In this document: positions 1-64,000 of the stretch, one piece after another
Position numbering within the stretch: the first letter of the stretch is position 1
Layout of the letters: each line of letters begins with the position of its first letter
Assembly: GCF_000186865.1 (NCBI RefSeq)
Contig: NW_008705562.1
Coordinates: 1,157,192-1,221,191 of the forward strand
Origin: Aureococcus anophagefferens
Lineage: Eukaryota; Sar; Pelagophyceae; Pelagomonadales; Pelagomonadaceae
Direction of reading: 5' to 3'
Length of the DNA: 64,000 bases
Notes under the pieces: generated by a model
What the model saw: only the letters and a program-made list of their open reading frames with translations
Told to the model about the DNA's origin: nothing
Database searches by the model: none
Made by a program: the position numbers and the translations under genes

Positions 1-606
1 CGCTCCAGCCCGCGTAGCGCGCCGGCGGGCACGGCTCGCCGTCGTGCGTCGTGGCGTAGACCCGATCGAAGAACTGGACCGTCCCGGCGCGCGCCCCCGC
101 GACGTCGTCCGAGCCCACAAAGAGCGGCAGGTGCCGCGCCAGCTGCTTCAGGGACCTGCCCACGGCCTGTTCCTCCGCGTTGTCGTCGTGGAGCTCGGCC
201 TCGAGGTCTAGAATGGCGCCAGATCCGCGCGGCGGCGGCCGCGCCGACGCCGCCCGGCGCGCGCGCGCCTCGAGGGCCGCGACGGTCTGCGCGCTCTCGC
301 GGATCGTCCGCTCGTGCCCGTGGATCGTGTCCCGGAGGCCGCGGATCGTCTCGTCGCGCTCGGCGACCTGCGCCTCGGCGCGCTCCGCCCGCGCGACGGC
401 CGCGGCGAGCTGCTCCGCGGCCACGACGCACGGAGCGGGCGGGCCCGGCGCGGCCGGCGGCGCGGCCGGCGGCGCGGCAAGCGGCGCGGCGGCCGGCGCG
501 GGCAGGCTCAGCCCAAATCTTTGCGCGGCCAGCGCGATAGCGTCCAGCGGGTGCGAGGCCAGCGGCGGCGACGCCGCCCGCTGCGGCGGCGACGGCGAGG
601 CTGCCT

Positions 607-650
<44 letters not shown>

Positions 651-3574
651 ACCACCGCGGGCGGGCTCGGCGTGCCCGACTCGAGGAGAAGCGCGCGCTG
701 AGCGCCGAAGGGCGTCCTCGCGTATTTCGAAAACTCACGCATTGAGCTCTCCGAGGGCCGGCCGGCCAGGGCGCCCATAGCTCGCGCGGCGTCGCTTTTC
801 GTCCGGTAAACGAAACCGGCGCCGTCGACGAACTTCGTCGGCTCTGAAGCGACGCCAGTGAGGACGACAGACCAGCCCGCGTAGCGCGCCGGCGGGCACG
901 GCTCGCCGTCGTGCGTGGAGCCCCAAGCCTGGTCGAAGTACTTGACCGACGCGGCGCGCGCGCCCGCGATGTCCTTCGAGCCGAGAAAGTGGGGCATACC
1001 GCGCGGCGCGGCCTGCTCCTCCTCCGCGGTGCCTCCGTGGAGCTCGGCCTCGGCGGCCACCAGAAGCGGATGCGGCGCGACGGCCGCGGCCGCGGCCGGC
1101 GGCGCGGCCGGCGTGCCCGACTCGAGGAGAAGCGCGCGCTGAGCGCCGAAGGGCGTCGTGGCGTATTTCGAAAAATGGGATGTTGCGCGCTCCGAGAGCG
1201 GGCCGTCCAGGATGCCCATCGCTCGCGCCGCATCTTTCCGCCTCCAATAGACGACACCGGCGCCGTCGACGAAACCGGTCGGCTGAGACGCGCTGCCCGT
1301 GAGGACGACAGACCAGCCCGCGTAGCGCGCCGGCGGGCACGGCTCGCCGTCGCGTGTGGAGGCCCAAGCCTGGTCAAAGAACTGGACCGACGCGGCGCGC
1401 GCGCCCGCGACGTCCTTCGAGCCGAGAAACTGGGGCACGCAGAAGCGCGGCGCGGCCTGCTCCTCCTCCGCGGTGCCTCCGTGGAGCTCGGCCTCGGCGG
1501 CCACCAGAAGCGGACGCGGCGCGGCGGCCGCGGCCGCGGGCGGCGGCGCGGCCGGGAGCGCGGGAGGCGGCGGCAGCGGCGGCAGCGCGGCCAGCGCCGC
1601 GGTCGACGGCCAAGAGCTGTTCTTTTTGAGCGCCTCCGCCGCGCCGTGCTCCTCCGCCTCCGAAGACGACGAGTCGTCGCAGTGCGTCGGCGCGTCGCGT
1701 TTCCGGCCGGGCGGGGCCGGCGAGCCCGGCGACGCCGCGGGCGCGGGCGCGGCGAGGAGCACGTGGACGGGCGCCGCGGGCGGGACCGGCGCCGCGGCGT
1801 CGGGCGGCGTCGGCGCGGCCGCCGCCGCGCGGGTCCGGCGCCATTCCTCGAGCGCGGACGCCCGCGACGTCTCCGCGTCGCACGTGGCCGCGGGCAGCTC
1901 GTCGATGACGCGGAAGGGGACGCCGCGCGCTCCCGGGACGGGCGCCTCGCCCGCCGCGAGGGGCTTGGCGGCGAGCCGGAGCCACTCCGTGGACTCGTCG
2001 CAGTAGGCGACCTCGACCCTGCCGTCGCGCTCGCGCGTCACCGTGCCCGCGTAGAAGGCGTCGTCGCCGTCCCAGTAGATCTCGACCTTTGCGCCCGGCG
2101 CGAGCGCCGCGGCGCTCGCGCCGGCGAGGCCCGACCGCGCCGCCGCGCGGCGCCGGGCGAGCGGGCGCACGAACGCCCGCGGCACGCGCGCCTCCGCGTC
2201 GCCGTCGTCGTAGGCCACGTCGATGGCGCCGCCGCCGTCGTGCACGAAGGCCACGCGGCCCGGGTACCACGCGCCGCCGCGGCACCGCGCCTCGATGGCG
2301 TCGCCCTCGAAGAGGAGGCCCTCCGCGTCGGCCGCGGGCGGCGCCGCCTCGACGACGGGCGGCGGCCGGGCCGCCTCGACGCGGCGGTCGTCCGCCGCGC
2401 GGTCCTCGGCGTCGGCCGCGGCCTTGGCGAAGCGCGCGACCTCGGCCTTGGAGCGGAAGATGCGGCCGGCGGGGTCGAGGAAGATCGCGTCGCCGCGCTG
2501 GTTCGTCGTGACGCTCCAGTTCGTGACGACGCCGCGCGACAGGCCCTTGGCGGCGAGGTAGTCGGCGAGCTCCGAGAAGGCGCGGCGCGTCCGCGGCGTG
2601 TCCTCGACCGCGCCGGCGACGTCCTCGGCGTCCGACTCGTCGACGTCGGAGCGCTCGAGTTCGGCGTAGTCGACGACGGGCGCCCGGGCGAGGAAGGAGT
2701 CGTGCTCCCGATGCATGTGCGCGGAGAGGAGCTTGGACATGCCGAAGGATGTGACCTTGTCCTTCTTGAAGGCGGCCTTGAGCGCGGCGTCGCAGACGAT
2801 CTCGTTCTTGTTCGCCGGGTTCTGGAGGTCGTGCTTCTTGATGTACTTCCAGAGGAGCTTGACGAGGCGGAAGTGGTTCGCGCGGCCGACGCCGACGACG
2901 GCGGCCATCGCGTCGCTGAGCACGGGGTGCCGCGGGTCCTCCTCGTCGTCCGCGAGGCCTCGCGGCGGAATCGACGCGGCGGAATCGACGAGGCCGCGCG
3001 CGGCCGGCGCGGACTCGGGCTCCTCGCCGCCGCAGTCGCGGCACGTCCAATTGCCGCCGCCGCCGCACCGCTCGTGGCGCGCCTTCTGGCCGCAGGTGTC
3101 GCAGGCGCGCAGGGCCCAGGCGTCGTCGCCGCCGAGTGAGACGCGGGCCGTCGACGTCCGGGCGCGCGAGTCGAACTCGCGGCCCCGGGGGCACGCGCAC
3201 GCGCTCGCGTCGCAGAGGAGCTTGACGGGCCGGATCGCGGCGTTGGCGTAGTAGGGGCGGGGGCCCGTCCGCTGGACGAGCGCGCCCCGCGCGGATACGC
3301 ATTCAAAGAACGTCTCGTCCGCTCGCGAGCAGAACGGGCAGCGAAAGAGCGGGCCCGCGGCGTCGGCGTGCTTGGAGACGCACGACGCGCAGACCAACGC
3401 CTGGCAACAGGCGAGGGGAAAAACCTCGCTCGCGTCGCAGGCGCCGTATTGGCAGACGGATATCTCGGCGTCGTCCGGGGTGACCTTGACGCCGCCCGAG
3501 GCGGTCTCGGGCGTCGGCGACGCGTCTATGACGCCACATTCCGACGCGTGAAAGCGGAGAACGAGGTCGGACAT
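1..3574 (-). CDS. Multidomain chromatin reader: ePHD-like, SWIB, MBD-like, Tudor-like and repeated modules (3' truncated)
   Basis: One frame stays open from ATG at 3574 to the window edge, about 1191 codons with no stop, so the C-terminus is outside the window. In order: a Cys/His-rich region with RCPFC near residue 80 and a PHD-like C..C/H..C/W-C..C cluster at about 157-181 (extended-PHD type); a SWIB/MDM2 domain at about 215-283 (HPVLSDAMAAVVGVG, then HFRLVKLLWKYIKKHDLQ); an MBD-like stretch near 350-385 (NWSVTTNQRGDAIFLDP, FRSKAEVARFA); two Tudor-like barrels near 419-472 and 490-532. From about residue 689 a module of roughly 130 residues repeats three times, the last cut by the edge. It has FLGSKDVAGARA, FFDQAWAST, DGEPCPPARYAGWSVVLTG and FVDGAG. 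A polyproline run and a coiled coil separate units two and three. The domains suggest a nuclear histone or DNA-methylation reader; that role is inferred. Confidence 0.82.
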
Positions 3575-4100
3575 GGCGGGGTCAAGCGGCGACTCGTCGC
3601 TCCTCAAGCTCCAAAGCCTGCTCTTCGAGCCTGTGGAGCCTCTGTGGCAATCGATCCAATCGCTAAACGAGCATAGCTCTCACGGGGTGTAGCCCAGGCG
3701 CAAAAGTGGCATCGGCAGTCTCGTCGGTTACGGGCTGGCTCCAGGGGCCTGCGTGGATTGGTGGCGCGCTCGCGCCGCGCGCCGCGAGCGGGCGCGAGCA
3801 TCTCCAGCCCGCGACCGCGAGCGAGCCAGCATCGTCCGAACTTTGTTCTTCGACTGCGACCGAACTAGGCCCGACGATTGGAAGAGCCCCACGCTCTGAG
3901 TATCAGAGGCAGGATAAGCCTCGGGACCTACGAGTGCGCGCCGCGCGGCCGAGGCCGATATTGACGGCAACAAGCTCTTTCGTCACCTCGCTGCCTCTGT
4001 TTCGACAGCCGATGAGCTGCGGCGGACCGGCCGAAAGCTAAGCGTTTAGGACCCCCCCCGCGCGCCCATAAACAGACCACACCCCAGAAACACGGCGACG
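3575..4100. promoter_or_regulatory. Divergent intergenic region
   Basis: This 526-bp stretch separates the starts of two divergent genes and presumably holds both promoters. I see no convincing ORF, tRNA, inverted repeat or introner-like sequence in it. The part nearest the rightward gene is less GC-rich than the flanking coding sequence. Confidence 0.35.
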
Positions 4101-4958
4101 ATGTCCGGCTCCCGGGGCCTGCCCCTGACCTACGACCAGTGGGTGCGGCGCGCGACGCTCGACGCCGTGCCGCCCAACAGCGACGGCCTCCTCCACGTGG
4201 GCGAGCGCGCGGCGCTCATCGAGCAGCTGTCCTACCTCAAGAAGCGCAACGCGCAGCTCATGAAGCAGCAGCGCGCCGTGCTGCTCGCGGCGTGCGAGGC
4301 CCAGGCGGCCCACGCGCAGTGCGCGGATTTCGCGGGCGAGCTCATGCGCGAGAAGGTCCTGAGCGAGCAGCGCGCGGCGGAGCGCGGCGGCCGGGGCGAC
4401 GACGCGGCGTCCGTGGCGTCCGACGCCGCGTCGACGGCGTCCGGCGCCGCGGGCAAGCGGGGCAAGAAGATCTTCGGCGTCCGCGTGCCGTCGATGCGCA
4501 AGCGCGACAAGCCGGCGACGGGCGGCGAGTACGAGGCGTCGTCGGCGGCGGGCGACGACGCGGCGGGCGACGGCGACCCGGCCGCGGGCGCCGCGGAGAT
4601 GGGCGAGAAGCTCACGCGCCTCGAGCACGAGAACGGCGAGCTCCTGCGGAAGACGGCGGTGTTGGTGGACTACGTGCGCGCGACGGCGTCGATGCCCCGG
4701 GGCCCGCTCGCGGGCCCGCGCGACGCCGACGACGACTTCTCCGACGACGACGACGACGACGACGACGACGCCGAGCTCGGCCTCCCGCCCAAGAACGGCC
4801 AGCTCGCGGGCTCGGCCTGCCTGCCCGAGCCCGTCCTCTTCGACGAGTTCGCCGGCGCCTTCGGCGCCAAGTGCAAGTGGGAGTCCTTCATGTCCGGCAT
4901 CGTCTCCGCCTTCGGCGCGCCCCAGGGCGGCTCCTTCCCCGACGAATTCGACTCCTGA
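4101..4958 (+). CDS. Coiled-coil protein with acidic tract, function unknown
   Basis: A single-exon frame of 285 residues. I do not recognise the family. Residues about 33-75 (ALIEQLSYLKKRNAQLMKQQ and on) form a heptad-like coiled coil. An Ala/Ser-rich linker and a basic patch (KRGKKIFGVRVPSMRKRDK) follow, then a second short helix near residue 175. A run of about ten Asp residues is encoded by a GAC repeat around 4740-4770. The C-terminus (PVLFDEFAGAFGAKCKWESF) looks folded. No signal peptide or membrane segment is visible. The ATG is the first in frame and follows a short leader. Confidence 0.7.
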   Translation: MSGSRGLPLTYDQWVRRATLDAVPPNSDGLLHVGERAALIEQLSYLKKRNAQLMKQQRAVLLAACEAQAAHAQCADFAGELMREKVLSEQRAAERGGRGDDAASVASDAASTASGAAGKRGKKIFGVRVPSMRKRDKPATGGEYEASSAAGDDAAGDGDPAAGAAEMGEKLTRLEHENGELLRKTAVLVDYVRATASMPRGPLAGPRDADDDFSDDDDDDDDDAELGLPPKNGQLAGSACLPEPVLFDEFAGAFGAKCKWESFMSGIVSAFGAPQGGSFPDEFDS

Positions 4959-5061
4959 AGCGCGCTAAGCGTCCTGTTTGACCGCGCGCCTCGGGCCGAG
5001 GCCGCGGGCGGCGCGTCTCGGAGGCGCGACCGCCCGGTCCCCTCGGGCCGCGGGCGGCGCC

Positions 5062-7739
5062 CTAGGAGGCGAGGGCCGCGAGGGACCGGGCCGCGCAGGC
5101 GCGGAGGTCGCCGCGGATCTTCGCGTAGTCCATCTGCGCGTGGAGGTCCGCGGCGGCCAGGGGCCGCGAGCCGCGGAAGGCGCCGCGCGCCGCGCGGAGC
5201 GCCGCGCGGTGGGCGGCGGCGGCGACGCGGCGCGCGGCCGCGTCGAAGACCGCGCGGCCCGCGGCGGCGGCGCCGTCGACGACGGACCGCGGCGCGCCGC
5301 GGTCGCGGCGCAGGTCGTCCTCGAGGAGCGGCCGCACGCCGACGTCGAAGCGGGCCCGGGCCGCGTCGACGGCCGCGCGCTCGAGGTCGTCGCGGCGGCC
5401 CCCGAGGCGCGCCGCGAGCCGCGAGCCCCGCGGCCGGCGCCGGCGGTCGCGCGCGGTCTCGCGCGTCGACAGCACGACGCGGTAGTCGTCGTCGAAGTCG
5501 TCGCCGTCCGGGCCCGGCGGCGCGCCGGACGACGACGGCAGCCAGCGCCGCTCCTCCGGCGGCGAGCGCTGCTCNNNNNNNNNNNNNNNNNNNNNNNNNN
5601 NNNNNNNNNNNNNNNNNNNNNNNNTCGCGGCGTCAAGACGACGTCCGCGAGCGCCGGGAGCGCCTCCGCCGCCGCGCCGTCGAGGAGCCGCGCGGCGCGG
5701 CGGAGGTGCTGCGCGTCGAGGGCCGCGTCGACGGCCGGCGACCCGCGGGCGTCGGCGACGGCGCGCGCCGCGCGCGACGCCTGGCTCGGCAGCGTCGCGA
5801 GCGCCCAGAGCGGGACCGCGACCGCGACGGGGACGCGGAGCAGCGCGACCGCGCCGAGGGCCGCGAGCGTCGCCAGGGCGCCGGCGACGGCCGGGGCGCG
5901 CGACCGGTCCGGGGCGCCGAGCGCCCTGCCGTCGCGGGCGTCGAGGCGGCGGTCGCGCTCGCACCGGGTCCAGTCGAAGCCCCCGAGCGCGCCGTCCGCG
6001 TAGAGCGGCGCGGCCGCGAACAGCTCCGCGGCCTTGGCGACGACGACGCCCGCGCCGGGCAGCGCGCAGAGCACGGCGCAGTTCGTCGGCGCGGCGCGCC
6101 AGACGTCGTCCGCGCGCCGCAGGCGCCACGCTTCGGCGATTGACGCGTCGTAGCGGCCGCACGCCGCGCGACCCAGGCAGGCGACCTTCGCCGCGACGCT
6201 GTGGCCGTAGGCCCGTAGTCCGCCGCCGAGGAGGACCTCGACGAGCGTGCGCGGGACGTCGTCGCCGCCGCAGACCGCGCCGACGAAGACGCGGAACGCG
6301 CGCGGGCCGCACGAGCCGCCGTCCGCCGCGGCGTCGAACAAACGCACCACGTCCGTCGCCGCGGCCTCGCCGTCCTCGATCGCGTAGCGGAGAGCCCTCA
6401 GCAGGGGCGCCGCGTCCGCGCGGGGCACGGCGAGCGCGTCGGCGAGCGCCGCGCGGTGAACTTTTCCGCCGGACGCGAGCGCTTTGAACGCGCCCGCCGC
6501 GTCGTCGTCGCCCGCGGCCACGGCGGGGAGCAGCGGCCGGCGCGCGCCGAGGCGGAGGGCCGCGTAGGTCGGAAAGCGCGCCGCGTTGAGGGCGGCGGCG
6601 TAGGGGTGGCCCTCGCCCTCGCAGCGCGCGGCGCCCTCGCGGCCGCGGCACGCGCGCCGCGGCGGGAGGCCCGGCGCGTAGGCCCGGAGCAGCGCGTGCG
6701 CGAGGAAGGGGCCGATGGCCGCGAGCGCCGGGGCGTAGCCGTCGGCGACGAGGTCTGCGACGCCCGCGCCGACGGCCGCGAAGACGCCCTGGAGGACGAA
6801 GCGCCGCGGCGCCGCGGCCGCGAGCGACCGGGAGGCTTGGGCCGCGAGGCGCCGCTGGAAGCCCGGCGGCAGGCCCTCGGCGACGCCGCGGCCGAGGGCT
6901 CCCGGCGACGGCGCCGGGTCCGACGCCTCGCGGACGGCGACGGCGGCGAGAACGAGGCCGACGACGGCCGCGAAGCCCCGGGGGCCGGCGAACACGGGCC
7001 AGGGGACGACGGCGAGCGCGTACGCGAAGAGCAGCCAGGCGAGATCGAGGAACAGCCAGAGTGCGACGAGCGCCACCGTCGCGAGGGCGTCGACGAGGCA
7101 CAGGGGCGGCGTTGGGGACGCGAGGATCAGCAGCGCCGCGAGCGCCGCGCACGCGCCCGGCAGCCCCGACGGCGCGCGGCCCGCGGCGACGGCGGCGGCC
7201 TCGGCGATGAGCCCGCAGACCGCGGCGCAGGAGAGCCGCGCCAGGACCGCGGCCGCGGGCGCGGCGCGCCGGCCGAGCGTCGACGCGGTCCTCTCCCGCG
7301 GCGGCGCCGCGCGGCCCCGGTAGAGCACGTCGAAGGTGCCGTCGGCGCGGCCGGAGAGGATGCGCGCGGAGTGGAACGACGCGCCGCCCTTGAAGCGCGC
7401 CTCGAGGTCGGCGCCGCTGCGGTACGCGGACGCCGGCCGCCGCCGCCCGTCCGGCCACCGGAGCTGCGACGCGCGCACGCCGCTCACGGCGAGGCACGCC
7501 GGGTAGCCGTTGACCTTCTCGCTCGCGCGGCGCCAGAGGGACACGGACGCGCGCGCGGCGCGCCAGGCGTCGCGGTCGTCGACCTCGTCCCAGTCCACGG
7601 CGTCGTCGTCGCGCTCGGGCAGCGGCGCGAGGCGGAGCTTGACAAAATCGACGAGCAGGCCGCCGCAGGGGCTCGCGACGAGGAGCAGGGCGACGGCGAT
7701 GGTCGCCGCGACGAGGGCTGCGTCGGCGGTGGCGAGCAT
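5062..7739 (-). CDS. Large multi-pass membrane protein, function unknown (interrupted by assembly gap)
   Basis: The chosen start is the Met of MLATADAALVAATIAVALLL, an N-terminal membrane segment. A Tudor-like or SH3-like stretch near residue 100 (DLEARFKGGASFHSARIL, TFDVLYRG) follows, then a cluster of hydrophobic segments (around LIAEAAAVAAG, LIL, LVALWLFLDLAWLLFAYALA). A soluble middle region near 440-510 could be a degenerate EF-hand pair. More hydrophobic segments come just before the gap. After the 50-N gap the reading continues in another frame to a stop at 5062, so the gap length is not a true multiple for this gene. The tail (VVLSTRETARDRRRRPRGSR onward) is Arg/Ala-rich and may be helical. 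I do not recognise the family. It is head-to-head with the gene at 7901, with 161 bp between starts. Confidence 0.6.
5575..5624. other. Assembly gap (50 N)
   Basis: Fifty Ns lie inside the membrane-protein gene. Reading frames on the two sides do not match across exactly 50 bases, so the run is a placeholder of unknown true size. Confidence 0.98.
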
Positions 7740-7900
7740 GGCCGCCGGCGCGACTCCCCTTTTGACAATCGACGCCGAACGAGAGTTTTTGCGAGGTGCT
7801 TGGATGCTGAAGCCAGTGTTGATGATAAAACGGCGCGCTCGGGCTGATCTGTGGGAGAGCAAAGGAACGCCGCCGACGCCGACGCACGTCGCGACGCGCC

Positions 7901-8638
7901 ATGTCGTCGCCGCGGTCCGTGACGGCGACGGGCCGCCCCGCCCCGCGGACGCCGCTCGGCGCCCGCCAGGCGTCGCGCCCCGGCACGGCCAACGCGGCCC
8001 TCCCGACGCTCCCGCCCCAGAAGGTCAACGCCGAGCAGCGCGTCAAGTCGAAGAAGAAGTGCCGCGGCGGGAGCGCCCGGGAGCGGCCCCGGCCCAAGCG
8101 GCCCCAGGCGCCCATCCCCTGGAACCGGTCCACGGCCTGCCCGTCCTACGACTCGACGCTCGTGACCATGGACGCCGACCTCTGGTGTAACCCGCGGTTC
8201 CGCGCGCCCATGCCGCGGCGGCGGCTCCAGTCGAAGAAGGCGGCGGTCCGGCCCAAGAGCGCGCCGGCGGCGCCCTACCGGCCCCGGGGCCCGCCCGCGG
8301 ACCCGCGCGACAAGTCGCTGCCGAGCCGCCGCGACGGTCTGGCGAGCTTCCGGCCCACCGTCGGCGGCGTCCGCTACGCGGACGCGGACACGGGCGGGTC
8401 CGTCTACCGCCGCGAGCGCTCCTGGAACCGGTCCACGGAGCAGCCCCGGCGGCCCGAGCCCCAGCTCTGCTCGCACCCGGGCCAGGTCAACCACTACAAC
8501 AAGCGCGTCGACACGCGCGCGTACCACACGTCCGTCGACGAGATCGTCTTCGGCCGCGACACCGACGGCTCCGGCGCCGTCCACGACGCCCACGGCAAGG
8601 GCGTCCACCTCCAGGCCGCCACCATGCGCGCGCTCTAG
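7901..8638 (+). CDS. Basic, proline/arginine-rich protein, function unknown
   Basis: A single-exon frame of 245 residues. The composition is basic and low in hydrophobics, with no signal peptide or membrane segment. The phrase WNRST occurs twice (PIPWNRSTACPS and RSWNRSTEQP), which suggests a short repeated motif. The C-terminal half contains NHYNKRVDTRAYHTSVDEIV, which looks more conserved than the rest. Small, basic, repeat-bearing proteins of this kind occur among axoneme-associated proteins, and a dynein gene lies elsewhere in the window, but nothing here proves that role. The ATG follows 161 bp of promoter shared with the minus-strand neighbour. Confidence 0.68.
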   Translation: MSSPRSVTATGRPAPRTPLGARQASRPGTANAALPTLPPQKVNAEQRVKSKKKCRGGSARERPRPKRPQAPIPWNRSTACPSYDSTLVTMDADLWCNPRFRAPMPRRRLQSKKAAVRPKSAPAAPYRPRGPPADPRDKSLPSRRDGLASFRPTVGGVRYADADTGGSVYRRERSWNRSTEQPRRPEPQLCSHPGQVNHYNKRVDTRAYHTSVDEIVFGRDTDGSGAVHDAHGKGVHLQAATMRAL

Positions 8639-8689
8639 GATCGAGTAAATGTGAAGTCAAGGTGAAGTCGAGCTCTGTGAGTCAGCGCA

Positions 8690-10201
8690 ATGGGAGCCGC
8701 GCCGGCAATGGGTGCGGCCGCGGCGCGGTGCCGATCGTCGCGCGCTGCGAGCTCCTTCGCTGTCTTCGCACTCGTGTGCAGCACCGCCGGCGCGGCAAAA
8801 GTGCTCGTCATCGGCGGCACCGGCCGCATCGGCACGGCCTGCGCGACGCACCTGCTGCGGCGCGAGCCGTCGCTGCACGTCGCGCTCGCCGGCCGGGACG
8901 CGGCGCGCGGCGCGGCCGCGTGCGAGGAGGTGCGGCGCGACGCCGGTCATGGCGACGTGTCGTACGCGCCGCTCGACTACACCTCAGCGTCGCTCGACGT
9001 CGGCGGCTACGACGCCGTCGTCCACGTCGCGGGGCCCTTCGACGGCCCGTTAGACGAGGCGCTGCGGCCGCTCGAGGCCTCCGTGGCCGCCGGCGTGCCC
9101 GTCTATGTGGATGTGTCGGACCCGCTGCCGTACTTGGACGCGGCGCGGTCCATGGACGCGGCGGCGGCGGCCGCGGGCACGACGGCGCTCGTCGCGGCGG
9201 GAGCCTTTCCGGGCATGTCGAACGTGCTCGCCATGCGCTGCGCCGAGGTGTTAGATGGGCCGGTAGAGGACCTGTCGTTTAGCTACTTCACGGCGGGCCT
9301 CGGCGGGTCCGGCACCGTGAATTTGGACATCACGAACTACGGCTTCGGTCCGCCGATGGCGCGCTACGTCGACGGCGCGCTCGCCAAGTGCGAGGCCTAC
9401 GCGGGCACGGACCTCGGCACGGCCGACTATTTTCTGGACGGCGACGGGCGGACGGAAGACGTGTGGGCCTGGCCGTTCCCCGAGGCGGCGACGGTCGCGG
9501 AGGAGCTCGCCATCTCCGGGTCGTCGACGGCGGGCATGGGCACGGCGCCCGGCGCCTGGAACTGGATGCTCCGTTTGCTCGTGGCGGTGGTGCCGCGGCC
9601 CTGGTGGGAGACGGAGCGCTTTTCGGGAGGCATGGCGCGGTTTTCGGAACCGCTCGTGAAGCTCACGGACGCGTTCGTCGGCGAGGACCACGCGATGCGC
9701 GTCGAGGCGTCCGGCGGCGGCAGGCGCGTCGCGGCCGTGCAGACGCACGCGTCCTTCCGCGACTGCGTCGGCCAGTCCTGCGCCGAGTTCGTCCTGGACG
9801 CGCTCGCGCACCCGCGGCCGGGCGTCGCGTGCCCCGAAGCGCGCTACCGGCCCAAGGCAGAAGGCGACAGCGCACTCGCGCGGCTGCTGTCGACGCCGGG
9901 CACCGTCGGCGCGGGCTGCGCGGTCGTGGAGGCGAAGGAGGAGGCGCCGGCGTCGGGCCTCTTCGACGCGGCCGTCGGCGCGTCGCTCGCGGCGTTGGCC
10001 GCCGGAGCCGTCGCCATCGGCGCGTCGCTGCTGAGCACGGGCCTCGAGCCCGACAACGCGGGCCTCGGCGCGCCGCTGACCAGCGACGAGCTCGCCGCGA
10101 TGATGACGGCGGCGCCGCCGTCGAGCGACGTCGCCGAGGACATCCGCGAGAACGAGGCCATGATGAAGATCATCACGGGGAACCGGAACCGCGCGCGGTA
10201 A
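8690..10201 (+). CDS. Saccharopine-dehydrogenase-like NAD(P)-binding oxidoreductase
   Basis: A 503-residue single-exon protein. The leader (ASSFAVFALVCSTAGA) looks like a signal peptide. A Rossmann motif follows at about residues 38-56 (VLVIGGTGRIGTACATHLL), then GYDAVVHVAGPF and VPVYVDVSDPLPYL. This is the pattern of the saccharopine dehydrogenase/NAD(P)-binding superfamily (Saccharop_dh_NADP type). Such enzymes are found in lipid-droplet and plastid settings as well as lysine metabolism, so the substrate cannot be named. A hydrophobic segment near residue 425-450 (AAVGASLAALAAGAVAIGAS) may anchor it. The last 27 or so residues, SSDVAEDIRENEAMMKI onward, recur as a copied fragment at 11599-11685. 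Confidence 0.8.
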   Translation: MGAAPAMGAAAARCRSSRAASSFAVFALVCSTAGAAKVLVIGGTGRIGTACATHLLRREPSLHVALAGRDAARGAAACEEVRRDAGHGDVSYAPLDYTSASLDVGGYDAVVHVAGPFDGPLDEALRPLEASVAAGVPVYVDVSDPLPYLDAARSMDAAAAAAGTTALVAAGAFPGMSNVLAMRCAEVLDGPVEDLSFSYFTAGLGGSGTVNLDITNYGFGPPMARYVDGALAKCEAYAGTDLGTADYFLDGDGRTEDVWAWPFPEAATVAEELAISGSSTAGMGTAPGAWNWMLRLLVAVVPRPWWETERFSGGMARFSEPLVKLTDAFVGEDHAMRVEASGGGRRVAAVQTHASFRDCVGQSCAEFVLDALAHPRPGVACPEARYRPKAEGDSALARLLSTPGTVGAGCAVVEAKEEAPASGLFDAAVGASLAALAAGAVAIGASLLSTGLEPDNAGLGAPLTSDELAAMMTAAPPSSDVAEDIRENEAMMKIITGNRNRAR

Positions 10202-10378
10202 ACGTTGCGGCATCTTGAATTCCCACCTAATGCTTTCGTGCCTACAAAAGTTTCCTCCTCGCAGTGTGGGACCGCCCACTGCGCGGGAAAGTGCGCGGGA
10301 GTGCTCGACACAAGCACGGCACCTTCATAGTTTGCGCCGATCCTCCCGGACCATCGTGGCCCTCCGTCGACGCCTACC

Positions 10379-11440
10379 ATGCTTTTCATGGCGCTCCTCG
10401 GCGTCGTCGCGCTGCGCGCGCACGGACGTCGACTCAATGCCAGCGAGCACGCGCCTCTTCGGCGTCTTTCGATCGTTCCCACGCGCGCGTCCATCCCCGT
10501 TTCTTAGGTCGTCTTCTTCCACTTCCCGAAGACGGGCGGCACGAGCCTGCGCGCGGTCGTCGACGTCGTCGCGCGCCGGACGAACGCGACGATGCAGACG
10601 CACTACGGGCCGGGCGTCACGCCCGAGCGCCACGAGCAGTTCTCGTCGCTCCATCCCGCCCAGGTCATCGTGGGCCACTTCGCGAATTTCACGCTGCTCC
10701 AGCCCGTGGCGCCGGGGCGCTCCGTGCGCTACGTGTCGATGGTGCGGTCGCCGCACGCGTGGGCGCTCTCGCTCTATTTACACTACCACCACCGCGCGCG
10801 GGGCCGGCGGCGGCTGCTGCCGTCGTGGCCCCTGGCCTTCCGCGGCGCGGCGCGCGGGAAGCGGGAGCCCGGCGGGGCGGGCGGCGCGCACGAGCGGGAG
10901 CTCGGCGGGGCGGGCGGCGCGCGCGTCGACGTCGCCGGCTTCCTCCGCGGGGCCCTCGTCGCCTGCCCGGCCCTCTCGCGGGGGTCGAACGAGACGCGCT
11001 GCGAAAAGTCGCACCTCTACGCGTGGGACGCCGGGCGACGGCGGAGCGCGGGCGCCGACACCTGCGCCGACTTCGCGGCGTTCTGGACGCACCCGAGCCG
11101 CCTGCTCCTCGTGAACGAGCGCTACGACGACTCCATCTGGCTCCTCTTCGCCATGCTCGGCGCGGGCCCCCCTCCGCCGCCGCCGAGGAAGAACGTCCGC
11201 GCCGACGCCGCCTACGACGCGCCCGTGACGCTCGCCGCGGAGCGGGACGTCGCCGCGCTCATCGCCGAGACCTGCATGCCGGACATCTACGTCGCCGCGC
11301 GCGGGGCCTTCGAGCGCGCGCTCCGCGTCGCGCGCGCCGCGTGCCCGGACGCGCGCGCCGCGTGCGACGCGCCCGCGCGCTCGGCCGCGGCGCGCCGGCT
11401 CTGGAGGCCGCTCGCCGGCGGCGGCGACGCATGGTCGTAA
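10379..11440 (+). CDS. Sulfotransferase, Golgi/carbohydrate type (two exons, proposed)
   Basis: The core is clear. FHFPKTGGTS is the 5'-phosphosulfate (PAPS) binding loop of the sulfotransferase-2 superfamily. RYVSMVRSPHAWALSLYLHY supplies the second PAPS motif, with the Arg and Ser that contact the 3'-phosphate. LLLVNERYDDSIWLL matches the later structural element. The core frame is closed upstream by TAG at 10505-10507, which coincides with a 3' splice AG (TTTCTTAG). I propose exon 1 at 10379-10402 (MLFMALLG), an intron at 10403-10507 and exon 2 at 10508-11440. Together they give a hydrophobic N-terminus leading straight into VVFFHFPKTGG. The exon-1 choice is weaker than the core call. The likely substrate is a glycan or glycolipid in the Golgi, by family. 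Confidence 0.72.
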
Positions 11441-11789
11441 CGCCCCGGGGCTGCGCGAGGGTCGGAGGCCGTGTGCAGACGGCGGGCTATGTCCAGGGAT
11501 TCGCAGCAAGAAAGATGACCGTTTCTTCGCGCGGGAGAAGAGGCGGTCGAGGGCCGGGGACGTGTCCGCGGGGTGTTCGCGTCGCACAGTTGATTTCCAG
11601 CGACGTCGCCGAGGACATCCGCGAGGACGAGGCCATGATGAAGATCAACGTCGCGGAATCGCGCGCGGTAAACGTGGCATCTTGAAGACTTCAATGAAGT
11701 GAAGCGCCGAGCGCTCGATCCGTCTCTCCGAGGCCATCAACAACACCGTCAGCAGCGCCGCCGTGCTCTCGACAGCCATCACCAACAGC
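11441..11789. other. Intergenic region carrying a copied gene tail
   Basis: The 349 bp between the sulfotransferase stop and the next start hold the duplicated tail of the 8690 gene (11599-11685), listed separately. The sequence just before that copy, ending GTTGATTTCCAG, resembles the 3' end of a family-A introner. Nothing else is recognised. Confidence 0.4.
11599..11685 (+). pseudogene. Copied 3' end of the 8690-10201 gene
   Basis: The segment encodes SSDVAEDIREDEAMMKI and a short tail, then TAAACGTGGCATCTTGAA. This is nearly the same as the end and 3'-UTR start of the saccharopine-dehydrogenase-like gene at about 10121-10216. The copy covers only the last exon portion, has an internal deletion after MMKI and lacks the enzyme body, so it is a gene-tail fragment. 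It could still act as a terminal exon, because an AG precedes it directly. Confidence 0.65.
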
Positions 11790-12695
11790 ATGAAGCTCGT
11801 GCTCCTGGCCCTCGTCGCGTCGTTCGGGAGCGGCTCCGCATTGAAGCCCGTCAGTCGCCGCGCCCTCGGCGCCGGCGTCGCGTCCGGCGTCGCCGGCCTC
11901 GCGGCGCCCAAGGTCGCCGTCGGCGCCGGCGCGACGACGGTCTTCGTCGCCGGCGCCACGGGCCAGACGGGCCGGCGCGTGCTCGAGCGCTTGGTGGCGC
12001 GCAGCGACGTCGCGCCGAGCGCCGGCGTGCGCAACGTCGACAAGGCGAAGAAGACGCTCGGCGAGGCGTCGACGGCGGTCCGCGGCGCGATGGTGCAGCA
12101 GGTGTCGGCCGTCGACGCGACGGGCGTCGACTTCAAGAAGTTGGACGTCGTCGGCGACGACGTCGCGACCATGGCCGCGGCGCTCAAGGGCTCCTCGGCG
12201 CTGGTCATCGCCACCGGCTTCGTGCCCGGCAACCCGCTGAAGATGGACAGCGCGGCGCACGCCGTCGACAACCTCGGCACCGTCGCGCTCGTCGACGCGG
12301 CCAAGGCCGCGGGCGTGAAGAAGGTCGTCCTCGTGTCGTCGATCCTCACGAACGGCCGCGCGTGGGGCCAGGAGAACTCGCCGGGCTTCCAGATCACGAA
12401 CGCCTTCGGCCACGTGCTGGACGAGAAGATCGTCGCGGAGAACTACCTCCGGAAGAGCGGCCTCGACTACACGATCGTCCGCCCGGGCGGCTTGAAGGCG
12501 AAGCCGCCGACGGGCCCGCTCGTCGTCGCCAAGGAGGACACGCTCAACTCGGGCGAGGTCTCCCGGGACCTCGTCGCCGACGTCTGCGTCGCCGCCGTCT
12601 TCGACGCCAAGGCGTCCAACAAGGTCGTCGAGATCATCGAGAAGGACGGCTCCCCGCCCGCGCCCGTCGGCGGCAACATCTTCGCGGGCGTGTGA
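11790..12695 (+). CDS. NmrA-like atypical short-chain dehydrogenase, plastid-targeted
   Basis: A single-exon protein of 301 residues from the Met of MKLVLLALVASFGSGSA, a clear signal peptide; a Met 9 codons upstream would precede it. The following basic stretch (LKPVSRRALGAGVASG) fits a transit peptide, so complex-plastid import is likely. The Rossmann motif TTVFVAGATGQTGRRVLERL is typical of NAD(P)-binding atypical SDRs (NmrA/Tic62/HCF173-like). Further family signatures are SSALVIATG, KKVVLVSSI, DEKIVAENYLRKSGLDYTIV and RPGGL. Plant relatives act in plastid protein import, photosystem biogenesis or redox sensing; which applies here is unknown. Confidence 0.82.
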   Translation: MKLVLLALVASFGSGSALKPVSRRALGAGVASGVAGLAAPKVAVGAGATTVFVAGATGQTGRRVLERLVARSDVAPSAGVRNVDKAKKTLGEASTAVRGAMVQQVSAVDATGVDFKKLDVVGDDVATMAAALKGSSALVIATGFVPGNPLKMDSAAHAVDNLGTVALVDAAKAAGVKKVVLVSSILTNGRAWGQENSPGFQITNAFGHVLDEKIVAENYLRKSGLDYTIVRPGGLKAKPPTGPLVVAKEDTLNSGEVSRDLVADVCVAAVFDAKASNKVVEIIEKDGSPPAPVGGNIFAGV

Positions 12696-12792
12696 GGGCG
12701 GCGCGTCGCGGTAAGAAGCTCCCGGGTACCGTGCGGACGCCTCCGGCGGCAGGCCCAGGGCTCGGGAACCCCAGTTCGCGGCGAGCGACCTC

Positions 12793-12988
12793 GATTCCGC
12801 GCCGCTTCGGCCGGTCGATCGCACGTACTTCTTGTCCGACGCCTTGTCCGCCCCTCCTCAGCCTAGGCCTCAGCCTCTCCACTTGCCTCTCCTCCTTAGC
12901 GACGACCTTGAGCGAGAATCATCTCGATCCGAGGCGAGGCGATTCCACGCCGCTTCGGCCGATCGATCGCACGTACTTCTTGCCGTCG
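12793..12988 (+). repeat. Pair of 48-bp direct repeats upstream of the 12995 gene
   Basis: A 48-bp sequence at 12793-12840 recurs at 12941-12988 with a few mismatches. Both copies contain GCCGCTTCGGCC and GATCGCACGTACTTCTTG. The offset is 148 bp, and the second copy ends just before the ATG at 12995. They may be duplicated promoter or 5'-UTR elements. The second copy could also be read as coding, since the frame stays open. Confidence 0.65.
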
Positions 12989-12994
12989 CCCCGC

Positions 12995-13999
12995 ATGGCC
13001 TCACCGGCGTCGAGCCCATCGCGATCGAGATCCGGAGAGGAGGACGAACCCCAAACCATCTGGGGGTGGGATTCGCCGACGAAGGAGGCGGCGGAACTCG
13101 ACCTCGATGCGTCGCTACCGCATCTGCGGCAGGTCGTGCTCGGCGTGGACGCGCCCGTGCGGAACCGCGTGATCCTCTTCGAAGACGGCGCGACGATAGA
13201 GGTGAAGTTCCACGGGCGCGACTCCGCCGGGGGGTTGTCGGCGCCGCTTCCCTTCGCGGACTGCGACGAGGCGCTCTTCGCGGTCGACCACGCGATGTCC
13301 ATGAAATTCAACCACGTCTTTCGGAGGGTCGAGCTCGTCTCCCCGTACTTCGCCGCCGCCGAACTGCAGCTCAATCCGCCCGTGCTCCTCCTGCCGCGAG
13401 GCTGGCGCCGCGGGTCGCGGCGCGCCGACGCCTACGAGATCGCGCACGCGGCTTCGTCGCGCGAGTTCACGCGGATCGTCACGGGCGCGGTGCCGCCGCG
13501 CCGCGGGTCCTCGCCGTCCTTCGGAGACTGCTTCCCCAACGTCGCGGCCGCCGCGCGGAACAACGCGTCCAAGCATCCTCGCCTCGCGGTCGTCTACGAC
13601 AACGGCAGCGGCGTCCTCGAGCTCACCGCGCGGGGCCCGGATACGGCGCGCGAGGTCGTCGCGACGCACCCGCGCCGCGGCTTCGAGTCCCTCGACGAGC
13701 TCTTCGCCGCGGCCGAGTCGCTCTGGCCCCGCGCGCTCGCCGAGGCCGAGCGGGGCGCCGCGCGCGCCCTCGCGAGCGAGGCCGAGCAGGACCCGTCGCC
13801 CGCGGCCGCGCGCTCCGAGCCGAGCCCCCCGAAGCGCTCCGAGCCGAGCCCCCCGGAGCGCGCCGAGCCGAGCCCCGCGAAGCGCGCGGGCCTCGGCCTC
13901 CTCGTGCGGGCCGCCAAGGCCGGCGAGGCCAAGGCCCTCCAGCGCCGCGCCGACCGCCGCAAGTCCAAGCAGCTCAAGGACATCACGAACTCCCAGTGA
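12995..13999 (+). CDS. Unknown protein with Ser/Pro-rich C-terminal repeats
   Basis: 334 residues from the Met of MASPASSPSRSRSGEEDEP. The frame is open far upstream, so the start is a judgement, chosen because the upstream part is repeat-bearing and unlike protein. The central part (VRNRVILFEDGATIEVKF, FADCDEALFAVDHAMSMKF) looks like a globular domain I do not recognise. The C-terminal third carries the tandem motif SEPSPPKR/SEPSPPER/AEPSPAKR, then a basic tail (LQRRADRRKSKQLK) that could be a nuclear signal. Two FE-L and DEL-rich helices precede the repeats. No membrane or signal sequence is visible. Confidence 0.62.
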   Translation: MASPASSPSRSRSGEEDEPQTIWGWDSPTKEAAELDLDASLPHLRQVVLGVDAPVRNRVILFEDGATIEVKFHGRDSAGGLSAPLPFADCDEALFAVDHAMSMKFNHVFRRVELVSPYFAAAELQLNPPVLLLPRGWRRGSRRADAYEIAHAASSREFTRIVTGAVPPRRGSSPSFGDCFPNVAAAARNNASKHPRLAVVYDNGSGVLELTARGPDTAREVVATHPRRGFESLDELFAAAESLWPRALAEAERGAARALASEAEQDPSPAAARSEPSPPKRSEPSPPERAEPSPAKRAGLGLLVRAAKAGEAKALQRRADRRKSKQLKDITNSQ

Positions 14000-14045
14000 T
14001 CGGCGCCGGGCTAAGCTTCTCTTTACCCGGTGATCGCGGTCTCGC

Positions 14046-14657
14046 TCAGTAGATCCCGCCGGGGCCGGGGCCGCCGAAGTCGAAGCCCGTCGGGTTCACG
14101 CCGCCGAGCTCGCCGACGCGCGCCGGCAGGAAGATGAAGAAGAAGTAGAAGCACCACGACGCCCAGAAGGCGGAGAAGATCGGCCGGTTCTGCACGCCCG
14201 ACTTCTTCGAGTAGTCGACCTTCTCGCCGAGCTCGATCTCGCGGATCTCCTGGACGCCGAAGCCGTTGGGGTCGTTGAAGTAGAAATCCGTCGCGCGCTG
14301 CGCCTCGAGGCGCGTGCGGCCCGTCGTCTCCATGAGCTCGTTGACCTTCTCCTCGTAGACCTGCGGAGCGCGTCGCGCGAGTCGCGCGCGCGGAACGAAA
14401 TTTCGCGCGAGCGCGCGCGATGCAGGCGCGACGACCGAGGCAAACGACGCGGTGGAGCGCACCTCGGGCCGGAAGACGCGGATGCCCGTCGGCAGCGGGC
14501 CGTAGCGGAAGAGCGTGTCCCAGATGCTGCCGTCGTCGTCGTCGAAGATGGCGCGCGTCGCCGTTACTTTTTGCGTGGTTTTCCGCGGCGCGACGAAGCA
14601 GCAGCTGGTCGTCAACAGAGCGGCTGCAGCCGTGAGGCGGAGGAGAGCGCCTGCCAT
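14046..14657 (-). CDS. Small plastid membrane protein, function unknown
   Basis: The N-terminus (AAAALLTTSCCFVAP) is a textbook stramenopile plastid leader: a signal peptide with Phe right after the probable cleavage site. The mature part has an amphipathic region (KVNELMETTGRTRLEAQRAT) and one strong membrane span near the C-terminus (FWASWCFYFFFIFLPARVG), with a Gly-rich tail. The stretch 14361-14462 reads without a stop but starts GT and ends AG on the coding strand and is a low-complexity Ala/Arg segment. It is most likely a 102-nt intron whose retention keeps the frame. Spliced, PE joins VYEEKVNEL and the protein has 169 residues. A thylakoid or envelope location is inferred. Confidence 0.75.
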   Translation of the reverse strand: MAGALLRLTAAAALLTTSCCFVAPRKTTQKVTATRAIFDDDDGSIWDTLFRYGPLPTGIRVFRPEVRSTASFASVVAPASRALARNFVPRARLARRAPQVYEEKVNELMETTGRTRLEAQRATDFYFNDPNGFGVQEIREIELGEKVDYSKKSGVQNRPIFSAFWASWCFYFFFIFLPARVGELGGVNPTGFDFGGPGPGGIY

Positions 14658-14829
14658 TGCTCAAGTTCTAGATCCGCGGCCTCGTGCGGTGCTCGATCAG
14701 GGCTCGCTAAAAACCTTGCCGCAAAAATGCCGCAATTCTCTACCGCCACCGACGTCGTCTGTGGCAGAAGACGCAACACCTTCAAGCTGCGCAGGCTGAA
14801 AAGCGCAAGACACCTTTCGACGCTGCGCG

Positions 14830-16480
14830 ATGGCTGCGAAGCCTCCGCCGCCCTACGCCGTCATCATCACAGCTTTGGGCTTCGTCGCGGCCGCCGCCGT
14901 CGTGCAGCAAGCGCGGCGACGCAAGGAGCGCAAGCGCCAGCGGCGGCGGCAGCGCAAGGCGAAGGAGCTCGCGCTGTCCCAGGAGGGCATCTCGAGCCGG
15001 GGCCTGCGCCTGAACCAGCCGCCGCTGCCCTACATCGGCGGCCTCATCGCGGGCTTCGAGCATCCCTACGACCGCGCGACCGGCGAGGGCGTCGTGCTCC
15101 TCGCCGTCGCGGAGAACAAGCTCGCGTGGCGCACACTGAAACCCAAGGTCGAGGCGTGTCTACGCAACTTGCCGGACTGGGTCGCGAACTACGGCCCCAT
15201 GGAGGGCCAGGACGCGCTGCGGGCGCCGCTCGCGGCGTTCCTGTCGGCGCGCGTCGTGAAAACGCGCGTCGACGCGGCGCACCTGTCGTGCGCGACGGGC
15301 GTCGGCGCGGCGCTGAACAACCTCTTCTTCGCCATCTGCGAGGCCGGCGACGCCGTGCTGATCCCCGCGCCCTACTACAGCGCCTTCGACAGCGACCTCC
15401 GCGCCGTCTGCGACCTCAGGCGCGCGCCCGTCTGTGTGCAAATCAAATCTTCAACCCGACTTCAATGTGCGCGTATTCGAATGTTTTGACACGAGCACTT
15501 CCGCCGTGCTTCGAGAACTCGCTGAGAGCAATCGATTCGTCCAAAAATCAGCCGAATCGACTTCGATTTGACCGAGCTAGAGAATTCTGAAGTTTGGCCC
15601 CGACGTCCCAGCTCACTGGTTGATTTGCACACAGGTGCCCGTGCGCCTCGACCGCGAGAAGGGCTACGCGCTCACGCGGGCCGCGCTCGACGCGGCCTAT
15701 CACGCCGCCGGCGGCAAGGCCAAGGCGCTGCTGCTGACGAACCCGCACAACCCGACGGGCCGGGCGCTGTCGCGGAAGGAGCTCGAGCTCGCCGTCGACT
15801 GGTGCGACCGCCGGCGGCTCCACCTCGTCTCCGACGAGATCTACGCCCTCTCGGCCGTGGGCGACGCCGACGGCTTCCTGAGCCTCGGCGAGCTCACGGG
15901 CGGCGACCTGGGCCCGCGGCGCCACGTGCTCTGGGGGCTGTCGAAGGACTTTGGGATGTCGGGCCTCCGCTTCGGCGTCACGTGGACGAAGAACGAGAAG
16001 CTCCTGTCGGCGCTCGCGACGGCGGCGGTCTTCACCTGCGTCCCCGGGCCCTGCCAGGCCATGGTCGCGGCGCTGCTGTCGGACGAGGCGTTCGTCGACG
16101 CGTACCTCGCGGAGAACGCGCGCGCGCTCGCGGCGTCGCGCGACGCCTGCGCGGCCGTGCTCGACCGCCTCCGCCTGCCCTACCTGCGGCCGCGCTACGG
16201 CATGTTCCTCTGGTGCGACTTCTCCAGTCTGCTGCCGCTCATCATCGGCGACGGCAAGCGGCGCGCGTACTCGCGGGCCGCGCTCTTCGAGGCCGAGGCC
16301 GCGCTCTACGACGCGCTCCTGAACGAGCTCCGCGTCGTCCTCACGCCGGGCGCCTCGCAGCACGCGCCGGAGCCGGGCTTCTTCCGCATCTGCTTCGCCT
16401 TCGTCGAGCGGGACGTCCTCCTCGTCGCGCTCGCCAAGTTCGAGGCCTGGGTCGGCCGGAAGCGCGGCGAGGACGAGTAA
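14830..16480 (+). CDS. Class I/II PLP aminotransferase (ACC-synthase-like), with an introner intron
   Basis: Exon 1 runs from 14830 to about 15423 (or 15429) and exon 2 from 15635 to 16480. The N-terminus has a hydrophobic anchor (YAVIITALGFVAAAAVVQQ) and a very basic stretch. The fold-type-I signatures are in order: LSCATGVGAALNNL, the ALLLTNPHNPTGR motif, HLVSDEIYAL (the PLP ring-binding Asp and Tyr) and WGLSKDFGMSGLRFG with the Schiff-base Lys, followed by the C-terminal Arg-bearing GFFRICFAF. The full set resembles 1-aminocyclopropane-1-carboxylate-synthase-like aminotransferases, as often seen in algae; substrate is not provable. The intron is a family-A introner. GC-AG splicing (15424-15634) restores the target site exactly; GT-AG at 15430 would add two residues in frame. 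Confidence 0.87.
15432..15634 (+). mobile_element. Introner element, family A (intron-forming non-autonomous DNA transposon)
   Basis: The 203-bp element has perfect 15-bp terminal inverted repeats, CTGTGTGCAAATCAA and TTGATTTGCACACAG. It is flanked by 8-bp duplicates GCGCCCGT (15424-15431) and GTGCCCGT (15635-15642), differing at one base. The element supplies the 3' splice AG. The 5' site comes from the upstream duplicate and is GC if splicing is exact. The core CGTCCAAAAATCAGCCGAA is in the gene-sense orientation. Introners of this design are established for Aureococcus and Micromonas. Confidence 0.93.
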
Positions 16481-16489
16481 GTTTTTACC

Positions 16490-17356
16490 CTACTCGTACC
16501 ACACGTCGATGTCGCCGTAGCGCGCGAGTCCACCGCTGAAATTGTAAAGTTGGAGGATGTTGACAGTGTGCATCCGACCAGTAAACAAGGCAGCTGGCTG
16601 CCCATTGACCGAGACATGAGCAGTACACGCGCCATCACTATCGTAGGAATATGACGCATCGATGGTGTACATTTCTCCGACTCGAATATTCCTGGCCAGC
16701 GCGGCGGACGTATTTATGCCTTGCATGTCTTTCATGAGCCATCGGAGGTCCAACTCGCCAGTCGGCTCCCCATCGTCATCGGTGACATGGCTGAAATACG
16801 AGCCAGACCCTGTGTCTGCAGGCGAGTCACCTGGGCTGTGACGAGCAAGAATTGCGTAACCTGCTGCGCCATTATCTTCCAAGCTATCGAGAGCCACTTG
16901 CATCCTCAAGCGCGTGATTCGCTCACTACTTCCGGAAAATAGGCAGTAGAAGCCCATGTGAATACCCGATCCATCTCGTTCGAGCTCGAGCCGAGGCGGC
17001 GTGCCAGCTGTGCCGAAGCGATAATGCGGCAGTAATGAATCAGGCATCGTCCAACGTGCGAGTCCGTCGGTCCAAGTCTCGCGGAAATGGTGCCAATCGC
17101 TCGTCGCCAGCGCTTCGAAGCACGCCCTGGTGAATTTCTCAGCGACATTTCGGCGGCGCGCCGCGGCGAAGACGACCCGCGGCTGGGCTTCGAGGAGCGG
17201 CTTTGAGACGAGCGCGAGGCCCGCGATCGCCTTGGCCGGCAGGAAACTCACAACGCTGTCCGCAAGGTCCGTGTGCGACCAGAGCGAGAGGAGGAGTTTC
17301 GAGGAGTGGCGTATGGATTTCGTCGGCGCGTCCGAGGGCTGGTCGGCCTCAGCCAT
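16490..17356 (-). CDS. F-box-like protein with C-terminal beta-rich domain
   Basis: 288 residues from the Met of MAEADQPSDAPTK; the frame is open a little further upstream, but that Met is the first ATG. Residues about 20-55 (SLWSHTDLADSVVSFLPAKA, then LALVSKPLLE) resemble a short F-box-type helical motif. The rest is a predicted beta-sandwich (LELERDGSGIHMGFYCLFSG, TRLRMQVAL, TIDASYSYDSDGACTAHVSV) like carbohydrate-binding or SPRY-like folds, but I cannot name it. An SCF-type substrate adaptor is possible. The sequence is visibly less GC-rich than its neighbours. It is head-to-head with the gene at 17475. Confidence 0.66.
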   Translation of the reverse strand: MAEADQPSDAPTKSIRHSSKLLLSLWSHTDLADSVVSFLPAKAIAGLALVSKPLLEAQPRVVFAAARRRNVAEKFTRACFEALATSDWHHFRETWTDGLARWTMPDSLLPHYRFGTAGTPPRLELERDGSGIHMGFYCLFSGSSERITRLRMQVALDSLEDNGAAGYAILARHSPGDSPADTGSGSYFSHVTDDDGEPTGELDLRWLMKDMQGINTSAALARNIRVGEMYTIDASYSYDSDGACTAHVSVNGQPAALFTGRMHTVNILQLYNFSGGLARYGDIDVWYE

Positions 17357-17474
17357 GCTGTTAATGCTGATCCGCGCCTCGGCCAAAGCTGCTGGGGATG
17401 TTGACGGTCAAGGACGCGCTATGGGCTGCTTAGATTGCTACATGTTCGCACGCATGGACCGCGATCGATAGCAC

Positions 17475-18800
17475 ATGCGCTGGCTCCTACTATTGTACAC
17501 AACACACGCGTGGAACGCGAGCTTCTGGCCCAGCACCGACACAGACTACGACCTCTCCTCCTGCTTCGACGCCAGCGCCCGCGACGGCGCGTCCTCGCTG
17601 GCGTCGCTGCGCGTCGAGCACGCGGCCGTCGACGGCGCGCGGCTCCGCGTCGCGCTCGTCGCCGACGGCGCGGCCGCCTGCGCGTCCTACCTGCGCGTCG
17701 TCGCGAACGCGTCCGGCGGCGAAGTCGCGCCCGTCGCCGTCGCGCCGCGGCCCGCGGGCCGCTACGCCGCGACGGCGCTCCTGCGGCCGGGCGTCTGGCA
17801 GCTTCGAGCCTTCGTGGAATGGACGGGCTTCGCGGCGGACCTCTCGTGGCAGGCCGCGCGGACCGAGGGCGCGTGCGTCCCAAAGTACCTGCAGAAGGAC
17901 GCGCTCGCGGAGCCCCTGGTCATGACCGTGCCGCCCTACGCGACGCCGGCGGCGAGTCCCTGCGGCGAGCGCGCCGTCGGCGGCTACGTCGCCGAAACCT
18001 GGGCGCCGCTCGGCTGCGTCCTGCCGTCGGAGCCCGGCGTTCGCTGGCTCCTCGTCGCCGGCGACAGCACGCTGCAGGAGCTCGCGGTCTTGTTCGTCGC
18101 CTTCCTCCACGCGGAGACGACCCTCGCCTGCGTGCGCCGGGCGCTGGGCGACGGCGACTGGGTCGCCGTCGCGACGTGCCCGCTCGGCGGAGGCGCGACG
18201 TTCGACGCGCTCCTGGACCTGAACTTCTCCGCGGAGAGCCTGCGGTGCCCGCGGGGCCACGACCGCTGGCGCGACTTCGACGCGACGGTCCGCGGGTACC
18301 GCGTCTCCTTCGTCTGGGCCGGCGGCCTGGAGCCCTGCCGGGACCACGACGGCGCGGCGAGCCTGCTGGGCGCGGACCGGCGCGCGCGCCTCGCGGCGCT
18401 CCGCGGCGCGCCCGACGCGGTGCTCTTCAACAGCGGACTGCACGACGCGGCGCGCGCGCCGACGCGCGGCGCGCGGCGCTTCGACCGGGGCGCGTACGCG
18501 GACCGCCTCCGCGCGGCCTGGGCGGTCCTGCGAGAGTTCGCGGCGCCGAACGCGACGCTGATCTGGCGCGAGACGTCGCCGCAGTACAAGCGCTTCGAGT
18601 GCGAGGGCAGCGGCGGCAACCCGGGCGTGAAGGTCATGAACGCCGCGGCCGCGCCCGTCGCGCGGCGCGTCGGCGCGGCCGTGCTCCCGGCCCACGCGCT
18701 CCGCTACCTGCGGCCCCAGGACGGCGACGGCCACCACTGCCGCGACGGGCCCTCCTGCGCGGCGCAGCTCCGGTTCCTCGTCGCGCTGCTAGGGAGGTAA
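17475..18800 (+). CDS. PC-esterase/TBL-like secreted or Golgi protein
   Basis: 441 residues, single exon, starting with a short signal peptide (MRWLLLLYTTHAWNAS). A beta-rich N-terminal half with Cys residues is followed by a GDSL-like catalytic block: LLVAGDSTLQELAVLF near residue 195 provides the GDS nucleophile, and the C-terminal DGDGHHC supplies the Asp-x-x-His pair of the PC-esterase family (TBL/NXPE/CAS1D types). DAVLFNSGLHD and LIWRETSPQYKR fit the intermediate blocks. Members acetylate or deacetylate cell-wall and surface glycans in the Golgi, so a role in polysaccharide modification is likely but inferred. Confidence 0.78.
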   Translation: MRWLLLLYTTHAWNASFWPSTDTDYDLSSCFDASARDGASSLASLRVEHAAVDGARLRVALVADGAAACASYLRVVANASGGEVAPVAVAPRPAGRYAATALLRPGVWQLRAFVEWTGFAADLSWQAARTEGACVPKYLQKDALAEPLVMTVPPYATPAASPCGERAVGGYVAETWAPLGCVLPSEPGVRWLLVAGDSTLQELAVLFVAFLHAETTLACVRRALGDGDWVAVATCPLGGGATFDALLDLNFSAESLRCPRGHDRWRDFDATVRGYRVSFVWAGGLEPCRDHDGAASLLGADRRARLAALRGAPDAVLFNSGLHDAARAPTRGARRFDRGAYADRLRAAWAVLREFAAPNATLIWRETSPQYKRFECEGSGGNPGVKVMNAAAAPVARRVGAAVLPAHALRYLRPQDGDGHHCRDGPSCAAQLRFLVALLGR

Positions 18801-18869
18801 GGCGACTGGCGCCCGGCACCTTGACTGCAAGGAGCCGTACGGATTCATTCGGCGAGCCGCGTCGCAGCA

Positions 18870-19508
18870 ATGACTGCAATGGGCCCGGAGATCCCGGACC
18901 TCGAGCCGTTCCGCGGCAACGGCAAGGTGGTCTACCTCAAGCCGAAGTCGAACCCGCACGCCGAGCAGATCCGCGCCATCATCGCGGCGAGCGCCATGCC
19001 GCCCGGCGCCGAGTACACGACGGTCCTGACGGTGCAGCACGACCTCGTCGTCGTCGAGGTGCGGTCCGCGCCCTGCCGCGGCAACGGCTGGCACGACAGC
19101 GTCAAGGACCTCGTGAAGGAGCCGCCGGTCGTCGAATTGTACCCCGAGGCGCTCGTCTGGTCGCGGATCAACTGGAAGCCGACGGTCGGCATCCTCGTGG
19201 CGCAGAACGCGCGCGACGCGGCGCGGACCGCGGAGCTGACGGCAATCCAGGCGTCGGCCTACGCGCGGCAGATGCGCCTCGAGGACCCCGGGTGCACGCA
19301 CTGCTGCATTCTCGGAGGGCTCGAGGCGTCGCGGATCCGCATCGTCGAGCTCTGGATGAACGAAAAGTTCTTCCAGGACCACGAGAAGTCGCAGTGGCAC
19401 GACGAGGCCGAGCAGAAGGTCGTGCCCCTCGTGGCGGACATGACCTGCGACAGCGTGCGCGGCATGCAATACGAGTGTCCTCAGGCGGAGCCTAAGAACA
19501 AAACTTAG
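18870..19508 (+). CDS. Conserved-looking unknown protein
   Basis: 212 residues, single exon. I do not recognise it. It has a soluble composition with a beta-rich first half (TVLTVQHDLVVVEVRSAPC) and a helical middle (ARDAARTAELTAIQASAYAR), then a Cys cluster GCTHCCILGG. There is no leader or membrane span. Its last 17 nt overlap the end of the convergent JmjC-methyltransferase gene (19492-19508), so the two genes share their 3' ends. Confidence 0.62.
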   Translation: MTAMGPEIPDLEPFRGNGKVVYLKPKSNPHAEQIRAIIAASAMPPGAEYTTVLTVQHDLVVVEVRSAPCRGNGWHDSVKDLVKEPPVVELYPEALVWSRINWKPTVGILVAQNARDAARTAELTAIQASAYARQMRLEDPGCTHCCILGGLEASRIRIVELWMNEKFFQDHEKSQWHDEAEQKVVPLVADMTCDSVRGMQYECPQAEPKNKT

Positions 19509-21468
19509 ATCGCAGCTCGAGGACGTGGATCTCCGGCGCGCGATACGTGGCGTGGAGGTCGCCGTCGGGCACCGGGGCGGCGTCGACGCCCGCGGCGTCG
19601 AGGAGCGCGAAGAAGGGCCGGCAGTCCATGCACCGCTGCTCGTAGACGAAGTAGGCCGCGGCGCCGCGCGCGAGCAGGGCCGCGAGCGTGCGGCAGAGCG
19701 GCTCGAAGAGGACGTCGCAGCCGGGCAGGAGGCAGTCCGCTACGAGGACGACGTCCGCCGACACGTCCGCGGGCTCGCCCCAGCGCAGCGGCGCCGCGGC
19801 GACGCGGTCGGCCAAACCGTTGCGTCGCACGTTCGCCTCGATCAAGGGCAGGCACTGGTCCAGGTCCGTCAGGAGCACCTCGGAGGCCCCGAGGCGCGCC
19901 GCGACGAGGCCGCCGAAGCCCGTGCCGCTGCCGAGCTCGACCACGCGCCGGCCCGCGACCTTCGCCGGGTGCGTTTCGAGGTACCGCGCGAGGACGACGG
20001 CGCCGTCCCAGACCGAGCTGCCCGTGCCCGCGTCGCGGTACTCGATGGCGCAGCTCACGGCCTCGCCGTTCTCCAGCGCGAAATCGAAGGCCCGCACGCC
20101 CAGGTCCACCTGCTCGCGGAACCCCGGCGTCCAGCCCCGCCTCAGGGGCTGCCGCCGCGGCTTCGCGTGACCGTCGTCCTCGAAGAGGTCGCCGGCGACG
20201 CGGCCGAGGAAGCCGTCGTACGACTCCGACTCCGAGTCCTCCAGAGTCACGTCCGCGTCCGGGTCGGCGGCGAGCTCCAGGCACGCGGCGTGGACGGCCC
20301 GGGACGTTGGCGCGCCGGCCTCGCGCAGCGCCGCGTCCGCGGCCTCGTAGATCGCGACCGCCGGGTCGCCCTGCGTGTCCTCGAGGAGCCGCGCCACGGC
20401 GCCCGCGCGCGCGAGGGCCGCGGCGCCGTCCTCGTCGAGGTCCGCCGCGATCAACGCCGCGGCCGCGCGCGCGACCTTGGCTAAAAAACGGTCGCGCGAC
20501 AGGTCGCCGTTGCTCGCGTCCGCGGCGTCGTCGTCGTCGAGCCGCGCGGGCGCCCAGAGGCAGTTCGCGCCGTTGACCCAGTTGCAGTTCACGCTCAGCG
20601 CGTCCGTGACGTTCTCGACGTCGTGGTACCAGCCGCTGGGCACGAAGATCGCCGATCCCGGGGGCTGGAGCACCTCGACGGGCGCCGCGCGGCCGCGTCG
20701 CGGGAAGTCGGCGGTCGACGGTCCGAAGGCGTCGGCGACGTCCCCGCCGAAGGCGTCCCAGAGCAGGGGCGTCTCCTCCGCCGGCAGGAAGCGCCAGCGC
20801 TTCCAGCCGAAGACGTTGACGCTCCAGCTGAAGCTGTTGATGACGTCGCAGTGCAGGCGCGTGCTCGTGCCCGCCGCGCCGAGGTAGCAAAAGTGGAAGT
20901 CGACGTCGCCCTCCCCGGAGAGCCAGTCGTCGTCGAAGAGGTCCGGCACGGGCGCCATGGCGCCCAGGCCGTCGAGCCGGAAGTGCCAGTCCTTCAGGTA
21001 CGCGCCGCCCTCGCGAAACGCCGCCGCGAAGTCGCGGAACGGCAGCTCGCCGCGCGCCTCGCCGCGGCGCACGGGCACGGGCATGTCGCCGAATCGCTCG
21101 GCGAGCGCCGCCACGTCGACGCCGCCGTCCGCGCCCGCGAACGCCGCGAAGCCCCAGGTCCCGTCGACGACGTCCTCGACGACCACGGGCTCGTTGGCGT
21201 ACATGTAGTCGCGGCGGAACGCGCCGCGGCCGAGCGACGGCACGCGCGGTATGGCGCGCTGTGTGCGCGTCGGCAGCGCGTCCTCCGCGGCGTAGAGCGC
21301 GAGCGCGGCGCGCACGTCGACGTCGAGCAGCGCCACCTCCTCGTGCGGCCGCAGGTAGCCGTCGCCGCGCGCCACGATGGCCTCCCTGACGAGGCGCAGC
21401 GTCGCGACGCGGTAGGACACGCGCGTCGCCTTGACGTGCTGCCGCAAGGAACGGAGGTCGTCCATCAT
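19492..21468 (-). CDS. JmjC hydroxylase fused to a seven-beta-strand methyltransferase
   Basis: 658 residues from the Met of MMDDLRSLRQHVKATRVSYR. The N-terminal half is a JmjC/cupin-8 domain: RDYMYANEPVVVEDVV opens it, RLHCDVINSFSWSVNVFGWK has the HxD iron motif and the Lys for 2-oxoglutarate, and FVPSGWYHDVENV has the second iron His. This is the JMJD4/JMJD6-type arrangement. The C-terminal half is a methyltransferase-16/METTL21-like domain with SAM motif I RRVVELGSGTGFGGLVAARL, TDLDQ and DVVLVADCLL. Both are typical of protein-modifying enzymes. The same frame stays open upstream to about 21690 and contains an EF-hand-like loop (DGDGDGYVSASE), possibly part of a longer N-terminus with an upstream exon. 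Confidence 0.83.
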   Translation of the reverse strand: MMDDLRSLRQHVKATRVSYRVATLRLVREAIVARGDGYLRPHEEVALLDVDVRAALALYAAEDALPTRTQRAIPRVPSLGRGAFRRDYMYANEPVVVEDVVDGTWGFAAFAGADGGVDVAALAERFGDMPVPVRRGEARGELPFRDFAAAFREGGAYLKDWHFRLDGLGAMAPVPDLFDDDWLSGEGDVDFHFCYLGAAGTSTRLHCDVINSFSWSVNVFGWKRWRFLPAEETPLLWDAFGGDVADAFGPSTADFPRRGRAAPVEVLQPPGSAIFVPSGWYHDVENVTDALSVNCNWVNGANCLWAPARLDDDDAADASNGDLSRDRFLAKVARAAAALIAADLDEDGAAALARAGAVARLLEDTQGDPAVAIYEAADAALREAGAPTSRAVHAACLELAADPDADVTLEDSESESYDGFLGRVAGDLFEDDGHAKPRRQPLRRGWTPGFREQVDLGVRAFDFALENGEAVSCAIEYRDAGTGSSVWDGAVVLARYLETHPAKVAGRRVVELGSGTGFGGLVAARLGASEVLLTDLDQCLPLIEANVRRNGLADRVAAAPLRWGEPADVSADVVLVADCLLPGCDVLFEPLCRTLAALLARGAAAYFVYEQRCMDCRPFFALLDAAGVDAAPVPDGDLHATYRAPEIHVLELRSKFCS

Positions 21469-21690
21469 ATTACAGGAATTACCGTGTCTTTGCAAACCGC
21501 GCGTTGCGGCGCTGATCGATGCGCAAAGCCATCGCAAAAGGCACTCTGGCAGAAACCTCGAGCACTCGGACGCGGAGACGTAGCCGTCGCCGTCGCCGTC
21601 GAAGAGCGCGTGGATCGCGGCGACCTTGGCGTCGAGGCACGCCTCGTCGCAGAGCAGGTAGAGCGCGCAGAGAGGGATGTTGCTGCGAAT
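21469..21690 (-). other. Possible upstream EF-hand exon of the JmjC gene
   Basis: In frame with the JmjC gene, this stretch reads CALYLLCDEACLDAKVAAIH, then ALFDGDGDGYVSASE, a good EF-hand calcium loop with the flanking helix. A stop lies just upstream, beside an AG (ATTCGCAG) that could be an acceptor. No in-frame ATG precedes MMDDL, so it needs an exon further right. It could instead be a relic. Confidence 0.4.
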
Positions 21691-21934
21691 GCATCATCAG
21701 CTCCGAATCCAATCTTTATCGTTTCGTGAAGCAGCCCCGGCAGCTAGCAACGCCTAAGGTGGTGCGGCCCCGCGGTCGTTGTCGGAGCGGCGAAAGCAGC
21801 CGCCCCGGCGTCGCGCCCCGCGCCGTCGGGCTTCCGGCGCAGCGGAGGACGCCGCGGCCCGAGCTGTCGTTGGCTCGGTAGCGGCGCCCCCGCTCGACGC
21901 GCGCGCGCCTGCCCGGCGCCCGCGTTTTGACGCC

Positions 21935-24900
21935 ATGCCCATGCCCAAGGCGTCGTTGAAGGAGCGGCCGCTGCCCGAGTGGCTGCTCAAGCTCGACGCG
22001 AAGAAGAAGGGGGCGAAGAAGAAGTCGAAGGCGACGGCGTCGAAGAAGGTGAGCGTCGAGGAGAAGTTCCGCGTCGACGCGTCGAACGTCCGGACGTCGT
22101 GGAAGGGCCCCAAGGCCATGGAGGAGGAGGAGGACCGGCGCGCCCGGCGGCGGGAGAACGCCATGGAGCCGCCGCCGAAGACTTACCCCTTCGAGATCCG
22201 CCCGACGGACGTCTTCGCGGACTCGCCCGTCGCGCAGTTCGCGCTCACGCACGGCACGCGGAAGAAGTTCCTCCCGGCGGACGAGCAGGACGTGCTGCCC
22301 GAGGACTATCCGGAGGCGGCGGTCGAGGAGCCGCCGCAGCCCGTGATCGAGGGCCCCAAGGACGAGGACGACATCTCGAAGCTGCTGCACAGCTCCATGT
22401 TCCTGCGCCTCGACGAGTCGCGGCTGCCCATCGAGACCTTCGACTCGCTCGAGTTCGAGGAGAAGGACAAGCTCCCGGAGGAGTGGCTCGCGACCGGTCT
22501 AACGACGGAGACGGGCGACGTGCTGGGCTTCGCGGCCTACTTCGTCGCGGGCGGCAAGGACGAGGCGACGTGGCGGTGGCGCAAGTGCAAGGTCCTGGGC
22601 TACGTCGAGGAGTCGAAGCAGTACAAGGTCCAGATGGGCCAGAAGATCAAGCTCGTGTCCCGCCTGAATTTGCGGTTCCAGGCCGAGGACGAGAAGGCGT
22701 GGTTCCGGCGCCGCGACTGCGCGCACGCCGCGCGCGAGGCCGTGAAGCAGCAGCTCCGGCTCGACTACTTCGTCGCGGAGCAGCCGGCGACGGCCGTGCG
22801 CGCCATCCAGCAGTCGACGCTGCGGGGCATCCACGGCAAGATCAACGACGGCCTGCCCGTGGGGCCGGGCCGGATGACGTTCCCGGAGCCGGGCACGCCC
22901 GGCGGCGCGCTGCTCCGCGCTTTGACGGCGGACGTCATCCAGGCCTACGCGCGCGCCATGAAGCGCGCCATCGTGCGCCAGCGCTACCGCAACGACCCGG
23001 CCTTCACCGACGAGTACGACTCGCTGAAGCTGCCCGACGGCGCCGTCGCGCCGCCGCCCGTCGCGCCGCGCAAGGCCAAGGTGCCCCTGCCGCCGCACCC
23101 CTACGCCGAGCGGCGCCTCGTCGTCGCCGCGTCCCACTTCTCCGCGTCCCAGGAGGTGCTCGACACCTTCGTGTGGCTCCGGGCGACGTGGGAGAACGTC
23201 ATCGCGAAGCAGCGGTTCATGCTCGTGCCGGACCCGCGGCACGCGCTCGACCGCGCGGCGGAGAAGGCCAAGGGCTGGACGTCGTCGTCGGCGTCGTCGC
23301 CCCTGAAGCGCGCCGCGCCGCCGTCCCTCGAGTCGGCGCTCACGGGCGGCGACATGGCCAAGGACACGCGGCCGGGCGGGCTGCCCTTCGCTTTACCGTG
23401 CGCGATGGAGGAGTTCGCGGCCGCGCAGGAGCGCCACTGCCGCGACTTCGCGGCGACGCTGCGCAACGACTGGCGCACGGCCTTCGCGGAGCAGATCGTC
23501 GACAACATCCAGGACGTCTTCGACTTCTTCCAGTCCAACGCGGCGGTCTTCGAGGCCGGGCCGCTCCGGCGGCTGCTGACGCACTTCGAGCTCCGCATGA
23601 CGAACCAGCTGCGGGAGGTGCTCCTGAACTCGCTCGACGACTGGGTCGGCTTCATCCGCCGCTTCACGGCCCAGGCCGCCGACGACGCGGCCCTCGAGGT
23701 GCCGAAACTCGACTCGCTCGAGGGCGCGTCGACGCCGCCGCTGTTTCGGGTCATGCTCCAGGTGTCGTTCCCGGAGACGGAGCGCACGTCGGCGCCGCGG
23801 ATCCCCCGGGTGACCATCGAGCCGTCCCACGAGGAGATGGAGGAGGCGCTGCTGGCGCGCGTGGACCAGCCCGTGGCCGCGATCCGGGAACTGTCCTGCG
23901 TCGACGCGGACCTCATGTCGCTGCTGCACCTGCCCGAGCGGCGCCTACTGGACGTGGGCTGCGGCAACGCGCTCGTCGCCGACGTCGACGCGCGTTTGGA
24001 TGGCGCCCGCGCGGAGATCCGGCGCCTGCTCGACGGCGCGCTCAAGGCGCCGCAGGCCTTGGCCGCGAAATACGGCGAGTTCGCGTGGATCTCGGCCGTG
24101 GAGACGACGTCCCACGTGCGCTCCTTCGTGCGGAGGGACCCGCCGCCGAGCCGCGCCGAGTACGTGGAAGAAGTCAAACGCTTCCACGACGCGGCCATCG
24201 CCGTCGAGAACTTGAGCGAGAACGACGAGCGGTTCACGCTGTGTTCCGTCGACACGACGGCCGCCAAGGCCGCGCTGGCGAACAAGGCGCGGGAGGTGCG
24301 CATGGCCCTACTCCAGCACGTCATCCACGACGCGCGCGTCGAGAACGAGCAGACCATCGCGCGCTACGAGGAGATTTTGGCGAGGTTAGCCGAGCACCCG
24401 GCGAACGAGGCCGAGCTCGCGGCTTTGAAGGAGTTCATCGCCAATTCTAGGATTGAAGTTCTCCAGATGGTCGACAAGGTCGAGGAGATGCACGCGCGCA
24501 TCGCGACCTTCGACGAGTACTGCATCCCGTTGTCCAAGGAGGACACGTTCCTCGCGTGGTCGACGATGGAGTACCCGAAGCGCGTCGCGGACGCGTCCAA
24601 CGAGACGGAGATGCGCATCGAGATGGACAAGGTGCGCATGATGGACAAATTGGCCATCGAGAAGAACCAGTTCGACGAGATGCTCCAGCAGTTCGAGGTC
24701 GACGTGCGCCGCGCGAAGCAGTACAGCGACTACGCGTCGGAGCAGTCCTACGTCGAGGAGATCAACGGCCTCCAGGACGCCATCACCGAAGCCAAAAACA
24801 AGGCCAAGGACTTCAACGCGCGCGAGCAGGTTTTTGGGTTTCCGCCGACGGAGTACGCGGAGCTCGACGCGATCGAGTTGGAGCTGAACCCGTACTGGGA

Positions 24901-27900
24901 CCTGTGGAACATGATCTCCGACTTCCACACGAACCTGCACGAGTGGCTCCACGGCACGTTCCTCGATCTCGACGGCGCCAAGATCCAGCGCGAGGTCGAG
25001 ATCTGGTGGAAGCAGTCCTACAAGCTCAAGGGCCAGCTGGAAGAGACGACGCCCGGCGCCGCGGACTGCGCGGGCAAGTTGCGCGAGGAGACGTCCAAGT
25101 TCCGGGAGAACCTGCCGCTCATCCAGGCCCTGGCGTCGCCGGCGCTCAAGGAGCGCCACTGGTCCAACCTGTCGGACAAGATCGGCCAGAAGATCACGCC
25201 GTACGACGACCACGGCGTCGAGCTCACGCTGCACTCGCTCCTCGAGATGAACGTCGGCTCCTACATCGAGGAGATCCAGGAGGTCTGCGTCGCCGCCGAG
25301 AAGGAGTACGGTTTAGAACGAGGGTTGCAGGCCATGAAGGACGAGTGGAGTTTGGTGCAGTTCGACGTGAAGGCGTACAAGGAGACGGGCACGTCCATCG
25401 TCGGCGGCATCGACGAGATCATCGCTTTGCTCGACGACCATTTGGTAAAAACCCAGACCATGTGCGGGTCCATGTTCATCAAGGCCATCGAGGAGGACGC
25501 CAAGGCCTGGGAGAGCCAGCTCAAGTACGCGCAGGCGTTGATCGACGAGTGGATCGCGTGCCAGCGGGTCTGGATGTACCTCGAGCCCATCTTCGGCTCC
25601 GAGGACATCATGCGCCAGCTGCCCACGGAGGCGCGGCGCTTCAACGACGTCGACAAGCTCTGGCGCGCGACGATGAAGGCCACGGAGGAGGACCCCGTCT
25701 TCATCGCGCAGGCGGACCCCGCGAAGAAGCTCAAGCGCAAGTTCATCGAGGCCAACGAGAAGCTCGACAAGATCCAGAAGGGGCTGTCGGACTACCTCGA
25801 GATGAAGCGCCTCTTCTTCCCGCGCTTCTTCTTCCTCGCGGACGAGCAGATGCTGGAAATTCTGTCGCAGACCAAGGAGCCGCGCGCGGTGCAGCCCCAC
25901 CTCGGCAAGGCCTTCGAGGGCCTGAACCAGGTCAAATTCGAGAAGGATTTGAAGATCACGCAGATGATCTCCGGCGAGGGCGAGCGCGTGGACCTCAACT
26001 CGCCCGTGGATCCCAGGGCAGGACAAGAGAGCGAAATTCCAAACTTCAAAGCCTCATATCTCGGCCGTTTTCCACTCGTTTTGGCTGATTTTTGGACGAG
26101 CGATCATCTCTTGGAACGGTCTCGAAGCGTAGATGCTTTTTCCGGAACGCGCGCGCGCGGAACACTCACGTTGAAGCGACGTTGAATCACCCTTGTGCTG
26201 CCCAGGTGGATCCGGAGTCGACGGCGAACAAGGGCAACGTCGAGCGCTGGCTGCTGGAGCTGGAGAACCTCCAGTGGGAGAGCGTGCGCCGCCAGGTCGA
26301 GCTCAGCCTCGAGGAGTACCCGACCATGGAGCGCACGGCCTGGACGCTCAACTGGCCCGCGCAGGCCGTCATCGCGACCAGCGCGATCTTCTGGACGTCC
26401 GACGTCAACAAGACCATCGAGACGGGCGGCTACGCGGCGCTCAACGAGTACGTCCTGGAGCTGAACAAGGGCCTCACGGCCATCGTCATGCTCGTGCGCG
26501 GCCAGCTCAGCAAGCTCCAGCGGAAGACGCTCTCCGCGCTCGTCGTCATGGACGTCCACTCGCGCGACACGTGCGTGTCCATGGCCACGGCCCAGGTCGA
26601 CAAGGTCAGCGACTTCAACTGGCAGAGCCAGCTGCGCTACTACTGGGAGCCGTCCTGGAAGGACGGCCAGGCCGTCAAGAAGGGCCAGAAGACGGCCGTC
26701 GCGCGCATCGTCAACGCGCGGTGCCTCTACGGCTACGAGTACCTGGGCAACTCCATGCGCCTCGTCATCACGCCGCTCACGGACCGCTGCTACCGCACGA
26801 TGATCTCGGCCATCGACCTGCTCTACGGCGGCGCGCCCGAGGGGCCCGCGGGCACGGGCAAGACGGAGACGGTCAAGGACCTGTCCAAGGCCATGGCCAT
26901 CCAGTGCGTCGTCTTCAACTGCTCGGATGGGTTGGACTACAAGGCCATGGCCAAGTTCTTCAAGGGTCTGGCGGGCTGCGGCTCCTGGTGCTGCTTCGAC
27001 GAGTTCAACCGCATCAACGTCGAGGTGCTCTCCGTCATCGCGCAGCAGATCCTGACGATCAACAAGGGCAAGGCCGCGGGCGTCGAGAAGTTCCAGTTCG
27101 AGGGCACGTTCATGAAGCTGAACCCGAACGCGAACCCCTTCATCACGATGAACCCGGGCTACGCGGGCCGCGCGGAGCTCCCGGACAACCTGAAGGCGCT
27201 CTTCCGGCCCTGCGCGATGATGGTCCCGGACTACGCGCTCATCGGCGAGATCCGCCTCTATTCTTTTGGCTTCGAGGACGCGCGGCGCAACGCGCAGAAG
27301 CTCGTGCGGACCCTCCAGCTGTGCTCGGAGCAGCTGTCGTCCCAGAAGCACTACGACTACGGCATGCGCGCGGTCAACTCCATCCTCGTCGCCGCGGGCA
27401 ATCTACGCTTAAAGGTCGGCGACGACCCGGCCTGGGACGAGTCGAAGATCGTGCTGCGGTCCGTCATGGACGTGAACCTGCCCAAGTTCACCGTCGAGGA
27501 CCTGCCGCTGTTCCGCGGCATCACGTCGGACCTGTTCCCGGGCGTGGAGCTGCCCACGGCGGACCACGGCGCGCTCATCCCGACGATCGACGAGATCTGC
27601 TGGAGCGGCGCCGTCGTCGCGCCGGGCCGCGAGTACAAGCTCGAGCCGCTGGGCTCGTTCACGCTCAAGATCGTCCAGCTCTACGAGATGGTGCTCGTGC
27701 GCCACGGCGTCATGATCGTCGGCCAGACGCTGTCGGGCAAGACGTCGGCGATCCACACGCTCGCGTCGGCGATGACGAAGTGCGCGGAGCGCGGCGAGCC
27801 CTTCGAGAAGGTGAACATCCACACGATGAATCCCAAGTCCATCAAGAGCGGCCAGCTCTACGGCAACTTCGACGAGAACACGCACGAGTGGAGCGACGGC

Positions 27901-30900
27901 ATCCTGGCCGTCATCTTCCGCAACTGCGCCATGGACACGGGCAAGGACCGCATGTGGGTCATGTTCGACGGCCCCGTCGACGCGGTCTGGATCGAGAACA
28001 TGAACACGGTGCTCGACGACAACAAGAAATTGTGTTTGATGTCCGGCGAGATCATCAAGATGACGGACCGCATGACCATGATGTTCGAGGCCGAGGACCT
28101 CGAGCAGGCGTCGCCCGCGACGGTGTCGCGCGTGGGCATGATCTTCTGCGAGACGCGGAATTTGGGGTGGAAGCCCTTCCTGTCCGTGTGGACGGAGACG
28201 CTCGAGGAGCCCTGGGCGGCCCACGCCGAGCTCTTCGGCGAGCTCTACGAGTGGCTCTTCCCGCCCATGACCTACTTCGTGGACAAGTTCTGCGCGGTGC
28301 CGACGCCGATCACGCTCATCGAGCTCATGCGCGCGTCGCTGCGGCTGCTGGACTGCTTCATGGCCGACGCGGCCGTCGCCGGCATCGGCAACGACGTGCC
28401 CCGGTCCGTGGAGGGCCTCTTTATTCTGGCCATCGTCTGGTCCGTGGGCGCGTGCGTCGACTTCGAGGGCCGGAAGAAGTTCGACGCGTTCCTGCGGATC
28501 CTGCTCTCGGGCGACGCGAAGGACATCGAGGGCTCCGACGAGTACGTCGACTTCAAGAACAAGACGCCGGCCTACGACGACGAGGTGAAGCGCGCGTCGA
28601 ACCTGGCGCCGCCGGCGGAGGGCGGCTCCGTGCACGACTTCAAGTTCCACTGCAAGACGGGCACGTGGGCGTCGTGGGTCGAGCCGGGGAGCCGCTTCTC
28701 GATCCCCAAGGACGCGGAGTTCAATTCGGTGGTTGTGCCCACGGTGGACACGGTGCGCCACGAGTGGCTCATCGAGCAGCTTCTGGTCCAGGGCTTCCAC
28801 GTGCTGACGACGGGCGACACGGGCACGGGCAAGTCCGTGTCCGTCAAGAACCACCGGCTCCTCTCCGGCGAGGACGACAGGTACACGAACATCATCCTCA
28901 ACTTCAGCGCCCAGACGTCGGCGAACCAGACCCAGGACATCATCGACTCGAAATTGGACAAGCGGCGCAAGGGCGTGCTGGGCCCGCCGCTCGGGAAGAC
29001 GTGCTTCATCTTCGTCGACGACCTCAACATGCCCGCGAAGGAGGAGTTCGGCGCGCAGCCCCCCATCGAGATCCTGCGCCAGTGGATGGACCACGCGGGC
29101 TGGTACAACCGGGAGGAGAACTCGTTCCGCCAGCTCATCGACATCCAGTTCATCGCGGCCATGGGCCCGCCCGGCGGCGGCCGCACGCAGATCACGCAGC
29201 GCTACGTGCGCCACTTCAACATGATCAACTTCGTGCCCTTCAACCAGGAGTCGCTGACGCGCGTCTTCCTGACCATCTTGGACTGGTCCCTGGGCTCCTA
29301 CAACAACGCGGTCAAGTCGCTGTCGGGCGCGGTCGTCGACGCGACGATCTCGATCTACGAGGCCATCGCGTCGGGCCTGTTGCCGACGCCCATGAAGAGC
29401 CACTACACCTTCAACCTGCGCGACCTGTCCAAGGTCTTCCAGGGCCTGTCCCAGGGCCACCCGGACGTCATCGACGGCAAGGAGGCCTTTGTGAGTTTGT
29501 GGTGCCACGAGTGCATGCGCGTCTTCCACGACCGCCTCATCAACGACGGCGACCGCGCCTGGTTCGTCAAGGAGCTCGGCAAGGGCGTCTCCGACACCTT
29601 CGCCCTCGACTACGCGGCCAAGGTCCTCGTGCCGGGCCTGCCGCTCATGTTCGGGAGCTACCTGGACCACACGTCGATGCCGGACAAGCGCAAGTACCGC
29701 AAGGTCGTCGAGGAGGCGACGCTCCACGAGTCCATGCAGTATTTCCTGCTCGACTACAACCAGAACTCGGGCAAGCGCATGTCGCTCGTGCTCTTCCTCA
29801 ACGCCATGGAGCACATCTCGCGCATCGCGCGCATCATCAACCAGCCCTACGGCAACGCGCTGCTCATGGGCGTCGGCGGCAGCGGCCGCAAGTCGCTGAC
29901 GACGCTCGCCGTCTACATCTGCGACTACGAGATGATCCAGATCGAGATCTCGAAGTCCTACGGCCGCACGGAGTGGGTCGAGGACCTCAAGAAGATCTTC
30001 GTCAAGGCGGGCGCGGAGGGCGGCGACGGCCGGCCGACGGTGTTCCTCTTCGACGACACGCAGATCGTCTACGAGAGCTTCCTCGAGGACGTGAACCTCG
30101 TGCTCAACACGGGCGAGGTGCCGAACCTCTTCGTGCAGGAGGACCTCGCGGCGATCAACGACCAGATCGGCAAGAACGCGAACGCGGCGGGCGTCAACAC
30201 GGGCGTCATGGCCGAGATGTACAAGTACTTCATCTCGCGCTGCCGCGCGAACCTCCACGTGGTCCTCACCATGTCGCCCATCGGCGACGCGTTCCGCCGG
30301 AGGCTCCGCATGTTCCCGGCGCTCGTGAACTGCTGCACGATCGACTGGTTCACGGCCTGGCCCGAGGAGGCCCTGCGGAGCGTCGCCGAGTTCTTCCTGG
30401 GCTCGGAGAAGATGGACGACGAGGTGCGCGCGGGCGTCGTCAACATCTGCGTCGACATGCAGGAGCGCGTCTCGACGATGTCGTCGAAGTTCCTCCAGGA
30501 GATGGGCCGCCACTACTACGTCACCCCGACGTCCTACCTCGAGCTCATCAACACCTTCAAGAAGCTGCTCGAGGTCCAGCGCGAGGACGTCATGGAGCGC
30601 AAGGTCCGCTACGACAACGGCCTCGAGAAGATCCTGAGCACGGAGGCGCAGGTCGACGGCATGCAGCGCGACCTCGTGGCCCTGCAGCCCAAGCTCAAGC
30701 AGGCGACCATCGACACGGACGCCCTCCTCGAGAAGATCGCCGTCGACACCAAGGAGGCGAACAAGGTCGAGGCCGTCGTCTCCACGGAGCGGAAGCTCTG
30801 CAACGACCAGGCGGCCGAGGCCGCGGGCATCGCCGAGTCGTGCCAGGCCGACCTGGACAAGGCCATGCCCGCCCTCGAGGGCGCCATCGCGGCCCTGAAA

Positions 30901-33900
30901 TCGCTGTCCAAGGGCGACATCGTCGAGATCAAGGCCATGAAGAAGCCGCCGGACGCCGTGAAGCTCGTCATGGAGGCCGTGTGCCTCATGATGGCCGTCA
31001 AGCCCGACAAGATCAAGGACCCCAACGGCGGCAACAAGAAGATCGACGACTACTGGGGCCCGGCCCAGAAGAACCTCCTCGGCGACCCGCGGTTCCTCCA
31101 GCACCTCATGGAGTACGACCGCGACAACATGGCGCCCGCGATGGTCGAGAAGGTCATCACCTACACGACCAAGGAGCAGTTCCAGGTCGACGTCGTCAAG
31201 AAGGCGTCCATCGCCGCCGCGGGCCTCTGCCGCTGGGTCAGCGCCATGATGATCTACGACAAGGTCGCCAAGGACGTCGGCCCGAAGAAGAAGGCGCTCA
31301 AGGAGGCCGAGCAGTCGCTGAAGTCGGCCAAGGAGGCGCTGGAGGAGAAGGAGGCGACGCTCGCCGAGGTCCAGAAGAAGCTCCAGACGCTCCAGGACCA
31401 GCTCGACGCCGCGAACAAGAAGAAGGGCGACCTGCAGACGCAGGTCACGGACGGGGCAGCACAAGAGAGCGACATTCCCAACTTCAAAGGCTCATATCTC
31501 GGCCGGTTTCCACTCGTTTCGGCTGATTTTTGGACGAGCGATCATCTCTCGGAACGGTCTCGAAGCGTGGATGTTTTCCTCGTGACGCGCGCGCGCGGCA
31601 CACTCACGTTGAAGCGACGTTGCATCACCCTTGTGCTGCCCAGGTCACGGACTGCGCGACGAAGCTCGAGCGCGCGGAGCAGCTCATCAAGGGCCTCGGC
31701 GGCGAGAAGGTGCGCTGGAACGAGCTGTCCGAGGAGCTCGCGGGCAAGTACGAGAACGTCACGGGCGACATCCTGCTGTCGAGCGGCGTCATCGCGTACC
31801 TCGGCGCGTTCGTCGTCCAGTACCGCGACGACGCGCTGAGCCAGTGGAAGCTCCTGCTCGACAAGTTCAAGATCCCCTTCACGGACGGCTTCACGCTGCG
31901 GTCGACGCTCGGCGACGAGGTCGCGATCCGGTCCTGGGTCATCAACAAGCTGCCGAACGACGAGTTCTCCATCGAGAACGCGATCATGCTCGAGCGGTCC
32001 AACCGGTGGCCCCTCATGATCGACCCCCAGGGCCAGGCGAACAAGTGGGTCAAGAAGACCTACGCGGAGAATTTGAAGGTCGTCAAGCTGAACCAGGCGA
32101 CCTTCGCGCGGACCATCGAGAACGCGATCCCGTTCGGGAACCCCGTGCTCGTCGAGAACGTCGGCGAGGTCCTGGACCCCGTGCTCGAGCCCGTGCTCCT
32201 CAAGCAGATCATCAAGCAGGGCGGCGTCAACTCGCTGCGCTTCGGCGACAGCACCATCGAGTACGACGAGCGCTTCCGCATGTTCATCACCACGAAGATG
32301 CGGAACCCGCACTACCCGCCCGAGCTCTGCGTCAAGGTGAACCTGCTCAACTTCATGGCGACGACGGAGGGCCTGGAGGACCAGATGCTCGGCCTCGCCG
32401 TCGCCTGCGAGGAGGCGGAGCTCGAGGCGCAGCGCGAGCAATTGGTCATGGAGGACGCGGAGAACAAGCGGCAGCTCAAGGAGATCGAGGACAAGATCCT
32501 CTATCTGCTCAAGACCGCCGAGGGCAACATCCTCGACGACGAGAACCTCATCGATACGCTCAAGGAGTCGAAGATCAAATCGAAGAAGATCGAGGAGAAG
32601 GTCCGCGACGCCGCGCGGACGTCGGAGATCATCGCGAAGACGCGCCGCGGCTACAAGCCGCTCGCGTTCCACGCGTCGCAGCTCTTCTTCTGCATCGCGG
32701 ACCTGTCGATCATCGACCCCATGTACCAGTACTCCATGGAGTGGTACCAGGCCCTGTTCCGCGACGCCATGGGCAAGGCCGCGTTCTCGACGGATCTCGA
32801 GGAGCGGCTCGCGTCGCTCAAGGACACGTTCACGTACATTCTGTACCAGAACGTGTGCCGGTCCCTCTTCGAGAAGGACAAGCTCCTCTTCTCCTTTTTG
32901 CTGACGGTGAAGATCATGTCGGGCCAGAGCAAGCTCGACCCGACGCACCTGCGCTTCTTCCTCGCGGGGAACACGTCCATGGAGCGCGAGCGGTCCATCC
33001 CGGAGACGGACTGGCTCGCGGACAAGTCCTGGGGCGACGTGCTCGCCATCGGCAAGCTCGAGGGCTTCGAGGGCTTCGTGGACAAGTTCGTCGACAATTT
33101 GGACATGTGGAAGACGGTCTACGAGTCGAAGCAGCCCATGGAGGACCTCGTGCTCCTCGTCGGCGACTCGCGGCACCTCGTCGACGAGGACGGCGGCGAG
33201 AAGCCCGCGGAGGAGGGCGAGGAGGCCCGCGAGGCCGACGGCCTGTCGGCCTTCCAGCAGCTCTGCGCTTTGCGCGCCATCCGGCCCGACGCCGTCGTGC
33301 CCCAGGTCCAGTCCTTCGTGCGCGAGGAGATGGGCGCGCGGTTCATCGAGGTGCCGCAGTTCGATCTGAACGGCTGCTTCGCGGACTCGCGGTGCAACAC
33401 GCCCCTGCTCTTCGTGTTGACGCCCGGCGCGGACCCCATGAGCGCGTTGTACAAGCTCGCGGAGGAGAAGGGCTTCATGGGCAAGCGGCTCCACGCGATC
33501 TCGCTCGGCCAGGGCCAGGGCGACATCGCGTACGCGGCCATCTCGGAAGCGCAGGACAAGGGCACCTGGGTCTGCCTCCAGAACTGCCACCTCTGCATCT
33601 CCTGGATGCCCACGCTCGAGCGGCTCTGCGAGGAGCTGAGCCCGGACCGCATCAACGACCAGTTCCGGCTCTGGCTCACGTCCGAGCCGTCGACGGCGTT
33701 CCCCGCGTACATTCTGCAGAACGGCATCAAGATGACCATCGAGCCGCCCAAGGGCATGCGCGCGAACCTGATCGGCTCCTACACGACGCTCATCACGACG
33801 GACTTCGTCGAGGGCGTCAAGCGGAGCGCGGAGTTCAAGAAGCTGCTCTTCGGCCTGTGCTTCTTCCACGCGGTCGTCCGCGAGCGCCGCAAGTTCGGGC

Positions 33901-35320
33901 CGTTGGGCTGGAACATCCAGTACGTCTTCAGCGGCTCGGACCTCAAGATCTCCATGGACCAGCTGCGCATCTTCCTGGACAACGTCGAGAGCGACGAGGA
34001 GGTGCCCTACGCGGCGCTCCGGTACCTCACGGGCGAGTGCAACTACGGCGGCCGCGTCACGGACGACAAGGACCGGCGCTGCCTCGCGAACATGCTCACG
34101 GACTTTTATTCGGAGGACATCCAGAACCCGAGCTACACCTTCTCGCCCAGCGGCCGCTACTACGCGCCGCCCGACGGCGACCTGGCGTCGTACACGGAGT
34201 ACATCAAGGGCCTGCCCTACACGGAGGGGCCCGAGCTCTTCGGGCTCCACGACAACGCGAACATCACCTGCGCCCTCGGCGAGACGAACCTGTTGCTGTC
34301 GACGGTGCTCTCGTTGCAGCCGCGGAGCTCGGGCGGCGCGGGCAAGTCGTGGGACGACGAGCTCGCGGAGGTGTCGAGCGACATCGAGGCGCGCCTGCCC
34401 AAGCTCTACGACATCGAGCGCGCGCTGATCGACTTCCCCGTGCTCTACGAGGAGTCGATGAACACGGTGCTCACGCAGGAGCTGCTCCGCTTCAACAAGC
34501 TGAGCGACCTCATCAAGCGGCTCCTCAAGGAGGTGCAGCGCGCGATCAAGGGCCTCGTCGTCATGAGCGGCGAGCTCGAGTCCATGGGCAACGCCATGGT
34601 CAACGGCAAGGTGCCGGGCATCTGGGCCGCGGCCGCGTACCCGTCGCGGAAGCCCCTCGGCTCCTGGGTCGCGGACCTGCTCCTGCGCCTCCAGTTCCTC
34701 CAGGACTGGGTCGACGCGCGCGCCGCGCCGAACACGTTCTGGATCTCCGGCTTCTTCTTCACGCAGGCCTTCATCACGGGCACGCTCCAGAACTACGCGC
34801 GCAAGTACCAGCTGCCCATCGACACCGTCGCCTTCGACTTTGCCATCCTCACGCCGGAGAAGGAGGTCGAGGCCAAGGCGACGAAGGCGCCCGACGGCTC
34901 CATCTGCCACGGCCTCTTCCTCGAGGGCGCGCGCTGGGACGTCAACGGCCACGTCATCGCCGAGAGCCGGCCGCGCGAGCTCTACACCGTCGTGCCCATG
35001 TTCCACATGATGCCGCGCGTCAAGGGCGACATCCCGCCCATCAAGGGCCGGCCCGAGCTCTACACGGGCTCCATCGGCGGCGAGGCCCACATGTACCAGT
35101 GCCCGATCTACAAGCGCGTGCCCAGCGTCCGAGCGTTTCGCGCCCCCGAGAAACCGTCACCGAGTTGCATCGTAGGGAATCGACGCGCAACGGCACGCTG
35201 TCAACGACGGGCCACTCGACGAACTTCGTCATGTTCATCAGGGTGCCCATGGCGAGCCATCACACGCAGCAGCACTGGATCAAGCGCGGCGTCGCGATGC
35301 TCACGGGCCTCGACGACTAG
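21935..35320 (+). CDS. Axonemal inner-arm dynein heavy chain (DNAH1-like)
   Basis: Four exons: 21935-26005, 26206-31443, 31644-35113 and 35176-35320, about 4307 residues, near the length of DNAH1. The N-terminal tail is long. The motor has AAA1 with P-loop GPAGTGKTET near residue 1569 and Walker B CCFDEFNRI, AAA2 GQTLSGKTS near 1862, AAA3 GDTGTGKS near 2226 and AAA4 GVGGSGRKS near 2578. The stalk, with the microtubule-binding tip, begins near residue 2820 (about 30,600), and the C-terminal domain ends TLSTTGHSTNFV, WIKRGVAML. The two middle introns are family-B introners. The last is a 62-nt GC-AG intron; using GC rather than a nearby GT restores the family motif YK-S-R-GTLSTTGH. Start: the Met of MPMPKASLKER, after an open upstream stretch. 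It drives flagellar beating. Confidence 0.93.
26014..26205 (+). mobile_element. Introner element, family B (dynein intron 1)
   Basis: The 192-bp element sits between perfect 8-bp duplicates GTGGATCC (26006-26013 and 26206-26213). Its ends CAGGGCAGGACAAG and CTTGTGCTGCCCAG are imperfect inverted repeats. The intron is 26006-26205: GT from the duplicate, AG from the element. Both flanks are in phase 0, so splicing restores the exact pre-insertion dynein sequence. The shared core appears antisense here (GGCTGATTTTTGGACGAGCG). Confidence 0.95.
31452..31643 (+). mobile_element. Introner element, family B (dynein intron 2)
   Basis: The 192-bp element lies between perfect duplicates GTCACGGA (31444-31451 and 31644-31651), with ends CGGGGCAGCACAAG and CTTGTGCTGCCCAG. 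It is nearly identical to the element at 26014 along its length. The intron is 31444-31643 in phase 0, in the second coiled coil of the dynein stalk. High similarity between the two copies implies recent activity. Confidence 0.95.
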
Positions 35321-35530
35321 GACCTGCGCCGCTTCGCATAGTGGCGCGCTGAGTAAAGCGCAGTGTGCGTGGGATAAGTAGGCTTGCGGGGTTTCTCTCG
35401 CCCTACCGAAGTATTGGGCACAGCGTTCCTTGGCGAACGCCGTGCTCGCGCGCAGTGACGGAACTCAGGCCTTCGTTGATTTCGGCAACTCGGCCGAGCT
35501 ATCGCGTGCTGCCGCGCCTGGCCAGCTGGC

Positions 35531-37454
35531 ATGGACCTAGGCGGCCGTCTTACGCCGCGCCAGGCGCGCCAGCGCCATGACGACTGGGCCGACGGCTTCC
35601 CGGCCGAGGTTCTGGCATGGCAAGCGGCCGGTTACCCGGGTACGATGCAAAACAAGAAGATGTGCCACATCTTGTACGACCTCGTCGAGGCAGCAAGAAA
35701 CCACGTCAATCGTTTCGCGAACCGCCGCGCCGACGGCACGTCCGCGCCGCTGGCGTGGACGTCGACGACGCTGGCCGGGCACAAGCAGCCCGGCCAGGCG
35801 TTTGACGTGGTCATCGGATGGCTCGTCGCGCAGGACTGGAAATGCGCGTATTCCCAAATGCGCATCGCGCACCTCGGAGAAATCACCCTCGACCGCGGCG
35901 ACCAGCTTGCTGGTCCTCAAAGCCTGGGCTACGTCGACGGCAACGTCCACGTCGTGAGCTTCAGCGTCGTTTCAAGGGGCCCGCGCGTTTTGTGACATGT
36001 CCGGTTCGTAGGTCTTCGGCTGCTTCCAGCACTGGCAAGTGCAATGGAGCCGCGAGCTCTTCGTGATGATTGGGGAAGCGCGCGGAGCAGTTGACCTCGA
36101 CGCGCAGCGGCGGCTCGTACGGGCGATGCAGCGGGCAAAGGATGTTCGGTTGTCGCCTCGGACAACCGAGCCGCAGAAGAAGGAAGTGAAATTCGACGGC
36201 GAGGCAGAGTTCACGTTCTACGATTCTTCAAAGAAGGCGAATACGGAGATAAAGTCCCGCTGCGGTCGTATTGGTGGTGGTGACTTTTCAGCGTACGCGG
36301 TCGGCTCCGAGTTCCGCGTTACGGCGAAGACCGAAAGTGATGAAAGCTGCACGTGGAAGATCACGGAGCGCTCAAATCTGCGACGCTTCCACCCTCTATT
36401 AGTCGACCTCTGGGGGATCCACAAGAACATGCAGGGCAACACCACTTATGCGAACAGCGATTCATGCACCGTCAACTTCGACTTCGTCTTCGACGTGGCC
36501 AAGACGCAGCAGGCGCGCTGCGCGCTCAGCGGCATTCCCCTCAAGGCCGAATCCCTGCCGCCCTTGGACTCGTCGACGCAGACCTACCCGCGGAAGGTCT
36601 CCCCTGAACGCCCCGACGACAACGACCGGGGCTACCACGAGCACAACTTTTACCTCGTCCTCGCGTGTTTCAACGCCCACCTCGTCTTCGGCTGGGGCAA
36701 GTGGACGAAGTTTATGATCGATGTGCTGTGGTTCGAATACGGCGTGCCGCCGCCCGTGGAGCTCCACTCGAATTCCATCCCGTTCGCGGCGACGAAGGCG
36801 GACATCGTCGCCCCCCACAAGAACTTCGTCGAGATGCACGCCAAGGGGACGGGCGTCTTCGGGCCCAAGGGGGTCTTCACGCTGCGGGCGGCCGCCGCCG
36901 ACGCGGCCCGCGCCGCCGACGCGGCCCACGCCGCCGCCGCGGCCCGCGCCGCCGCCGCGAGCGGCGCCGACGCGGCCTACGCGGCCACCGACACCGACAT
37001 GCCCGACGCGCCGGCGGGCCTCGCGAACATCGTCGACGTGTCGGCCCCCGCGCCCGCGGCGGCGTCGGCGGCGACGATGCCGGCCCCCGCGCCCGCGGCG
37101 GCGTCGGCGGCGGCGACGACGACGGCGGCCTCCCAGCGCGACGGCGACATCCGCGACTTCTTCTTCAAGTCCAAACCCAAGAAGTCGAGCCGGCGCGAGC
37201 CGTCGTCGCCGTCCAAGCGCCCGGCGCAGCGCCCGCGCAGCGAGTCGACGGAGACCGCCGGCGAGTCGCCGTCGCCGCCCGCCGAGTCGGCGGAGCAGCT
37301 CGCGGAACGCCGCGCGGCGGCCGCGGGCGCTACGGCCGCGGCCGAGGGCGCCGTCGACGACCTCCAGCAGCGCATCGATCGTCTCCGCCTGGAACTCGTC
37401 GAGGCGCAGAAGACGCTCAAATCCAAGCGAGAATACGAGGCGAGCCTCGGCTGA
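35531..37454 (+). CDS. Two-module HNH-like protein, function unknown
   Basis: Two open stretches join across a proposed intron, 35966-36011 (GTCGTTTC... ending TTCGTAG), in phase 0; exons are 35531-35965 and 36012-37454, about 625 residues. Each half has an HNH-like (treble-clef nuclease) signature. The first reads CAYSQMRIA, then EITLDRGDQ, then LGYVDGNVHVV. The second reads CALSGIPL, then KVSPERPD, then RGYHEHNFYLVLACFN. The C-terminal part is low-complexity Ala/Pro with a tandem 36-bp DNA duplication near 37045-37120, then a basic KSKPKKSSRREPSSPSKRP region and a final coiled coil. A nuclease or DNA-binding role is possible. It could equally be a domesticated mobile-element protein. Confidence 0.55.
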
Positions 37455-38000
37455 AGCCGCCCATGCAAGCATAGCCGCTGTGATCGGGGAAATTCCACAG
37501 CAGCTTTGTCAATGAACTCGTCTTCTTCCCAGCAGAACTGTGAAATGTTTACTCCGGGAGGCTATCCGAGAGGATTCCCCAGAGGATTTCCAACCCTGCG
37601 AAATGCCCGCAGACGTCCCTCAGACGACTGTGATGAGATTGCATCCCCTCCCCCATGACATGTGATCGCCAATTTTAATGACTTTCTTCGGTAATAGCCC
37701 CTCGCCTAGTTCTAATCTCTCATACGTGCAGCGCATCTGCTTGTTGAAAAGCTTACGACGCACCCGCGCCCTCCGCCTCGCGCGCGCGCTTCCTCGAGGC
37801 CTTGCCGAGCCAGGCGAAGCCGAGGGCGTCGAGGCGCGCGACGCGGTCCGCGCTGAGCGCGCCCGTGCGCCTCGCGCCCGCGTAAGATTGTACCCAGAGG
37901 CGTACGCTGGACGGCATGGTGTCGGAAAAGTTGAAGTCGCCCACCGAGCTGCTCCGCGATAGCGGCGGGTCCTCTCTCTGTCACGTCGCCGCGCTGCGCC
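37455..38000. other. Intergenic region with a helicase-associated-domain fragment
   Basis: This 546-bp stretch follows the HNH-like gene. Its first 300 bp are relatively AT-rich and hold nothing I recognise. The rest carries the minus-strand gene fragment at 37753-37944, listed separately, and the promoter of the gene at 38001. Confidence 0.4.
37753..37944 (-). pseudogene. Fragment of a helicase-associated-domain gene
   Basis: A 63-codon frame contains the end of a helicase-associated (HA) repeat: LWVQSYAGARRTGALSADR, then LDALGFAWLGKASRKRAREA. Bases 37766-37871 are identical to 38848-38953, the 3' end of the intact HA gene, in the same orientation. The upstream part differs from the intact gene but still looks HA-like, so this may be the remnant of a paralogue with its tail homogenised by conversion, or a partial duplication. 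Confidence 0.75.
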
Positions 38001-38822
38001 ATGGGCAAGAAGAAGAGCTCGAGCGGTGGCAAAGGCGGCGGGAAGAGCTTCGCGTGCGCGGCGTGTGCGGCGCCGTTGGTGCCGTGGGAGGGAGGCAACG
38101 CGACGGTGTGCTGCCAGAAGAGCTACTGCGAGGCGTGCACGTCGTCGCAGCGGGCGCAGGACAAGTGTTCGAACTGCGGGACGGCGCTCCCGCGGTGCGA
38201 CGCCGACAGCAGGGCGTTGCTGGAGAAGAGCGCGAACCGCGGCAACTCGGAGGCCCAGGCGATGCTCGCCGACCGGCTCATGGCGTCGGGCGCCACGCGC
38301 GCGGCGGTCCTGCTCTATCGCGCCTCGGCCGCGCAGGGCCACGCGCGCGCGATCTACAACCTCGGGGCGTGCTACGAGCAGGGCAAGGGCGTGGGCGGCG
38401 TGGACGAGTGCAACGCCTTCATATACTACCAGAAGGCCGCGGCGATGGGCTACCGCAAGGCCCAGTTCAACCTGGGGAACGCGTACCGGACCGGCAAAGG
38501 CCTCGAGGATCGGGACCTGGGCAAGGCCATCGACCAGTACCTGTTGGCGGCGAAGCAGGGCAGCGCGGAGGCGCAGTACAACTACGCCCTGATGTATTTC
38601 AACGGCATGGGCTGCGCCGTCGACAAGCGCCGGGCCATCGACTATTGCAAGCTCGCCGCGGACCAGGGGTACGCCCCCGCGGTCAGGAAGCTGCCGATCT
38701 GGCAGATGAGCCCCGACCGCCAGCGCGCGGCGCGCGAGGCGCCGCCCTCGTCCGGCGGTCTCCGGGTCGCGGCCGCCGGCGCCGCGGTCGCCGCCGCCCT
38801 CCTGTGGTTCTGGTTCGCGTGA
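38001..38822 (+). CDS. RING/MYND-like, Sel1-repeat, tail-anchored protein
   Basis: 273 residues, single exon. The N-terminus is basic (MGKKKSSSGGKGGGK), then a zinc-finger block CAACAAPLVPWEGGN, CCQKSYCEACTSSQRAQDK, CSNCG with RING/MYND-type spacing. Three Sel1-like TPR repeats follow (NLGACYEQGKGV, NLGNAYRTGKGL, NYALMYFNGMGC). A hydrophobic C-terminus (AAAGAAVAAALLWFWFA) is a tail anchor. RING plus Sel1 repeats with a tail anchor recalls ER-associated degradation factors, but small zinc-finger/Sel1 proteins are abundant in algae and diatoms, so the role is only inferred. The gene lies between two identical direct repeats of the HA-gene tail. Confidence 0.8.
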   Translation: MGKKKSSSGGKGGGKSFACAACAAPLVPWEGGNATVCCQKSYCEACTSSQRAQDKCSNCGTALPRCDADSRALLEKSANRGNSEAQAMLADRLMASGATRAAVLLYRASAAQGHARAIYNLGACYEQGKGVGGVDECNAFIYYQKAAAMGYRKAQFNLGNAYRTGKGLEDRDLGKAIDQYLLAAKQGSAEAQYNYALMYFNGMGCAVDKRRAIDYCKLAADQGYAPAVRKLPIWQMSPDRQRAAREAPPSSGGLRVAAAGAAVAAALLWFWFA

Positions 38823-38843
38823 GGACGGTTACTCGGGCAGGAC

Positions 38844-39701
38844 TTAAGCGCCCTCCGCCTCGCGCGCGCGCTTCCTCGAGGCCTTGCCGAGCCAGGCGAA
38901 GCCGAGGGCGTCGAGGCGCGCGACGCGGTCCGCGCTGAGCGCGCCCGTGCGCCGCGACTCGCGCTGGCGCGCGACCCACTTGCCGAGCTTGGCGCCGTCG
39001 GGCGACTCGTGGTTCCGCGGCGCGTCGCAGGTCCCGCGCGCCGCCTTGTACGCGGCGAGGCGGCCGAGGTTCAGGGCCCACTCGGCCTCGTGGGCGTCCC
39101 AGGGGAACTTGGCCGCGTCGAGGGCCGCGACGCGGTCGTCGCTCAGCGAGCCGCGCGCGCGGAGGTCGCGCTGGTTCTTCGCCCAGGACCCGAGGGCGAA
39201 GCCGCCCGGCGCGACGTGGGCCCGCGGCACGATGCCGTGGCCCTTGTCCGCGACGAAGGCCTCGAGGGCCGCGAGGCCCGCAGCCCAGCGGTCCTCGACG
39301 TCCCGCGCCGCGTCCCAGACGAAGCCCGCGGCGTCGAGCGCGCGGACGCGCGCAGCGGGCATGCGGCCGGCGGCGCGCGCGGACCGCTGCGTCGCGACCC
39401 AGGCGCCCAGGTTCGCGCCGGGGCCGCCGGCGTGGATGCGCGGCACGCGGCAGTGGCCGCGCTCGCGCCGGAAGTCGACGAGCCGCGCGAACATGGCCCG
39501 CCACTGGTCCTCGAGGTCGTCGCGCTCCGCCGGCGCGGCCGCGGCCGGCGCGTCCGCGTCCTCGGCCGGCGCGTCCTCGGCGGCGGGCGCGGGCGCGCCC
39601 GTCTCCTTGAGGTAGGAACAGAGCTCGGCCAGCGACACGTGGCGGTCGGAGCCGAGGTCGAAGTCGCTGTCGCTGTGCTGGCGCGTCGCCGCGCAGGCCA
39701 T
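38844..39701 (-). CDS. Helicase-associated (HA) repeat protein
   Basis: 285 residues from the Met of MACAATRQHSDSDFDLG; a longer frame begins 17 codons upstream. After an acidic, Ala-rich leader there are three HA domains of about 65 residues each. Each ends with LG-WV-QR, Arg/Gly spacing and LD-GF-W: ANLGAWVATQRSARAAGRMP, FALGSWAKNQRDLRARGSLS, KLGKWVARQRESRRTGALS. No helicase core is present. HA repeats occur as stand-alone arrays in diatoms and other stramenopiles and are thought to bind nucleic acid. The start lies 190 bp from the divergent start at 39891. Confidence 0.83.
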   Translation of the reverse strand: MACAATRQHSDSDFDLGSDRHVSLAELCSYLKETGAPAPAAEDAPAEDADAPAAAAPAERDDLEDQWRAMFARLVDFRRERGHCRVPRIHAGGPGANLGAWVATQRSARAAGRMPAARVRALDAAGFVWDAARDVEDRWAAGLAALEAFVADKGHGIVPRAHVAPGGFALGSWAKNQRDLRARGSLSDDRVAALDAAKFPWDAHEAEWALNLGRLAAYKAARGTCDAPRNHESPDGAKLGKWVARQRESRRTGALSADRVARLDALGFAWLGKASRKRAREAEGA

Positions 39702-39890
39702 CGTCGCGCGGCGAAGCGCTGCGGGTGCGTCGCGCGGTGCGTCCAACCTCACCGCGACGACGACGAGCAGTGCTTCGCGCGGAGGTGCAACGTCACGACG
39801 CGGTGCACGACGAACCCCGCACCGCAGCGCCGTGTGCCCAGGCAGCCCCCACCGACGCGGACCCAGCTGAGCAACGGCGGCCTGCGGACG

Positions 39891-40421
39891 ATGATGCGCG
39901 TGGCGCTGCCCGCCGTCGACGACGAGAGCAGCGACGACGACGAGTTCGTGCTACGGCGCCACGAGCTCCACGCCAAAGCGGCGGCGTCGAAGAAGGGCCG
40001 GCGCGCGTCGGCGCCGACCCGCGCGCCGTCGCCCGGCGACGACGACGAGGACATCGACACGCGCGAGGACGAGCTGCGCTTCAACGCGCGGCGGCGGCAC
40101 AAGCAGCGCCAGCGGGCCTGCCGGCTCCAACGCGACGAGGCGAACGAGGCCGCGGCCGCGGCCGGCGGCGGCGGCGGCGGCGGCGGCGAGGAGCCGGCGA
40201 AACAGAAGCGGCGAAAGCAGCTCGAGCACGCCGCGCGCCTATCCCGGGGCCGCAACTCGGGTCAGGTCTCGACGCAGCGGTCCCTCGAGGACCTCTTCGG
40301 CCTCGGCGCGGCGCTCGACGAGCTCGACGTCCTCGAGCAGCAGTCCTACGACCGCACGCACCGCATGCGACGGCGCGCGTCGGGGCCCGCCGCCGTCACG
40401 ACGACGAGGCGGCGCAGATAA
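39891..40421 (+). CDS. Basic coiled-coil protein, function unknown
   Basis: 176 residues from the Met of MMRVALPAVDDESSDDDEF; the frame is open upstream but overlaps the neighbour's promoter and is low-complexity. An acidic patch is followed by a basic, possibly helical segment (RFNARRRHKQRQRACRLQRD), a Gly run from a GGC repeat, and another basic block (AKQKRRKQLEHAARLSRGRN). The end is STQRSLEDLFGLGAALDELD and an Arg-rich tail. It may be nuclear or nucleolar. I do not recognise the family. Confidence 0.58.
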   Translation: MMRVALPAVDDESSDDDEFVLRRHELHAKAAASKKGRRASAPTRAPSPGDDDEDIDTREDELRFNARRRHKQRQRACRLQRDEANEAAAAAGGGGGGGGEEPAKQKRRKQLEHAARLSRGRNSGQVSTQRSLEDLFGLGAALDELDVLEQQSYDRTHRMRRRASGPAAVTTTRRRR

Positions 40422-40557
40422 GAAGTCGGTTTTCGTGACGTTGGACTAGTTATTGAAGGGGACGCGCGCTCTCTCTGGACGCGTCCGATGTTGAATGGTG
40501 CTTGCAGGCGTGTTGCTGAGATTCTCGATGGCTGCTCTGCGACTGCGCTGCGAGACG

Positions 40558-41457
40558 ATGCGTGCGCGCACTGTTTCAGCTCTTTTGCTGCTGTGCACAG
40601 CCCAATGCTGGCAACCAGCGCCGCGACGCCGCAAGTGCTGGCAACCAGCGCCGCGATGCAGTAGCAGCGTCGCGACCGCTTGCGGCGCGACGCGGCGCGA
40701 CGTCGGCGCCGCGGCGGTCGGCGCCGCGGCGGTCGGCGCCGCGCTGGCGCCGGCGGTTGCGCGCGCCGCGCCGGCGACGACGAAGGTGCTTCTCGCCGGC
40801 GAGCGGCTCGGCCTCGAGCTCGAGGACGCCGGCGGCCGCGTGCGCGTGCGGCGCGTGCGGGAGGGCACCGAGGCCTACGACAAGGGCGTGACGCCCCTCG
40901 CGTACGTCGTCGCCATCGACGGCCGACCGGTTCCCGCCGGAGCGACGGCCGCCGACGTCGGCGAAGCTCTGCGGTCCGCGCCGCGGCCCGTCGAGCTCGC
41001 GCTCGACATCGACTCCGCGTACGCGGGCCTGGATCGCGCGTCCGCGCTCGAGCGCATGGCGCAGGCGCAGGGCAACCCGACCGCGCGGCTGCAGATCGTC
41101 GGCGTGTTTCCCAGCGACGTGTCTCCCTGCATGCGGTCGCGATCCTCCGACGTGGTCGAGGTCGACTACGTCGGCAGCGTCGCCGGCGTCGTCTTCGACT
41201 CGCGGCGCCGGTTCGCCGCGATGCTCGGGAGCAAGGAGCTTCCCGCGGGCCTGGAGCTCGGCCTCTTCGAGATGTGCATCGGCGAGCGGCGGCTCCTCCG
41301 CGTGCCGCCGGCGCTGGGCTTTGGCACTCGCGGCTCCAAGCTCTACGGCGTCCCGCCCGACGCGACGCTCGACTACGACGTCACGCTGCGCGGCATCAAC
41401 CTCCAGTACGACCCCAGGGTGCGGCGCGAGGACCTCGACTTCGAGCAGCGGTACTAA
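40558..41457 (+). CDS. FKBP-type peptidyl-prolyl isomerase with PDZ-like domain, thylakoid lumen
   Basis: 299 residues from the Met of MRARTVSALLLLCTAQC, a signal peptide; an in-frame Met lies 21 codons upstream. A basic transit region follows, then a twin-Arg leader (ATRRDVGAAAVGAAAVGAA, ending ARA), which points to Tat import into the thylakoid lumen. A PDZ-like segment (LAGERLGLELEDAGGRV, YVVAIDGRPV) precedes the FKBP domain: VVEVDYVGSVAGVVFDS, LPAGLELGLFEMCIGERRLL, VPPALGFGTRGSKLYGVPPD, LDYDVTLRGI. FKBP catalytic residues are partly divergent, so activity is uncertain. In the leader the phrase CWQPAPRR-K-CWQPAPRC comes from a DNA tandem duplication. Confidence 0.85.
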   Translation: MRARTVSALLLLCTAQCWQPAPRRRKCWQPAPRCSSSVATACGATRRDVGAAAVGAAAVGAALAPAVARAAPATTKVLLAGERLGLELEDAGGRVRVRRVREGTEAYDKGVTPLAYVVAIDGRPVPAGATAADVGEALRSAPRPVELALDIDSAYAGLDRASALERMAQAQGNPTARLQIVGVFPSDVSPCMRSRSSDVVEVDYVGSVAGVVFDSRRRFAAMLGSKELPAGLELGLFEMCIGERRLLRVPPALGFGTRGSKLYGVPPDATLDYDVTLRGINLQYDPRVRREDLDFEQRY

Positions 41458-41478
41458 GGTCGCTTTGGTGTTTTTTTA

Positions 41479-41496
41479 CATCCAAAATCAGCTCAG
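41479..41496 (+). repeat. Left terminal inverted repeat of the transposon
   Basis: CATCCAAAATCAGCTCAG, preceded by TTTA. It matches 17 of 18 bases with the inverted right end. Confidence 0.85.
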
Positions 41497-41835
41497 CCAG
41501 GGCCCTCCCCGCCGCTTAGACCTTAAGGCACGTCGCTGACGCCGCCCGTCGCGCGGTTGGTACGCGGGGGTCCCCCGGTGAGTATAAGAACGCGGCCGGC
41601 GCCTTAAAGTACCGCCGAACTCGCACGTCGCGCCGCGGTCGCGCGGCCCGTCGGGCGCGTTTCGCGCGCGCGTGTCGGATATCTTGGAGGTTCGCACGAA
41701 TCACCACCGGCCCTTCGCCGACTGCCTTCCTGCCGCGAGCTCTCCGGGTTTCGGGTACTGCCTGCGCTGAGCCCTCGTGAACCAAGGAGAACCAAGGGCT
41801 CGAAGTTTCGTTGATAACTGCACAAAGCAGCCACG

Positions 41836-44800
41836 ATGCACTCGGCGGAGAGCATCTCTGGAGGTCCTTCTGGGCTGCTGGGGCGGCGCGCGCAGCGCAT
41901 GCACAAAGGGCGCCACATCTTCTGTCGCGCGGCCTCCATGGCGCGCATCAGCGGCCGCGAGCGCGCATCATTGGTGCGGCGGGTCGGCGCGGCGGTGGAG
42001 CGCCACGCCCCGAAGATCATGAAAATGTCGATGCTCGTCGGCGCGATGGCCTGCCTCGCGGGGACGCGCTCGTCGTCGTGCATGCCGCGGCCCGTGGACC
42101 TCGACGAGACGCTGGAGCCGACCTTCACGGACGGCGCGCGCAAGTACTGGCACCTGCGGTTCACATGTCCGTGCAGCGAGAAGACGGTGACCGTCCGGAA
42201 ATACCTCCGGAAGCTGTCCGACGGCGACGACGTGGAGAAGGAGAAGGAGGCGGCGCTGGAGCGGCTCTGGGCGGGGCTCATCGATGAGCACGGAGAACAC
42301 CTGGGCCTCGGGGTCGTCGGCGGCGACGGCGCGATGGACGAGGACGCGGCGCCCGAGGAGGCGGGGGTCGTCTGCCAGCCGTGCTCCCCGCCGAGCTCAC
42401 CCGGGGCGAAGCGAGGGCGTGTTGCAGCGCAGCACCCGACGCCACAGTCGATGCGAGACGCACGAGAAGCCCCTGCGGCGGAGCCCGAACCGGCGCCGGA
42501 GCCCGAGCCGGCGCCGGAGCCCGACGACGGACCCGAGCCGCCTCTGCCGCCGGCGCCCCCGGCCCCACGGCGCTCGACACGCCCGCATCATGCTCCTGTC
42601 GACACCTACCAACCCCCTGTTCCCCGTGACCGGACGGCGTTCGCTGCCGCTCTACGTCGCCAGTACGACTCGACGCCGCGGCAGCCAGCAGCAGCCCGCG
42701 GGCCCGTCGTTTCGAGCGACCGCATCGACGAGGGCGTCGGCTCCAGCGACTCCAGCGACGAGGGCTGCGCGGGCTGCGCCAAGTGCGTGACGAAGGACGC
42801 GCTGCTCCGCGAGGCCGACATGGAGATTCAGAGCCTCCGCGCGAAGTTGTCGACGCCTGGGGCCGCGTGGGCCAAGACCGTCGAGGCGCTCCCGAACCGC
42901 ACGCAGGGCATGGCGAAGAAGGGTTTGGCGCTCATGGCGCGCCTCGAGCCGACGAGCACGCCGCGCGCGAACGGCGGACCCGACGGTAGCGGATCCGACG
43001 ACGACTCCAGCGACGATCCGGAGCCCCCCCGGCCGCGGCGCCGGGTCACAGCCGCTCGTGTCGACGAGCCATCGGCGGGGCCGGCGACAGAGGCGAAGGC
43101 CCGTGACGTGAATCCTGTGCTCGCGGCCCTCTTCGTGCACGGCGGAGGCGACCAGAGCCGGACCGCGGCGATCCTCCAGGCCGTCGTCGCGCGAGCAGGG
43201 AAGCTGCTGCGACTGGACTTGAAGGAGATCAAGGCCCTACGCGCCATGGGCCGGGCGATCAAGGGCTACTTCTCGCTCGCGGCCCTTCCGAACGGCGGGA
43301 CGCGTCGGAAGTATGCCCAGCAGAAGGTGGACGCGGTGATGGAGGCTGTAACGCCGGCGGATGGCGCTGCCAAGAACTTGCTCCGGGGCATCTCGCGGGT
43401 CTGCTGCGGCGACAACGTGAGCCACAGCGTCATCGGTCGCTTCTCGAACGCGGCGGATCGACGGAAGCTACAAGACGACGCGGGCAAGCTCGCACGCCAC
43501 CGCATGCGGGCTCTGCGCTCTGATCTCGTCGACCTCGCCTGTGCTCGTGAGTATTGGCACCAGAACGACGACGTGCGACTCGACACTTTCGCGGGGAGGT
43601 GCACCAAGAAGGTGAAGATCGTCACGGTCCAGGTCGACTCCGACGGGCGGAGGACGCTCGTCGTGAAGGAGGAGCACCACCAGCGCCACACGAAGCACGC
43701 GGGCGATTTGGAGATCTACCAGGCCTTCCTGAAGTCGGCGGGCTACGCCTCTCACCTCGCCGCCCATCCCAGCCACAAGATCTCCTTCACGCTCTTCAAG
43801 CGGGCCAAGTGCCCGTGCATCGCTGTGTGAAATCAAATCTTCAACCCGACTTCAGCACCTCCGCTGCGCTTCGAGAACTCGATGAGAGCAATCGATCCGT
43901 CCAAAAATCAGCCGAATCGACTTCGATTTGACCGAGCTAGAGAATTTCAAAGTTTGGTCGGGACGTCCCAAACCAGTCGTTGATTTGCACGTGTACAGGT
44001 GCATCGGCGAGCCGCACCAGCGCGAGTGCGCCGACGAGATCAAGACCAGCATGAGGGAACGACTGCTCGCTCTGAACCGCCTGCGCCTCTCGGTCAAAGA
44101 ACGGCAAGCGACGTGCCAGGGCCCAGTCTGCCGTGCACGGCGTGCAGCCGTCGACGCACGTTCTGCGGCGCCCGAGGCCTCGTACCTCCAGGCAGAGCAG
44201 ACCGCCGCCTACAAATTCAGCAAGATCCACGAACGATCGAATCTGTCCGCGGGCATGTTCTCAAGCTGCATGCTCTGCCCGGCAATACGCTGTGAAGATC
44301 TCGAGCTGACGACCGACGATGACGAGCGTGTGTTGATGCACAGGAAGGAGTGCGCCTACGGTGATTGCGATGAATGTGGCGTCGACCAGCGCTTTTTTCG
44401 TTGCCCCTGCGAGGACACTGACGTCGAGGTGAAGCTCCGCGAGTACCGGCTCCAGCCCCGGACGGTGAAAGGCGAAGACGACGAGGGCAACAGTATCAGC
44501 TCCACCATGGCCGTCAAGGAGCTCACGGAGGTCATGGTCACGGGCAGTGAGCTCCTCACGAAAATTGAAGCCGCGGCAACAGAGTATTTCACGCACTGCT
44601 GGAATTGCCGATGGGCCAACACGGCTCGGCTGAACGACATGCATAAGTTCACCGATACCGAGCTATTCATTCAGACCGATTTCGCTGCGCAGATCTCCAA
44701 CGCTGCCCAGGACAACCTCTGCTGCACACACAGGAACCATACGAATCTCGACGTGTTCGTCGTAGCATCGGATCCACGACTCGTCGACGTGACGGTGAAG

Positions 44801-46232
44801 CATGCCGACGGGTCCTCTTCCTTCGTCAAGAAACGCATCACAGACAACCACGCGTGGAAATTCTACGCCGGTGCCTCGGGCAAGGGCAAAGATAACGACT
44901 ACTTCTTCCATCACGCCGCTCTGACCCATCTGGTGGATTTCTACGTGGCGAAACGAGTCAAAGACAACAAGCCGCCTTTGACCCGGGTCATTCTCTGGAC
45001 CGACGGATGCCCCGGCCAATATATGTGCAAAGAGAACTTCGTGAAGGTCGCCGCCTTTTGGTCGAAAAAGGGCATCGAGCTGACGCATCGATTTGCCAGT
45101 GCCCGCGTCCCCCGAAGATGGCCCGAGCCTGCGAGACGATGGCCCCATAGGCGGCTACGAGTGATTTCAAAGGTGTGCATGACACTATAGGCAAGGAGGA
45201 CCGCCGCTGGATCAATGCGAACGCGCGGCGCGACGTCATCAGCGTCCCCCAGCCCTACGACCTCTTCACAGCGGTCCGCGATGGTCGGCCGAAGCCGAGC
45301 ATGGACTGGAACGCCTCACCTACGATTCTGGCGAAGAAGTGCGACAGACGGCGTCCAAATCCGCGCAGATCGACGCGAAGACGTCCAAATCGCGTAGGTC
45401 GACGCTCTCCTTGGACAAGTACTTCTACCGGTTCATCACGTGGACCCAGGACGACCCCATCGGAGTCGACGACGACGACGTGTTCTTCGCGGACAAGTCT
45501 GCCAAATGGAGCGCCTCGCCCGTCGAAGGCTGCAAGTCTGATCGAGAGTACCGGTCTGGTTCGTCTCACGCTGTCGACGACCTGCGGCGCCGCGCCCAGC
45601 CCTGCTCGTGCTCCAAGTGCCGCGTGAAGGACTACGACAACTGCCGCTACAAGGCGTGGACCGCGGCCCCCGAGATGCGCCAGAGCGACGGCTGGACCCG
45701 CACGACCATCATCCTGAAGCCGCCCTCCGGCGATGACCGCTCGAGCGCGCGCGTCATCGCCCAGGGCCTGGCGGAGAAGGACGCTCGTCTCGCTGCCCTC
45801 GCTCCGAAGATCCGCAAGGGCGATGTGGTCGCCTTGGGCATCTCTCAGAGCGAACGTGACGCCCAGGGCGTCGACTTCTACCTCGCCAAGGTCGTCGTGC
45901 CACCGGCGCGCGCGGACAACCAACGTCGGGTCAACGGCTCGGGGCGCGACGGCTGGAACATCAAGAAGGGCGAGTTCTGCTTGACCGTGCGCTGGTTCGA
46001 CCTGAAGCCGTGCGGCTACTACGAGGACTACGGGTCCCAGGACGAGCAGCTCCTCGAGATGGTCATCGCGGTCGGCGACGGCGCCGCGCTCGTGCTCGAG
46101 CCCGCCCCTCGGAAGGGCAGGGCGCGTGGGGCCCCGGCCCAGTTCCAGCTCGCCAAGGCGTCCGAAGCGGCCATCCACAACGAGAACTTGGACAAGTACG
46201 TCGACCGGGCCGCGGCGGGCTCATCTGCCTGA
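41836..46232 (+). CDS. Putative transposase, unassigned DDE-like family (at least three exons)
   Basis: Exon 1 is 41836-43814. Exon 2 is 43999-45098, after a family-A introner. A likely 74-nt intron (45099-45172) leads to a third part that switches frame once near 45,340 (small intron or frameshift) and stops at 46232. The N-terminal part has a CPC motif (YWHLRFTCPC), a long acidic Pro/Glu-rich linker, and KHAGDLEIYQAFLKSAG. A second CPC block (QRFFRCPCEDTDVEVKLREY) follows in exon 2. The core reads FIQTDFAAQ, then CCTHRNHTN, then FFHHAALTHLVDFYV, then LWTDGCPGQYMCKENF, then HRFASVHDTIGKEDRRW. The Asp residues in TDF and TDG, with a later HD-GK motif, resemble a DDE-type catalytic core seen in uncharacterised eukaryotic transposases. 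The C-terminal part (KGDVVALGIS, DFYLAKVVVP) resembles an SH3-like barrel. Confidence 0.68.
43823..43998 (+). mobile_element. Introner element, family A, inside the transposase gene
   Basis: The 176-bp element lies between perfect duplicates GTGCATCG (43815-43822 and 43999-44006). The left end CTGTGTGAAATCAA and the right end ...TTGATTTGCACGTGTACAG are inverted repeats with decay at the right. The intron 43815-43998 uses GT from the duplicate and AG from the element; exons join in phase 2 (KCP to CIGEP). The internal sequence nearly matches the element at 15432. Confidence 0.94.
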
Positions 46233-46440
46233 GAATCGGCGCCGAAACGCGCGCGCCGCGCGACGCCGCGGTCGACGCGCGGACGCCTCGCCGACCGCAG
46301 CACGTTCCACGTGGTTTATCGCACGGACCCGCCTTTGCCCACGCCGTTTATGGTCCTAATGACGCCTCTTTCCCCCGTGGCGCGGGCCGCTACTCGGCGG
46401 TCCGTGCGCGCTGGGGCCTATGTGTCCGGCCGTGTCCCCA

Positions 46441-46458
46441 CTGATCTGATTTTGGATG
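46441..46458 (-). repeat. Right terminal inverted repeat of the transposon
   Basis: The inverted complement of the left end with one mismatch, followed by TTTA at 46459-46462. Confidence 0.85.
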
Positions 46459-46726
46459 TTTAGATTCGTCGAGGCGCCGCGGGCAGGCTCGCCGGAGGCG
46501 TCGAGCCTCCCAGGGCGCGCGCGCCCCGCCAGTTTGCGAGGCCTCGAGCACATCTCGAGGTCGAGCAAATCAAAGGGCCAGGCGTGGCACAACAGTTTCG
46601 CCCCGCGCGCCCACGCCCCGACGCGCCCGCACCGCACGACCGGGCCCACCGCGACAGCCCCCCCGGGCATTTCAAGAGCTCGCGCCCCCGACGTTTCACG
46701 CGCTCGCCGATAAAAACGTTCCAGAC
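46459..46726. promoter_or_regulatory. Region between transposon and receptor-like gene
   Basis: This 268-bp stretch starts at the transposon's right duplicate. It is the upstream region of the gene at 46727. GATAAAAAC lies about 20 bp before that ATG and is a weak TATA-like sequence. Nothing else is recognised. Confidence 0.3.
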
Positions 46727-49700
46727 ATGCGCCTCGCCGCCCTCGCCGCCCTCGGGGCCCTCGCCGCCGGCGACGACGCCCCCGCGGAGTCGTTCTGCGC
46801 CCTCGCGGCCTTCGACGGGTGCTGGGGCAACTACCGGACGCTCGGCGGCGCCGGCATCTTCGCGGAGGCCACCGCTCAATTCTACGCGTCGCCCGCGCTC
46901 GCGGACGTCGACGGCGACGGCGACCTCGACATGGTCGCCGGCGACTACACAGGCTTCGTGACCTACTTCCGCAACATTGGCACGCCGACGGCGCCGTTCT
47001 TCGAGGCCGCGGCCGCGGAGGACGACCCCTTCGTGCTCGTCTTCGAAGCCTCGACCGTGTCCGCGCCGGCGTTCGCGGACCTCGACGGCGACGCGGACGC
47101 GGACCTCGTCGTCGGCAACTTCGCCGGCACCTTCGCCTACCACGAGAACGCGGGCGGAAACTTCGTCGAGCGCGAGGGCCACGCGGTCGCGAACGTCACC
47201 GTCGATGTTTATAGCCACGCGACGTTCGGCGACCTCGACGGCGACCTCGACCTCGACCTCCTCTGCGGCGACTCGTCGACGAGCCTCAAATACTACGTCA
47301 ACGTCGGCGACGCCCGGACGCCGGCCTTCGCGCCCGCGGTCGACGACCCCTTCGCCGAGGTCTACGTTTCCTCCCGGTACGGCGTGCCCGCGCTCGCGGA
47401 CGCGGACGGCGACGGCGACCTGGACCTCGTCGTCGGCGACCGGGCCGGCGACGTCCAGCTCCTGATCAACGTCGGCTCGGCGGCCGCGCCCGTCTTCGCG
47501 CCCGCGCTGACGTGGCAGGCGGACGCGGCCGCCGCGGCCGCGGGCGACAACGTCTTCGCGTCGGTCACCGTTGGCGACCTCGACGGCGACGCCTACGTCG
47601 ACGTCGTCGCGGGCGTGGGCTCCGGCGTGCTGAAGGCCTTCCTGAGCCGCACCTTCGCCGACCCCGTGCCGTTCGCGGCCGTCGAGAGCGTCGCCGACCC
47701 CGTGCTCGCGCTCGAAGTATTGGGCCCCAATGAGAATTGGGCCGCGCCGGCGCTCGGCGACTGGGACGGCGACGGCGACTTGGACATGGTCGTCGGAGCA
47801 TTCGAAGCCCTCGTCTACGTCGAGAACGTGGGCGCCGCGGCCGCGCCGGCGTTCGAGGTCCTCGAACGTGCCGCGCGGGAGTACGAGGCGCGACCTAACA
47901 GCACGTTCGCGGACCTCGCGTTCTTCGGCAACGAGCTGAAGCCCGCGCTCGGCGATCTGGACGGCGACGGCGACTTGGATCTCGTGGTCGGCGAGCTCAC
48001 GGGCGAGCTGACGTATTTGCGCAACGACGGCGGCCTCCTCGCGGAGCCCGTCCTGCTCGCGACTCCGGCGTCGCACGGCCGCCGCGCGGCGCCGGCGCTC
48101 GGCGACGTCGACGGCGACGGCGACCTGGACCTGGTCGTCGGCGACGAGGACGGCTGGGTCTACTATTACGTCAACGTCGGCGACGCGACGAACGCGGCCT
48201 TCGCCGAGGACGAGGACACGTTCTGGTCCGTCTGGTCCACGGCCATGGCGACGCCGGCGCTCGCGGACGTGGACGGCGACGGCGATCTCGACGTGATCCT
48301 CGGCGAGTCCTTCGGCGACCGGAACCTGGCGGACAAACTGCTCTACTTCGAGAACACGGGCGACGTTTCCGCGCCGGAATTCCTCGGCGAGGCGGCCGCG
48401 AGCCCCTTCGCGGCCCTGGAGATCCGGGCGAAGGGCGGCGCGCCTCGCCCGGCGCCGGCGGTCGGCGACCTCGACGGCGACGGCGACGCGGACGTCGTCT
48501 TCGGCGTCTACGACGGCGCGTTGAGCCTGCTCGTCGCGGGCTACTGCAACGCGCCCGGGCCCTGCCGCAAGGCGGGCCTCTGCGCGACGAGCGCGGCCGT
48601 CTTCTCCCAGGCCAAGTGCGAGTGCGTCGTCGGCTTCGTCGGGAGCCAGTGCGAGGCCTGCCAGCCGGGCTACTTCGGCCCGGCGTGCGACATCTGCCCG
48701 GAGGGCGGCGACGAGGACCGGGCGAAGCCGCGCATCACGGACACGTGCGGCGTCAAGGGCTCCGGCCGGAGCCGCGGCACCTGCGACGACACGGCGACGG
48801 GCTCGGGCGCCTGCGAATGCGCCGCGCCCTTTTACGGGACGAGCTGCGATCAGGGCGCGTGCCCGGCGGGCACCGTCGAGAACGCCGCGAGCGCGGGCGT
48901 CTACTACGCGGCCACGTGCGACGCGTGCCCGCCGGGCACGTACAGCGAGGAAAACGCGGCGACGTGCACGGCCTGCGACGCGGGCCGCTACAGCGACGCG
49001 GGCGCCGCGGCCTGCTCCTTCGCGTCCGCGGGATCCTTCGTTTCATCGACGGGCGCGTCCGCGGAGACGCCGTGCGCGCCGGGGACGTACTCGGCCGCGG
49101 GCGAGGACGCGTGCACGGCCTGCGACGCGGGCTTCTACGCGCCCGCGGGGAGCGCGGCCTGCGCGGCCTGCGCGCCGGGCACGTATTCGGGCGCGGGCCG
49201 CGGCGCGTGCGACGCCTGCCCGCCGCGGTCCTACGCGGCGGAGAGCGGCGCGGCGAGCTGCGCCGTCGCCGACGCGGGGTTCTTCGTCGCGGACGCGGGC
49301 GCGTCGGCCCAGGCGACGTGCCCGCCGGGCGCGTACTCGGGCTCGGGCGCGGCGAGCTGCACGCCCTGCGAGGCCGGCCGCTACGCGGCGCGCGGCGGCG
49401 AGTCGACGTGCGCGCTCTCGGACGCGGGCTACTTCGTCGCCGACGCCGGCGCCGACGCGCAGGCGCCGTGCCCCCAGGGCGCCTTCTCGGGCGGCGGCGA
49501 CGTCGCCTGCGAGGAGTGCGCGCCGGGCCGCTTCGCCGGCGACGAGGCGTCGACGGCCTGCGCGCTCGCGAGCGCCGGGTCCTTCGTCTCGAAGCGGGGC
49601 GCGACGCGGGAGGACGCGTGCGCCGCGGGCAGGTTCTCGGGCTCCGCGGCGACGGCCTGCGCCGACTGCGCGCCTGGGTCCTACGCGTCGAAGGCCGGCG

Positions 49701-52700
49701 CCGCGGCGTGCGCGCTCGCCGACGCGGGCTACGTCGTCGCGAAGCCGGGCGCCTCGAAGCAGGTCAAGTGCCCGCCGGGCGCGCGGAGCGGCGCGGCGGC
49801 CGCGCGCTGCGAGCCCTGCGAGCCCGGCGCCTTCGCGGCGGACGCGGGCGCGACGCGGTGCGCGCTCGCCGAGGCGGGCCACTTCGTCGCCGACGCCGGC
49901 GCGGCGGCGCAGGAGGCCTGCCCGCCGGGGTCGTTCTCGGGCGCGAACGCGGCCGCGTGCGAGCCCTGCGCGCCGGGCCGCCACGCGGAGGGCGCCGCGA
50001 CGGCGTCGTGCGCCATCGCGCTGCCGGGCACGTTCGCGGCGTCGCCCGGCGCGACGGCGGCGGGCCGCTGCCCCGCGGGCCGCTACAGCGGCGCGGGCGC
50101 GCTCTACTGCGAGCTCTGCGCCGAGGGGTCGACGAGCGACGCGGGCGCGTCGACGTGCGCGCCCGTCGACGCCGGCTCGCAGACCGCGGCGCTGTCGACG
50201 GTCGACGTCCGCGTCGAGGGCGCGGTGGTGCTTGTGGATGGTGTGCTTGACGATAGCACACGGGCGGCGTTCGCGGCGGCGCTCGACGCGAGCCTCGGCG
50301 ACACGTTCAGCGTCGTCGCGGCCGACGTCGCGGCCGCGGGCCGGCGGCGCCTCGGCGACGGCGCGGACGTGGCCTTCGCGGCGACGACGGTCGCGTCGCT
50401 CGTGCCCGGCGAGTCCTCCGACGCGGCCCTGCGCCGCGCGCGCAACAGCTTCATTATTGCACTACGGAGCGCCGCGACGACGGGGCGGCTCCAGGACGCG
50501 CTCGGCGACGTCGCGATCGACGCGGAGCGGACCGCGGCGGCCGCGGACGCCGCGACGGCGTCGCTCGCGTCCGAGCCGACGCGCGCCGCGGGCGCGCTCG
50601 TCGTCGAGTGCCCCGCGGGGACCTACTCGACGTCCGGCGCCGTCGCGTGCGTGCCCTGCGCGCCGGGCACGTACGCGGACGCGGCCGCGATGACGAGCTG
50701 CAAGCTCGCGGCGCCCGGCTCGTACGTCGCCGCGGCGGGCGCGGCGGCCGCGACGCCCTGCGCCGCGGGCACCTACAGCGGCTCCGCGGCGACGGCCTGC
50801 GCGCCCTGCCCCGAGGGGTCCTTCGTCAACGAGACGGGGTCGCCGAACTGCCTCCGGTGCCCCGCGCCGACGACGACGCTCGTCCCCGGCCGCGCGTACT
50901 GCGACGCGTGCCGCGAGGGCTACTACTGGGACGGCCGCTACTTCCGCGACCACGGCGCCGCGGCCCTGGCGGCGACGCGGACGCAGTGCGCGGCGTGCTG
51001 CGGCCGGTGCGGCGACGCGTGCGTCGGCGCGGACGAGACCGACTGCGCGGACTGCGCCGCGCCCGGCGCGACGCTCGAGACGCTGGACCTGAAGAAGAAC
51101 TTCTGGCGCGCCTCCGCGGCGGCCGACGCCGTCTACCGCTGCCACCAGCTCGGCGCCTGCAAGGGCGGCGCGAACAGCTCGTGCGCGCGCGGCCACAAGG
51201 GCGTGCTCTGCGGGACCTGCGAGGCGGGCCACTACCACGACTCGTCGCTCCAGGCCTGCCGCGACTGCGGCCGCAAGTTCAACGTGAGCGGCGAGAACAT
51301 CATCGGCTCCGTCCTCGTCTTCGCCGTCGTCTGCCTCCTCTGCGGCGCGCTCCTCAAGCGCTACGGCTGGACGCAGATCCGCGCGTATTTCGTCGAGTTC
51401 TTCAAGGAGCTCGACGTGCTCCACGTCTACTCCAACGCGCGCAAGCGGCAGCACAAGACGAAGATCTCGAAGAAGCGGCGGCGCGAGAAGCGCCGGGAGC
51501 TCGAGGAGGAGCGGTCGCGCGCCGCCGCCGACGGGAGCGGCTCCGGCTCCGGCTCCGACTCCGACGGCGGCGACGGCCTCGGCGAGCTCCGGACGTCCGG
51601 GTCGAAGAGCTCGCTCGGCGACGGCCTCGCGACGCGGACGACGGCCGGCGGCGGCGCCGAGCAGGAGGAGGACGCGACGAGCGGCAGCGTCATGACGAAG
51701 CTGAAGATCATCATCTCGACGTACCAGATCGCGACGTCGCTGCCGTGGACGCTGCCCCAGGTCGACTTCCCCAAGGTCTTCGAGGACGTGCTCAAGCTCG
51801 GCTCGATCGTCAACCTGAGCCTGATTTCGTTCGCGAAGAGCGAGTGCTTCGGCGACATCACGTACTTTGACAAGCTCCTCTTCACGACGCTCGTGCCCTT
51901 CGTCTTCGTCGTCCTCATCGGCGTCGTCTGCGCGCTGCGCATGGCCTACGTGCCCGCGGACCAGCGCACGCGCGTGCTCTACAAGGGGGGCTACTGGATC
52001 ATGTTCACGCTCTACGTCTTCGTGCCCGGCACGTCGAGCTACTGCTTCCGCTACTTCTCGTGCGCGTCCTACGAGGGCTACGGCGGGTCCCGGGCGTACC
52101 ACGTGCTCCGCGCGGACCCCAGCATCGGCTGCGGGAGCCCGGCCTACGCCGCCTGGCTGCCCTACGTGCTCTGCGCGATGCTCGTCTACCCCGTGGGCAT
52201 CCCCGCGACGTTCGCGGCGCTGCTCTGGCGGCTCCGGGACCGGCTCGACCCGGAGGTCCGCGCGAAGCTCGTGGGCACGAACTCGCGGCGCGTGAGCCTC
52301 GGCGCGGCGACGGAGCTCAAGGAGCGGTCCGCCTTCGGCAATCTGGCGAACCCGGAGGACCAGGAGTACCTCGACGCGGCGCTCGAGCGCCACCGCGAGG
52401 CGCTCCGCCAGCTCCAGAAGCTCGAGCAGCGCGCGAACGACCCCGCGCTCCGGCCCATCCGCTTCCTCTACGAGGAGTTCGAGCCGCGGTGCTGCATGTT
52501 CATCGTCTACGAGATCCTGCGCCGCGTCTTCCTCACGGGCTGCCTCGTCATGTTCCTGCCGGGGTCCATCTCCCAGATCGCCATCGGGTTGCTGGGCACG
52601 ATGATCTCCTACCGCATCTACAACTACTACCGGCCCTACATCGAGGAGGACGACAACATCATCTCGGAAGTCGCGCAGACGCAGCTCGTCATCATCTTCT

Positions 52701-53056
52701 TCTACGCGATGATGGCCTACGCGACGGAGAACCTCGAGGAGAAGGACGGCGTCTTCTCCGGCGAGATCTTCGGCTTCCTGCTCGTCGTCATCCTCGTCTC
52801 CGTGCTCTTCGTCTCCGTCTGGCTCGTCATCGTCTCGCACTTCGGCCACAAGCAGATCTCCATCTTCTTCTCCACGGCCAAGGACCGCGCGGAGCGCCGC
52901 CGGCGCGTCCTCGAGATGAGCAAGTCGTTCCGCAGGAGCGCCAGCGCCATCTTCTCCCGCTCCGACTCGGCCGCGCCCGCGGACGCCGCCGCGGGCGACG
53001 TCGACGCGGGCCCCGTGGAGGCGGCGGACGTGCCGCTGGACGAGGGCGGGGTGTAA
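46727..53056 (+). CDS. Large surface receptor-like membrane protein: FG-GAP repeats, cysteine-rich repeats, multi-pass C-terminus
   Basis: 2109 residues, single exon, signal peptide MRLAALAALGALAAG. Residues about 50-600 hold roughly ten FG-GAP/VCBS-type repeats with calcium-binding DVDGDGDLDMVAGDY-like loops, probably a beta-propeller. An EGF-like block near 605-690 (CNAPGPCRKAGLC, CECVVGFVGSQCEACQPGYF) follows, then about ten GCC2/GCC3 ephrin-receptor-like Cys repeats (CPPGTYSEENAATCTACDAG and variants) to about 1140, a spacer, and more repeats to about 1400. From about 1524 there are several membrane spans (IIGSVLVFAVVCLLCGALL, LVPFVFVVLIGVVCAL, FGFLLVVILVSVLFVSVWLV) around a large charged cytoplasmic loop. 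Similar architectures occur in algal and oomycete surface proteins of unknown function. Adhesion or sensing is inferred. Confidence 0.85.
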   Translation: MRLAALAALGALAAGDDAPAESFCALAAFDGCWGNYRTLGGAGIFAEATAQFYASPALADVDGDGDLDMVAGDYTGFVTYFRNIGTPTAPFFEAAAAEDDPFVLVFEASTVSAPAFADLDGDADADLVVGNFAGTFAYHENAGGNFVEREGHAVANVTVDVYSHATFGDLDGDLDLDLLCGDSSTSLKYYVNVGDARTPAFAPAVDDPFAEVYVSSRYGVPALADADGDGDLDLVVGDRAGDVQLLINVGSAAAPVFAPALTWQADAAAAAAGDNVFASVTVGDLDGDAYVDVVAGVGSGVLKAFLSRTFADPVPFAAVESVADPVLALEVLGPNENWAAPALGDWDGDGDLDMVVGAFEALVYVENVGAAAAPAFEVLERAAREYEARPNSTFADLAFFGNELKPALGDLDGDGDLDLVVGELTGELTYLRNDGGLLAEPVLLATPASHGRRAAPALGDVDGDGDLDLVVGDEDGWVYYYVNVGDATNAAFAEDEDTFWSVWSTAMATPALADVDGDGDLDVILGESFGDRNLADKLLYFENTGDVSAPEFLGEAAASPFAALEIRAKGGAPRPAPAVGDLDGDGDADVVFGVYDGALSLLVAGYCNAPGPCRKAGLCATSAAVFSQAKCECVVGFVGSQCEACQPGYFGPACDICPEGGDEDRAKPRITDTCGVKGSGRSRGTCDDTATGSGACECAAPFYGTSCDQGACPAGTVENAASAGVYYAATCDACPPGTYSEENAATCTACDAGRYSDAGAAACSFASAGSFVSSTGASAETPCAPGTYSAAGEDACTACDAGFYAPAGSAACAACAPGTYSGAGRGACDACPPRSYAAESGAASCAVADAGFFVADAGASAQATCPPGAYSGSGAASCTPCEAGRYAARGGESTCALSDAGYFVADAGADAQAPCPQGAFSGGGDVACEECAPGRFAGDEASTACALASAGSFVSKRGATREDACAAGRFSGSAATACADCAPGSYASKAGAAACALADAGYVVAKPGASKQVKCPPGARSGAAAARCEPCEPGAFAADAGATRCALAEAGHFVADAGAAAQEACPPGSFSGANAAACEPCAPGRHAEGAATASCAIALPGTFAASPGATAAGRCPAGRYSGAGALYCELCAEGSTSDAGASTCAPVDAGSQTAALSTVDVRVEGAVVLVDGVLDDSTRAAFAAALDASLGDTFSVVAADVAAAGRRRLGDGADVAFAATTVASLVPGESSDAALRRARNSFIIALRSAATTGRLQDALGDVAIDAERTAAAADAATASLASEPTRAAGALVVECPAGTYSTSGAVACVPCAPGTYADAAAMTSCKLAAPGSYVAAAGAAAATPCAAGTYSGSAATACAPCPEGSFVNETGSPNCLRCPAPTTTLVPGRAYCDACREGYYWDGRYFRDHGAAALAATRTQCAACCGRCGDACVGADETDCADCAAPGATLETLDLKKNFWRASAAADAVYRCHQLGACKGGANSSCARGHKGVLCGTCEAGHYHDSSLQACRDCGRKFNVSGENIIGSVLVFAVVCLLCGALLKRYGWTQIRAYFVEFFKELDVLHVYSNARKRQHKTKISKKRRREKRRELEEERSRAAADGSGSGSGSDSDGGDGLGELRTSGSKSSLGDGLATRTTAGGGAEQEEDATSGSVMTKLKIIISTYQIATSLPWTLPQVDFPKVFEDVLKLGSIVNLSLISFAKSECFGDITYFDKLLFTTLVPFVFVVLIGVVCALRMAYVPADQRTRVLYKGGYWIMFTLYVFVPGTSSYCFRYFSCASYEGYGGSRAYHVLRADPSIGCGSPAYAAWLPYVLCAMLVYPVGIPATFAALLWRLRDRLDPEVRAKLVGTNSRRVSLGAATELKERSAFGNLANPEDQEYLDAALERHREALRQLQKLEQRANDPALRPIRFLYEEFEPRCCMFIVYEILRRVFLTGCLVMFLPGSISQIAIGLLGTMISYRIYNYYRPYIEEDDNIISEVAQTQLVIIFFYAMMAYATENLEEKDGVFSGEIFGFLLVVILVSVLFVSVWLVIVSHFGHKQISIFFSTAKDRAERRRRVLEMSKSFRRSASAIFSRSDSAAPADAAAGDVDAGPVEAADVPLDEGGV

Positions 53057-53247
53057 GACCTGGGATGCTATCGGTGGGAGGGAGACTTCACATTCGCGGG
53101 TGGATTGCACCAATCCCGCGCGCGCGCTGGAAGCGCCTCTGAACGCTCGACCCGCCCAACTTCATCATGCCGGCACTCGAGCGGTCCGAATGGCGATGAA
53201 GCCTCTCTCGCGCGACCTCTAAGCTCTCTGCAGCAGCCTCTGAATAC

Positions 53248-55896
53248 ATGGAGAAGAACTACCTGCGCTACGTGAGCGCGTGGCACTGCGGCGTCATCGC
53301 GAGCCCGCGGTGCAATGTCGCCGTCGACGGCGAGGCCGGCGAGGTGATCTGCGGCTCCGTGCGCGACGTCGTGGCCTGGGCGCCGGGCACGGGCGAGCGG
53401 TCGCGCGTGTTCCGCGACGGCGAGGACGCCGGCGGCTTCGCGAGCTCGCCCCGCGACGGCCCGCGGGGCGAGGTCGTCTGCGTCGCGGCCGGCGCGCGGA
53501 ATCGCGTCGCCGCCGCGTACGGCTCGGGCCTCGTCCGCGCGTGGCGGAGCGCCGACGACGCGGCCCAGGGCGGCGNNNNNNNNNNNNNNNNNNNNNNNNN
53601 NNNNNNNNNNNNNNNNNNNNNNNNNTGCGCTGGTGCCCCGAGTCCGCCTGCGTGCTCGCCGGCGGCGCGAACGGCGACGTGCTCATCTTCGACGCCGTCG
53701 CGGAGCGCGGCGCGTGCCGGCTCCGGGGATCCCCCGGGCGTCACGGACCTGTGCTGCCTCGGGGACTGGGCCAAGGACTCCGGGCGCCTCGTCGTGACGA
53801 CGGCGCGCGACGGCCTCGTCAAGGTCTTCGACGTCGCGCTCCGCCACTGCCGCCAGACCTTGGCGGGCGCGGGCGGCGGCGTCGCCGTCGGCGTCGACTT
53901 CAGCGCCGTCGCGAACCGCGTCGCGACGGGCGCCGGCGACCGCGCGATCCGCCTCTGGGCCGTGGCCGACGCCGACGAGGCGCTGGCGCCGCGCGGCGAG
54001 GTGCCGCGGCGCGCGATGGACCCGTGCCAGGAGCTCCGGTTCTCGCCGAGCGGCCGCGAGCTCGTCTGCCTGAGCCACGGCCGCACGCTCGAGGTCTACG
54101 GGATGCGGTCCGGCGACGACGCGGCGAAGCGCGCGGCGAAGCGCCTGAAGCGCGGCCGCGGCGCGGACGGCGTCGCCGCGGCCGACGAGCTCGAGCTCTT
54201 GGCGCTCGTGACGTCGGAGCACCGCCTGCGGAGCGTCGCCGTCCTCGGCGCGACGGCGTCGACGCTGAGGCTCGTCGCGGCGACGCGCAGCGGCGTGCTC
54301 GAGCGCCACGACGTACGCGTGGCGGAGAAGCGGAGGAGCGGCGCGCCGGACGCGGCGGAGACGCTCGCGCGGACGCTGGAGCTCCCGGGCCACCGGTCCG
54401 CGGTCCGCGGCGTCGCGCTGAGCCCCGACGGCGACGCCGTCGCGACGGCGTCGCAGCACGCGGTCAAGGTCTGGTCCGCGGCGCCGGACACGGCGCCCGT
54501 GCTCTTCCGCACGCTCGCGACGAAGCGACTCGCGCTCTGCGTCGCGTTCCTCCCCGGCGGCGGCCCGCTGCTGGCGGGCTTCAAGGACGGGAGCGTCGTG
54601 GCCTACGACGTCGCGAGCGGCGACGGCGACGAGCTCTTCGACGACGCGGGCGACAAGGCCCACGCGGGGAGCGTCTTCGCCATCGACGCGTCCACGTCCG
54701 CCGTCGCCGGCGCGTTGAGCGTCGTCACGGCCGGCGCGGACACGGACGCGAAGCTCTGGACCTACGCCGACGGCGCCTTCGCCCACGCCAAGACGCTCGA
54801 CGTCGGCGAGGAGTGCCTCGCGGCCCGGTTCGTGCGCGACGCGCGGGGCAAGCGCGACGGCTTCGTCTGCCTGGCGACGTTGGACAACTGCGTCCGCGTC
54901 GTCTTCGCGGACACGTTCAAGTTCAAGGTGTCGCTCTACGGCCACTCCCTCGCGTGCCTCTGCCTCGACGGGTCCTCGGACGGCAAGCTCCTCGCGACGG
55001 GCGGCGCGGACAAGACGATGAAGCTCTGGGGCCTGGAGTTCGGGGACCTCCGCCATTCCGCGCTCGCGCACGACGACGCGGTGACGGCCTTGGTCTTCCT
55101 CCGGGGCACGCACTACGCCATGACGGCCTCCAAGGACGGCAGCGTGAAGCAGTGGGACTGCGACCACCAGGACAATCCCCTCGTCCAGACCTTCAAGCGC
55201 GGCCACTGCGCCGAGGTCTGGGCCCTGTGCGCCGCGCTCGACGGGTCCGCGGTCTACTCGGCGGGCGCGGACCGGTCGCTGCGGTGCTGGACGCGCACGG
55301 ACGAGCCCGTCTTCGCATCCGAGGAGCAGGAGGCGGCGTTGGACCTCAAGCTCGACGCGCTCGACGCCGGGGTCCCCGCCGCGGAGCCCTCGAAGCACGT
55401 CGCGCCCGCGCGGTCGTCGGCGACGGCGCAAAAGGGCGCGGAGCGCCTCGCGGAGGCGTTGGAGTTGGCCCAGGGCGAGGCGGCCCTGGCCAAGGCGAGC
55501 GACACCCACCGGCCGTCGCCCATGATGCTCGGGCTCGCGCCGACGGCCTACGTGCTCGACCGGCTCGCGACGTTGAAGACCGCGGATCTCGAGCCGTGCC
55601 TCCTCGTGCTCCCCGTGGATTTGGTCGCGGTGCTGCTGACCTTCCTCGCCGACGCCCTCGACGGCGACGGCGCCCTCGACGTCGAGCTCTGCGCCCGCGC
55701 GGCCGTCTTCGCGCTCCAGCTCCACGCGGCCGCCGTCGCCGCGCACGAGCCGCTCCGCCGGCCGCTCGTGACGCTCAAGGCCGCGCTCCGCCGCCGCCTC
55801 GCGGCCGAGACCCAGCTCTACGGCCGCAACCTCGCCGGCGTGCGCATCGCGGGCCTCCGCGCCGAGGACGCCGCGCCCGCGCGCCTCGAGTCCTAA
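53248..55896 (+). CDS. WDR3: WDR3/UTP12 (Dip2), U3 snoRNP SSU-processome protein
   Basis: About 880 residues of WD40 repeats with a gap and one frame change. The N-terminus (MEKNYLRYVSAWHCGVIAS) matches the conserved QYLRY start of WDR3. The block GGADKTMKLWGLEFGDLRHS, AHDDAVTALVF, ASKDGSVKQWDCDHQ, DRSLRCWTRTDEPVFASEEQE matches WDR3's second propeller closely. The C-terminal Dip2/Utp12 domain (LLVLPVDLVAVLLTFLADAL, YGRNLAGVRI) completes it. By family it is a UTP-B component needed for 18S rRNA processing in the nucleolus. The correct frame after the gap (CPESACVLAGGANGDVLIFD) must shift by one base near 53,730, in a C-run, to reach GVTDLCCLGDW: an assembly error or a real mutation. Confidence 0.88.
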   Translation: MEKNYLRYVSAWHCGVIASPRCNVAVDGEAGEVICGSVRDVVAWAPGTGERSRVFRDGEDAGGFASSPRDGPRGEVVCVAAGARNRVAAAYGSGLVRAWRSADDAAQGGXXXXXXXXXXXXXXXXXCAGAPSPPACSPAARTATCSSSTPSRSAARAGSGDPPGVTDLCCLGDWAKDSGRLVVTTARDGLVKVFDVALRHCRQTLAGAGGGVAVGVDFSAVANRVATGAGDRAIRLWAVADADEALAPRGEVPRRAMDPCQELRFSPSGRELVCLSHGRTLEVYGMRSGDDAAKRAAKRLKRGRGADGVAAADELELLALVTSEHRLRSVAVLGATASTLRLVAATRSGVLERHDVRVAEKRRSGAPDAAETLARTLELPGHRSAVRGVALSPDGDAVATASQHAVKVWSAAPDTAPVLFRTLATKRLALCVAFLPGGGPLLAGFKDGSVVAYDVASGDGDELFDDAGDKAHAGSVFAIDASTSAVAGALSVVTAGADTDAKLWTYADGAFAHAKTLDVGEECLAARFVRDARGKRDGFVCLATLDNCVRVVFADTFKFKVSLYGHSLACLCLDGSSDGKLLATGGADKTMKLWGLEFGDLRHSALAHDDAVTALVFLRGTHYAMTASKDGSVKQWDCDHQDNPLVQTFKRGHCAEVWALCAALDGSAVYSAGADRSLRCWTRTDEPVFASEEQEAALDLKLDALDAGVPAAEPSKHVAPARSSATAQKGAERLAEALELAQGEAALAKASDTHRPSPMMLGLAPTAYVLDRLATLKTADLEPCLLVLPVDLVAVLLTFLADALDGDGALDVELCARAAVFALQLHAAAVAAHEPLRRPLVTLKAALRRRLAAETQLYGRNLAGVRIAGLRAEDAAPARLES
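53576..53625. other. Assembly gap (50 N)
   Basis: Fifty Ns lie in the first propeller of WDR3. The downstream frame slips again just after the gap, which suggests local assembly or sequence error. Confidence 0.98.
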
Positions 55897-55934
55897 CAAG
55901 CGTAGCTGCGACGTCGCTCGTGTCCTACGCGCTA

Positions 55935-57232
55935 TTAGACGGGCTCCTCCTCGGGCAGGAACATGGCGACCTTTTCCATCTCCGTGAGGGCCTCGCTCGC
56001 GAGCTGGGGCGGCGGCCGCGTCGGCCGCGCCGGCGACGCGTAGGAGCCGCGGGGCCCCGCCTTCTTCGGGGACGTGGAGAAGTCGGGCGCGCCCTCGCGG
56101 AGGCTCGCGAAGAAGTTCGCGTCGACGCCGGTGCACTTGACGTTGGCCACGGAGTCGGGCCGCAGGATCCAGGACCCGCGCGCGCGCTCGCCGGCGTACT
56201 CCTCGTGCTTCATGGGGCTCGCGTTCGTCATGTCGAGCTTGGACCTACCAAGTGCGACGGGGTCGGATTTCTTCACATCTTCAGGCGAAATTCACGCGAA
56301 AAAACACTCCTGTCGCTCGACGCTGGCTTGGACGTGTGGTGCGCGAAGGCGACGGGCTCGTCGTTCCGGTCCGCGCGGTCCCTAATGCGGCGCCGGCTCT
56401 GCACGGTCTCGCTGGCCCAGCGGCCCGCGGCGCCCGGAGTGCGGCTCCCGCTGTCGGAGCGCGTCGCCGCGTCCTCGAAGTCGAGCGCGGCGCGCGGCGA
56501 CGCGGCGGCGGCGTCCCCGGCGGCGTCCGCGGCGGCGTCCCCGGCGGCGTCCCCGGCGGCCGGCGGCGGCGGCGGCCGCGCCGCGCCGTCGCGCGACGAC
56601 GCCGCGATGGTCTCCGCGAGGCGCCGGGCGACGGCGTCCTGGTGGACCTCGAGCTCGGCGATGCGCACGCGCGAGAGCCGCGCCTCGGCGCCTGTGTGGA
56701 AATCAACCAGTGGAACGCCCTGTCCAGCAAAACTTCAAACCTCTCTATCTCGATCAAATCGAAGTCGATTCGGCTGATTTTTGGACGAATCGATTGCTCT
56801 CGTCGAGTTCTCGAAGCACAGCCAAAGATCTTGCGTCGAAACGGTCGCATACGCGTACATTGAAGTCGGCTTGAATATTTGATTTCCACACAGCTCGGCG
56901 CGGCACTCGTCGCGCTCGAGCCGCAGCGCGTCGCGGTCCGACTCGAGCCGCGACACCGTCGCCGCGAGGTCCGCGATGGCCGCGCCGCTCTCGACCTTGA
57001 CGCGCCGCAACAGGGCGCGCAGCGTCTCGTTCTCGCGCTGGAAGCGCTGCGCCGTCTCGATGAGCTCGCCGAGCTCGCCGGAGGCCGCGGCCTCCTCGAC
57101 GCGGCCGCCGTGCAGGCGCCGCTGGCGCGCCGTCTCCCGGATGGCCAACCGCACGCCGTCGGCCTGGCCCGTGCACGAGTCCTTGTAGGACTTGGCGAAG
57201 CGCCGCGACCCCGTCGGCGGCGCGAAGCTCAT
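55935..57232 (-). CDS. Coiled-coil protein with two transposon-derived introns
   Basis: Three exons on the minus strand: 57232-56902, 56691-56334 and 56244-55935, 332 residues. It starts MSFAPPTGSRRFAKSYKDS. Exon 1 and the start of exon 2 form a continuous coiled coil (AQRFQRENETLRALLRRVKV, LESDRDALRLERDECRAEAR, LSRVRIAELEVHQDAVARRL). A low-complexity Ala/Pro tract and a C-terminal region (KHEEYAGERARGSWILRPDS, NFFASLREGAPDF) follow. Splicing was chosen because removal of both duplicated-target introns leaves one frame from start to stop. Function is unknown; a cytoskeletal or flagellar role is possible. The start lies 180 bp from the divergent gene at 57412. Confidence 0.78.
56245..56325 (-). 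mobile_element. Short insert with 8-bp target duplication forming an 89-nt intron
   Basis: The 81-bp insert lies between perfect duplicates GCTTGGAC (56237-56244 and 56326-56333; GTCCAAGC in the coding sense). The intron 56245-56333 starts GT in the duplicate and ends AG in the insert, as introners do, and joins exons as HHTS to KLDM. The insert lacks the termini of families A and B. Only a subterminal inverted match (GAGCGACAGG against GTGCGACGGG) is visible. It may be a third, short introner type or a deleted one. Confidence 0.72.
56692..56893 (-). mobile_element. Introner element, family A, with GC donor
   Basis: The 202-bp element has perfect 15-bp inverted termini (CTGTGTGGAAATCAA on the coding strand) between perfect duplicates CTCGGCGC (56684-56691 and 56894-56901; GCGCCGAG in the coding sense). 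The intron 56692-56901 therefore starts with GC, taken from the duplicate, and ends AG in the element. Splicing restores RDECRAEAR in frame. No GT alternative gives an exact repair. Confidence 0.93.
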
Positions 57233-57411
57233 AACGTTATGGACCACTCGTGGGCTGCCCGTGCCGGGTGCAATAATTCAGTAATAATCAGCTTTAGCCT
57301 GGATTGATTGCTCTCTCGGTCACGAAACGGCAGCATCGGAGCGTCTCGTCTTCCGGCGTCGCTGCGGCTGGTGCGCGCGGCACCGCACGGCGGCTCCGCC
57401 GCGCGGGCGCC

Positions 57412-59211
57412 ATGGGCGGGCAGCAGGACAAGTTCGCCGTGGCGCCGGACTCGACGGCCGTGATCAGCGACCACACGCCCATCTTCGGCTGCTTCGAGGA
57501 GGGTGCCAACGGCCTCAGCGGCGAGGAGGCCTGCGCCCACCGGGACCGCATCGCGTCCTACTTCGTGCGGCGCGTCGTGCCCAGCGGCGGGTCCATCTTC
57601 AGCCACAAGGTCGGGCTGCGGGACCTCGTCATCGTCGAGAAGGGCGGGCTGCGCATGGTGAGCTACGCGGCGGGCTCATCGAACGCGCGCGACAGCGCCA
57701 AGAACGAGACGGTCATCAAGGTCGTCGGCGAGAACGAGATGCTGGGGCTCGTGGAGCTCGTGGAGAACGTGGAGCAGGAGGCCGACGAGGCCACGGGCAG
57801 GATGCCGACGGACGTGCTCGCGCAGGGCAAGACGTACCTCCTCGTGCTGAGCCAGGACAAGTACACGACGGAGATGATGGCGAAGCGCGACGCCGACGTC
57901 GCCTGCGGCCTCTTCTGCGACAATTTGGTGAACCTGACCAAGGACAAGGTCCTCGCGTGGCTCAACAAGGTGAGCGTGCTCCAGTCGCTCGGCGAGCCCG
58001 CGCTCCGGAAGCTCGCGGACGTGGCCCACTTCCGGTCCCTGCCCGGGGGCAAGGTCGTGCTCAAGCAGGGCGACCGCGCGGAGCGGCTCCACGTCATCCT
58101 CTCCGGGTCGCTGGACGTCGCGTGCAAGAGCGACATGCGGAAGACGATCGTCGGCCAGCGCGACTCGACGACGCACGACGGCAAGAAGCAGGTCGTCGTC
58201 GGGAACCTCCACGAGGGCGACTTCTTCGGCGAGAGCGCGCTGCTGAGCACGGAAGACTCGGAGCGCGGCGCCGTGCCGCTGACGTCGACGGCGTCGGTGC
58301 TCTCGACGACGCAGTGCCTCTTCATCTACTTCGACACGCAGGAGCTCCGCGCGCGCCTCGAGGAGATGCCCGAGGTCATGGAAAAGATCAACGCCTACAT
58401 CAAGAACCGGCTCACGGGCCAGCTCCTGGCCATGAACCTGTCGCTCTTCGAGGCGATGCGCCCCGCGTCCGTCGCGCTCTTCACGGCGAACCTCGTCGTC
58501 CAGACCTTCAACGACGGCGAGACCGTCTTCGCCAAGGGGTCCAAGGGCACGGACTTTTACGTGCTGATCCAGGGGTCCGTGGAGATCGCCGTCGACGAGG
58601 ACGAGAAGATCGTGCTCGACAAGAAGGGCTCCTACTTCGGGGAGCTGGCCCTGATCCGCGAGGAGCCCCGGGCCGCGGCGGTCAAGGCCATCGGCGCGAC
58701 GATCCTCGCGCGCATCTCGGGCGCGAACTTCAAGAAGCTCTGCCTCGGGTCGCCGTCCGTCGCCGCGGAGTTCGAGATCAAGGCGCTGGGCTCCAAGGCG
58801 TCCGTCGGCGCCATGCTCGTGCACCCGCGCACGGCGCCGCTCCTCAAGGCGTCGCTCGACAAGGAGCTCGCGACGGAGAACTACGAGTGCTGGGACGCGA
58901 TCGAGGCGTTCCGCTCCGCGGCCGAGACCGCGGCCGACGACGCGCTCGCGGCGCAGGCGCTGGGCATCTACAAAAAATGGATCGACACGACGACCGACGA
59001 CCAGGTGAATCTGTCCGGCAAGGTGACGCGGGCCCTGAAGACCTACTTCGACGGCGCCAAGCCCGCGGACCGGCCGCCCGTCTCCGTCTTCGACGGCACG
59101 CAGAAGTGCATCTCCAACAACCTCAAGGGCAACCTCCAGCGCTTCTGCGTGACGGCCGACTACAAGAAGTTCCTCGGCGAGCTCAACGTCTACAAGAAGG
59201 GCAGGAAGTAA
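57412..59211 (+). CDS. Triple cyclic-nucleotide-binding domain protein with C-terminal RGS domain
   Basis: 599 residues from the Met of MGGQQDKFAVAPDS. Three cNMP-binding-type barrels are visible, near residues 30-150, 180-340 and 350-460. The second has LPGGKVVLKQGDRAERLHVI and GDFFGESALL. The third has the best phosphate-binding cassette, FGELALIREEPRAAAVKA, with the Glu and Arg that bind cyclic nucleotide. The first is degenerate (VVPSGGSIFSHKVGLRDLVI). The C-terminus (SLDKELATENYECWDAIEAF, YKKWIDTT, LQRFCVTADYKKFLGEL) is an RGS domain. This combines a cAMP/cGMP sensor with a GTPase-activating module for G-alpha proteins. There is no kinase domain and no membrane span. It could link cyclic nucleotides to G-protein signalling, perhaps in the flagellum; that is inferred. 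Confidence 0.85.
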   Translation: MGGQQDKFAVAPDSTAVISDHTPIFGCFEEGANGLSGEEACAHRDRIASYFVRRVVPSGGSIFSHKVGLRDLVIVEKGGLRMVSYAAGSSNARDSAKNETVIKVVGENEMLGLVELVENVEQEADEATGRMPTDVLAQGKTYLLVLSQDKYTTEMMAKRDADVACGLFCDNLVNLTKDKVLAWLNKVSVLQSLGEPALRKLADVAHFRSLPGGKVVLKQGDRAERLHVILSGSLDVACKSDMRKTIVGQRDSTTHDGKKQVVVGNLHEGDFFGESALLSTEDSERGAVPLTSTASVLSTTQCLFIYFDTQELRARLEEMPEVMEKINAYIKNRLTGQLLAMNLSLFEAMRPASVALFTANLVVQTFNDGETVFAKGSKGTDFYVLIQGSVEIAVDEDEKIVLDKKGSYFGELALIREEPRAAAVKAIGATILARISGANFKKLCLGSPSVAAEFEIKALGSKASVGAMLVHPRTAPLLKASLDKELATENYECWDAIEAFRSAAETAADDALAAQALGIYKKWIDTTTDDQVNLSGKVTRALKTYFDGAKPADRPPVSVFDGTQKCISNNLKGNLQRFCVTADYKKFLGELNVYKKGRK

Positions 59212-59307
59212 GGACTTGGAAGGTTGGTGCGGGGGAGGGAGGCGGGGGGGGGGGGGGGGGAGCGAATCTTCCTCGAGTCATTGCGCGCCGTCGTCCGCCC
59301 CGCCCTC

Positions 59308-60480
59308 ATGACGACGCCCGCCGCGCCTGTGCTCAGCCACGACGGTTCGAACGTGACGGCCTCCTTCGACGACGCACCGCAGAAAGGAGATGCGATGCTC
59401 TACTTCGCCGCTGAGAACGGCGACGGCGAGGTCGAGAAGCAATTTTACGACGCGGAGAAGAGTGGGATTATCGCAGTCGGTCAGATCGGCAAGCTCATAC
59501 AATTGACGGGTTTCGTCACGAGCGTCAACGTAACTAACCTCAAAGGTGACGTGGAATACACGGCCACCATCGCGTACCGCGGCGCGGGCGACGTCGAATT
59601 CGGTTCTACGTCGCCCGCGAGCGCGCCGCTCAAGATCTTATCGCCCGTCGCGCCCGAGGCGCCGCTGCTCGAAGCGATGTCGAGCAAGGCGATTCGAGTT
59701 TATTTTGTGGCTTCGCCTCTTTGTGAGCACGTCGACATGTTAGTTGATGTCAACGGTACGTGCGGGCACCGCGTCTCACCAGATCTCACGCTTGAGTCGC
59801 GGCAAAATCATGGGAAGACTATCACTGCGTTTCAGAGCAAATGCACCAGCTTCATCGTCACGGGCCTAGAAGAGACGGATACGTACAGATTCTCCCTACT
59901 TTGCCACAACGGCTGCTGGGGTCCGCGAGGCCCGTGGAGCAAGCCGCTGAAGCTCGCAAACCACGTTCCCAAGCCGCCGGGCGCGCCGTTCCTCGACAAG
60001 ATCACGCAGGACAGCGTCCGCGTGTCATTCTCTATGATGGCGAGCGTGTCCTTCTCTGTGGGGGGAAACTGCTCGCGTGGCACCATCCTTTTCAAAAAAG
60101 GGTCTACGATTATGGCGGTTGACAACGCGACTAACACGCTCGTCAACCAACCTATTTGCAAAGCCATCCCGGCTTCCAAGGGCAAAGACGGCTTCGTCGT
60201 CTCTTCGCTCCTACCGAACACTGATTACGAGGTCTCTCTTCGAGCGGGTTACCAGGGCTTCAGTGGCTGGAGCAAGACTTCCCCGTCGAGAAAGTTCCGC
60301 ACGCTGCCCGCCGAGGTCGAGATCACGGGCACGAAGACGCAAGAGGAGCGCGACGCCGAGCTCCGGAAGAATGCGGTCGATGTCGATACTGATGATGAAC
60401 CACCGCCGCCGAATTCTGATTCCGAGGCCGACGAGTCGGAGCCGCCCACGGCCAAGCGCGCGAAGAAGGAGAAGAAGTAA
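59308..60480 (+). CDS. Fibronectin-type-III-domain protein, cytoplasmic or nuclear
   Basis: 390 residues from the Met of MTTPAAPVLSHDGSNVTASF. Three to four FN3-like beta-sandwiches are visible by their conserved endings: VTNLKGDVEYTATIAYRG, VTGLEETDTYRFSLLCHNGC and VSSLLPNTDYEVSLRAGYQG, each before a WS or GS-rich edge. The tail is acidic then basic (DVDTDDEPPPPNSDSEADES, TAKRAKKEKK), with a possible nuclear signal. There is no signal peptide, so the domains act inside the cell. The gene is noticeably less GC-rich and uses more A/T third bases than its neighbours. A G-run of about 17 lies near 59249, upstream of the start. Confidence 0.76.
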   Translation: MTTPAAPVLSHDGSNVTASFDDAPQKGDAMLYFAAENGDGEVEKQFYDAEKSGIIAVGQIGKLIQLTGFVTSVNVTNLKGDVEYTATIAYRGAGDVEFGSTSPASAPLKILSPVAPEAPLLEAMSSKAIRVYFVASPLCEHVDMLVDVNGTCGHRVSPDLTLESRQNHGKTITAFQSKCTSFIVTGLEETDTYRFSLLCHNGCWGPRGPWSKPLKLANHVPKPPGAPFLDKITQDSVRVSFSMMASVSFSVGGNCSRGTILFKKGSTIMAVDNATNTLVNQPICKAIPASKGKDGFVVSSLLPNTDYEVSLRAGYQGFSGWSKTSPSRKFRTLPAEVEITGTKTQEERDAELRKNAVDVDTDDEPPPPNSDSEADESEPPTAKRAKKEKK

Positions 60481-60526
60481 AGGCCACGTTTGTTTAGAAG
60501 TGGCAATCAGGGGGAAATGGGAGTCT

Positions 60527-63500
60527 TCACGGCGCGCGGAAGTCCCCGCCGCGCGCGAGCGCGGACTGGAGGGCCTTCGTGTCGCGGGCGAGCTGGGCGA
60601 AGTCGTCGTCGGCGGGCGGCGGCGCCGGCGCCGCGGGCTCCGGCGACGACAGCGCGCGCGGCGCGTGCGCGCGCGCGTCCGCGGCCGAGTAGCCGTAGGC
60701 GCCGTAGGCGCCCGCGCGGCCGTGGACGTCGCGCGCCGCGTCTTCGCGCGCGGACGCGGCGGACCGCGGCGGCGCGGGCGAGTCGACGAGGGCGCCGGAC
60801 GACGAGTCGGGGATGGCCGCGCGCTCGCGGTCGTGGGCCTTCTCCGCGAAGTTGAGGCTCGCGGTCATGGAGTGGAGCAGCGCCGCGAGCGCCGGGTCCT
60901 TCCCCGCGAGGGCCGCGTGGGCGCCCCGGTCCGGGTGGGGCGGCGTGTCGAGCGGGTCCACGGCGGTGCCGCCCGGCGGCGGCGTCGCGGCGCCGCGGCC
61001 GCCGAGCGCGCGCGGCGACAGCGACGCCGTCGGCCGCGCGGCCTCCGTCAAATTCGAGTCGTCGACGTCGGGCGCCGGCGGCGCGGCCCGGAGCCTGGCC
61101 TCCTCGTCGTCGCGGTGCTGCAGGTCCAAAGCCGACCGGTACGTCGCGCGGCGGCCCAAATGCTTCGGCGGCTCCGCGGTCGGCCGCGGCAGGTCCGCGA
61201 ACAAGGGATCCTCGCCGCCGTCGGCGGCGGCGCGCGCGGCGCGGATCGCCGACCCCGGCGCGCCCGTCGACGCGCCGATGAGGAACTCGGACGCGAACAG
61301 ATCCGCGACGCGCACGGGGCTGTCGGGCGCGGTCTTCAACACGGCCGCGCGCGCGTCGAGGTCGTCGCTCTTGAGCGTGAGCTCGGAGACGTGCACGGAG
61401 TGGGCGTCGTCGTCGTCGTCGTCGTCGTCGTCGGAGGGTAGCAGGTCCTCGAGGTCGCCGTCGTCGAAGGTCCGGAGCGTCGTCTCGTCGCCGACGGTGT
61501 CCGCGGCGACCGCGTCGCACGTGTCCGCCTCGTGTTCGAGGTCCCGGAGCTGCTGCGCGAGGATGCGCGCTTTCATCGTCGCCGAGACGGCGCCCTTTTT
61601 CGTCGACGCGCACCAGCCGCGCTCGAGGTCCGACGCCTCGGCGCCGATGCCGAAGACGGCGCGGACGTGGCGCTCCGCGGCCGTGAAGCCCTCCTCGCGC
61701 TCGCGCCGCTTCGCCGCCGCGACCTTGGACGCCTCCTGCTCCGGCGTCGCGGGCTTCCAGGCCACGTCGCCGAAGCCGCCGTCGCCGTCCTCGACCTCCT
61801 CGGTCTCGTTCTCGCGGCGGAGCGCGTCCGCGACGACGTCGACGGCGCGCGCCCAGCCGCGGTCCGGCACTCTGCGCAGGACCTCGTCGTAGGCGTCGAG
61901 CTTCTCGGCGCGGCCGTCGCCGTCGCCGGTCTTGGGGAAGGCCTGGGGCGACTCGGGCGGGCTCGAGAGCTCGTGGGGCACGAACTTTGCGTAGGACAGC
62001 GCCTCGGCGTCCGCGCCGATGGCCGCGTAGCGCACGATCGTCGCGGAGAGGGCGCTCGAACTCGCGGCGCAGAGCGCCGTCGGCACGCGCCAGGCGCGGC
62101 CGGGGAAGGGCACGAGGCGCGGCGACGCCACGCTGAAGGCCGTCCAGTCGCGGCGCGCGCCCGACGCCTCGAACGCGTCGTCGATGGCCTCTCGCTCCCT
62201 CGCCGCCTCCGCGGCGTCGAGCTTCTTCGCCTTGGCGGCGTCGACGGCGGCGCGCTTGCGCGCGTCGTAGGTCTCCGCGGCCTCCGCGCTTTTCGCCGCG
62301 GCCTCCGCGGCCGTCTTCTCGCGCGGCGCGAAGTGCTGGTGGTAGAAGGACCGCGCGCGGCTCGCGTCCGCGACCTCGCCGGGCGAGGACGCGACGCAGG
62401 TCGCGGCGCCCCAGGCGTAGAGCTCGTGGCGCGCCGTGAGGGCCGCGCTGTGGCGCCAGCCCGCGACGATCTGGGTCACGGGGCACTTCGCGAGCCGGCC
62501 GCGGACGACCGCGTACGCGCTCCGGTCCTCGCGGTCCCCGACGCCGAGCTGGCCGTCGCCGTTGTGGCCGCAGGCCAAGACGACGCCCGACGCCGCGAGC
62601 ACGAGCGCGTGGCGGCTGCCGCACGCGACGTCCGCGGCGCGCCGCAGGAACTTCTTCGCGAGCTCCGTCGCCGACGCGTTCGCCTTGGGCGTCGCGACGG
62701 CCTTGCGCGTGAGCATCTCCGGCGCCCAGCGCCGCGCGCCGTCGCCGAGACCGAGCTGGCCCTTGTCGTTGTTGCCCCAGGCGAAGAGGTCGTGGCGCGT
62801 GCCGACGCGCGTGACGACGACGGAGAACTCGAGGCCGCAGGCCACCTTCCAGGCGAAGCGCTTGCGGTGCGCGTCGAGGCCCCGCACGAGCGTCGGCGAC
62901 GGCACGTCGTGGGCCGCGCGCCAGGCCGGCGACCGGAGCTCCGCGTCGCGGCCCGGCGACCGGCCGCCGTCGATGCCCAGGCACTCGCGCGCGCCCCAGG
63001 AGAAGACGACGCCCGGGTTCGCGACGCAGACGGCGAAGTGGCCGCCGCAGGCGACGGCGGCGACGCGCCGGCGGCTCAGGCCCCCCGCCTCCACCGCGCG
63101 CGGCGACCCGCGGCGCGGCAGGAGGTCGCCCAAACCGCACTGGCCGCGCCGGTTGTCGCCCCAGGCGAAGAGGCGCCCCCCGGCGCTCAGCGCGACGCAG
63201 AAGTCGGCCCCGGCGCTCAGCGCCGTGAAGGCCACGCGCGTGAAGCCCTTGGGCGCCGGCACGGACGGCTGGCCCGCGGCGCCCGGCTTCGCGCGGGGCG
63301 TCTCGAAGCCTCGGCCCGCGTACTGGGGCCCCGCGGCGCCGAGCGCGCGGCTCCCGCCGTGGGCGCTCACCTCCAGGTCCACCGTCGCCGGCGCCACCAC
63401 AAAGTCGCGGTGCGCCGGCGCGAGGACGTGCGCTTCGCCATCGTGCTTCGCGGCCGCCGCGGACCCCGGCGCGGGCCGGCCGAGCTGGCCGGCGTCGTCG

Positions 63501-64000
63501 AGCCCCCAGGTGTAGAGCTCGCCGCGGTCGCTCAGCGCCGCGCTGTGGCTCCGGCCCACGGCCACGTCCCCGAGGCGCCGGCCGCCCCGCCCGAGGTCGC
63601 GGCAGAGGCGCCCGAGCGTCCGCGCCCAGCCGTGCGGGTACGTGTCGTGCGCGTCCGACCTGGGCAGGACAAGAGAGAGATTCAACGTCGCTTCAACGTG
63701 GGTATTCCGCGCGCGCGCGTTCCAAAGAAAGACGTTCATGTCCGAGGCCGTTCCGAGAGATGATCGCTCGTCCAAAAATCAGCCGAAACGAGTGGAAAAC
63801 GGCCGAGAAAGGAGGCTTTGAAGTTGGGAATTTCGCTCTCTTGTGCTGCCCTGCGTCCGACGCCCTGGCGTCGACGTCGACGAGCTCCGCCCGGCTCGCG
63901 AAGCGCTGCGCCGCGAGCTTGGCCGCGCGGTTCGGCAGGGGCCGGCGCAGCGCGAACTCGAGCGCGTGGTGGCCGAGGTGGCGGCCCGCGCCGCGCTGCT
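60527..64000 (-). CDS. RCC1-repeat protein with coiled-coil tail (5' truncated by window edge)
   Basis: Two exons in view: 64000-63862 (partial) and 63659-60527, joined across a family-B introner. The upstream exon reads HHALEFALRRPLP, then ELVDVDARA before the intron. The second exon opens SDAHDTYPHGWARTLG and holds a beta-propeller of RCC1-type repeats: ALSDRGELYTWGLDDAGQLG, ALSAGGRLFAWGDNRRGQCG, DLFAWGNNDKGQLGLGDG, CGHNGDGQLGVGD and ALTARHELYAWG. A long region after the repeats has a Lys/Ala/Glu helix (KRAAVDAAKAKKLDAAEAAR) and an Asp run from a GTC repeat near 61407-61434 on the plus strand. RCC1 propellers often act as GTPase exchange or chromatin-binding platforms; the function here is unknown. 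Confidence 0.85.
63660..63853 (-). mobile_element. Introner element, family B (RCC1-protein intron)
   Basis: The 194-bp element lies between perfect duplicates CGTCCGAC (63652-63659 and 63854-63861; GTCGGACG in the coding sense), with ends CTGGGCAGGACAAG and CTTGTGCTGCCCTG on the plus strand. The intron 63660-63861 starts GT in the duplicate and ends AG in the element, and splicing gives DARASDAHD in frame. The shared core is antisense to the gene, as in the two dynein copies. Confidence 0.95.

Follow-up and report, generated by a model that had tools for sequence, protein, structure and literature searches.

A DNA transposon with 4-bp target site duplications and an introner in its transposase gene in Aureococcus anophagefferens

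The locus and its spliced gene

Aureococcus anophagefferens is a pelagophyte and a brown-tide alga. In the 64,000-nucleotide stretch of its genome analysed here (the window), positions 41479-46458 are occupied by an element of 4980 bp, which consists of 18-bp inverted ends and one gene of four exons and has CA..TG as its outermost bases. Its left neighbour is a gene at 40495-41457, the C-terminus of which we take to be FKBP-like, and its right neighbour is a very long frame (46445-53056), presumably containing FG-GAP-like and cysteine-rich repeats. The features of the element are the following:

41475..41478, unstranded: left copy of the target site duplication (TSD), TTTA
41479..41496, + strand: left terminal inverted repeat, 18 bp, CATCCAAAATCAGCTCAG
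41836..43814, + strand: exon 1; start deduced at the ATG at 41836, a Met shared by the models P0001, P0004 and P0018
43815..43998, + strand: intron 1, an introner that opens with the left copy of its own 8-bp duplication, GTGCATCG
43999..44006, + strand: right copy of the introner duplication, GTGCATCG, opening exon 2
43999..45106, + strand: exon 2, with CPC cysteine-rich blocks and the predicted catalytic Asp 1 and Asp 2
44678..44680, + strand: codon of D887 in TDF, the first catalytic Asp predicted from profile alignments
45002..45004, + strand: codon of D995 in TDGCPGQY, the second catalytic Asp predicted from profile alignments
45107..45150, + strand: intron 2, 44 bp, GT-AG; this placement keeps the (A)TSDFKGVHD segment of the relatives, exact donor uncertain
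45151..45338, + strand: exon 3, which encodes the third of the predicted catalytic residues
45181..45183, + strand: codon of D1040 in GVHDTIG, the third catalytic Asp predicted from profile alignments
45339..45397, + strand: intron 3, 59 bp, GT-AG; junction also present in gene model P0001
45398..46232, + strand: exon 4, with a CSCSKC block, a C-terminal region that looks SH3-like by eye, and the stop at 46230-46232
46441..46458, - strand: right terminal inverted repeat, 18 bp, CATCCAAAATCAGATCAG
46459..46462, unstranded: right copy of the TSD, TTTA

The two ends are identical at 17 of 18 positions and represent the only two matches in the window when up to three mismatches are allowed (0.01 expected), while two matches were obtained in none of 100 shuffles. 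The inverted repeats described in a first-pass annotation, made from the letters of the window, are therefore borne out by both the pattern count and the shuffles. The same annotation had placed one 4.4-kb spliced gene between these ends, and indeed the four exons, spread over 41836-46232 (4397 bp), join into a single open frame of 1369 amino acids without a stop. All the motifs listed there, namely TDF, TDGCPGQY, HDTIGK (the HD-GK motif) and two CPC blocks, are present in the translation, as is the C-terminal GDVVALG...FYLAKV stretch, the SH3 likeness of which is judged by eye.

The splicing was deduced from the reading frame and from homologues. The junctions of introns 1 and 3 are identical in gene model P0001, and predicted proteins that read through the corresponding sites were found for intron 1 (P0002, P0006, P0012, P0014, P0031), for intron 2 (P0031, P0033) and for introns 2 and 3 (P0016, P0028, P0029). 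Within the gene model, the donor of intron 2 carries the greatest uncertainty. An earlier placement of this intron (45099-45172) was dropped because homologues keep the TSDFKG segment; alignment A1 and the first homologue search were carried out with the earlier, 1359-residue version of the protein.

Copies, duplications and short relatives

A search of the genome (49.05 Mb, up to two mismatches) for the 18-bp ends, a check proposed by the first-pass annotation, revealed 20 places, compared with one for the reversed control pattern. Four of these belong to two complete elements (that of the window, on contig C2, and one on C4), three to one-ended copies on C1, C10 and C28, and eight to four short elements, the other five being lone matches. 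According to BLAST, the C4 copy is 99.9% identical across its full length, with its frame broken by a single base, and the partial copies retain element bases 1-3364 (C1), 1175-4980 (C10) and 1-681 (C28). When the flanks of the long copies were compared among themselves, no similarity was detected at E ≤ 1e-5. The 5'-truncated C10 copy sits inside an open frame of 6288 amino acids (C10:432554-433192, - strand), so that a giant upstream reading frame runs in phase into part of the transposase.

In all six elements that possess both ends (two long and four short), the longest flanking repeat is exactly 4 bp, a match with a chance probability of approximately 0.007 per element at the base composition of the window. 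The six duplications (TTTA, CGGC, CGCG, TCTT, TATG and AGGA) all differ, which rules out TTTA as a fixed target. The length of the duplication is thus fixed at 4 bp and its sequence is free; the TTTA duplication noted earlier is correct for the window copy, but does not hold as a general target.

The short elements, found on C1, C5, C9 and C56 (L014-L017), are 1073-1199 bp long and have the ends CAACCAAAATTAGATCAG and CAACCAAAATCTGATCAG. Three of them are almost the same, and L017 contains an additional stretch of slightly more than 100 bp. Their first 36 bp are 81-83% identical to the right end of the long element (E 8.6e-6 to 4.1e-4), with no further convincing match to the rest of it, and the genome searches carried out revealed no autonomous element of their own with CAACC ends. 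This family is probably moved by the transposase of the long element or by a sister enzyme. Short relatives flanked by TTTA had been anticipated; the relatives do exist and carry 4-bp duplications, but their flanks are not TTTA. One of them, L016, interrupts an 11-bp tandem repeat; once the element and one TATG are taken out, the 11-bp register runs on unbroken across the junction, which provides a precise empty-site argument.

The other copies, the short relatives with their 4-bp duplications and the restored empty site support the original proposal of a DNA transposon with its own transposase. The element is a genuine, autonomous transposon and, to judge by the 99.9% identity of its two full copies, has been active recently. 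A very improbable alternative is that the gene is immobile or domesticated and flanked by repeats by chance. It would agree with the finding of only two full-length copies, one of them (C4) with the single-base frame break, but not with common ends and duplications at unrelated sites, nor with the existence of a non-autonomous family with similar ends.

Differences between assemblies bear on the same question. The gene models of other A. anophagefferens assemblies fuse pieces of the transposase to different host genes, the host part of P0025 corresponding to C12:580525-580854 and that of P0024 to C15:382894-384339. In the present genome, transposase searches gave no match on C12 or C15, where the entries represent the introner part only; 4 kb of C12 (L078) and the C15 loci L072 and L073 showed no match to the element, and at a further C12 locus (L070) there is a single 55-bp match, within the introner part. 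Both the fusions and the absence of the element from the DNA of C12 and C15 examined argue against an immobile gene. Judging from these automatic gene models, it is suggested that insertions of the transposon differ between strains.

An introner as the first intron

A further correction concerns the largest intron. Intron 1 is a mobile introner, as evidenced by many similar introns, a flanking duplication and inverted ends. It is bounded on either side by the 8-bp GTGCATCG, and its relatives have 5' ends close to CTGTGTG.AAATCAAATCTTCA and 3' ends of the form ATTT.CACACAG. The transposon query gave 97 scored matches in the genome, of which 92 fall on the translation of the introner and are not copies of the transposon. 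A flanking repeat of at least 6 bp was found at 27 of the 36 places examined, the window included: 12 repeats are of 8 bp, 11 of 9 bp, two of 10 bp, one of 14 bp and one of 6 bp (two of the places, L038 and L039, have their repeat in common and could be duplicates of a single sequence produced by the assembly). Most of these repeats start with GY, and such a repeat would supply the 5' splice site of the introner.

Further members of this introner family are located in the window at 15432-15630 (+ strand), where no duplication was found by the script used, and at 56696-56893 (- strand), and weaker partial matches are present at 26076-26132, 31514-31567 and 63769-63791.

Passages of PMC9860276 report on Aureococcus introners that have an 8-bp duplication and on a linker bias of A. 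anophagefferens introners. Intron 1 resembles the Aureococcus introners described there in its 8-bp duplication, inverted ends and element-borne 3' splice site. The Aureococcus sp. introner of those passages, however, has both splice sites inside, whereas the 5' site of intron 1 seems to be derived from the duplication.

All four copies of the transposon that reach the site (window, C4, C1 and C10) carry the introner at 100% identity, hence its insertion predates their spread. As the introner differs from the transposon in its ends and in the length of its duplication, we read it as a passenger. The position of the introner within a transposase gene, and the presence in its body of CCAAAAATCAG, which is similar to the transposon end, could be taken to mean that the transposon is the autonomous partner mobilising Aureococcus introners. 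Nevertheless, the ends are different and the introner repeats are 8 or 9 bp long at 23 of 36 places as against 4 bp for the transposon, which makes this explanation extremely improbable and leaves the introner as a passenger.

The transposase and its affiliation

Searched against Pfam, the three pieces of the window protein stayed without a match at E ≤ 1, as did the spliced core at E ≤ 10, and comparison of the window family with Pfam, NCBIfam and PDB sequences gave nothing usable; in some of these searches the window was represented only by the open reading frame with D887 and D995. Homologue searches returned 6 proteins under a cut-off of E ≤ 0.001 and, with the cut-off relaxed to E ≤ 10, 30 proteins, among which P0031 covers 98% of the 502-residue query with 26% identity; the near-identical proteins found carry the name A. 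anophagefferens. Among IMG/VR viral contigs, 94 matched the pattern and none encoded a relative (tblastn).

The three window motifs resemble those of animal proteins, and the animal motifs were used as search bait. This led to the identification of 951 proteins at E ≤ 1 among 984 candidates. Within the 120 matches listed (P0034-P0153), the 12 with an organism name are all from animals, namely insects, fish and a sea cucumber. Two overlapping alignments were derived from the 120 listed matches, A3 (n=30) and A5 (n=78). The profile of the window family, A4, composed of nine mostly partial rows, aligned with A3 over 248 columns with a probability of 97.2, an E-value of 3.5e-11 and approximately 20% identity, placing D887, D995 and D1040 opposite DFAEN, SDG and DGIGG, respectively. 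In a column-shuffle control the highest value among 188 scored shuffles was 29.2, against 98.6 for the real alignment. A further alignment that includes P0031, A2, matched A3 with E 2.5e-13 and A5 with E 6.4e-13; in its row P0002 the third Asp is replaced by T, at the point of frame loss. The Glu of HDTIGKE was rejected as the third catalytic residue, because P0031 has Q at this position and the Asp of HD is kept.

The aligned aspartates are not the only feature shared by the algal and animal-type proteins, as in both a C-x4-C-x2-C block precedes the core and the C-terminus is strand-rich (in the window protein, by eye). In contrast to the animal-type family, the algal protein has about 580 residues ahead of the aligned core, a region without a Pfam match. 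DUF7869 was detected in 4 of 30 animal-type members at E ≤ 0.1 (best 3.9e-5, sub-threshold) and, in a rescan, in 3 of 10 members, all below the curated cut-off. It had no match in this genome, a result that is uninformative given that 14 control genomes likewise gave none.

The structural model of the animal-type protein P0039, which is of good quality, contains strands at 371-383, 399-408, 414-421, 451-457 and 482-488, interspersed with and followed by helices, has D377, D457 and D498 where the active site of an RNase H fold would be expected, and ends in a strand-rich domain (631-697). Its core matches integrases and mariner transposases (VIA-align), and the RNase H cores of retroviral integrase, Mos1 and IstA resemble it at the level of fold only. 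A Foldseek search of P0039 against the PDB gave no match at E ≤ 0.001, the best being a herpesvirus terminase nuclease (1.4e-3). The model of P0031 is weak (pLDDT 53.1) and arranges its core strands and helices in the order seen in P0039; its best matches are Argonaute/PIWI domains, which have the RNase H fold, yet are not transposases. Foldseek on viral models was uninformative, the best hit (E 1.9e-4) being an unnamed protein with a TM-score of 0.15 by query. The profile alignment and the model of its relative thus predict that the window protein is an RNase H-fold DDD transposase, with Asp as the presumed third catalytic residue instead of the Glu of integrases. The HMM and structure comparison proposed at the outset was negative for Pfam, whereas the core of the relative proved to be integrase/transposase-like.

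Passages of a review (PMC10741241) characterise Sola by a DDD transposase, 4-bp duplications, ends of 11 to 1124 bp and a size of 2-9 kb. The present family has 4-bp duplications in all six both-ended elements, inverted ends of 18 bp and a length of 4980 bp, and the predicted third acidic residue is Asp in both the window and the animal-type families. A part of PMC12477816 records Sola-1 and Sola-2 from the stramenopile Ectocarpus. An excerpt of PMC3627910 gives 4-bp duplications for Sola2, AT-rich in amoebozoan Sola2, whereas those of the present element are not. On balance, the chances slightly favour membership of the element in Sola, to which it is likened by printed description and not by sequences.

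Kolobok, piggyBac, IS481EU and the C/DxxH group each conflict with a feature of the element. Kolobok has a TTAA-specific duplication and 5'-RR..YY-3' ends (part of PMC9587614), and piggyBac a 4-bp duplication with CC..GG ends (excerpt of PMC10045372), likewise TTAA-specific (PMC9587614, same part); the varied duplications and CA..TG ends are incompatible with both. IS481EU, for which the excerpt of PMC10045372 gives TG..CA or TNT..AYA ends and duplications of about 4, 15 or 25 bp, does not agree with the CA..TG ends and the exclusively 4-bp duplications seen. In hAT, P, MuDR, Kolobok and Dada, the same part of PMC9587614 places C/DxxH between the second D and the last acidic residue, and by eye no such motif occurs in the translation between D995 and D1040. 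EnSpm/CACTA, including Chapaev, was compared through Pfam only, with no match at E ≤ 1 for the pieces and ≤ 10 for the spliced core.

The first-pass annotation had considered the element the best candidate in the window for an undescribed system. A new superfamily now seems less likely, as the motifs align with a large, mostly unannotated family and the features fit the Sola description in the passages of PMC10741241; the annotation's account of the anatomy holds, while its claim of novelty probably goes too far. No name for the element was found in the literature searched, outside of which lie subscription papers and Repbase, and the word DUF7869 is absent from the open literature searched. 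The algal family and the animal-type proteins with DFAEN/SDG/HGKG-DGIGG could together form an unnamed DDD superfamily distinct from Sola, a reading favoured by the lack of a Pfam match for the window protein, the sub-threshold DUF7869 signal in the animal-type family and the absence of that domain name from the open literature searched. We regard this as possible but rather unlikely: the features agree with the Sola description in those passages of PMC10741241, and without Repbase or Sola sequences in the comparison the absence of a name means little. That Pfam has no name for the protein may be due to gaps in its models just as well as to novelty. More specifically, the element may be the algal branch of such an unnamed superfamily, defined by DFA, (S/T)DG.xxQ and G-x-x-D-x-x-G, 4-bp TSDs, occurrence in marine algae and many animals and a position outside Pfam, the branch carrying an introner that turned into a transposase intron and was multiplied by the transposon; this reading is tentative and somewhat doubtful. 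Affiliation with Sola remains the preferred reading, and the element is probably an addition to a known group and not the founder of a new one.

Taking together the ends, copies, duplications, spliced open frame and catalytic-region homology observed, and presuming the splicing and the mode of transposition, we consider it highly probable that this is an autonomous cut-and-paste transposon with a DDD RNase H-fold enzyme and 4-bp staggered insertion, most likely of the Sola group. A single protein would bind the ends of the element, its RNase H-fold domain with D887, D995 and D1040 would cut and join them, and insertion at target cuts staggered by 4 bp would give rise to 4-bp duplications without a fixed sequence.

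Public protein models scarcely cover this family, for which the element now provides a complete transposase together with its ends, the length of its duplication and a probable non-autonomous partner. It also connects a large number of unnamed animal proteins with mobile DNA whose ends are defined. In the nested introner, one transposon has turned into an intron inside the transposase gene of another and spreads along with it; here it can be tested directly whether introners leave the genes that they enter unharmed.
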